A stretch of DNA of 51,339 nt from Monosiga brevicollis MX1 (Eukaryota; Opisthokonta; Choanoflagellata; Craspedida; Salpingoecidae). The notes under the pieces were generated by a model. The model was not told the DNA's origin, searched no databases, and was given only the letters and a program-made list of their open reading frames with translations. Positions 1 to 51,339 of this stretch are shown here, piece by piece. The stretch is from assembly GCF_000002865.3 (NCBI RefSeq), contig NW_001865060.1, positions 256,309 through 307,647 of the forward strand, read 5' to 3'. Made by a program: the position numbers and the translations under genes. How positions within the stretch are numbered: position 1 is the first letter of the stretch; each line of letters starts with the position of its first letter.

Positions 1-353
1 GGATGCGTTATTGCATCACGATGCTTCATAGAGCGATGCCTTTTGGCGCAGACGCGATTAAAGGACCAGTGGCCGCAGTCGCAGCAAACAGCGCTGGGAA
101 AAAAGGTGGTCAAATTTTCGTTGGCATGTACAGGATGGCTTTCAATGTAGTGCGCCATCAGCGGATCGCCCTTGCGCATTGAGCACACACATCCTGGCGC
201 AGGACAGTCAATCCAGTTCAGAGAAGGAAAGCACTCGGAAGGGCGGCGGAGATCGGGTGGAGTGGAATGGTGCGTTTGAACATGGCGTTGCTCATTGGAA
301 TCCGAGACAAGCATGTTGCAGATTGCACAAGACACCGGAGAAGGAGTCGCCAT
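1..353 (-). CDS. C2H2 zinc-finger protein, N-terminal part (runs off left edge)
   Basis: Reading leftward from the ATG at 351-353, the frame stays open for 117 codons to the window edge. Three finger-like units are visible. The first is C-x2-C-x11-H-x3-H, starting at CAIC near residue 9. The second is C-x4-C-x12-H-x4-H, starting at CPAPGC. The third is C-x2-C-x12-H-x4-H, starting at CCDC. The spacing fits the C2H2 family, so zinc binding, and perhaps nucleic-acid binding, is inferred. Just upstream of the ATG on this strand there is a pyrimidine-rich stretch ending TGCGTGCAG, and further up a GTGAGT donor near 448. An intron in the 5' leader, or an earlier coding exon, is therefore likely. 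The C terminus is outside the window, so overall function is unknown. Confidence 0.7.
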   Translation of the reverse strand, partial: MATPSPVSCAICNMLVSDSNEQRHVQTHHSTPPDLRRPSECFPSLNWIDCPAPGCVCSMRKGDPLMAHYIESHPVHANENLTTFFPSAVCCDCGHWSFNRVCAKRHRSMKHRDAITH

Positions 354-1079
354 AATGGCTGCACGCAAAGAAAAGAAAGGCAAGGTGAGATGGTTCACGC
401 ATCAATAAATGGCAGCGCATGCGAGGAATGAGGAAGGGTGGGGACTCACCGTTGAGGAGAAGGAAAATGCAACGGAAATTGTAACGGAAGAACGAATCTC
501 AACGGTCAAACCATAAGGGATGACACTTGGTACGTGACCGAAGTTGTCTCGATGAACAGGTGAAAAAGTGTCTCCGAGAAAGAATTGTCAGACCAATGTC
601 AGATAAAACTGGCCACGAGTCGAGGAGAGAACCGCGATCCAGGTGTGTACCATGGCAGAGATGGCGACGAAATGGAGTCCCTTATAAGGATGAACATGGT
701 GCGAAATTCAGAGAGGCGAGACGATCAGAGGTCCGCATTCAGAGAGACAGGCGCAACATTTTCCCGCCGCAGGACAGGTGTGTGCGCGCGCGCTCTCCGC
801 CCGGCGCCTCGATCGCGCTGCCATGTGCACACACGGGATAGTACAGATGGGACCACAGACACCGCTTGGTCCAGATCAGTACAAGATCCATGCCCATCGT
901 CTTCTCGGCCTCTCATGCTTGTCGTGCATGGGCGTAGGGAACTGCTTCAAGAAGCCTTGATTTGTTTCATTTGTTTGTGTTCGAAAGCCGCCTCCTCCCC
1001 CCTCACGGCTCAAGGCCGGACACTCTCCCAGACTCGCTTGCCCCTTCCGCCCCCTCCCCCGTTGGGTGCTTCCGGCACC
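354..1079. promoter_or_regulatory. Divergent intergenic region between zinc-finger and actinin-like genes
   Basis: This stretch of about 0.73 kb separates two divergently oriented start codons and must hold both promoters. The left part (about 354-448) is probably a leader intron of the zinc-finger gene. Several open frames exist in 527-1300, but none has a family signature. The longest runs straight through the first exon and first intron of the actinin-like gene in another frame. No TATA box or other regulatory element was recognised with confidence. Confidence 0.4.
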
Positions 1080-3841
1080 ATGGCCTCACAAGCTGACTGG
1101 GAGCGTCTTCAGCACACGGTACAGTGTGGTGCTCTGCCCCGATCCGCCCTGACTGCCAGCCATGCCTACACAAACGTGCGTCGTGGCTCACCGCCTGGCT
1201 CAACCCTCAACCACATGCTTTTGATCGTTGAGGACAGATTTTTACGCGATGGTGCAACCAGCGTCTGGCCAAGCGACAGCTGGATCCAATGGCCGATGTG
1301 GTAACCGACATTGGTGGGTTCAACCGCAATCGCCTATGCTGCCTCCCGGCTCCATAACTTCTGTGGGCCTCCTGTTGCCACTGAAACTCGACTTTGTAGC
1401 ACTCACCAGGGCGCTCAAAATGCAACGCAGGCAAGCAAAACCGACTTATTCAGCTCGTTGAGATCTTGTCCGAGCGGACGTGCGACAAAAAGATTATCGC
1501 CAATGCCCGCGTCAAAGCACAGGAGATTGAAAACTTGACCAAAGCCCTCGAGTTTGTGTACGAGTGTGGTGTGGACATGAAGCTCAAACCCTCACCGGAG
1601 AATCTCTATGACGGCGATGACCGCGCTGTCCTTGGTCTCATCTGGGCTCTCATGATGAAGTATCTCAAGTTTGCCCAGGAAGATGATGAAAACCTCTCTC
1701 CCAAGGTTCGGCACAAACGTTGCCTGCGGCCAGGTCCAAGCCTTGGCCCATCCTCGCCTTGCGCTTCTGATCTATTTTTGGTGTTCCTTTCCGTTCCTTT
1801 CCGTAGGAAGCATTGTTGCGTTGGGTCAATCTCAACACCAACGGCCATGCCCACGCCGAGGTCTCCAACTTTACCAAGGACTTTCAAAATGGGTGCGCAC
1901 CCTCTTCATGTCCACTTGCGCTGTCCAACTGCTCTCCCCCTTCCCTGCTTCTTGCTTCATTCAACCCCTCACTTTCTCTCACCTTGGCACACTCTTCTCC
2001 CGCCGCTCTTCCCGCCTTGGCATGCGTACTATACGCGTGCTTGTGGCCATGGTGACATGACACCAGCATGGCCCTCTGCGCTCTGATCCACAAGTTTAGG
2101 CCCGAGCTCATTCCCTACGATAGCCTCGACCCCGCCGACAAGCTCCATAACTTGCGCTTGGCAATCACGGCCGCTGGCCAGTACTTTGGCATGGAGCCTT
2201 ATTTGACGGCCGAAGACATTGGCAAACTGGACGAAAAGTCCATGCTCGTGTTCGTCTCTGAATTTTACAGCGGTATTACCGAGCAGCTGAAACTCGAGCT
2301 GGCCGCCCGACGCATTGCCCAGGTGGTAGCCTTCACCATGACCAACGATGAACTCAAGGCCCGCTATCTCGCCGAAGCCGCTGCACTCCACACGCGCATT
2401 CAGCAAGCCGAGGCACAGCTCACCGCTTATGGTCAAGCCAAGTCCACGACTATGACTGGCGCCCTTCAGCAACTCTCAAGCTTCAACAAGTATCGCAGCA
2501 CGGAGAAGCGTGACATGTACTCGGAACACATCAAGCTTGAAGCCCTCTTCACCAACCTGGCGACTCGCCTCGCTGACAACAGCCGCCCGCCCTTCCTCCC
2601 TGATGAGCCCCATCTGCGCGTTGAGGTGCGCGCCGACCGCCTCAAGGGCCTGCTGAAGCTTGAGCAGGATGTTGGTCTCTTCTTGCATAAAGAAGTCAGC
2701 CGCCAGCACCGCTTGCAACAGTTGGACCAGGAGCACCACTCACGCTATAACAAGCTGATCCAATGGACCACGGAACGCGAAAGCAACCTGCCAGACGTCG
2801 ACGCCGTCAAGTCCTCCGGGCAAGCACGTAACCTGCTTAAGCTCCTCGAGAGCACCGCCGAAGAGATTCAATCCCTACAAGATACCTCTGTCGCCAAGCT
2901 GCGCGAGATTCGCGAGACGTTGGCCAAGGACACCTACGAGTTTCTTGCCCGGGTTGAGGAGCGAGAAAAGGACTTGAGCGAACGCCTCGGTGGCTTCTCG
3001 GCCACCCTCATGTACCGCGCACCTGGCTTTGAGGATGCCCTGCAACGCGAAACCCTTCGAGAACAGGTTTGTTGGCTTCTCCACCCACAGACTCGGCCCG
3101 TTGCTATTCATGCCCCCCGCCCCCCTTTTTTTTGCTGCTTTCTCATGTTTCTCCCTGTGCTTGCGGAGCCAGGTGGAGCAACGAGCCTCGGTGCACAAGG
3201 ACATGTGCGAGCAAGTCACCGCCTGGGGCCATCAAGAGCAAACTTACCTCCAGACCAAGGAAGCCGTCACGTCTTACAGCGATGCCAAGGTATGTTGCGA
3301 TTTGCTGCCAAGTTCAATGAAGCAACGGTTGTGTCCAGCCAACACCCATTTGCGCCCCGCTCACCCTGCGCTGTGGCCCAATGGGTTGTTGTCTGGTTAC
3401 TCTTCAGCTCCAATTGAGCTTGTTGGATGGACATGCGGCTGAGCGTCAGGACCAGATCAACGGCCCCATTCAGAACATCAAAGAGCTCGGTATGACTCGG
3501 TTGTCCCTCGCGAGGTTTTACAGTCTCCCGCGCGCCCGCCTTGACGCTGATGACATGCTTCCTATGCTTTCCCGAGTGTGCAGGTCGTGGCATCTGCTCT
3601 GCGAGCTATGAAAGCACCCTGTCTCGCTGGCAATTTGCAGACACCGCAACAATTCTGCGACGTGAGGGAGAAATTGACACGCTCTGGGCTGAGCTCGAAC
3701 GTCTCGCCAGCGAAAAGCACAAGGTGAAAGAAAGACTCTTTGTTTTGAAGAGCGGCATCGGGGGATGTGAATGTGATGGAGGGACAGGTCGCCATTGACA
3801 TCAAGTCCCTGCTATGTTTTCTTTTTTTTTTTTTTTCTTTT

Positions 3842-3873
<32 letters not shown>

Positions 3874-6800
3874 TTTTGCGGGAGGGGTGTGTGTGTGCCG
3901 TGGAGTTCAATTTTTTTGCCTTGCTTTTACTTTGGCATGGCACAATTGCTTGATCTTAACTTGATGCGCTGCTTTGTTCTCGCGTAGGTACTGGAGGATG
4001 ACGTGGCACGTGAGGCCTATGCTCGAGATACACGTTTGCTGGCGCAGCAGCACCTGTCCAAGAGTGAGCAGCTCAACTCTTGGGCGGACGGGCGCTGCAC
4101 ATACTTGCGAGCGCGAGAGCCGTGTGACGATGAAGCCACCGCTCGTTTGCTGCTTGGCCTGCTTGGTGCCTTCCACGAAGAGCTCGACATTTTGCAGCGC
4201 ACCGATGTTGCTACCTGGGTGGCATTGGGACGCACAATCCTTGACCGCCGCTATACTGGTCTGTCCAGCTATGTTTACGAAGACCCCACTGCTCTTCAGA
4301 CTCGCGAGCAGCAATGGCAGGCTCGAGTCGGAGAGATGAACGAACTTGCCACTGCGAAGAAACCGTTCCTGGAGGACCACCTCGCTCGCGTCGAGTTTCA
4401 AGAAAGTGTGCGTCTTCAAGTGCGTAGCCACGCTGATGCACATGCGCTGCTGCAGGCGTGGTACACCGATAAGCGCGCCTTCTTGCAGCGTAAGGAGGTC
4501 ATCCAAGACGTGCAAAGTGCACTCTTTCACCTGGGGCTCCTAGCCACCTTTCAACAAGAGCTGGCTGACGTCATTGCTGGGCCGCTGACCGCCCTGCGTA
4601 CGCTCGGCACGGCCATTCGCGACGCCAAGTACGAGAGCACCTTTTCAAGCTGGGTGTACGAGGAGCCTTCCGCAGTGACTGCGCTCGAGACCGAAGTTGA
4701 AGCGCAGTGGATGCCCGAGCTGGAGCGCCTGGCTCAGGACAAGGTAACTGTTCTGCAGGATGATTTGGCTCGGGAACAATTTCGTGATCGTACACAGCTT
4801 CAGGTGGGTAACCACCGGGAGATGTTTGATGCGCTCGAAGCATGGGCACAGGTCAAGGTCGCCTACCTAGAGCACAAAGAGGATGTGCATGACTCTGAGG
4901 CCGCTAAAACCCAGCTCAGTCTCCTTGCCGCGTTCCGCGACGAGAAGCGTGGCATGCACGATACCTCAGTCGCGTCCCTGCGTGCAGCTGGCGAGCAGAT
5001 CCGTGCTGCGGAGTATCAAACGTCCTTGTCGTCCTGGCGCTACGAGCAACCCGATGCTGTTTCAGCCCTGGAGGCACAGATCGAAGCACGCTGGCAAGAG
5101 ATGGACGCGCTTGCGGATCGCAAGCAGGCCGTGCTTGAAGATGATCGTGATCGTGAGCTGTACGCAGAGCACACACGCTTGTTAGCTGGCCGTCACGATG
5201 CTGAGGCACAGCGTCTCAATGAGTGGGCTGATGAGCGTGAAGCTTACCTCAAGGCTCGTGAGACCTGCGACACCATCGCGCAGGCGCAGTATTTGCTTGC
5301 TGTTCTGGATCAACACGGTGCTTTCAAACGGGCCAAGTCCGACTCGACACTAGTGTCTTTTCACCGTCTAGGACAGGAAATCCTCGCCCGCAAGTATGAA
5401 ACAAGCTTGAGCACCTACGTATATGAGACCCCAGAACTTGTTCAAGGTCGCGAGGCCAGTTTGGCTGAGCGGTGGCAGCAACTGGACACCCTGGCTGCCG
5501 AGAAGTTGCCCTTTTTACAGGATCACCTGGCCCGCAATGAATTCCAGAACCGCGTCCGTCTCATGGTCAGCAATCATCGCGACAGCTTTCAAAAGCTAAG
5601 CGATTGGGCCAAGGTCAAAGAGGCCTACCTCCAAACACGCGAGGCTATCCACAGTGTGACCGAAGCCAAACTGCATCTCAGCTTGCTGGACGGGTTTCGC
5701 ACCGAGAAACAGGATATCTCCGCTGGAGCCGTGGCGGCGTTGAATCAGCTCGGCCAGGAGATTCGTGATGCCACCTATAGTACCAGCTATTCCTCCTGGC
5801 AGTATGAGCAGCCGGATGAAGTCAGTGCACTTGAAAGTCGCATCACTACGCGATGGGCCGAGCTGGACGGCCTGGCCACTGAAAAGCAGGCCGTACTAGA
5901 CGACCACCTGGCACGCGAGGAGTACGCCGAACAGACAAGGCTGCTGGCCGGACAGCATTTGGATCAGCACAACCGATTGCAAGCCTGGGCGACCGAAAAG
6001 CAGGCTTATCTCGACGTACGCGAAACGGTGGATACGGTGCAAGATGCCCACTATCACCTTAGCGTGCACCAAGCTTACGTAGGCGACAAAGCCACGGTGA
6101 CCGCAGCTGACCTTGCCTCGCTGCAAAAGCTGGGTGCGAACATCCTGGCTCGATCGTACAAGACTGCGCTCTCAGCCTATACCTACGAGGAGCCGGCCAG
6201 CATCACGGATCGCGAAGCCTCGTTGGCCGCGGCCTGGCAACAGCTAGACGCCGCCAGTGCTGTTAAGTTACCTATCCTTGAGGACCATCTGGCCCGCAAT
6301 GTCTTTCAGGAGAAGGTGCGCCTGTGGGTGCGAAACCACCAGGATGCCCACGCCAGCCTACGTGATTGGTCCGTGAATCGTCAGGCCTACCTTGAAACCA
6401 AAGAGCACGTCGAGTCAATCGCCGCTGCTGAGCTTGCGCGTAGCGTTTTGGACGCGTTTCGCCAAGAAAAGGCCGACGTCACCAAGGGTAATTTGGCCGC
6501 CCTACGCGACCTGGGGAATCAAATTCGGACGGCTCGCTACGAAACAGTTCATTCCAACTGGGCTTACGAGCACCCGGAGGCCGTGACAGCCCTTGAAGAA
6601 GAAATCGCTGGCCCAACCTGGGCCGCTCTTGATCAGCTGGCCGAAGCCAAACAGGCCGTGCTGGATGATGACCTGGCTCGAGAGCAGTTCAAAGAGGCCA
6701 CACGTCTCAAAGTGCAGAATCACAAGCGTCAGCACGAGCAACTCGACGCCTGGTGTCAGGCTCAAAGCGCATATCTCACCAAGAAGGAAGATGTGACCAA

Positions 6801-9800
6801 CAGCACCGTGGCCAAAGCTCAGCTCAGCCGCTTGGAGCTCCACGTGGCAAAAAAGGCCGACTTGACACAGGCCGACAAGGCCAACCACGTTGCCCTGGGA
6901 GAGGACATTCGCGCAGCCAAATACGAAACAGGGCACAGTTCGTGGGTGTACGAGGCCCCAGCGACGCTGCTGGAGCTTGAGGCCAGCTTGGCCACGTTTT
7001 GGCAGCAACTGCAAGCTGAACACGCAGCCAAATTGGGCGTGCTTGAGGACGACCTGGCGCGCGAGACGTACGCTGAAGAGACGCGGCTTCTGGCTGATCA
7101 GCACGAGGCCACTCAGAGCCTCTTACGCAACTGGGTTGAGGCCAAGCAAGCATACTTGCAGCAGCGAGAGGCCGTGGACAGCACCCGCGACGCGCGCTTC
7201 CACATCTCCTTGCTTGAAGCATTCATGCACGAACACCAGGCAAAGACCGAGACATCGTTGACCAGCTTCCAAGCGCTTGGCGCCAATGTCTTGGCACGTA
7301 AGTATGCCACCTCACTTAGTTCATACGTCTACGAAAAGCCCGAGGCCGTGCGGGAGCGAGAGGCCACTCTCGTAGCTCCTTGGGAAGCCCTGCTGAGTCT
7401 GGGCACGGACAAACGCGCTATCCTCGATGACCACCTGGCACGGTGTCTATTCCAGGATGAGACGCGTTTGGCCGTGCGCCTTCACGGTGAGTTTCACGGT
7501 GAGCTGCAAAAGTGGGCTGCTGCCTCACAAAGTTACCTGGACGCGCGAGAGGTCATCGAGACCGAGGAGGAAGCCACGCTTCAGCTTAACTTGCACGCAG
7601 CGCATGTCAGCGAGCTGGAAGATAAGCGCACGGGTGCCCTGGCAGCACTAGAGACGCGTGGTGGCAAGATCCGCTCAGCCCGCTATGAAACATCCATCTC
7701 AGCCTGGAGCTACGAAAAGCCGGACGAGGTGCAGGCGCTGGAAGCGGCTCTCTTGTCGGCTTGGGCTGGTCTGCGCGAAGCCGCAGCGACCAAAGCTGAT
7801 TACCTGAAGGATGCCCAGTCACGCAACCAGGTCAAGGCGGCCGTACTACTGTTGGCTGATCGCCATGACGGTGCTTGCAGCCGCTTAATGCAGTGGGCGG
7901 GATCCAAAACCACTTATCTTGACACACGGGAAGCGCTGGACAGCCTGGTGGCCGTGGCTGTGGCCCAACGTCTTTTGGAGGCCTTTGATCGAGAAAAGGA
8001 GATGATGCAAAATACGGCGCTTGCGAGTGTGAAGGCCCTTGGGGCAGAGGTCAAGACCACCACGTACCAGTCCTCCCTCTCCAGTTGGCAATATGCTGAA
8101 CCACAGCAGATTGATGCACGAGAAGCGCAGATTGATGCCGCCATGATTTCGGTGCGTGTTTTGTTTGTTTATTTTTGGTTTTTGCATTTTTTTTTTTTTT
8201 TGTTGTTGTGATGTGTCGTCTTGACACAATTGTTTCAAGGGAACTCACTGTCAAGCCTTAACTGAATCTGATTGTAGCTCCACACCAAGGGTGAAGCCAA
8301 ACGGACCCGCCTTGCTGAGGATGAACGACGAGAGGAAGCCAAGGAGGAGTTGCGACACCGCTTTGCGCATGCAGCACACGCGTTCCAGAGCTTTGTGAAG
8401 GTGGGTTGAGAAGGACGGCGCGCCTGTACCTGACTGCTTTCAAGTTTGCCCGGTCTTTGGCTGTGGGCGTTGTTGACTTCTGCCTCGCGATCTGCTTGCC
8501 CATTGCTGCATCTCAACCGAATTCACGCACGTGATCTTCCACTGTTTCATGCAGGACAACGTCATCTTCCTGCTGGACAAGCAAGACAGCAACAGTGCGT
8601 CGGGCGCGGCCACTTATGGGTTCACCTTGGAGGAGACATTGGCGTTTAAGGCCGAGTTGGATCGTGAAGATGTCCAGCTTGTTGCCCAAGCTGATGCGCT
8701 AAAGGTATGAAATATCGTGCTCTTTTTTGAGGACTGCACGCTGGCACACCACGGTGGCAAATTGGTGTGACAATGCCTCATCGGCACGCACATGGCTCCT
8801 CTCAATGGTCTACCCGTCTGGCGGCTTAGGGCAAGGCCACACAACTCGACTCAGAGCTGGCCGCTTATGGAGCGGTCACAAACGACTACACCAGTTTGAC
8901 CACAACGACACTTGACGGCCTTTCTGGCGAACTGCAGGGTCAGTCTCGTGCAGCTGTCGGCCCCTAACGCTCCAACTTTTGGCCCAAGCTCCGGGGGGCA
9001 CGGCTTGGTGTCTGCCGCTGACCTGACTTATCCGGCTTGGTTGGAATTGATGGTCGGCTTGGTATAGATGCTATCAAGCAGCGTTTGACGACTTACCAGC
9101 AAGAATTGGAACGCAAGCAAGCCAATGACGGCACCTGCCGCGAGTATGCTGACCGCGTGCACCCTCTGCTTGATCACATGTACAGCAGCATGGACAAGCT
9201 GGCTCGGCCTGAGGTGTGTATGTAGTCTGCTATGACTGGCAGCAGATGAGAACTATCGCATATCCAATATGCAGAGTACTCGATTTGTGGACTCGTGGTG
9301 ATTTGACCTCTGCGTCCTTGCAATGCACTCCTTGTCAGGGCACGCTGGAGGAGCAGTTGGCTCTGATTGAACAGGCCATGCGCGCCTGCGATGACCATGA
9401 CAAGGCCATTGCCGACATTCATCAAATGGAAAAGGATATGCAGGTTCGTTTGTGCCTGAAGCCGAATATGTGCCAGTTTGTCCCAGCTTTCGATATGACG
9501 GACCTTGGTGCTGAAATTCACCATTCCGCTGCCACGCGCACGTGACATTATACAGGCACGGGCCATCACGTTCAACCCCCACACGACAGTGACGGCGGAG
9601 GACTTGGAGATTCAGCTGCAAGATTTCCGAGATATCCTTCGGTACAAGCAGCCACTCCTGGAGAAGGAGATTGAGTTCAAGCGCTCGCGTGGCGTGACTG
9701 CAGAACAGCTTCAGGAGATTGAAGATTTCTTCCGCAATTTTGACAAGGACAACTCGGGAAGCATTGAACGCAAAGAGCTCAAGGCGTGCCTTTTTTCCTT

Positions 9801-10251
9801 GGGCGAGGAATTGACAAGCCAAGAAGTCGAGGGCTACGTGAAGAAGTTTGGTGGTGCCAACGGCTCTCTTAGCATCAACCAGTTCCGCGATCTGATGGTC
9901 CACCTCATTGGTGTCATCCATACTCAGCAGTCCATCCTCGATGCCTTCCGCTTCATTGGTCGCGGAGACGAATCCATGGTGGGTACTGGACTTCTGCCTG
10001 CATGTCTGTGTAGTATGCGCCACGATGGGCCTCACTGCCACTCTTCACCCTTTTCGTTTGACTTGATTTCATGTCATTTGCTTATCGCATTGAATGATTC
10101 TTGTTCCTCCCCTTCAACTCAGGTTGCAATGGAGAAGTTACAGCCACGATTGACCAAGGCACATTTCGATTTTATCGTCGCCTCACAACCCGCCACCGCG
10201 ACCGGGCAGATTGATTATCCCAAGTTTGTGGATAACGTTTTTGCTCGCTAA
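1080..10251 (+). CDS. Giant alpha-actinin-like actin crosslinker: 2 CH domains, about 16 spectrin-like repeats, EF-hands
   Basis: Sixteen exons join in phase: 1080-1118, 1238-1313, 1431-1705, 1807-1892, 2067-3066, 3173-3289, 3408-3489, 3584-3723, 3988-8151, 8278-8400, 8555-8704, 8830-8938, 9068-9213, 9339-9443, 9556-9978, 10123-10251. They give 7164 nt, or 2387 residues. The ATG lies in a CACCATGG context. CH1 spans about residues 6-115 (FTRWCNQRL, LIQLVEILS) and CH2 about 131-238 (MALCALIHKFRP); paired CH domains bind F-actin. About 16 spectrin-like repeats follow. The C terminus matches alpha-actinin. One EF-hand loop is canonical (DKDNSGSIERKE, residues 2267-2278), the next is degenerate, and a Ca-insensitive EF-like end follows. 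There is no PH domain, unlike beta-spectrin. Classic alpha-actinin has four repeats of about 120 residues. Here the repeats average about 127, so an antiparallel dimer (inferred from the family) would be several times longer. The single canonical loop suggests possible calcium regulation. Confidence 0.9.
3819..3877 (+). repeat. Poly-T tract in intron 8 of the actinin-like gene
   Basis: About 59 bases of almost pure T, broken by isolated C residues, lie in the intron between the exons ending at 3723 and starting at 3988. The tract is much longer than an ordinary polypyrimidine tract and sits more than 100 nt before the acceptor. It is probably slippage-derived simple sequence. Confidence 0.9.
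3988..8151 (+). repeat. Eleven tandem spectrin-like repeats within a single 4.2-kb exon
   Basis: Exon 9 encodes 1388 residues with no intron and holds eleven copies of a unit of about 127 residues (about 381 nt). Each copy begins with a D-D/H-L-A-R-type signature such as VLEDDLARE or FLEDHLAR. Each has a mid-unit tryptophan followed by AYL, and a YETSLSSWVYE-like stretch in its second half. The copies fall into classes by the text after the signature: A (Y-x-TRLLA-QH), B (FQ-x-VRL), C (QF-x-T-LQV-NH) and a divergent last unit D. Their order is A-B-C-A-B-A-B-C-A-B-D, which suggests expansion in blocks of two or three repeats. Confidence 0.8.
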
Positions 10252-10851
10252 GACTTGAACGCCCCTTCGACAGCGGGAGCCGATGCTCTGGCTCTCCCCG
10301 CCCCATTTCCTGATTATCTAGCTGCCTCTTCAACCTTTTGCATAACAAAAAAAAAAGGAACAATTGAGATAAGATCATGAATGGAATAGGAAAAAAGCCG
10401 AAAACAGAAAATTTGAAAAAATTATTCTAAGATTGAGCCCTAGGAATCAAAGGCTGATGAATGGCCCTGCCTGTGCATGGAGGTACTCAAAGGCGTCAAA
10501 GTTGATGCCGGCCTCGACTTCTGGCTGAATGGCACGTGTACACTACCAACTTCAAGCGTTGCCCTTTCGACAACCTTTCCAAATCTCAATCTACGAGTTG
10601 AGTTGCTTTCAAGTTCCCGAGCACGGCTTTTAAGCCATTTGCTGCTATTTGGAGCATTCATGGTGGGACTGTTCATTCAAATTTGCTTTGTTGAGCATCA
10701 TGATGCCGATTCCCCGATGAACGCACACAGTCACGCACAGAAAGGGATCATGGGGCGTGTAAGCAAGGACAACTGCGGTTTTTATCAATGCTTTACGTTT
10801 GCAAACAGTCAGTCACAGGCAAGACAAGACGCTCATGGCGCTCACAACATG
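10252..10851. other. Convergent intergenic region, 3' ends of actinin-like and receptor genes
   Basis: This 600-nt stretch lies between two stop codons that face each other. It contains an A-rich run near 10348-10360 and a region near 10380-10430 rich in A and T. No canonical AATAAA was identified with confidence for either gene, and no additional gene was recognised. The short frames at 10440-10935 have no family resemblance. Confidence 0.6.
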
Positions 10852-11137
10852 TTATACATCAGAGGTGGCACCATCGACGTCGATGTATTCCATGTTGAGC
10901 TGCAGCATGCGGCGTGCCTCGTTATCTTTGTCTGAGTGCCAATGGCGCTCGGGCGAGCCATGCTCGAGTGGTAGGCCGTCGGGTCGCTCAGGGTTCAGAT
11001 CAACATTGGGCAGGGGCTCCAAATCTTGGTATAGAGATTCCAGATCAGGCCGATCGTAGCCGCGCTCCGGATCCAAGTACGCCAAGCTTGACGTATCATA
11101 CAGCGGGTTGAGGTATGCAGGCGAAGTTCCACCATCC
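10852..11137 (-). other. Receptor cytoplasmic tail with SH2-, PTB- and PDZ-type motifs
   Basis: The last exon encodes most of the cytoplasmic tail. Six tyrosines lie in short motifs: AYLNP, LYDTS, AYLDP, GYDRP, LYQDL and EYIDV. YLNP fits the pY-x-N pattern bound by Grb2-type SH2 domains. YLNP, YLDP and YDRP fit pY-x-x-P, and YDRP fits the Crk/Nck-type pY-D-x-P. NPLY is an NPxY sequence of the kind bound by PTB domains. The protein ends T-S-D-V, a class I PDZ-ligand pattern. These matches rest on short consensus patterns known from animals; phosphorylation and binding are inferred. Confidence 0.6.
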
Positions 11138-14100
11138 ACTGCCATTGGCACAAGCATGGTCATGAGTCACCGGTCGATGATCTTGGATCTGGAACTGAAG
11201 GTGCAGCATACCTGACGGGCGAGGTGGGGTGCCCTCAGACTTTTCTGCAAAATGCCCGCGACGCGAGCGCCACAACCAAACGGCAAGGGTCGAGCATGCA
11301 ACCAAAGCCACTGCCAAGCCGCAGGAGCACGTGATTCAGCAGCCAAAAAAGGAAGTGTGGAGGCGCGACGCCAAAATGAGGATAATTAACAGGCTGACTA
11401 CAAACGACTTACCAATGAGACCGACAATGAGACCCGTGGGGTGACGAGTGGAACTCTGGTTCTGTTGCGGCTCAGAGCCTTCTGGCTGCATGGCTCCTGA
11501 GGTCACCGGCCTCTGTGTCGATGCATGAACGCAGGCAGTACCTTCGTCGTTCGGCTACCCGAATAGCGTGATGATCAACAACTGTGAGTGTTATATGCAA
11601 CAACCTCTTGGATTGTTGTGCTGAATAAAATTCGAGGAAGCCCTCCACAGAGCCATGAAAAAACAGACATTCTTACCTGCATTGCCACGCCACATGCGAG
11701 GCAGCCAGGATAGCTGCCACTTGCAGATGTTGTTCCTGTGAGACAAGGACCGTACGCTCGAAAGCTGAGGTCATGACCTTCGAAAGTCACATTGAGACCG
11801 CCTTGCACATCGGTCCGAGCAGACAGAGGCAAGAGCCCCTGGGCAGAAGAGCCTTCGACAGCCGCGATAATTGAACCGCGGTGAAGCTGTATGTTGAGCA
11901 ACAATTGGGATGGAATCCCCGCAATGGCGTGGATGGCTTTTTTCAGCGTCGCTACGAGAAGCTCAAGCCTGGGCTCCTCATCCTCATCAGTGAGCAGGAC
12001 AGCATCGTAGTCTGCAGCTGCACGCAACAACAAGCTTCCCGTGCTGTCCTTGGGTACACATGCTCGATCACTGGTTAATGTAGGCCCCAGGAAAGACATC
12101 TCGCCGGCAGCGACGCTACAGACGGGACTTGTCGCGACGCACGGTGCGCCGGCAGCTGGTCGATAGGAGGTGCCCAGAATACAGCCACAGTGCCGATCGG
12201 AAAATCGTGATGGTGGCGTTAATTCTGCTTCAAGCTGTGGCTCACACGCAGTCACGTTTTTGCAAGCCAGTAGACCTGAAGGCAGCAAATGCACATGATT
12301 GAGGCGAATAGACATTGACAGCGCTACTCATTTTGTTGGTTGGAAGCCAAACTTCCAGTTGTGCGAAAGTGCTCACCAGCTTGGTCGGCGTATGTTGTGA
12401 TTCCGTCACACGGCTGGCACACGGTGTCTACCGTGGTATGGGCCGGCAAAGAACGAGCAGATCCGGGCGCGCACGGCGTGCCGTTGCGGCAAAATGCCTG
12501 TCCAGCCATGTCTTGGAAACGATTGATGGGACATGCATCACACTACAAAACGCAGCCATGAGATACTTTGCCACAACAAATTGACCTTGTCGGCGCAGGA
12601 TCAAAGCACCTTTTACCTGATGCGCGTTGGTGGATTCAGAGACGGTGCCTGCTTCACAAGCTACACATAAGCGGTCCTGCTCATTGGTGGCGTTGCGACG
12701 TACGCGTGTGCCAGGTTGACAAACGGTTATTCTCTTACAATTTGCTTGACCTGTCTCGCAGAAGCACACGCGAGGCGTTGTCGCCAGCAAACGTGGTGAA
12801 TGAAAGCAGCTTGAACTAGAGCCCAAACCGAGGAGATGTTTAAGAAAGCAAAAAACGAGACATAGAACAATATAAAAAGTTGAACAACAGAGTTGGCTCT
12901 GACTTGACGCACCGACAGCATCTTGAAAAACACCAGCTGAGGCCAAACATGGCGCACATCGACGGTCCTGCACTGTAGTGGGTGCAATCACTTCATGCGT
13001 ACCTACGCCACAAGGCGCAGAGTGCACCAGACATCGCGCACTCCCAGGTAGAGGCGAGAAGGTGCCACTGGGGCATGGTTTGCACAAGCGATCCGTGGAA
13101 ATGGTGGGTGCAGCTTGCTCAAACGTGCCGGCAGCACACACGCTAACATTTTGGCAAGGACTTGTGCGATGCTCCCAAGGTTGAAAGGTCTGCTGTCGCA
13201 CACACATTTGACATTCGCGATCTGAGGTGCTTGTTGGTTGGCCCGATGCACTTTCCTCAAAGCCCGCACCGCAGTCAGAGACCGGAGTGCATGTACGTGT
13301 GTCCCACATTGCCGAATACGTTTGGCCTGCTAAACAAGGCGAGCAGCTGTGCATACATGGACATGTCGTGAAAAGCCTCGCGCAGTCAACTGAAAGAGAC
13401 ATGAATTGTGTGTGTGTGCGTGTGTGTGCGTGCGTGTTTGTGGGCAAGGAAGTAAGCGCACGCCATTGTTTTGTTGCGACATACCTTGCGTCTGTCGATG
13501 CGTTGCCCGGATGTGCCTGGCCCTGACCAGGTGGACAACGTTGATGTGGTAGACAAGAGAGCTGGTTACTCGTGTTTGTAAACGTTTGGTCTGGACAGGT
13601 TGCGCAAACCCGCGCCTGTGTTGATGTCAAGACTTGCTCCACCCGGGAGCCTGGCCGACAGGTGACAGCGGTTGCACAACGGGGAGCGTTGACGTCCGTA
13701 GAGTACTGCTCGAGACTAGCATTGCAAACAGCACACACTAGTCCGTTCATATCACAAAGATGAGTACATGAGGTGCGTTGGGCTATCAGCTACTTTTATT
13801 AGGAGCAAAGTAAATATATTCCGGGCATGTGAACCAACCTCGATCTGAGGTGAGCGTGCCATCTTGGGCTACATATGTGCCGGCTGAGCATTCAGTCCAT
13901 GGTGTGCAATCACCACTTCCCGTGTGCGCTTTAAAGGTTCCTTGATCACAAGCACGGCAAGTACGATCCGTGCTGCTGGTAGGCGCCAGATCTTCCATTG
14001 TTCCCGCGGTGCAGGTGGTGAGCGGCACACAGGCACCGCGAGATGCATATTCGAGGCCAGCCAAGCAAGAAGCACATTGTCGGTCGGTCGTATTCGTGGG

Positions 14101-17100
14101 TGCTGGACCCATAGCAATCATGCCCGGAGCGCACTCAGTCCAGGGTGAGCATCTATACAAAACGGGAGCACCAAGCACAAGTCACATTGTCAGAGGAGTG
14201 CAGCTTCAAAGACACATGTAACGGTTGACTTGAACGCGGGGAACGGCGCTTCCTCAACAGTCACAAAGCACACAGGGAAAAATTGCTCAAACGTAAAACG
14301 CGCGTACATCCGATCTGAAAAGTTGGTGGCGGGCTCCACTTCAAACGTGCCGGTGGGGCACGTGGACACTGAAGCGCAAACGCGGTCTCCCGTTGCCGAG
14401 CGGTCGGCGCTTTGCCGACACGGGGACACCTCGTACTCGTTGGCTTGACACACAGAACAAGAAGCACAAACACGGTCTGCGCCAACCATACAAGCCTGCA
14501 CCTCATACTCCTGCCCTACACGGCACGGTGTACAAGCTTGGCAAACTATGCACGCTCGATGAGGCTTGGACCACGGAGGTCCCAACACATATCATGCCAG
14601 CAAACTCCCGACGTGCCGCGACATACCGGCATCATGTGTAGCCGTGCAGGCTGCAAGCTGCTCTGTCGCAAGCTGCGAACAGTTGGTGCAGGCCAAACAG
14701 TGGCGGTCACGAACATAAAACCCATGTGGGCCTTCCGCGGGCGCAGATTCTTCCCATTCATTTGCCCCGCAGGCCGTCAACGTTTGACAACGACGATCGG
14801 TACTTGATGTGGCCGCCACCGACTCAAACTCATTGCGGCTGCAGTTGCGCAGTTCCACGCAAACAGCGTCGGCACTGCTGGATCCCATAAAAGCATATCG
14901 CTGCCACGGAAGCGCACAGGTGCGTCGCTTGCGGCATGACCCACCAACATGATCATTAAATGTGCCCACGGGACACTCACGGCAAGCAACATTCTGTGAC
15001 GCAGAGCCATTGCGCGCGATTTCCATGCCAAGCCCGCATGTTTGGAACGGTTGACATGCTTCATTGCCAGCTGTAGTTTTGAAGAAGCCTGCCCTGCAAG
15101 CCCCACACTGGCGGTTTGTCCGAGCTGTCGGTACGTTTTGGGGCTCCTCACCTGCTGTGCAGGTGGTCCAGGTTTGGCACGACACATTCTGATTCGGGCT
15201 GGACTTGAAGGTACCAGCGGGGCAGCTGGCACAGAGGCGATCCCGCGTGCGGGCCGCATCAGGTGCCAGGATCTCTTGTTGTCCAACTCCACATGGCGTC
15301 AAGGTCAGGCACGCGCCAACGTGGTACTGTGCATTGCTGTACGTGCCGGGGGGGCATGCCGCGCATGGTGTTGCTGGATCATAGTCATCGTCGCTGCTTC
15401 CAGGCATGCACATGTTGCAGTCACTAATCGTGCCCGCACGAGCATAAGTGCCGGGTGCGCACAAACTGCAGGCCGTAAGTGGGTCCGCATCCTCATCACT
15501 GGTTCCAGCTGGGCAAGAAACACACCTGCACACACGCAAGGCAAGCAGCCGAGTGAGGTAGAGCAAGGGTAGAACACTTGCAAAAGAAGCATTGCTTAGC
15601 ATCATCACGGCAGCGATGCATTGGCTCATCTTGTCGTTGAATCTTGTCCTCATATCGACTCGTTAGAAGGTCAACGTACCGGCGGTCGCTGGTCTTGTTG
15701 CCAGGGAAGGCCATCACCGTACCTGGGCGACAGATGCTGAGAGTACGACACACAGCATCCGACGTCGCTGTGGGGGCAATGACCTCAAATTCGTCTGGCG
15801 CACACGTGCTCACAGCCGCACACTGTCGATCGTGATAGGCACCGCAGGCTTCCACCTGATATTCAGTGGCTGCGCAAGGAGTGCAGACCCGGCACGTAGC
15901 CGTGGCATTCTCGGTGAAAGTACCGGCCGCACAGTGGTCCATACAGGTGCCCGCCGTGCTAAGCACCAGGTCGTTTCGGCAGCTGAGGCATTGGTCAGGA
16001 CCTGCTCCGCTACAACTAACGCAGTCCTCATGGCACGGAAGACAACTCGCAAGGGTCGCGTTGGGGTACTGGCCCATGGCGCACGTTGTCACGCAGGTGC
16101 CTTGGTCCGGTGCAAACACAAGACCGGTGGCACACGCCACGCAATCGGTGCTTGAGATACCCGTGCACGTCCTGCAGCTTGGGTGGCACGGAAAGCAGAT
16201 GGGCGATGTGTCTTTAGAACACGAGCCAATCAGAGTTTCATTCCTCAAGCATGCATCCGCTGTTGTACAAGGCGCACACACGCCATCGTCGCGTTGATAA
16301 GTACTCGAATTTTGCGCAAAGCAGGCTGTGCTGTTTGGGTTCGGCTCCACAGGCTCGGTTTCCTCAGCACGACAAATGAGAATCCAATCCTCGTGATCAT
16401 CAAGTTGTGTTGCACGCCGGCAGCCAGGCTGGACGTAGCACCATGCAAAGCCTGAACCATCCCAGTCCTGACAGCTGGCACCAAAGCCTTGGTCGTCAGA
16501 ATGGCCGCGACAGGCGCAAGACTGGTTCAGTCCAACTGCAGGTGCTTCGCATATGGCACCACGAGCAACGCTACACTCAGCATCCACCCAAAAACCGACT
16601 GCGTTCAAATAGACACAGCGAGCCCCTGGGGTGCCACTGCTCGGACTTCCTCTGGCCCAGAAGGTATCCGTAAGTAAACCATCCGTCTTGTTGTCAGCCC
16701 CATCGACCCAGTGGTAGAGGCTTTCCGCGTCCACTCGGTGCAAGCCCAGCCAAGCTGGTGCTTCTGCAAGGGCGGTTACTGCTTCGTTCTCCGCAGCCGA
16801 GTGAACGGAGGCAAGTACGGCGTCCTCACTTGCACAAGCTGCTTGGGCGGAAGCAAAAGACCGCGACTCGTTATCATAACGGTAGCAGTGGCCAGCGAAA
16901 AGCGTATATCCTGGTTGGCAGGAGAGCGAGGTGCTGGCGCAGGTGCGTTGAAGCTCAAATGCCCCACACGCATCCTGAGCACGGCAAACACGCCGATAGC
17001 GCAGTTGCTCATCGCCGGCTGTTGGGGCTTCTGGTTCGGCTTCTGGACACGACTCACTCACGTAACACCAGCGTTCTGCGCTACCAGCCCAGTAATCACA

Positions 17101-20100
17101 GTGGCCGCCGATGCCAGAGGCTCCGCCCAAGCAAGCACAATGTTTGTTGAGAGAAATCTGCCCCGTAAGACGATCACCACCCGTAGAAAGCGTCGCAGAT
17201 AGCTGGAAAGCAGCCACCGCGTCAGTCGGACGGCTTATCCAGGCGTCTGGCTTTGGCTGGATGGCAAGTCCACGACAAGGGGCGGTGGCATCGTAGACGG
17301 CAGCAGCCGCAAACAAACCCACGCCTCCCGAAGAGTCAAAGTCAACGGTAAACTGGACCTCTGTTCCAGCTACAGCCGTGACCAAGAGCTCAAGGCGTTC
17401 CACAGACGCGAGGGACATGGTTTCGTTGGTGGTGGCCGGGGTGCAAGACATGCTTCCCAACCATACGTCATCGACGACGAACGGTTTGTCCGGGTTTTCC
17501 TCCGCCTGACAGGCTCGCGTTAGCGAGAACTTGCCCCCCTCAGTGCCAAATTGACCCTGAATCTCCAGTCCGCTGGCTGCCTGCCGAACCGTGCCCGCTA
17601 TTTGAATTGTCGGGCGGCCACAGAGCGACATGTGAGGGCTGGCCACAATTGTTCAAACTTTCCTTGATTTCTGCGTTTAGTTTTTTTGTCGGATAACTGA
17701 CCGAGGTTCTCGCGAACAAAGGAGCGATCCGTGATGCCACTCCATGATGGATCAGGGCTTGTATACGATGCCGCAAAAGCTGATGCTGACGCTGTGATTG
17801 TGTAGTAATAGCTTGACTTGCCTATAAGATGTCGATTTGACATCAAAAACAAACAAAGGAACAAAAAGAAAAAAAAGTAAAATGCAGGGCGAAAAGTTGC
17901 GTTGCATCAAAGCCAAGCGCCTCGAGGCTGCGGGGCACATGGCGGTACAGCAGAATACCTGAAGATTCAAGTCGGCAACCTTTGGAGGTGTCACAATATT
18001 GGCCATGCACAAGCGTAGCCAAAACGAGGATTCGGGGCGAAACTTGCACCACCTACTCAAGATTGTATACGCGGACAGTTTATTCAATTATGCACGCTTT
18101 CCTGGCCACAATCGAATGGCACTCCGATCCGGGTGCAAGAGCATACCCGTAGCTCCATGGAGCCCCCGCAGGGTTGGCTCTCGCCATTGCGTAGCCAGCA
18201 GCGTGCGCCTGAGAAGGCACCGTGCCACGTTTCACCTTTTGCAAATACGTTTTGTGTAGGAGCCTCTGCCATAGATTTCCAGCGCCCGTTGAGGAATAGC
18301 CACTCAAAAAAGATTGACTAGCAATCAAAGGGAAGGGTGGTGCAAGAGTGGGTAGAGGGTTGGCACGCACCAGCTGTTGCAACGCAAGCTGCACTCGAGG
18401 TGCTACCCGGAAGAGATGCCTGGCCCAAATCGCAGGCAACGCACCGGGTGCGAGCCTTTGAACTCTGTTCAGTAATGCACAAGACACCAATACATGTATT
18501 GGCGTTTCGTGAGTACCCACGAAGAAGACCAACGACAAAGATTTTCTCAACGAGAACAGCCAGGATGCCTACATAGGTGTTGGCAGCACATGTTATGCAG
18601 CCTGTGGTCGGCGTCTGTAGCCCAGCAGCAGCCACAGATCCCTCTCTGCAAGGCCCAGTCGAGGCAACACGAGTTGCTATGCGCACAGAGCCAATGATTG
18701 GCACATAGACAACGCTCAGCTCCTTACGCTCTACCGCCTTGACAAGTGCCTGCATGGCCCCTGCGTTGCTAGTTGCGCACACCATGCCAAGGTGCCCCGT
18801 GCTGGCATCAGTGTACGTAGTCACTCTCATCTATTGCGCATACGCAACGGGGGTGTCATGGAATCTATGGCTTCATTTTTAATGGAAAAAAAAAAAAAAA
18901 CACAAAAAACAACAACAGCAGCAACTGCATTTTGGCATGGCGAGCACAGAGTCCTTACCTCGGCCAAAGCCGGAATCAAAGCAGCCACTTGCGATTGTAC
19001 CAATTGCTTGAAAGAAGTTCGGGCTGATGGCGATGATATGGTCACATTGAAGTCAAAGCTGGCCGTAACTGTGACATAACATGTTGATGAAAAGCATGAG
19101 TTGCGTTGTGTGTTACCCTCTAAGGCATCTTTGCACTGAATGTGCGATGGTCACGCTGCGGCGATGGTTAGAACTTGACGCTTCGACTGACCAATGCGCT
19201 CATAGTAATCCATCTGCCTGTGCTGATGGCACGTAAAGACACCGCCCTCGATCGAACTGGCGCTTGCACGGGTCAAATAGCAGTCACCCTCAACAGGTGA
19301 TCCAGGTTGGCCTGCCTCAAAACTTTGGCAGCAAAGGTCGTTCAAGCACAGCTGGGCGCACGCTTCAACCGAGTGCTGCTGCAAAAAGACGCCGCCCGTT
19401 CCTGCTTCGGAGAACGTGCAATTGGCTTGCTTTGCAAAGTAGATTTCACTCACTCTTTCTGTCGAGAACAAGGGCGCTATGAGTTGCTGCGGCGGACGAA
19501 TCTCCACCATGCCTGTGAGGGGGTTCTGGCAGATTTGGCCACACCACACCTACCAAATGACACGCGTTCATAGTGGTCCAGCTGCGAGATGGGTTGAAAG
19601 GCACCAGGGCTTGTCGTGTCCTTGGAATCGTAACTCAGCATGCAATCGCCCTCTTGGAATTGACCAACAACGCCGGCATCAAACGATTTACAACCTGCGT
19701 CTGCCAAGCAGAGCTTTGCGCATTCTTCCGGGGTGACGTGATCTACTGTATCCATGCGTACTCCACCTAGTTGTCAACAGGGGTGCTTTTGCAGGTCAGG
19801 GGGCCGTCGAGGCAAGGCAAGACGATGGGGTAGGCTGTGCTATGGGGGATGGCTCTCTGCGCAAGGAAGGGGGCCTGGCACAGGCTGTTGTACGTTGTAC
19901 ACGGGCCAAGTGCTGTACCTGCATTTGCACCGGCAATGTAGTGGTGGGCGTAGCGTCGAAACTGGTCCAGCGATGTCGTTGCATTGGCTCTACAGATATT
20001 ATGAAGCGTCATGTCGCGCCGTGTCAACAAACAGGCGTTCATTGATATTCTGACAAGTGTCAAGGCACTCACCGGCAGTCAGCAGTCGACTGTGCTCCTC

Positions 20101-23100
20101 TCTCAGCCGTGTGATGGCCTAGGGGGCATGGCGTGCACTCTGTTGGGCTGATCTATAAATGTGACGGCGCAGACGCAGCCAAAGCAAGTGAGTGCACGTG
20201 ATAGTGCTCCGATTCTTCACTGTGAATGTGCGATTGCGGTAGTTGTTGCTCTCAAAGCCAGGACGCGACGCTTGCAGGGCCACCGTACTCATAGACTTGA
20301 GTTACTCCATCTCGTCTTCCCTATGTTTGGTTTGCGTACACGTACCCAGTAGGTGTCGAAAGGGCAAAGTGTACACGGATGAAAGCCCGTTGAAGAGTAT
20401 TGACCCCGCTCGCAGCTCGTTGAGGGCAGGTCTGGTTGCAAGCCAATAAAGTAAAGCCGGTATTAGAAAAGAGAGATGGTCAAAAACAAAGTTAAAGTCA
20501 AGCCTGACACCCTTCGTTGTACGCCTCGGTCCGATTCGCGGTGAGCCAACCTGCAACCACAAAAAACTGGCTGTTCCGATGTGATGGTGCTACAGGTTCG
20601 CCGTAAGTCGGGCTGTGGAAAACCACAATCGAATAGCGATTTCCAAGGTCCAGACTTGTCTAGCAAAGGGCGAAATAATATTTCAGCATGTTTAAAATAA
20701 GGTTGACGGAGAAAGCCAGGGGTCGCAAAACCACCATACACGACGCACCGGGACCAGCCAGGTGTATGTGCCAGTGTTGGGAGTATCGATGGCGACGTGG
20801 GTAACATAGTGGAGTCGAGCATAATTATCCGCCTCGGCTTGGTAGAGGAAGATATTCACCTGTCAGTCGAAAAGATGCAACGCTGAGAGCATTTCTGATG
20901 ATTTGTGTCAATGCTGCACGCAGATGCGTACCCGAGTCACGCTGTTTGACGCCTGGTAAGCAATGGTGTAGCTTTGTCCACGATACAGTTGCTCGTCCTT
21001 GATCGGAGTGTAGACGACATCGATCGTCGGTGGAACCACCACTGCAGAGTCAAGCGACATGTGAGCATTTGAAAGGTCAGCAAGCATGATGGTTAAGCAG
21101 AGATACCCTCGCGCAACTAGACCGGACCGTCTTCGCATGAGGTGTCTTGATCGTCGGCGTCGAAGAAATACCCCGAGCTGGCATCACCAAGGCATCCAGG
21201 GCCCTGACACCCTACCGAGCTCGGACACAGGCAATAACCTACGGCAAGATGGCGTCAGCGAAAATGGCACGACGAAAAATACGAAACTAGAATGATGTAT
21301 GTCGTTGTCGTGTTTCGTCGAGGGAGGGCACCACGAACCGAGGTTTGTAGGCCCTTGACTGCCGGCTGGGCAAATCTTTGCCACGCAAAATGATTGATTG
21401 GCCGCGCCAGGCTGTGGTGTGGTCTGATCAGCTGGACAGGGCACGCACGTGTGGGCCAACAAGCTATATGTGCCCTTGGCTACACAAAGCAGCACTCTTG
21501 AGTATGCTGCATCGTAAATCGACTCAAAGGGTTGAAATGAACGTTGACAACCACTTCAAGGCGTACCACAGGGCTGGCAAGCAGCTAGGCCGGCGGGCGG
21601 CCTCCAGAAACCGGGGGCACAAGAGTCTCGGGGTATCTGCAGCAGCGACTATTTGCAAGTCAATAAGGCAAGAGGCGAGATTTCTTGTCTGCGTCTACGC
21701 GAGTGCAAAAATGCATGCGTTACACACCTTGTCAAAGAGATCAAGTTGGTGAACTTCCGTGCCGGCCCTAAGCGTCAGATATTGTTTCAGGCAAAGGGGA
21801 TTGCCTCATGAGCCAAGATACGCCCAAGCATCGATCACGGCCGTTGCCAAACCAGACGGGCCGATGTTAGTGGGCAAATACCCTTGTTGGAGGTTTGAGC
21901 TCATGGTACTGTTCGTGGCAAAGAGATAACAGGAGCCGAGGCGTGTTCCAGTGCCGGTGGCAAACGCCATGCAGTCGCCATGCAGCAAGCAGGCGGCAGC
22001 ACAGCTCTCCGCTGACAACTATTTTGCATTCGCAGAACAAAGCAAATGGTCGTTGGCTCAAGCATGTGGATGGGCACGCAGCTGTACGTGCAAACACATG
22101 CTGTTGGGCGGCGCCTCCTCGCCGCATGAACTCACGGTTGAATAAGCCGCAAGAGCGGGCTCGTCGAGAAAGGCATTGGCACGCCGGACAAAGGCATCGC
22201 GGGATCTTGGCAGATTGGTTGAAAGCACATCGTAGTGCGTCACGGTCTCGTTTGTAATTTGCAGCGAATGTGTCAAGGAGGTGTTGCGGGTGTCCGCATA
22301 AAGAGCACACGAACCACGGAGCGTCGATCTACAACGTCATTGCATCGGAGTGGGCACGACCATTGGCTCCTGCTGAGAAGAGAAATCGAGATGAAATTGG
22401 AGGAGAAGATGGCAGGACTGACCGAAGTCGAAAGTCGAAGGACTTGCACAAAGTATCAAGTAAACAACTCTGTGCGCATTGCTCCAACGTTAAATCGGCG
22501 GTTGCACTGGAAGGAAGAAGCAAACTGTAGGCAAGAATATGGGCAGGCTGAGCTTCAAAGTCTGCTAGCAAGCTGCCTATACGGTTGCAGGGTGCCAGTA
22601 AAAGCACGAGGTTCCACAAGAAAAGGCGGTCCAATCATTGACGCAAAAGGCGCAAAGATGCAGACCTTTTGCCACGCTACAGTCAGAGAAGCTGGCAGCA
22701 CCAAGGCCTGGGGTGGTAAAATTGTCGGCACATGTACGACAGGTTGTGGCATTGGTTGCCTGCGGGTGCGGGCCGGGATTGTGTGGCATGAGAAGAGGGA
22801 AGGAATTGCCTCAGTCAGATGGAAAGGGCATGGGAGTTCCAAAGTACCACTGTTCCTTGTGGGCAGGGTTGACATGGTTCGATGCCGCTGTAGCTGACAT
22901 ATCCGGCACGGCAAAGTTCACCAGCAAGACTGATGGTAAAAGGAGGGGAGACGTCTGCCGTGCAGCGGTAGGCATCAGGTGGCAGTGGCATGACGGATCG
23001 AGAACACCGGGCTCGCAAGACGAGACAGCCTCACCAAAGGCAGTCTCCACGTGCGCATCTTGAACCACGACGACGTAGGCGGTCTATGCAAGCGTGGCAG

Positions 23101-24031
23101 GGTGAGCTGGTGGACCGTGGCGGCCTCTCCAATGCCCGATGATCCGCACTCGCAAGGACGAGAAACACTGACCAAAGGCGTCTGACGCGCCGGAACAGTC
23201 CAGTTGTATGTGCCAGAGTTGGGGGCGTTGCGCACCACATCAACGAGGCCAGTAACGCGACCGGCTTGATATGTGCATGCCCAGAAAAGAAAAGAAAAGA
23301 AAGACAGAAAGTTTGGTGAGTGTATGGCTGCGCCCCGGTGATGTAATGTGAAGCTTTGCATTCTTCGGTGCTGGAAGTGGACGAGACGGGACAATTGAAT
23401 CGGACACATACTCGCTTCATCTTGAAGGCCCAGTTTGATGTGCACAGTTGTCACCAGGGTAGAGGAGGACCAAGTCAGGCGGCATTCGGCGCTTTGGAAA
23501 CAACGCGTGCCGTAGGTGGGCGAGAGAATGCGATGGATGGCCGGCGCTAAAAAAGAGGGTGGACAAAAAGCGAGAGAAAGCCCGGGATATAGCCGAGACC
23601 GGATGTCCGTGAGACTGAGCCGGGCAATCCGACTGATACCTACCCATGCTGGGTCTAGCTAGAGATTATGACGTACTGGCTTCGCAGGTACAGTCAGGAC
23701 AATTCGCAGCGGAAAAATAGGCACTGCCATCCACGTCAAACTGGCAGGCAGCAATGTCTGGCGCCGTGCATTCGGTTGCAGGCGGACACAGGCAGTCACC
23801 GTTGGTACCAGCTGCACTGGACGGCGGGCAGCCTGGGCCTGGGTCTGCGTTGGCTGAAAGGAGGCCAAGCAGGAGGGATTTCGTCAGCACACACGCCACC
23901 AAAAGCTTGAGCATCACATCTATCTGTGTTACCCGTCCAACTGCTGGGCATGGTTGGTGCTTACCGGCTAGGGCGGCTGTGCATAGGGCGGAGTAGCCCA
24001 CAACAACCAGCCAGGGCGCGGTGACGCGCAT
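10852..24031 (-). CDS. Giant mosaic type I membrane receptor (KNH, PAN, CTLD, furin-like, TNFR-like) with tyrosine-motif tail
   Basis: About 40 exons join in phase from the ATG at 24029-24031 to the TAA at 10852-10854, giving roughly 3000 residues. The first exons are 24031-23965, 23853-23677, 23546-23412, 23264-23173, 23083-23008, 22954-22848, 22759-22666. Order: signal peptide (MRVTAPWLVVVGYSALC); CLCP Cys module; Kre9/KNH-like domain; GCC2-like repeat; two PAN/apple domains; GCC2; then CLCP-KNH-GCC2-PAN-PAN again. Next come further GCC2-like repeats, two WCYV modules flanking a C-type lectin domain, two furin-like repeats and many TNFR-like repeats (15527-12383). A possible SEA-like segment precedes one transmembrane helix (LIVGLIVALVACSTLAVWLW) and the basic stop RSRRG. 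The tail carries tyrosine motifs and ends SDV. The lectin domain has WLGL and WVD but lacks EPN/QPD, so calcium-dependent sugar binding is doubtful. There is no kinase domain. A role as adhesion or ligand receptor is inferred. Exon edges at 18-19 kb and 11-14 kb are the least certain. Confidence 0.8.
13407..13440 (+). repeat. TG/CG dinucleotide-rich tract in a receptor intron
   Basis: A run of TG with interspersed CG lies between two TNFR-repeat exons of the receptor gene. On the coding strand it reads as CA-rich simple sequence. Confidence 0.85.
18366..21240 (-). repeat. Receptor ectodomain block, copy 2 (CLCP-KNH-GCC2-PAN-PAN-spacer-GCC2)
   Basis: Copy 2 repeats the order of copy 1. A CLCP exon (about 21240-21134, GYCLCPSSVGC) is followed by a KNH-like domain over three exons (about 21053-20553; TYTWLVP matches TYNWTVP of copy 1). 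A split GCC2-like repeat lies at about 20430-20075. Two PAN domains follow at about 20052-19553 and 19517-19192, both ending Q-x-D-x-YER. Unlike copy 1, two extra exons (about 19064-18573) with a possible alpha/beta domain precede the closing GCC2-like repeats. Confidence 0.65.
21342..23853 (-). repeat. Receptor ectodomain block, copy 1 (CLCP-KNH-GCC2-PAN-PAN-GCC2)
   Basis: Copy 1 begins with exon 23853-23677 (CLCP, then spaced Cys and a D-x-x-G-x-YF stretch). The KNH-like domain follows in 23546-23008, with ILSPTYGT near its start and NSGTYNWTVP near its end. A GCC2-like repeat lies in 22954-22666 and two PAN domains in 22561-22136 and 22018-21728. A GCC2-like repeat (CAPGFWRPPAG ... CPAD) closes the block near 21342. 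All these exons join in phase. Confidence 0.7.
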
Positions 24032-25338
24032 GGTTGAAGCGCTTGCTGTCTCAGGAGCTGCACGCTATAAGGACATGGGCCAAGCTGCCCTGGATCGCGC
24101 GTGGCACCTTCAAGCAACGTGTATCATATGCGCGCCCCGCGCGTACGCACGCCAGAGAGTGAGCGCTCAGGCCACACCAATGCGTCAAAGGGCGGGAGGG
24201 GGTCACAAAGCGTGTACCCACCAGCCGATCAATCATGTACAGTGCTAAGCCGGGGGTCTAGAAAGATGGTTGTGGTTGTTTCTTGGCAAATGAGTGCAAG
24301 CTGCTTGATGCCGAGTGAGGTGCCCGAGGATTTGAGGATTGCATGAGCAAGTACGGACATGCACATCCATCAGCAACACGACGTGTCATGCAGCGGCAGG
24401 GATACAGTGGCACAGCATTGCCTGTGAATCAAAGCCAACTGGGGAAGGAGGAGCGCGGTGGTTGCGGCAAGAAGGGTGCTCACCTCTTCATAGGGTAGAT
24501 TCTGATGGGACTTGCTGGTCGGCGCGATTGCAGTCGACCGAGGGTCTTACTCCGCAAAAAAAAAAAAAGGCCAGCACACTGTGGTCAAGACGCCGCTGGA
24601 TACGCAGCGCACATGTAGCGGACCAAATTGCGCCTTGGCTGATGGTAGAGATTCACATTGGTTCGAGCAGGTCGTGGTAGATGTGCCCACGGCCACGGCC
24701 CCTTGACACCAATCAGTGTAACAAGATCGGCCATCACAACTGGTCTGTGGGCGCCCACGGCCAATCAATCCTTCCGTCCCTGTCGTGCGCCTTGGGAGGT
24801 TGGCTGAATTTTGTCCTAGTATCCTTCTACTGTGACCCTGGGAAACGATCGAGTAAAAACAGACCAACGGGTCGCGGCGCGCCGGCGCGCGTTGCCGGGC
24901 AATTCATGCTTGCCGGCAAGCATTTGTTTGTCAGATTATTGCCCAGGACAAGCAGCAGACGAAACCAGCGAACGTCCACATTCGTGTTGAATTTAGAGGG
25001 GTAAGTGGGCAGGAGGTGTTGAAGGCCAGGGCTTGCTGGCGGCCATGCCCCTCGGACACATCAGACAATCGGTCGATATAACCCACTAAATTTCCGGAGG
25101 GAAGGGGGTAAAATGGAAAACGCTGGGGCCAGCAATGAAGACAGCGCACCCAGTGCGCTGATGAAACACGATCGAACAATACAGACAGACATCAAAAAGT
25201 CACCACACCATGTCGCAACCGACGCGCCGCGCGATGAGCACGCCGGGCCCACGCTGGGCTCAGAGCCAGGTTGTGATGCTTTCCTGGACAAAACCAAACA
25301 GCCTTGTGGTCACTCCTGGTACTGGAGGCAACAGTGGT
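24032..25338. other. Gene-poor stretch between receptor start and DPY30 end
   Basis: This 1.3-kb interval lies upstream of the receptor ATG and downstream of DPY30, which is on the same strand. It must contain the receptor promoter. It also holds one cysteine-rich minus-strand open stretch (see 24580-24744) and a plus-strand frame at 25113-25382, without family resemblance, that overlaps the last DPY30 exon. No confident gene, transposon or RNA could be assigned. Confidence 0.5.
24580..24744 (-). CDS. Possible exon of a small cysteine-rich protein (uncertain)
   Basis: On the minus strand an AG acceptor (CCCACAG) precedes a 55-codon open stretch with six cysteines (CDGRSC, DWCQG, TTCSNQC, then one more further on). 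A GTGTGC donor-like site follows, and then a run of about 13 T. Some 240 nt upstream on this strand is a short hydrophobic frame starting MWTFAGFVCC that could be a signal peptide. A 27-nt candidate exon ending AAGAG/GTGAGC lies downstream near 24481-24510. The pieces could form a small secreted protein, but phases and ends are unproven and no family was recognised. Confidence 0.22.
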
Positions 25339-25993
25339 CTAGGCGCTCGGTTTGCTCTCCTCAGTCCCAGCTTCCGTTTTGACTAACAGCCGAACCCGAC
25401 GAGACGACAATGTTGAGATCATTGCAAAAGTTGAACCGGCCGCTCAGCCCACTCAATCAGACAGGTAGATTGCCTTGTCGTGGCATTTTAGCTGCAAGGT
25501 GTTCCCCTGGTGCTTGATGCAACTTACTCTGGGGATGATCCTTGTTCTTGATCAGAAAGGCGGCCAGAAATTCCACCGGGTTCGGAGGGCTGTGGGGCAC
25601 GAGGGAGCCGCATGAGGAGGATAGAAACCCCTTGATATTCATCATCTGGCTTATCCCTGTAGAGTGCTTGCCGAGATTCACCACAAAGCCACGCACCGTT
25701 CCTTGGCCAAGACGGCCATGCCCTCCAGCAGCACTGGTACCACTGTGCGGTCCAGGTAGGTTCGCGCTGGCAGCGCCTGGAGGTCTGTCTGCTGCAACGC
25801 ACTCTCACCAGCCGCGGCGGTCGCCACATGGGACTATTGGTTGAAGGATAAACATTATGAGCGTCATTCAGATACCTTCAAGCGGCTCACAGCTCAATAC
25901 CCGGTGTTTATTTACCTGAGTCTCTTCCGTGGCATCCTCCACAGGTGCCTGCGTTTGTTCAGGCGCCTCTACCTCATCGGGCTCGGTCGCCAT
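25339..25993 (-). CDS. DPY30: DPY30 homologue, COMPASS/SET1 histone-methyltransferase complex subunit
   Basis: Four exons join in phase: 25993-25916, 25833-25697, 25589-25528 and 25382-25339, giving 106 residues (human DPY30 has 99). The N terminus is acidic ([15 protein letters not shown]). The rest carries the family's dimerisation helices almost unchanged ([35 protein letters not shown]). In the family this domain forms a helical homodimer that binds the C-terminal helix of Ash2 and so sits in SET1/MLL histone H3K4 methyltransferase complexes in the nucleus. It can also bind AKAP-like helices and flagellar radial-spoke proteins, which matters in a flagellate. The last exon is a choice: splicing at A/GTAAGT yields a short end [14 protein letters not shown], whereas reading through gives QSKLHQ and ends at 25457. 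The strong donor favours splicing. Confidence 0.9.
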
Positions 25994-26740
25994 GTTCTAC
26001 GAGTTTAAAGGACACGTTCAGAGAGATGGGCTGCCCAGCGCCGCCAAGGGACGGCAAGCGTCGGGACGACGAGGGAAAGAACGAAATGGTGTGGGGCGCA
26101 AGGGGCATTGCTACATCAACTATCTACAGTCTCGCAGTCACTCACCGTCGTCGACATGTTCAAAGTTTGAAAGCACACACCGTGACCCCGGACGTCAATA
26201 CTGACAAGCAAGTAACCTTCGAAGCAAGGCCAAATCCCAAGACAATGATGCGTGGTACGACGACGCCGAGCCGATCAAGAGCACAAAAAAAGTCGAAAAC
26301 CAAAAAAAAGAAAAAAGAGCAAAAAAAAAAGAAAAAAAGTGGCAAAAAGTGGAAAAAATGAATGAAAAAATCAGTTCAAGTGAGGCTATGCTTTCTGAGT
26401 GTTACACGTTCAACGAACGTGAGGCAGTTGCATCTCTTTGGCAACGACGAAACCGACGACGTTAGCCCTAATGATTTTGCTGGCGGGCCGGGACGGGGGA
26501 GCAGTGGTATCTGGCGATGGGGCGAGGCTTGGAACGCTCGGGGTAGTTTTGCATTGGAATAAATGTTTTGTGGAAAGCCACATGGCATGCAATAAATTCG
26601 TTCGACAACGATACGGGATATGGCGATAAAGTTTAACAAAGAGTAAAAGCACAAGGCTGGGCACAGCCCAGGTCGTGCCGCCATCACAGACATGAAACAA
26701 TCAAAGAAACGCCATCGCAAGCTGCGGCGACGCGTTGGCG
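25994..26740. other. Intergenic region upstream of DPY30, with A-rich tract
   Basis: About 750 nt separate the DPY30 start from the stop of the E2-RING gene; both lie on the minus strand. The stretch must hold the DPY30 promoter and the 3' end of the E2-RING gene. Its centre is very A-rich on the plus strand (about 26283-26360), which makes it T-rich on the transcribed sense. No gene was recognised. Confidence 0.55.
26283..26360 (+). repeat. A-rich low-complexity tract
   Basis: Runs of A interrupted by single G, C or T residues cover about 78 nt between two genes. The lysine-rich open frame crossing it (KKKKKEQKKKKKSGKK) is explained by base composition rather than by a gene. Confidence 0.8.
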
Positions 26741-29700
26741 TCATACGGCACTGTGGCACGTGCGCGTCAACGCAGAAGGAGAAGCGGCGCTACTTTCGGG
26801 GTTGTGGCCCGACGCCGTGGCATTGGGTGTCACTGAGTGAGCCTGGGGCGGGCTTTGGGGAGGTTGGCTGGCCACAAGGTCGTCAGGACGTGCCAAGAGC
26901 TGCTCAATCATGTCGCACACAGCCGGATTGATCATGGCAGCATGCTGCAAGAGTCGAAGACTCTCATCGCAGAGCGTGTGCACGGGCCACCAATATGCAT
27001 GTTTAGACTGCTCCTGCAGATACTCGCCCGCGTTATCACGAATGCAGACGAGCAGCATCAACAACTCTCGGACCGTATGCGCCAGCGTGGGCCAGGTGCC
27101 ATCCAAAGAGAGGAGGAGAGCCTTCAACACGAGAGCCGCCTCAAATTGGACGGCTGCGGCCGTGCGAAACAGCACAGCGCACCGCCCGAGCGTCTCGAGA
27201 CCCTTGCGACGCACAAAGCGCAGCGCGCGCACCGGCGAAGACACAATCTACAGAGCATCACATGCCACAGCTGGGCGTTAGTACCTCTGCCAGGTAGATA
27301 ACCACGAGCAAGCTCACAGACAGTTCACCCGCATTAACAGCGACAGCTAGCCCTGCAGCAAAGCTTTTGAAAAACCAACGACAAAAGGGTACCGACTGCG
27401 CAGCCCGCGACACGCTAACCTGATTGGCGAGCGCACGGCAGTGGTAGGTCATGATCCCGGCTTCCTTGCCGTGCGCCATGGTCCCGTTCTGGGCCGATTC
27501 CTCAAGCACACCCAAATCCCAGCTGCCAAGCCAATGACGCTGTCGTTCAAGCAGTTCGTCCACCCCCAACCGCAAAAAGCGGCCATGAATAGCGGGCGGT
27601 GGAGGAAGGGACGGGGACGAGTCTGATTCACGTCGAGCTAACCCCAAGTGGTCGCGAACGGCCGTCACAAAGTGTGCATGGTCCTCGTCCAACATCTTCT
27701 GGTATCCAGGCGGTGTCATGACTCCTTCATCAGGGCTCTCATCCTCTCCATCGCCGGCCCAGGAGGTGGCGTGCGGTGCTTGCGCCCCCAGCAGCTCTGC
27801 GTCATCGTCGCTACCGGCATCCGCTTCACTGCCAGCCTGGCTCTCCCCCATCATTGCCTGGCTCGGGCACCGCGCCTCCTCGGCATCAGCATCGTGGTTG
27901 CTGTCGGTACTGGCCGCCAGGTCCACCTGTTCATCGCCCACACCGTGCGATGGCGTGCTGGCAAGTTGCAGATCCATGCTGTAGCGTTGAAGGTTTTGAC
28001 TGCTGGGCCCGGCACTCAGCGCAGCACTAGATGTTGCCATTGTCGTCGCTTGCACGCTCGAGCGGCGCCCGTATAGGGAGCATGAGCCCTGGCCTGGGGC
28101 TCGAGCGCGGCTCAGCATCACGTCGTGGTCTTCCACGAGGCTTGCCAAGCCTGCTGACCCGGGGGCCGCTCGTGGTCCAGCCGTTGCGGGCTCAGCAAGA
28201 TTGAGACCCGTCACAGCGTCACACGAGTGACGTGAGAGAGTCCAAGGCGCTTCGGCAAAGATGGATGAAGCTCCATCGCGCCGAGCCGCCGCTGACAAGA
28301 CGGCGTTCACAGCGTTTTCTGCGCGGGTGGCGTTGACAAAGCCAGCGAGGTCAAGCGTCGCCATGGTGCGCGGCACGTTGCTTTGGGAGTCCAACGTCCA
28401 ATTACGAAGCGCCCCCATGAGCTGGGCCGGTGCAAACGTTGGAAGGACGAGGTCCGAGGCCGCCGTGCGAATGTCTTCTGGTCCTGCCTGAGACCCTCGA
28501 CCATGAGTGATTGTAGCCTCGTTGGAATGGGGACCACCTGCGGAGTTGGCGTCATGTGTCGATCTCACGTCTCGCCGCTGATACAAAAATACATCAACCA
28601 GCGGGGTGAGCGGAGCAAGGGATGCCGGTCGTATGACGCCAGCGCGAGGAGCCGGCTCAAACCAGGCCAATGGGGCACCGCGCTGCAGCATCACGGCCAC
28701 GGCATCAGCAGCTTGCGCTGGCATTTGCCGCTCAAGGCGTCGCAGGGCGGCAGAGATAAGCGGGCGACCGTGGCGGTCGGGCATGTGCAATTCCTCCAGC
28801 GCGGCACGATGGTGTTCAACCTCACGGGCGTCCAAAGCAGTATCGACATCCAGCAAACGCGCGTAGCCCATGACCAAAGCAGCATTGAGACGGATCGCAA
28901 GCTGCACCGGCTGCAGCGAGCGGCGGCCATTGGTGTTGCCCAGCATGTTGCGTGGGTGCAATTGCCGCCAGAGAGAAACGGTAGCGAGCGCTTCATCCAC
29001 GGGTCCCTCGTCCCGTTCAATGGCCCGAAGCATCTCACTCGGATACAAACGCCGCAAGAGCGTAACCACATCGTTGGCTTTCTTCTCCTCTTGCCGACGT
29101 GCTTCAGCCGTGAGATACATGGTGCGAAGCCAGGACGACGGAAGCGGCGTGCCCGCCGACGCGCGCATCAAGACCAGGAAAAACCAAAAAGCAAACCGCT
29201 CCACGCGCTGCTCGCCGCGGTATCGGGCAAGCAGCGAACCAAACGCTTTGATAGCCTGGCTGCCGTCAGCACCCACGAGGGCTTGGACAATCGGATTGTC
29301 ATCGGGGCGAGACGATACAAAGATGGCCAGCACTTGCTCACCAAAGTGGATTGTAACCTCCGTGACGAGCCGCGTCGCCATTTCAGCCACGTCGCACCAC
29401 AGCGGAGGCTTGGGCTCTGAACCAACGCTATTTGCAATGGCAAGCAAGGCAATGCCAACGAGATGGGTCACGACGCCTCGGGTACCCAGGCGACGGCGTA
29501 CACTGGGTTCCTTGGCCCGTAAGACCAGCTCGTAAGCACAGTAAGCGGCATGATACATGACAGCAGCTTGATGCGGATGCATCACGGCCGCTGCAAAGAC
29601 GACGGCGAGACCATCCTCTTCCAGCATCTCCATCGCACGTCGCGAGGACGTGAGCATCTGCAGGATGCGCCAGCAAACATTCCAATTTCCCAGTGGAAAT

Positions 29701-32700
29701 ATACGAGTAAAAACGGTGTTGTGAGGCGTGAGACAGGCAAGAGAAGAGGAGAAAAAAACAAAAACGGAAGACCCCGTGGCAGCCGAGCACAACTGTCGTC
29801 ACTCAATGCACAGACCTGATCGGCGAGTTGGCGACAGGCAATGGCGACGATGGCCGGAAAGGACATCTCATCAGCAAGCATGGCCAACAAAAGGCGAAGG
29901 CCCAAGAGGTCGGGTGAGCATTGGGGAGGCAGAGGGCGTGGACCCCACGCATGCGGCAGTGCGCGGTCGCAGTCGGGACATGTTGCTCGATTGCCCAGGC
30001 TCCAATCTTGCACGCAAAGGAGGTGTTGATAGTGACCGCAAGGCAAGCGTACCACAGGCAAGGCCAAAGAAGTAGCGTCTCGGGCCTCGGACAAGGTGAG
30101 CAGGGGGTCCGTGCAGCACGGGCAAATCTTGCCGTGGGTTGACGACGGGACAAGCCGTCGTAATGTCGCCAAATCGCCAGCAACACTTTGCTGCTGCAGG
30201 TATTCCAATACCGTCGGGTTGGCCTTTGGTGGACTGAAGTTAGCGCGAAGCTCATCAATCAAGGTGTCGCGCTCTTGTCGTAGCGCCGCCCGGGGCCCTG
30301 CTAGACCAGGGCGGGCCTCGTCGTCGCACAACAGGCCCGCCAGCTCAGCCAATCTCTCTAAGTGAGCATGGTGGCGATTCAGCGCCTCCACGTGATGCCG
30401 ACCGTACCGCGGGGGTAGGGCGTGATACTTGAAGGCAAGGCCTCGCTCAGCCAGAGTAATCAGCGTGTCACAAATGGCCACGTTGCCGGAGGAGCCAGCT
30501 GCAGCACACGAGTGCTTCCCGTCGTGATCGGGCAAGACCAAGTCCCGCAACAGGTCGTAAAGCATCGCACGCTTGCCCACTTTGGTGGCAACCTCCACAG
30601 CGCCGCTCCAAGCCGAGGCAACAACGGAAGCTTTGCCCCGACACGCAGCCTGACGAATGTCACTTTGTGGATCCCAGGCCAACTCACGCAGCCAGTCCTG
30701 TGTGGTGCTCATCTCTTCTGCACCAAGGTTTTGCGCTTCGAGGCGACCTGGCTGTGGGTGATCCGCCGCTTCCGGTGGCTCGCGTTGCGCTGGGATCGGT
30801 ACTTTCGCTGAATGAGCCGCTGCTGGCGCGAGCGGATTGTTAGAGGGGCTGGGTTGCAGGTGCGCTACTGGTGCCAGCTCGGATTTGAAGCTCTGAACAT
30901 CCTGTGCGGCAGGCGAGGGCGAAGAGTGACGGGAATTCACAATAGAAGGGGCTGAAGCGGCCACGTGCTTGTCAAAATCTTTTGGTGTCGGTGAGCCTGT
31001 CGCGTGTTTGCTGCAGGGTGGGCTCTCAGGTGGCGAATTTCCAGACGCAGAAACAGCAGCTGGGGCAGCGGACATGCAAGGCGGGTCGGCAGGGGTGGCA
31101 GACGGCTGGATCGAGGCCCCAGACGACGACGCGGCGGCGGTGTGCAAGAGTACCCAGACTTCCTCGGCCTTGGGGCTGTGCACACGGCGTTCGCTGGCTA
31201 CGCTGTGTGCAAGTTGGGTCCAAGAGCAATGGTGCTCGGGCAGAGCAGGCTGGCGTAAAAGGCACAAAAGGAACCAAAAAGCCATGCGATCGATCTCTGG
31301 CGAAGCAAAGTGGCGAATGGCGGCAATCACAAAGCGCACGAGGTGTCCAGTGCACACTTCGTCTGGATGCAGATTTTGGTCAGGTTGAAGCTGTAGCTGC
31401 TGCTCAGCGAGCTGCAGACGCTGAATCAAGAGAGTAGGCTCGACCAAGGCCAATTCGGTGATGAGCCGGGAGGCTAGGTGAGCCAGATCGTGGGCAAGAC
31501 GCTCGTACTGCTCTTTCGACTCGATGCTGGCGACAGACGGCATGGTACCCGAGGTGCGCAGAGCCAGGCCGAGGCTGAGAGCGTTGGCCAATGCGAGAGT
31601 GGCACACAATAGCATAGAGTCGAACTGGGCGGCGGTATTTAGAAGACCTGGGGTGGATACGTCCTTGACCTTGAGCAAGGTCTCGTAGATGGTGAGAACC
31701 GCATGGTAGCAGATATCAAGACGGTTTGTGAAGCGGCGCATTTGTGACAAGATGAGAGGAAGAGCGTCATGTTGAAGGACGACGGCCGCACGGCGTGCGC
31801 TTGTGAGGCTGTGATCGGCGAGCGCGCAGAGGGCAGCAAGGCAGCACTGGGGCTCGATGTTGGGGTCGCGGAGTGTGGTGATGAGCTGCTTAATGAGGCG
31901 CGAGGCACAAGCGTTGGGCCAAAGCGGGGGCAAGGGTTTCGGATCACAGGGTCGCTCCAAACGACTGGCCAGCAGATGGCGCAGCTCTCGGCGACGTTGC
32001 TCAAATGCCTCGTTACTCATGCTTGTCGAAGCAGGGTCAGCATGAAAGGCGATTTCTTCAAGCAAGTGCTTCAAGGGGTGCAGTGAACCGATGTGGTGGC
32101 GGCGGTAGGCCAGAATGGGGCCGTGATGAAGGTGGGGGACGCCAGCTTCAATGAGAAGAAAGAGGCCTTCAATGACACGATTACTACCAGCTTTGGAGAC
32201 GGCGTTGCGTCCGTGCGCGTCAGCGGCACACAGGTCCACGCCGCGATACACAAGGCGACGAATCTCCCCAACGTGGCCGTTGGTGGCGGCGCTGTGAAGT
32301 TGCGCCTCAAGAGGAGAGAGTGTCCGAGTGGTAAAAAAGTGGATGCCATCGCGAAACTTTTCAACAAGCAATGACTCGCGAGCGGCAGCAGGCGCGAAAT
32401 TTGAAACTGGGGTTAACACGCCAGGCGCTGGGTCGCGGGCGGGCAGCTCACATGAAGGACCACCTGGGGCAGCACCGGCCAATCCACCCTCTTTCGCACA
32501 GGGGGCTGCGTCGTCAGACGCATCTTGACTCCCTGAAGTGTGCGGGGAGACGGGTAAAAGAGAACTGCTCGGAGAGCTGCTGGGTGGGCAAAGGCTGGGA
32601 AAGCTGCTCTGAAAGTCTGGGTGGCGGGCGTTGTAGCTAGTCGAGGAAAGGGCCAAGGCGGAACGCTCAGATCGAGAAGCACGCAGGGAGCCGATACCAC

Positions 32701-33145
32701 CAACGCCGTCGTCTGTCATGGCGACTCGCAACGACAGCAGCAAGGAAAGAACGGTAGTTGCGGGGGACCATGTTTCGTTGTGGTATCCCGTGGTACCCTG
32801 TAGACAGAGGGCTTTGCTGGTCTCAAAGCGGCCTGAGGGTGCAGACAAAAGAAGCGAGCGAGGTGAGACGGCACCGGGCCTGCCAGGGTGTGCGAAGGCT
32901 CGAGTACAAGAGCGTGGCAGCGCACCATTGGGTGTGAGGATGAAGATGTCAGGCGCCTGGGCGGGGTAGCGAGGCGGGAAGACAAGGCGACCCCAGTAGA
33001 GGCCACCCTCGTAGCAAGTGCCCGTTTCGCCTGCAAAGCAAAAGTGCCATTCTAACAGGTTATCTTCCCGAGGCGCCACGTGCAGACCATCATCAGCGGC
33101 AGCGAGGCAGGCGCGCAGCTCCTTTTGAAGCCGGCGAATGGCCAT
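26741..33145 (-). CDS. Single-chain E2-RING protein: UBE2J-type ubiquitin-conjugating domain, ankyrin-like and armadillo-like segments, RING finger
   Basis: Four exons join in phase: 33145-32926, 32832-29816, 29657-27420 and 27247-26741, giving 5982 nt, or 1993 residues. The ATG at 33145 (GCGCCATGG) is followed at once by the usual E2 helix 1 (AIRRLQKELRAC); an in-frame ATG at 33202 is possible. Residues 1-150 match the UBE2J/Ubc6 class: EDNLLEWHF, FPPRYP, then ILTPNGRF and the catalytic Cys83 in KALCLQ, then ETWSP. UBE2J proteins have TPN or TAN in place of HPN. The usual C-terminal membrane anchor is absent. Ankyrin-like and armadillo-like segments follow. A RING-H2 finger lies at residues 976-1027 (C976, C979, C1004, H1006, H1009, C1012, C1024, C1027). 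More armadillo- and ankyrin-like sequence reaches the C terminus. E2s charge and transfer ubiquitin and RINGs recruit E2s, so both steps in one chain is inferred. Confidence 0.82.
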
Positions 33146-33946
33146 GGCGCCGAAAGAGTCGCAGCCCTTGACTCTGTCATGCAGGCACACCAGCCAAAGC
33201 AACCAAGCGGGGGAGAGCGCCCAGAGGCCGTGTCCGGCCTGTGGTCAGCTCCCCGCGACCGCCGCTTGAGGTCTGGAATAGAATCAAGAAGGGGGTGGGG
33301 TTGGGCTGGAACCAAGATCTGGAGCCACTCGTGTACAAAATGGCGTTGGCAAGCGGGGGACGGTGCTAGCTGGTGCAGACAGGTCGAAAAGTGGGCTACT
33401 GCTGGTTCAGAAGTTAAGTGGCGCGGCATAGGGGGACAAGAAGACACAGGCAGATGGAGAGAGAGGGACAGTCGGACTGCTGGGACAATGGCCGAAGCCA
33501 GCACGAGGGGCAACCCGTTCCTTTGACCGTTCCTCCTGTCAAGCGGCAACAAGAGAAAAAACACACGGGAGGCGAAGGAAGAAAGCGTGCATGCGTCTCG
33601 TGGTGCCCATCGGGCAGCGTTGGCAAAACAGGGCTCGCTTGGTGGTGGTAGAGGGGGGTGCGGGGGGGATGCAAAGGGCAGAAGGGGGTCCAGAAGTCAG
33701 AGAATAATACGTAAAAGGTCACGGAGACCAAGACGTCAAGGGGAGGAGGAGGAGGAGGGGGTCCAAGATGCCGGGGTTGGGGTTGACGGCTTGTGTTTTG
33801 ATTGCTCTCGATCAACAGTCATCCAACATCCAACAAAAATTCCTCATGTGGCTGGGGGTGGGTCCTGAACAAGCTGCCGCCACGAGCAGCTGGCTCCGTG
33901 GGTGGCAAGAAGGCGAGGCGACACGGAGAAGGAGATGGAAAAGGAA

Positions 33947-33962
33947 GGGGGGGGGGGGGGGG
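33947..33962 (+). repeat. Homopolymer of 16 G
   Basis: Sixteen consecutive G residues on the plus strand lie inside the larger purine-rich tract. Such a run can form a G-quadruplex and is a likely site of length variation and sequencing error. Confidence 0.95.
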
Positions 33963-33989
33963 AGGGCGATAGCCGGAGGAGGAGCACAA

Positions 33990-34290
33990 GAGCTGCTCTT
34001 GTGCTGCAGGAGAAGGAGCAAAAACAAGAAGCAGCACAGAGAGAGAAACAGAGAGAGAAGCAGAAACAGAGAGAGGGGAGAAGTAGAGGAGAGAGACAGA
34101 GAGAGAGATGAATCGGTGAGAGAAAGAGAGTAAGAGAAAGGTATAAACAGCAAAGGCACAGAGGATTGGCTCAACTACATGTACCACAGAGAGAGAGAGG
34201 CAGCGAGAGAATTTGGTCAAAGAGAGAGAGAAGCAGAGAGAGAAGCAGAGAGAGAAGCAGAGAGACAAAGAGAGAGAGACTCTTTGTTGG
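33990..34290 (+). repeat. GA / CAGAGA-type purine-rich microsatellite
   Basis: Dense GAGAGA, AGCAGAGAGAGA and GAGAAACAG units fill about 300 nt. The cleanest stretch is at 34224-34285, where a 12-nt AGAAGCAGAGAG-like unit recurs. Long polypurine tracts with mirror symmetry can adopt triple-helical DNA. Confidence 0.85.
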
Positions 34291-34983
34291 GCAGCCTGCT
34301 GCTATTGACGTTGTGTTCTCTCGAGTGTGGGCTGTTATCGTTAGGGCTCCCTTGGTGGTGACTCGATGGGTGTGACGAACTGTTCGGATGACGAAATAAT
34401 GTCATGACCCTCGATGAATGGCAGCGAGCCTGACTTGTCAGACAAAAGCTGGCATCTGCCATAACGTCAGATAAAAAGTTGTGTCTGACAATTCGGGGTC
34501 ACCGTCGTGCTTCTGCGTACAAAAACACCACCGCCACAGCGCTTATCTGCATGCATGCAAAGTAGGATCTCATACGGCATCGTGATCGGATCGTACAAGT
34601 GCCCTCGCATAAAGCCAGGCGTCGAGCATTGTTTACAGGTAGTACATGAAGGTGGCCGTGATGATGAGACCGCGTCAAAAAAAAGTTGAGAACAAAGAGA
34701 CAGCAAAGTGGGCGTTGAAGCAAACGACCGAAAATCATAGCAGCAGCATTTTGCCGTTCACTCAAGACGCTGGGCCTTGAAAGCGACGGCCCGTGTCGTG
34801 CATCCGTCCCTCTTCCTCCTGTGCTCAGCGGCGCCGAGGCGCACCACAGGTACCTCTGGCTCTTGGCTGCCAAATAGCAGCGCCGGGCGTCCTTCTTCTC
34901 GAGGTTCTTGTCTTGCCTGTGTTCGGAGCACTTGGTATTGATCGTTTGCAACTCAAGAGCGTGGCCGTTCGACCACCGGCACG

Positions 34984-37900
34984 ATGCGGCTCGACGTTGT
35001 TGTTATTTGGCTGGCCTTGCTTTCAGCATCCGCCGTGGCTGGTACGTCTCCCTTCTGGACTTGCATGTGGTGGAGCCGCACACGGCACATACCTGGTCTG
35101 ACATCTGCGCACTCATCTTCAGCTCCGCTCACCTCACTTTGCTTGAACTGACTGGCACATGGTACACGCTGACCCCTTTGACGTAGTATCGTCCGAGCTG
35201 GGTGCTCAAGTGGCTCTCAATGCCTCCTCTGGCCTGCAAATCGATAACGAAGATATTGTCAAGACAGACGCTCGCGATTCGTGGACTGCAGGTGTCATCA
35301 GCCAAGTCAGGGCAGACCTCTCAAGCGCGCTGTCGGTCGGCGTGCGCATAGTACCAGCCCATGCCGGTGATAGTCTCATGGTTGGATTTTCCCGCGAGGT
35401 ACCAAGCAGCCTGGCCGACTATCGCTCGCTTGACTTTGCTCTGCATCTCTCCCTCGCCTCTGGCGTGCCCGTACTCCTGGTTTGGCGGCGAAACACAATC
35501 CTGGGCCGTCTCGAGCAATCCTTTGGGTCAAGCGACCTTCTCGATGTCTACGCCGATCAAAGTGGCCGCTTTGCCGTCGCCCTCAACAACGTCACCATCT
35601 ACACGTCCACCTTCTCCCGCGACTACGATGCCTACTACTTTCGTGCCGTCTTCTCGACACCCAACGCCACCATCTCCCGCCCTCAATGGCTCACAGCCCA
35701 GCTATTTTGCCGCACAATGACCTGTGCCGACGCTGGCCAATGTCATCCCGCCAGCCCCTGCAACTTGGGTGTTTGCACCACCACACCAGCTTCCGGTATC
35801 CCTTGTAACGACGGCAACGCCACTACAGTTGATGATACGGTAATTCTGTCGTGCTTTGTTACTTCTCATCCTTCAGCCTTTCGTTTCCATCTGTCCCATC
35901 GCACACAAGGTGGCAGGATCTCACCCACTCACTGACTCATGCACCCATTCATCTATTCCCTCATCCTTGCTCACTCTGTGTTTCTCCCCGCATCGGCTTT
36001 GTTCTTGTCTCTTGTGAATGTCACCGACTACGATGCCAATGGATACGGGTGCAGTGCCTGGACGGCATTTGCCTGGTCAGTCAACCTAGACTGGAGAGCC
36101 GTACGACCCGGGGCAGGAACCGCCTCTGCGCTGTTGCTCATGTCTCGTGCTTGATGCCTGCTGCCCACTTTCTTCTCTGCGTAGGGCCGTGACCCATGCG
36201 CGGGCGTGCAATGCCCCGGGGATCAATGCCACTCCGCTGGCCACTGTGAAGGTGGTCAATGCTATGCCGGCGCAGTGTTAGGCGATGGAACACCGTGCGC
36301 CCTGACCAACACCAGCACGAGTATTGACGCGGGGATTTGTCTTGCGGGTGTCTGTCGTGCCCCTATTACCACGACGTCGTCCACTTCTACCACCACAACA
36401 TCCTCCACAACCACCACGTCGACAACCTCCACCACCACGGATCCCTGTGCGTAGCTCGCTCGTTTGCCCTGATCGAAACTCGCCTCGCATGTTGGACATT
36501 CACGGCATGCTTAACAGCACCCATGCGTCCACGCCCTCCGCTCTGACTCTCACGCTGATACCACATCTTGCTTTTGTCGACGTCTCCACATTTGACAACA
36601 GGCCACGCGGTGCAGTGTGCATCCGATTCATGCCATGAACCTTCTGTTTGTAGCGGGGGCAGGTACGTGCTTCTTCGGGTCTCGCGTTGTCACCGCAGGA
36701 AGAGTCGGGACAGGATGCCAAAGCTCATTCCTTCTTGTACAATGCGGTTTGCTTTTTTTTTTCTCTCTCTCCCTGTCTTTCTCTCTCTCTCTCTCTCCCT
36801 GTCTTTCTTTCTTTTTCTCTTTCCCCTGGTTCTGTCTGTTTCCTTGCGGCCTCGCCCGTGCAGCTGCTTCGCCGGACCGGCCCTAGCCGATGGCTCAGCT
36901 TGTGACGACAACAATCCCATTACTATCGAGTCGCTGTGCTTTGACGGTGTTTGCGTGTACGTCATTGCTTCTTCCCCGCCACAAGACACCGTCTCGCCAT
37001 TGACGGCTTCTTTGCAAGGCTCATTCAATCTCCGCCTGGCTACAGTGGGACAAAAACGCGGTGCTTCAACGTTACTTGCGAACCCCGCGCTTGCTATGCT
37101 GCGGGCATCTGCAATGATCAAACGGGCCAATGCGACTACACTGCTCTGCCCGAAGGCACGGATTGCGATGATGGGGATAACGTCACCATCGACGACAAGT
37201 ATGCCCACCACGCATGCCCTTGTGGCTGGCTTCTAGTTGCCGTGTTAAGTCTGGCCCATTTCATGCAGTGACTCGTTTCTCACATCTTTGCCCGTGGCTT
37301 CATCGCGTGCCTATTCTGGGCACTTTCGAATAGGTGTTATTCGCATGTTTGCACGGGGTTGGATCCCTGCTTTGGCTTTGACTGCGTGCCACGCAGCCAG
37401 TGCCACTTGGCAGGTGTGTTCATGCCGCTGCTGATTCACACCTTTCCCCTTTCAGTGTGCTCTTCCTTTCAAACTTATATTCCACCACCTCACTGGGTTA
37501 GGCGAATGCATCAATGGTGCCTGCACCAACCCCGTTAAACCCGTCAACACGACGTGTGCGTCTCAGAACTTTGGATTGACCTCTCCTCGAATTGCCGATC
37601 TGCCCCTGGCACCGCCAAGTTTACTTTGCCGCCTCTCATGCTTTCGCATGTGATGAATGGGCTTCTCACACACAGGCGATGATGGAGATAGTACAACCGT
37701 ATTGGATGCTTGCCAAGCCAATGGTGCATGTGTGGTGCGTCGTGCATCTTGTCACTACCTGCTCGCCACGACATGCGTTGATGCTGCCCGTTTCACACTG
37801 TTCGTAGGGTGTAAATTTGTGCGCCAATGTCGAGTGTTTGCCGGTGTCTACCTGCCATCTTCCTGGCGCCTGTGATTTCCAGACTGGTCTCTGCTCAATG

Positions 37901-40900
37901 GGACCCGTCAAGAGCGATGGTAGCGCGTAAGCCCTGAGGACTTGGAGCGCGCCGTCAAAACTCGCATGGGGCGTCGTCTCACCCCCTCTTGCTCGTCTGT
38001 TCCTCACCCGCCCCCTGTCTCCTCCGCCCATAATCAACTGCGGCGTAGCTGCGACGATGACAACAACCGTACAGTGGAAGACCAGTGCCTGGATGGTGTT
38101 TGCACTGGGGTTGACCGGGTAAGCTCGTGTTTCCGCTTGTTCATCTGCCTACTCTGCCAAACTTGCCGTTGACCTTGAATATGTGCCTTGACAGTGTCCC
38201 ACGCCCTGCACGGCACTCTCCGTTTGCCACGCTCCGGGTGACTGCGACCTTTGGACCGGCATCTGCACCAATCCTTTGCTGCCTGACGGCACCCCGTGCG
38301 TTTCATCTGCACTCCCCGGTGCCAACTTTTAGACGCACAGACGCTCACCCGTCCACGGCTCATGGGGATTGGTGCGTAGGTGTGACGACGATGACCCCGA
38401 GACAACTGGTGAGCGTTGTTTCGATGGGATATGCTCGGGCGTTCGCCTTTGTGAAAATGTGGTCTGCACGCCGCTGTCTCCATGCCACGATACGGGCATA
38501 TGTGATCCCAACACGGGCACTTGCTCCAATCCCGTGAAAGCAACGGGCATCTTATGCCCGGACACCGACGGCGATGTGTGCACAACCGCCTCTTGTCACG
38601 TCGGGGAGTGCCTGCAAACGTCGCCAACTGCCTTTGGTACGTCTCATGATTTTTTTTTTCCGCTTTTCACACACGAGCCCTCTCGAACTTGACGTCAATC
38701 GTCAGGCAGGACCCGCTCTCATTCCTTAAATGTCTTATTCATTCGTCTTAGGTGTTGGCTGTGATGATAACAACACTTTGACCGACGATGACATTTGCCT
38801 TGGTGATGGCACGTGTGCCGGTGAAGGTCAGCTGATTAGTTCTTGCAAAGTTTCATCTCAGATCGTGTGCTTGGCCGCCGTGGCTGAGCTGAGCTTGACC
38901 GCCACTTTGCTGCGCTTGCAGATCGCTGCATCGGTGTGACTTGCATTGCCATTGATGAGTGTCACGAACCGGGTACCTGCGCCAATGGAATCTGCAGCAA
39001 CCCTGTTGCAGAGGATGGAAGTAACTGCAGCACTGTGGCCTTTGTTGCTCGCAACCCGCGCGTGAGTTTTCCTTGCCCCACCTGATGCCCAAATGTTTCC
39101 AAGAGGTAGCAAATTCTCCGTGAACTACATGTAAGCTGACCTCTTTCTTCTTCCCTCCATTTTCCCTTTTCAAGTGTGAGGACGGCGTCTGCATTAGTAC
39201 CCGTGTCTCGCCGTCGGCCTGTCTCTTGTCCGTGGATTGCCGCAATGGCCAGGTAACCCCCGATTCCGTTTGAGCCGCCTGTTTCGGTCTTTGGTTGCTT
39301 GTCATTCGTCAACGCTTGACACATCGTTCGGCTTGCTTGATGACAGTGTCCGCTTTTTCCGCTGGCCCCCGATGGTTATCCCTGCGTTGATGTGGACGAG
39401 AATGAGTGCACAGCAGCCGAGTGTCGCTTTGGCACGTGTATCCAAAATGTTTTGCTTGACAATGGCTCTCCGGTCAGTCATTGGTGCCTTGCTCATCACA
39501 TCACCGCCCACCTGCGACTTTTGACAGCAACCTTGTGCTATTGCGTGCCTTGACAACCATCGTTAGTGCACCGATAATAACGCGGCTACCGAAGATGAAT
39601 GTGTTGGAGGCGTCTGCGTTTCGATCGACCTGTGTGAAGAGAACGATGTTGTGTGCGAGAGCCCACCGACGCCCTGCCATGAACCGGTGGGCACTTGCTT
39701 TCGGGGCAACTGCTCCTACTCGTTCAAGCTCGTCGGGGCTAGCTGCGACGATGGCAATGAACAATCTGGTGTTGGCACCTGCAATGCTGCCCATGAGTGC
39801 ATTGCTTCATGTACGTCTTTTTTGCCTTCCATCTCGGTCAGCCTATGGGCTTTCTCAATCACCGGTGCTCATTTCAATGTTTGCAGTCCCGGCTACGGAA
39901 TGTACTTTGGCAGGAACTTGCGTCAACGGCCTCTGCCCAGCACCAGCCAACCGCACGGAGGGCACCGCCTGTACAGCTATCAACGAGGACACATGTACCG
40001 AAGCCCTATGCTTTGGTGGTGTCTGCGTGCAAAACATCCCTCGCGCTGGTTTGTGATTCGGCTTCCATTTTGATGTGCCAGAATGTCTTTGATGCTGGTC
40101 TCACAATGAACGCCGTCTGCAGCCACCAACATATCTTGCGATGATGAGGATGAGAGCACAGACTTTGATACTTGGTACGTTTGTGTTTGCCTCATATGCT
40201 GAGCGGTGTGCTCGCGCACTTCTTTGGACCACACATTGCGAGCTTGGCTTTCCCTAGCCATGGGGTTTTTGAAAGTGTCTTGTTGCAATCTCATCTCATC
40301 TGATCTCCCTTGTGCTCTGCACCTTGCCTCGGACCACATTTTCCTGATGACCTTGATCATTACAGTCAAGCGGGCATCTGCCGAGGCATTGATTTGGTTG
40401 GTTTCGATTGTTGCTCGGCCCGTTTGTCCAACCTGGTCGCTTTTTTTGACAGGCGGGGGGCCTTTTTCTGTTCATTTTTGTATTTTCTTTAGTGCGTTCG
40501 TGACAACGTAACTTGCGCACCCCCCGAGAGTTGCCGAGCTCCCGGCGTCTGCTTCCGAGGCACCTGCAGCTACGACCTTTTGCCGGTGGCCACGCCCTGT
40601 GATGACAACAACGAACGCACGACCACCGATATTTGCCTTGCCAATGGCATTTGCATCGGCGAAGACCTGTACGCTTTTCGCTTTTCTTGATCCTGCATCC
40701 TACTTTTGACTTGAGCAATGGACAGCGGCACAACACCACCTCCTCACGCAGGCTCGAACACCCCTGTATGTAGATGCGTCACGGAAGACATCGTATGCAG
40801 CCCACCAAACCAGTGTCAGCATGGAGCTGAGTGCCTGCGTGGTTCATGCCTGCCTCCGCTCAACATCACCGCGGGGACGCCATGCGATGATGAGGACGCC

Positions 40901-43900
40901 GAAACCAGGGACGATGTCTGCGACGGCTGGGGTACTTGTGCCGGAATTAACCCTTGCATCGTGAACAACATCACCTGTGATGTTGCACCCAGTCAATGCC
41001 ATATGACCAACGGCACATGTTTTTTGGGCTCATGCTCGTACGAATTCCGACCTGTCAACAGCAGGTACGTACGTGTATTGTTGTGTGGCAGGGCTACGAG
41101 CACCGCAGAGGGCGTTGGTGTGTGTCTTTTTCATCCAGGTCTGCCTTGATGCTCACTTGGTCCCACTTTTTTTCTTTTTCCTTTTCCATGTGGACAGCTG
41201 TGATGACGGGATTGAAGCCACCGATGATGACATGTGTGATGGCTTTGGCACGTGTTTGGGCGTTGATTATTGTGTTGCCTGGGCGGTGACATGCGAGCCC
41301 TTGAATCAGTGCCACCAAGCGGGTGTCTGCTCTCATGGAGAATGCTCCCCCAGCCTGCCCCTACCCAACGGCACGATCTGTGATGATGGCTTCGCTCATA
41401 CCATCAACGATACGGTGAGCCTGGCGCTGCCAGTCACTGCCCGACCCCTCCCCACTGCGTTGCACGCCCGCTTGGCTTTTTGATTTCATTTTAATTTTTT
41501 ATCATGCCTTTCTCACTTTTGTTTCCGGGGGGTCGCACGCTGCTTCTTGACTGGTAGTGCTCGGCGGGCGAGTGCAGTGGGCTTGACTTGTGCGCAGACG
41601 TAAACTGCACTGCCTTGTCACAGTGCCACAGTGTCGGCGAGTGCGATCCCCAAACGGGTTTGTGCAGCAACCCTTTCCGCCCGGCCGGCCTGGCCTGTGA
41701 CGACGCTGACAACCGCACGACCAGCGATCAGGTAAGACGTGCTACCGTGGTTGTGTGGGACACGGCCGATCAGAGCGAATCTTTGACTCTCCTTTGCTTG
41801 CCATCTCTGATAGTGCATGGCCGGTGTGTGCGCGGGTGTTGATCTTTGCGTGGCCAATAATGTCACATGCCCACCCATCAACCAATGCCATGAGCCGGGA
41901 ACTTGCTTCCAAGGTCAATGCACCATCTTGCCAAAGCTCGACGGCACTGTGTAAGTGTCGACTCTTGGCAGGCATTGGAACATGGTTCCATAAGGGACAG
42001 TGAATACTCATTCCCATCCTGCACCTGCTTGTCGGTCCTCCACCCCATTGGACAGATGCGATGACGGTCTGGCCAATACGCAAAATGACGTCTGCACCGG
42101 TGGCCTTTGTGCTGGCATTGATCCGTATGTTTTACGACCATGCCTGTCTTGCTGTAATTGGCCCCAGGCCATGCCTCCAGCCTCGCTAAGGCATGCACAA
42201 CCGTATGGAATCCATGCTTATTCTGCTCGCCTCACCCCCCTCTTGCTTTTTTTTTTGTGATCCAGATGTGCGGGGATCGTCTGCCAGGCCCAAAGTGTGT
42301 GCCACGAGGTAGGCACTTGCCGAAACGGAGTGTGTGATGATCCGTTCCGTGCTGCTGGCAGTATGTGCGACGATGGTGACAGCAGCAGCTACTTGGAGCA
42401 GTGTTTCGCCGGTATTTGCGTGCCACAGTTGGCTTGCGACCCAAGCACGTGTGTAGCCTGGCGTGAGCTGCGTGGCTTGGAACCCACCATGAACTTTGGC
42501 CTACGCCGAGTGGCACGGGTGGACGGCTGGAACGCCTCGGCCGTGTCGCTCGATGGCTTGTCAACCAACGATACCCGGGCCGGGGTGCGCTTTACTCCGG
42601 AACAAACGGATGCCAACCTCGCTTTTGGCCTAGGCTCAGAGGTTCTTACATCGCAGTTTGAAGACATGGCCTTTGCCGTGTTTTTGGCAGAGGGCGGCAA
42701 CGCCTTTGCGTACGAAGCTGGACGCTTCAAGAAAAGCTTGGGCACGTATGCCCGAGCCTCGACGCTCGAGCTCCTGGTGAATAGGCAAGGACGAGTTGAG
42801 TTTGTGGTTGATCATCAGCTGCGTTACACGAGCGAGTCAGTGGTGAATCTTCCCGTGCATGTTGATGTGGCCCTCTTCGGCGGTGCCGCTGTTGTATCCA
42901 ATATATCCTGGGTCACGAAGCAGGAAGCCTACTGTGCACGTCAGACCTGCGCACCTGCCACCGACTGCTTGCTGGCTGAGCAGTGTGTACTTGGCGAGTG
43001 CGCGAGCCCCGTACCCCAACCAGTCAACACCACGTGTACTCTCAGCGACGACACCCTCCGAGACTTGCGCTGCAATGGCGCCGGAACCTGCATTGGCACG
43101 CGTGAGTCTGGCTTTTCTGCTTGTATGCGTGCCGACGGTGATCGCTACGCTACCTCTCACTCGCATCCGTCATCTCGCCCCATGCAGCCAAGTGCGCTGG
43201 TGTCATCTGCCCGACGCCAGGGCAGTGTGAGATGCCAGTCAGTTGTGAACCCACCACGGGTCTTTGCCCGGTACTGCCCTTCCGACCCAATGGAACTGAG
43301 GTAGGTGCCGATCCAGAGGTGCTTCCAAATCTCATGGTAATAGCTGTCTTTGCTGAAGCGCACTGGTCGGCAAATAGCCATTCACCCTTTTGTGTCGTTG
43401 TTGGTGTGTTTGCTCAGTGTGATGACGATATTTTTGAGACGCTCGAGGACACCTGCCAAGCTGGCGTTTGTCGTGGCATTGACTATTGTGACGCCGTGGT
43501 ATGCGACAGCCCACCCACCGTTTGTTTCGAGGCTGTTGGTTCATGTTTGCACGGCAATTGCAACTACACCTTTCGAGGCATCAACGCCACGTAAGTATGA
43601 GCGATCGTTGGAGCTTGGCGCCAACGCTTGCAGCCCAGCATCATAATGTTTCAAAACAATCTTTGCCACATTTGATGCATGACTGCCTTTGCTTTGCACA
43701 CGCCTTGCAGTTGTGATGACGGAAACGAGAGAACGACCAATGACCAGTGCCAAGCTGGTCAGTCATAACTTGCAATTTTCAAAAGTGTTTCCACCAGAGA
43801 GGAGGGGAGGGGGCCTGCTTTTTTTTTTTTTTTTTTTTAATTGTTTGGGGGGCGGGGGGTCTGAGCGAGGGCTAGCTCACAATGATCATTGATGCTAGAT

Positions 43901-46900
43901 GGGGTATGCGCGGGTGTCGACCTGTGTGACGAAGTCGTTTGTGCTCCAAGCCAATGCCAGACCAACGCCTCATGCCTACATGGCATTTGCTCGTTTGACA
44001 ACTATCCATCAGCGTATCTCTGCAATGATGGTGCGTTGGTTATTGACAATCTACAACCCACAATGCACTTCCTGCGTTCCAGCAAGCGCCTGTCCTATCG
44101 CTGGGCAAGGGTCCGCTGCATCACCTCACCCTGCTGACAAATGTGTTGATCCGGCCTTTCTATTCGTATGGCCACTGTTCACGACAGGCAATGCCTCCAC
44201 CTTCCCGGATACATGCGAGGCTGGAGTGTGCGTGGGACAAGACCCTTGTCTGGGAGTCGACTGTCGAGCGCCCTCAGATTGCTACGAGGACGGCACATGC
44301 GTGCTTGGCGAGTGCGTCTTTCAGTTTCGACCAGCAAATACCAGCTGCGATGACAATAACAACCGCACCATCGACATGTGCGACGGCAATGGCGCGTGCA
44401 TCAGCACGGACCCCTGCCAAGGTCTTGCCTGCCCAGAGCCCACAGATCATGAATGCCAATACTCAGAAGCCTGCTTTTTGGGCCAGTGTGGTGACATTAT
44501 TGACCACCCCTTGGGGACGGCCTGCACCTTTGACGATGGCAACCCCTGCACACGCGGTGGTTGTATTGCCGGTTCCTGCACCAGCTTTCACGTAGCTGAC
44601 AACACGACCTGCAACGATGGGTGTGTCCCCTCAACGCTTCATCGTGGCGTCGCAAGGCAATGGTATGCGCAGATCTTATAGTGTGCTTTTGGCTGGCCGC
44701 ATTCAACTAGGAATGTCAACACCGTCGACGACCGGTGTCTTGCCGGCACATGCGTGGGGACTGATCTTTGCCTCAACGTGGAATGCCAACCACTGACGCA
44801 GTGTCACCAGGTACTTTGCATCAAGCCGCAACGTCAAAGGGCTACCTTCGAAATCTTCCTAACATCATCACGCTTTCCCGTTTTTTGTTTGCATTTGCGC
44901 TGAATAGACCACAAGCTGCGTGGCTGGTTCGTGCCCAGTGTTGCTCAAGCCGGACGGCGCTTTTTGTGACGATGGCAACCCAGAAACCATCAATGACGTG
45001 TGCACGTTGGGGCAATGCGCGGGCTTTAGCCTGACCTGCACGCCCCCGAGCTCAGCTACTGAGGCGGTTCGCTTCAGCAACGGGTGTGGAGGTTTTGACC
45101 AAGAGACGCGTTGGCTGTACACGGCACAAGCCACCAGCGGCTGCGTTTGCCGTTCCGGCACACTGGGCGGCCTTTTTGCTGGTAAGACTGCCTTGACTCG
45201 CCTTGATGCCTTGGAAGTTGAGCAAATTCAATGGACATTTGCGACGACAGAGAGAGACTCACATGGGTATTTGCTTTTGGGCACCCCCTCCCCCGTCCGG
45301 TCGTTTTCAGATCAATCGGGTGCGATTCATACAGCTACGCAGTGCGCACAGGCCATCTGCGGTGGCGGCTCATTACTGCAATTTGATCAGTGCAGTTTCA
45401 ACGGCGAGATTGTCAGCACTGGCACCTGGCAGGAGAGCACAGTGACGGTGCCGCTGGCCTATCAGGATGTTTTGTGCGAAGAGGATGGCACTCCCATCAC
45501 GCAGCGACCCGCCACATCCACGGCAATTACCACGACAGTGACCACGAGCTCGACGACCAGCACCATATCAACAATCGGCAGCACACCACTCGGGACGACC
45601 ACAGTCCCTTTGTCGTCTTCGAGTAGCTCTTTGGGTTTAACAACATCGAGCTCTAACACTCGTTCTCCTGGCATTTCCACGACGCCTGCACACACCTCAA
45701 CCTCTTTTGCTTCTTCTGCCACCACGACTTCTCCTCATGCTTCTTCCTCTACTACTCCTACAACAACAACGACCACCACCACCACCACCACAACAACAAC
45801 AACAACAACAACAACGACGACGACGACAGTCCCGCCAACAGCGCGGCCGGCGACTGGGGTGGAGCACGTCATTCAATGGAACGTCAACTTGCCTTTGGCT
45901 GAGTTGCATCAGCGCATCAGGCTGGGCGATAGCATGACCTGGCAATGGGACTCTGATGCCATGCCCATCAACGTTGTCTCTGGAACCAGTCGCATTCCTG
46001 ATGGTCGCTTCACCTCAGGCCTCCCCCGTTATCGTGGTTTGTACACCCACTCTGCCACGTTTCGAACTGTCGGCACTTACAACTATTATTCACAATTCCA
46101 AGCCTACCTTGCCGGCTCGGTGACTGTCTTCAACCCGGTCCGCATCATCGAGACCTCGGCCACCTTGCCCGACAACGTGGTTGACTGGAGTCTGCAGTAC
46201 AATGCCCCACCTCTCCACGTGGCCACGGGCGCAGTTGTCCGCTTTCAGTGGGACAACAATGTGCCTTTGGACATTATCTCTGGCTTACCATCAGACGCAA
46301 CATTGGGCGTGCTCTTCAGCAGCCCGGCTGCTCGGTCCAGCAACTTGACAGTTGCTTTCGAGGTCTGTACAAACGCGCGTGGTTGATGTTGTGCCTCCTT
46401 GCCCCTTCTTTCTCTGTGCATTTCAACTCACCGGAGAGAACAACTTTGCTTCCATAGGCGGAAGGTCGGTATTACTTTCATGCATCGCAATACAGCTTTC
46501 TGCAGGGGCTGATTGTTGTCGAGGGTATGTTTTGCCCTTCTCTTTTGTCACTTGCCGCAGCTTTACTCGAGCAACGGCATCCGACTCACGCCAAGTCTCC
46601 CGTTGTACCAATAGATGCCGCACCCACTACAGCCACACCTGTGATTACCACAGCATCTTCAACCACCTTGACTACCACCACCACTACTACCACCACCACT
46701 ACCACTACCACTACCACTACCACTACCACTACCACTACCACCACCACTACCACCACCACAACAACAACGCTGCCCACAACTACAACACCAAGGATTACGA
46801 CCACGACTGCTGTGTTCAATGGGACCACCGTGCTGGCAACCGTGGAGGGCAACGCGGCCCTTAGCATGTTTGATCAGCTCCTGTCCGGCTCGTCCATTGT

Positions 46901-48661
46901 GACTGAATTGGGTCGCCGTGGCCCCTGGACCGTGTTTGCACCACGTGACTCTGCCTTTAACTCGTTTTCGCAGGATGCACTCTTTGAATTGTTCTTGGAA
47001 GCCGATAAGCGAGATGCTTTTTTGAGCCGTCATGTCGCGGTTGGGTTCTACAATCGGACGGCTCTGCAAACAGGCAATATCGTTATGGTGGATGGCCGCC
47101 TCCAGGCCGTACGGCGCGTCGGCGGCTCCATTTTGCTAGGTAACATTGCGGCCGTTGTTGATGCAGAGGCTGTGGCCGACAACGGCGTTGTCCAACAGCT
47201 TGATCAGGTGTTACCTGAGGGTACAGAGCTCAGCACGACCTCGGTGACAACTTCGACCACAACCTTTGCGCCCGAGACAACAACGGAGGCCACGACAACG
47301 ACGACAACGACGACAACGACGACGACGACCGCGACGACCACGACGACTTCATCCACGACCTCGGCAATCTTGGACCGACTAGATTTGCTCGATCAAGCCA
47401 TGGCTGACGGTGTCGGATCCTTTGCAGATGGCGCCTTGGTTCTTTCCGGAGTTGGAGGCGTCCGGCTGGCTGTACCAACGGCACGAACGGAGCTAGGATT
47501 GCACTTTGCGTTTCGCGCAATGGTGGGTGGCTATCTGGTTTCCAAGACCAACGGCTTTGATCGTCTGTACTCGATTCGCGTGCGGTCGACTGGAGTCGTG
47601 GTCGAGGTAGCCTCTGCGACCTACGCCATTCAAACCCTGACGCTTCCGGGACAGTTTCTTGACGGCCAGGTTCACACCGTGACCGTACTTGGTAATAACA
47701 GCCGCCTCTATGCGCGCGTGGATGCGCAAGATGCAGTTCAAGTCGTGACTGGCCCAATTCCCGACTGTGAACCTAATGTTGGCGGCTGCCTGCTGTCCCT
47801 GGGCGAACGGGTGGATGAATATTTAAATTCGTTGTTGCCGATGACCGGCGAGCTCACCGAGGCCTTTCTGTACTTTTCGGTGGAGCGCCTGCTTGCCGAC
47901 CTGAGTGAAGATCAAGAAACAACCACCTCCGGGCAGCACACGACCATGGCTTGGGACTCGACAACAACAGCACCCATGTCAACCAGCTCACCCGTGAGCC
48001 TCTTTGATGTACTCCAAGAGGGGGCCGCCTTGGTCGAGCCAGCCACGGCCAACGTGACTGTGAGTGCCATGAGTACGTCCTTTGATGGCTCGGGTGGCCT
48101 GTTGCTGCAAGAACATCCCGCGGGCTCAGTGCAGCAGGGCTTTGATCTTCGCCTGCAGCTGACAATTAATTCGGGCACCACGGGCTGTACGTGTGACTCT
48201 CGCTGGTTTGCACATATTTTTTTTTTTTGTGTTCTCCCTCGTAAGCTTCTTGTCCCCATGGTGTTGACTGACTTCTATCAACTGTTTTGCCAATGCTTTT
48301 CGTAGACGTTCTTTACAAGGGCACGGCCAACGGTGCAGGCCGCACCATGAGCGTGTTTATTGGCACTAATCAGATTCAAGTTGGCTTCACAATCCAAGGT
48401 GGGGCACAGACCACTTACATTTCGGTGCCCGCAGTCTTGAGCGACGACCAAGCCCATTCAGTGCGGCTTCTTTTGACAACGAACGCATTGGAAGCAAAAG
48501 TAGACGGGGTTGTGGTGGGACAGGTAGCCGTGGCGGCCAGCGGTCTTGGCTTTGTCGACTGCGGGGCAGCTGCTGCCAACTGCATCATGCTTGTGGGCAG
48601 CGGCCCCGGCCATACGGGCCGACTTACCGGCACGCTTGCTCAGCTGGATCTGCTGAATTAG
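34984..48661 (+). CDS. Giant secreted cysteine-repeat protein with concanavalin-like, cupredoxin-like, fasciclin and LamG-like domains
   Basis: The ATG at 34984 opens a signal peptide (MRLDVVVIWLALLSASAVA). Exons join in phase: 34984-35041, 35187-35839, 36055-36075, 36185-36446, 36602-36662, 36864-36956, 37046-37198, 37334-37413, 37502-37555, 37676-37734, 37808-37926, and on to 48306-48661 (TAG). I estimate about 40 exons and 2500-2700 residues. Exon 2 encodes a concanavalin-like domain, and a second copy lies at about 42480-42920. Between and after them run about 23 repeats of about 50 residues (CDDGN-x2-T ... D-x-C-x2-G-x-C ... CH-x3-G-x-C), resembling Dictyostelium CTDC-type repeats. Then come poly-Thr linkers, two cupredoxin-like folds (45840-46525), a fasciclin domain (about 46800-47220) and two LamG-like domains (47360-48661). 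There is no transmembrane or GPI segment at the C terminus, so secretion into matrix or theca is inferred. Splitting into two genes cannot be fully excluded. Confidence 0.75.
36055..36075 (+). other. 21-nt micro-exon of the large secreted gene
   Basis: The preceding exon ends in phase 0 after VDDT and the next begins GRDPCAG. Between them a GTGCAG acceptor and a GTCAGT donor frame exactly seven codons, CLDGICL. These supply the two cysteines missing from that repeat, and the same sequence type recurs as CLDGVC in later repeats, so the micro-exon is well supported. Confidence 0.75.
36751..36835 (+). repeat. Pyrimidine-rich CT tract in an intron
   Basis: About 85 nt of T and C, with CTCTCT and CTTTCTTT units, lie in the intron between 36662 and 36864 of the large secreted gene. 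It probably doubles as an extended polypyrimidine tract. Confidence 0.85.
45760..45828 (+). repeat. Poly-threonine tract 1 (ACA/ACC/ACG codons)
   Basis: Twenty-three consecutive Thr codons form blocks of ACA, ACC, ACA and ACG. They link the last cysteine-rich module to the cupredoxin-like folds of the secreted protein, after a Ser/Thr-rich stretch starting near 45500. A mucin-like O-glycosylated spacer is inferred. Confidence 0.85.
46671..46769 (+). repeat. Poly-threonine tract 2 (mostly alternating ACC/ACT codons)
   Basis: Thirty-three consecutive Thr codons, mostly alternating ACC and ACT, lie between the cupredoxin-like and fasciclin domains. The codon pattern differs from tracts 1 and 3, which points to independent repeat expansion. 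Confidence 0.85.
47292..47330 (+). repeat. Poly-threonine tract 3 (ACG/ACA codons)
   Basis: Thirteen Thr codons, mainly ACG with regularly spaced ACA, lie between the fasciclin domain and the first LamG-like domain, within a wider Thr-rich linker. Confidence 0.85.
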
Positions 48662-48941
48662 CCTTGTGTGCATATCGGGCAGGGCAGGTTGCCAGAATTG
48701 ATGGTCGCTGACTCTTACTTGTTCAGGGTTGCTTAACATGACATTTTCAATTTCTCATGGAGAAAAAATAAAATTAGTTCAACAGTTCTTCGTGCTGCGC
48801 TTGCGGCTTGATGCGGGGCGAAGGATGATGAGAGCTGAGCGCTGCTGGTCGCGCCTTGCATTGAAGAAAAAACGAGACCTGGACCAAATGGACAGTTCTG
48901 CTTGGCTGTGCTGGCGAGGAACGAGTGAGCCAGAGTTGAGG
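48662..48941. other. Short convergent intergenic region
   Basis: Only 280 nt separate the facing stop codons of the secreted gene and the propeller gene, so both 3' untranslated regions must share this stretch or overlap. Apart from the AATAAA at 48767 nothing was recognised. Confidence 0.6.
48767..48772 (+). terminator. Candidate polyadenylation signal AATAAA for the large secreted gene
   Basis: AATAAA lies 106 nt after the TAG at 48661 in the 280-nt gap before the stop codon of the convergent propeller gene. The position is reasonable, but the motif sits in an A-rich stretch and could be chance. Confidence 0.4.
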
Positions 48942-50219
48942 TCACAATATAGCATCTTTGTGGTACCATGCGACTTTGTTGTCATTGGAGCTGGCACTGA
49001 GAACATCCATGTTGCCGTCGTTGTCGAGGTCGGCCGCAAACACGGACCAGGCCGCATCGGCAGCTGTGGAGATGATAATTTGATTTGTAAAGACACCGCT
49101 TCCGTCGTTCCTATACCAGGCGATCTTGTTGTCATCTCTGCTTGCGCTCAAAGCGTCCATGTCCCCGTCGCCGTCGAGGTCTGCCGCATAAACTGACCAG
49201 GCCGCGTCGGCAGCTGTGGAGATGAGCAGCTCGCTTGAGAACCCTTGATCGCCGTCGTTGCGGTACCAAGCAATTTTGTTGTCGTCGTAACTTGCGCTGA
49301 GGACATCAATGTCTTGATCACCATCCAGGTCGGCTGCGTACACGGAACAGGCGTAAGCAGCGTTTGTGGAAATGACAATTTGATCCGAAAAGGACGCATT
49401 GCCATTGTTGCGATACCAGGCAATTTTGTTGTCCGTGCTACTTGCGCTGAGGACATCAGCATCTCCGTCGCCATCGAGGTCGGCCGCGACCACCGACCAG
49501 GCGCTCTGGGCGGAAGTGGTGATGATCAACTCGTTGGAGAAGCCACCGCTGCCGTCGTTGCGATACCACGCGATCTTGTCATCACTGGTACTGGCGCTGA
49601 GGACATCCAGATCTCCATCTCCGTCCAGATCAGCGGCAAAGCTGGCGCGAGCAGAGGTGGCATTCGTGGAGATGACCCTCTGTTCAGAAAAATTACCTTG
49701 ACCGTTGTTGCGGTACCAAGCAATTTTGTTGTCAGTTACACTGGCGCTCAGGACGTCGATGGCGTTGTCGCCGTCCAAGTCGGCTGCGTGAACAGCCCAG
49801 GGCGAGATGGCAGCCGTAGATATAATTATGGGAGCGGAAAATCCACCCATGCCATCGTTGCGGTACCATGCAATCTTGTTATCATTTCGGCTTGCGCTGA
49901 GGACGTCTTGATCCCCGTCACCATCCAGGTCTGCTGCGTACACTGAGCTGGCGGCAATGGCGTCTGTGGATATGATTACGGGCGCATAAATCAACGGCAA
50001 GCGTTGCATCGTTTGCGTCAGTTGCTCAAGCTGTTGCTGGGCCTGCCTGAGCGCCCTGGCCACATCGACGCCGTTGAGCAGCACGGCCCCACTGGTGTTG
50101 AAGTGCAGCGCTCCGCTCGCATCGACCAACAGATTGGCATCCATCATCTCCCCCTCGGGCAACGCCCACACGCTCACCGCAACAAAAGCACATAGCCCCC
50201 AGACCACGAGCAGCCTCAT
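48942..50219 (-). CDS. Secreted single-exon VCBS/FG-GAP seven-repeat propeller protein
   Basis: One uninterrupted frame gives 425 residues from the ATG at 50217-50219. That Met begins a clear signal peptide (MRLLVVWGLCAFVAVSVWA). Upstream in-frame codons encode only low-complexity sequence, so this start was preferred over 50426. A short segment with a Gln-rich helix (ARALRQAQQQLEQLTQTMQ) is followed by seven repeats of exactly 50 residues. Each reads AADLDGDGD-x-DVLSAS-x2-DNKIAWYRN(D/N)G. The D-x-D-G-x(1,2)-D core binds calcium in FG-GAP/VCBS proteins, and seven repeats fit a seven-bladed beta-propeller as in integrin alpha chains and bacterial surface proteins. There is no transmembrane segment. 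The lack of introns contrasts with its neighbours and suggests recent arrival or retroposition (inference). The function is probably extracellular binding; the ligand is unknown. Confidence 0.85.
   Translation of the reverse strand: MRLLVVWGLCAFVAVSVWALPEGEMMDANLLVDASGALHFNTSGAVLLNGVDVARALRQAQQQLEQLTQTMQRLPLIYAPVIISTDAIAASSVYAADLDGDGDQDVLSASRNDNKIAWYRNDGMGGFSAPIIISTAAISPWAVHAADLDGDNAIDVLSASVTDNKIAWYRNNGQGNFSEQRVISTNATSARASFAADLDGDGDLDVLSASTSDDKIAWYRNDGSGGFSNELIITTSAQSAWSVVAADLDGDGDADVLSASSTDNKIAWYRNNGNASFSDQIVISTNAAYACSVYAADLDGDQDIDVLSASYDDNKIAWYRNDGDQGFSSELLISTAADAAWSVYAADLDGDGDMDALSASRDDNKIAWYRNDGSGVFTNQIIISTAADAAWSVFAADLDNDGNMDVLSASSNDNKVAWYHKDAIL
48960..49980 (-). repeat. Tandem 150-bp repeats encoding propeller blades
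   Basis: Seven copies of a 150-bp unit lie head to tail, visible on the plus strand as recurring ACCAGGCAATTTTGTTGTC-like and GACATCC-like blocks. The period is constant with no indels, and DNA-level similarity is high, which indicates recent expansion or ongoing homogenisation. Confidence 0.8.
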
Positions 50220-50356
50220 GAACCCCGCCACTCCACGCTGCTCCACCCTCCCCACCAAACCCAGCGACCGCAAGCCAGCCGCCATCACCACCATCACCAC
50301 CAACAACAGGTCCGAGCCATGCGCCGATCGCGCAGCACGCATCCGAGAAAAAAAAG

Positions 50357-50450
50357 CAACAACAACAACAACAACAACAAAAGACAACAACAAAAGACAA
50401 CAAAAGACAACAATAAAAGACAACAAAAAGCAACAACAAAAAGCAACAAC
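50357..50450 (+). repeat. CAA/AAC-type simple repeat upstream of the propeller gene
   Basis: Runs of CAA with interspersed AAAGA units occupy about 95 nt, 140 nt upstream of the propeller start codon. On the gene's sense strand the tract is TTG-rich, which makes an open frame of Val, Leu and Phe that is not a credible N terminus. Confidence 0.85.
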
Positions 50451-50765
50451 TCATCCAATAAAATAAAAATTTTAAATGAAATGAACGCGTGTAAAATAAA
50501 ATAATCCAGCTGCGTGTGTGTGTGCCACACTCGAGCACTTGTTGACATGTGAGTCGGCAGATGGTGGTGCTGTTGGTAGGTTGGTAGTGCTATGGCCCGC
50601 GTGGCTGGTGTGGCTGGTATGGCTGGTGGGGATGGCCCGGGAATGAAACAGACAAGGCTCAATTGCTCGCTTAACATCCAGGGTGTCGAGCGCGCTCGAG
50701 GGCGACACGAAAGCGTTGACATGTGAGTTGATTTTGTCTTTTTTAAAAGGCGTGGCGCGTCCCTT

Positions 50766-51339
50766 CTATTGCTGGCGTTGCCCGCTGTTGATAGAGTGCG
50801 CAAACAAAACAATGGCATCCCGCTCAGCCACGTCTTGTGCCAGGAAGTGCTTGTTAACGGCCTGGTTAACATGGGACAAATTCACGTGAGAATATTGAGA
50901 ACGAACGGCTGATACAGAAGAGGATGATGGCCCGGGTGAGTACATCTTCACCGGTGGCTTACCTGGACTAGATCTGGTTTTGACTGGCCGCCGTCGATTT
51001 TGTAGTGGCGACCGTAGCGACGAAGGGTGTGCATGCTGAGCAAATTGAAATCAACCTAAATGCCAATCGGGATAAAAAAAAACACACTGAGAGGTACACC
51101 CCTAAAGGCACGCGGGTTGCAAAAGCGAAAAGCGTACGTACCTGGGGGAGGTCTGAGTCGGCAGGAGCAACGCGCCGCTTGCGCTTATCCCGACTAGGAA
51201 CACTAGCAGGCACGGCCGTTGAGATAAACTGCCTATGGTGGTCGCAGATCAGCTCGTGTGGGCACTGCGCGTGTCCCAGCGCACATTCATCCACACAACA
51301 CAGAACGTGAGAGATTGTCCGCAACACAATGTCAGACCT
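50766..51339 (-). CDS. C-terminal part of an unrecognised protein (runs off right edge)
   Basis: Three exons join in phase: 51339-51142 (open to the edge), 51035-50963 (73 nt) and 50908-50766, ending TAG. The first visible exon has a compact Cys/His cluster (CCVDECALGHAQC ... ICDHH) that could bind zinc, then a basic, nuclear-localisation-like stretch (RDKRKRRV). The middle exon is basic too (LQNRRRPVKTR). The last exon looks helical and well behaved (NQAVNKHFLAQDVAERDAIVL). I do not recognise the family. The exon choice rests on phase agreement; an alternative acceptor in the middle exon would break the frame downstream. Function is unknown; a nuclear zinc-binding protein is one possibility. 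Confidence 0.55.

Follow-up and report, generated by a model that had tools for sequence, protein, structure and literature searches.

The minus-strand gene at positions 33145-26741 of the window (the whole stretch of 51,339 nucleotides analyzed here) encodes, with a probability that we place at roughly one half, a single large and apparently soluble E2/E3 hybrid in which a J-like E2 is joined in cis to a RING finger. Both elements that define such a hybrid, a UBC domain and an E3 domain in one chain, were found at the level of the gene. The gene model, built from the genomic sequence, consists of 4 exons coding for 1993 amino acids, and all three introns are of the GT..AG type. Rebuilding the model confirmed the coordinates, the exon structure, and the residue numbering of the initial annotation. 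The features of the gene, in the direction of transcription, are as follows.

32926..33145, minus strand: exon 1, aa 1-73, from the initiator Met into the UBC domain
32833..32925, minus strand: intron 1 (93 nt, GT..AG), which keeps the frame and contains no stop codon
29816..32832, minus strand: exon 2, 3017 nt, with the E2 active site, linker, module 1, a second linker, the ankyrin-like part of module 2, and the RING
32804..32806, minus strand: codon of the catalytic Cys83, which follows ILTPNGRF and aligns with the active-site Cys of Ubc6
32780..32782, minus strand: codon of His91, equivalent to Ubc6 His94 in the alignment
32321..32632, minus strand: linker of low complexity, aa 141-244, with an open frame
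32063..32332, minus strand: ankyrin-like portion of module 1, tested as aa 241-330, with an Ank_4 match at 252-288 (E = 0.059, below the cut-off)
31073..31927, minus strand: armadillo-like portion of module 1, aa 376-660, which aligns with module 2 at a score of 178 (0/300 shuffles)
30158..30697, minus strand: ankyrin-like portion of module 2, aa 786-965, which aligns with module 1 at a score of 68 (0/300 shuffles)
29969..30124, minus strand: RING-H2, Cys977 to Cys1028, with pattern and PDB matches and a Pfam match below the cut-off
29966..29968, minus strand: Asp1029 at the linchpin position (Arg400 of HRD1), from the alignment with HRD1
29085..29962, minus strand: armadillo-like part of module 2 (aa 1031-1270), split by intron 2
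29658..29815, minus strand: phase-0 intron 2 of 158 nt, following RQLADQ
27420..29657, minus strand: exon 3, the remainder of module 2 and the beginning of module 3
26843..27584, minus strand: armadillo-like part of module 3 (aa 1771-1960), split by intron 3, score 85 against module 2 (0/300 shuffles)
27248..27419, minus strand: phase-0 intron 3 of 172 nt, following RALANQ
26741..27247, minus strand: exon 4, the end of module 3, a polar C-terminus, and the stop codon

The linkage of the two domains was assessed from the open frame. Read from the start codon at 33145 without any splicing, the genomic sequence has no stop over 1187 codons, a stretch that includes Cys83 as well as the RING. In 30 simulated sequences of 51 kb with the dinucleotide make-up of the gene (one strand, three frames), the longest open run had a maximum of 633 codons and a median of 306. 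Since the unspliced frame is open through both domains, the E2-RING link is independent of all three introns. The initial annotation had stated that only the 3017-nt exon needs to be real for the two domains to be linked, and the data support an even stronger version, in which the link holds with no intron spliced. The distance of about 890 residues that it gave between Cys83 and a RING-H2 in the same exon was measured as 894 residues.

A J-like E2 gene followed by a separate ankyrin-RING-armadillo gene, the two sharing a frame by chance, would account for the same domains, and we consider this quite unlikely. An intron or a promoter within exon 2 is compatible with the sequence alone, and the linker of approximately 100 residues is of low complexity and is not marked as coding by its codon usage. 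The coding frame of the linker ranked first among the six frames (0.053), but noncoding intron 1 reached higher values in two frames (0.091 and 0.081), and this test therefore does not discriminate for the linker. Set against two genes, however, are the 1187 open codons, far above the simulated maximum, and the distribution of start codons. No in-frame Met is present between residues 112 and 345, the segment downstream of the E2 in which the Ank_4-like residues 252-288 fall, so that a gene beginning in exon 2 after the E2 could not encode these ankyrin-like residues. They would require a start at Met112, which lies inside the E2, or in an upstream exon; as far as the sequence tells, either is possible as an alternative start.

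The excision of intron 1 creates a contiguous TPNGRF motif, as in Ubc6 and UBE2J2. Retention of this intron would insert 31 residues beside the active site of the E2 and leave the frame open. Introns 2 and 3 occupy matching places in modules 2 and 3, both in phase 0, and this shared position, together with the duplication of the modules, supports both introns. A first model of 2038 amino acids contained a third intron of 37 nt, which was replaced by the 172-nt intron because the junction of the latter matches that of intron 2 when the duplicated modules are aligned. The Pfam scan of the whole protein used the 2038-residue model, and the E2 and the RING are upstream of the place where the two models differ. 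Antisense to exon 3, at 28296-29420 of the window on the plus strand, there is an open frame of 374 codons, which most likely just mirrors the coding strand.

The E2 had been annotated as a UBE2J-class domain with its catalytic cysteine at position 83, and both its likeness to UBE2J and the position of the cysteine were confirmed. The Pfam profile UQ_con matched residues 5-112 with an E value of 1e-11 (45 bits, cut-off 27). Among the best 60 of 276 PDB matches, Ubc6 (9en5, E = 1e-27) and UBE2J2 (2f4w, E = 1.2e-25) ranked first and surpassed the ordinary E2s, which began at E = 6.7e-13, by 12 to 14 orders of magnitude; this J-class likeness refers to solved structures, and UBE2J1 was outside the comparison. 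The alignment with Ubc6 and UBE2J2 revealed that the GRF motif, Cys83, His91, and Trp95 are kept, whereas the spacing between the Cys and the His is 7 residues here and 6 in both reference proteins. Gln85 occupies the position of Ubc6 Ser89, and Gly116, Gly119, and Ile120 those of Glu119, Thr121, and Thr122, the Thr-flap residues thus being absent. Where Ubc6 has the loop YPYKPP and UBE2J2 has FPFKPP, this E2 has YPAQAP. Loops of the YPYKPP type have a role in RING contact, which may be weaker in this protein.

Passages of PMC11649903 describe J-class E2s as sharing the GRF motif, an insertion of fixed length after the Cys, and a His that activates hydroxyl groups, with conservation of the Thr-flap restricted to the J2 branch. 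According to the same passages, RING stimulation of Ubc6 towards serine is wholly lost in the S89A variant and severely impaired by changes at Glu119, Thr121, and Thr122. The family alignment, as described there, omitted sequences of more than 500 residues and therefore would not have included the protein studied here. Because GRF and His91 are kept, the insertion is longer, and Ser89 and the Thr-flap residues are changed, the E2 is by its sequence J-like, though not a standard member of the J class. His91 suggests that hydroxyl side chains might be targets besides lysines, which we put forward as a possibility since other residues that Ubc6 requires for this chemistry are changed. The alterations at Ser89, in the Thr-flap, and in the length of the insertion would also suit a decayed, inactive E2-like domain serving in binding, but this is very improbable in view of the retention of Cys83, GRF, His91, and Trp95 and of a UQ_con score far over the cut-off.

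The initial annotation had also noted the loss of the tail anchor, and we agree: a C-terminal hydrophobic anchor is absent, the last 43 residues being polar and the eight best hydropathy windows all lying upstream. Four hydrophobic windows exceed 1.7, and their location within the armadillo-like parts means that an association with membranes is possible.

The RING contains all eight zinc ligands in a C3H2C3 arrangement (C-x2-C-x24-C-x-H-x2-H-x2-C-x11-C-x2-C, residues 977-1028), and none of 20000 shuffled versions of the protein showed the general RING-H2 pattern. In a six-frame scan, the pattern occurred at no second place in the window. The comparison with the PDB placed 6f98 first (E = 3.6e-6), followed by chains labeled HRD1 (2e-5); 6f98 is labeled merely "E3 ubiquitin-protein ligase," and its aligned letters are identical to those of the HRD1 chains. 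Unrelated immunoglobulin chains enter this list from E = 0.0096. The CxxxW feature, with Trp after the sixth ligand, and the CPxC feature are retained. Cys979 is found between the first two ligands, where the residue is usually hydrophobic. The Pfam profile zf-RING_2 remained under its cut-off of 27.3 bits, both in the long model (19 bits, E = 0.0017) and in a piece of 155 residues (21.4 bits, E = 0.00031), and a fold prediction from the single sequence, with a pLDDT of 42, was too poor to inform on the cross-brace fold. The description of this segment as a complete RING-H2 thus stands as far as the ligands and the HRD1 match are concerned, whereas the Pfam profile falls short; by profile search, the UBC fold is recognized above its cut-off and the RING is not.

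The remainder of the chain consists of duplicated ankyrin/armadillo-like modules, as determined by Smith-Waterman alignment and shuffling. In addition to the scores listed above, the armadillo-like parts of modules 1 and 3 gave a score of 54, reached in 3 of 300 shuffles. The comparisons show that the putative scaffold expanded by duplication, and, within module 2, the RING separates the ankyrin-like part from the armadillo-like part. A BLASTP self-comparison of the 2038-residue model returned the identity match only. Several further candidates were rejected. A lost RING in the spacer of module 1 was unsupported, since 27 of 500 shuffles reached the score for the RING region and 191 of 500 that for the RING core. 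The same applies to a lost RING in module 3 (124/500 shuffles) and to a third ankyrin-like part (43/300 shuffles against module 1 and 20/300 against module 2).

The repeat-like, duplicated nature of the segments annotated as ankyrin- and armadillo-like was thus borne out, whereas the two names rest on weak matches. The ankyrin-like part matched designed ankyrins in the PDB with E values that add up many repeats, and single stretches of the top match had an i-E value of 5.8 at best. None of the three armadillo-like parts matched a Pfam repeat family, and a PDB profile search gave 0 matches. A model of module 2, obtained from an alignment of two sequences that misaligns the ankyrin-like parts, had a pLDDT of 51 and predicted a helical armadillo-like part, without the RING. 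Foldseek placed degron-bound armadillo structures (ZYG11B and ZER1) first for this low-confidence model, with a best E value of 0.013 and 0 matches at E = 0.001; the best 50 of 674 matches also included plakophilin 2, beta-catenin, other helical repeats, and designed proteins. An alignment of armadillo-like parts retrieved 72 stretches in viral contigs and 51 in prokaryote genomes, and the E2 domain gave 13 pattern matches in viral contigs; 0 were confirmed in any of these searches, and absence from such non-eukaryotic collections says little.

Published data on linchpin residues provide a framework for how the two domains might cooperate. Passages of PMC7667886 identify residue 400R of Hrd1 as the linchpin and report that Ubc7 depends on it, a Glu linchpin causing only minor stimulation, whereas Ubc6 has a high basal activity and is stimulated without a clear correlation to linchpin identity. 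The independence of Ubc6 is relative, since, in the same passages, Doa10 with an Arg linchpin was fastest even for Ubc6, significantly above His or Glu. Doa10, which has a poor linchpin, pairs with Ubc6 and still elongates with Ubc7; in ER-associated degradation, it primes through Ubc6 and elongates through Ubc7 (PMC7667886, same passages). The presence of Asp1029 at the linchpin position, together with the reported linchpin dependence of Ubc7 and the large independence of Ubc6, is the reason to propose, by analogy, that the J-like E2 may act in cis with a RING that stimulates little, in the way that Ubc6 pairs with Doa10 in trans.

In the scheme that we envisage, the N-terminal J-like E2 would accept ubiquitin from E1 onto Cys83, as its motif implies, and the ankyrin/armadillo-like modules would recruit substrates. 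The RING-H2 of module 2 would keep the E2~ubiquitin, whether of the same molecule or of another copy, close to the bound substrate. With its acidic linchpin, it would stimulate little and mainly position the E2, which would itself supply a high basal activity. The "rate-driven pairing" of Ubc6 and Doa10 in ER-associated degradation would then be found in one chain without a tail anchor. We propose tentatively, and with clearly less confidence than the hybrid itself, a soluble chain of a J-class E2 and a RING in which the acidic linchpin is tuned only to the fused E2 of high basal activity, largely independent of the linchpin and off the ER membrane. The changes in the E2 count partly against this proposal, because S89A abolishes and changes at 119, 121, and 122 impair the stimulation of Ubc6 towards serine in the passages cited above. 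The initial annotation had suggested a self-contained or self-regulated ligase; this reading may apply, but it is qualified by the lack of an Arg linchpin in the RING and by the departure of the E2 from the J-family pattern.

Two other roles of the RING were weighed against this proposal. The RING may recruit a second, chain-elongating E2 or dimerize, so that the J-like domain would prime the substrate and its own RING would not activate it. This agrees with the Doa10 precedent of priming by Ubc6 and elongation by Ubc7 and with the 894 residues between Cys83 and the RING, but we judge it unlikely, considering that the linchpin is Asp and that a Glu linchpin stimulated Ubc7 little, even though Doa10 elongates with Ubc7 in spite of its poor linchpin (passages of PMC7667886). 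It is similarly doubtful that the RING has no role beyond that of a structural zinc site and that the E2 itself modifies repeat-bound substrates in the manner of UBE2O. The absence of an Arg linchpin, the unusual Cys979, the Pfam score under the cut-off, and the altered equivalent of Ubc6 Ser89 are in line with this, as is the acceptance of UBE2O and BIRC6 as E2/E3 hybrids in the parts of the literature cited below; on the other hand, the eight ligands, CxxxW, and CPxC are intact, and the nearest solved match, HRD1, is an active ligase.

This architecture was compared with known systems. Ubc6 and UBE2J2, the best solved-structure matches (best 60 of 276), have GRF, the active-site Cys and His, and an N-terminal UBC in common with this chain, which differs from the Ubc6/UBE2J class by the lack of a tail anchor, the extra residue after the Cys, and the changes at Ser89 and in the Thr-flap, and from J-class E2s by some 1850 further residues that include a RING. 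HRD1 has the closest RING among solved structures, with Arg as linchpin instead of Asp. Doa10 resembles this protein in its poor linchpin (His in Doa10, Asp here) and in having a J-class E2 as partner. In HRD1 and Doa10, however, the E2 is separate, whereas here it belongs to the RING chain, in which no multi-spanning membrane region was recognized. XBAT and Mind bomb are ankyrin-RING ligases and plant PUB-ARM proteins are armadillo U-box ligases, all with a repeat scaffold and a RING-type domain as here; to our knowledge, they are without an E2 domain. By these descriptions, the present chain is distinguished by the presence of both repeat kinds in duplicated modules. BIRC6 and UBE2O have their UBC towards the C-terminus and, as far as we know, are neither J-class nor equipped with a RING.

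BIRC6 and UBE2O nevertheless combine a UBC and E3 function in one chain, as here, and passages of PMC10903993 and PMC13061254 treat such E2/E3 hybrids as an accepted kind. An E2 and an E3 in one chain are thus not new, but no description of a J-class E2 with a RING was found among the matches listed for the open-licence PMC literature (titles and abstract beginnings). The initial annotation knew of no described protein with this exact order; among the matches listed, this applies to the J-class and RING combination and not to one-chain E2/E3 proteins as a kind. The passages seen of a review on the evolution of ubiquitin signaling (PMC11354881) contain many ubiquitin fusions and no UBC and RING chain, and a survey of eukaryotic ubiquitin domain architectures (PMC4327156, seen in part) may hold such a chain in its supplementary tables.

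Normally, E2s encounter their RING ligases in trans, and the rules of this pairing are hard to isolate. If real, this chain, with one E2 fixed to one RING, would be a natural test of how far a RING has to activate its E2 beyond positioning it; by the published data in the passages considered, an Asp linchpin should suit Ubc6-like E2s better than Ubc7-like ones. It would also imply that a J-class E2 can shed its membrane anchor and owe its range of substrates to repeats within its own chain.

The neighboring genes in the window are of different kinds. Their TNFR-type, C-type lectin, fasciclin, FG-GAP, and alpha-actinin-like domains, taken with short introns and a GC content of 51 to 61%, would fit a choanoflagellate. 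An alpha-actinin-like gene is present at 1400-10248 (plus strand), with two calponin-homology pieces, spectrin repeat matches in an open frame of 1407 codons, and EF-hands. The region 12431-17652 (minus strand) combines a C-type lectin domain and an ephrin-receptor-like stretch with six cysteine-rich stretches of the TNFR type, the latter spread over three open frames, and is possibly one large cell-surface gene. One or more cysteine-rich, probably secreted genes lie at 35000-48302 (plus strand), where C-DDG-type motif repeats were seen by eye and three open frames had no Pfam match; a fasciclin domain was observed near 46.9-47.2 kb. An array of FG-GAP repeats was found at 48945-50450 (minus strand; E = 1.2e-86).
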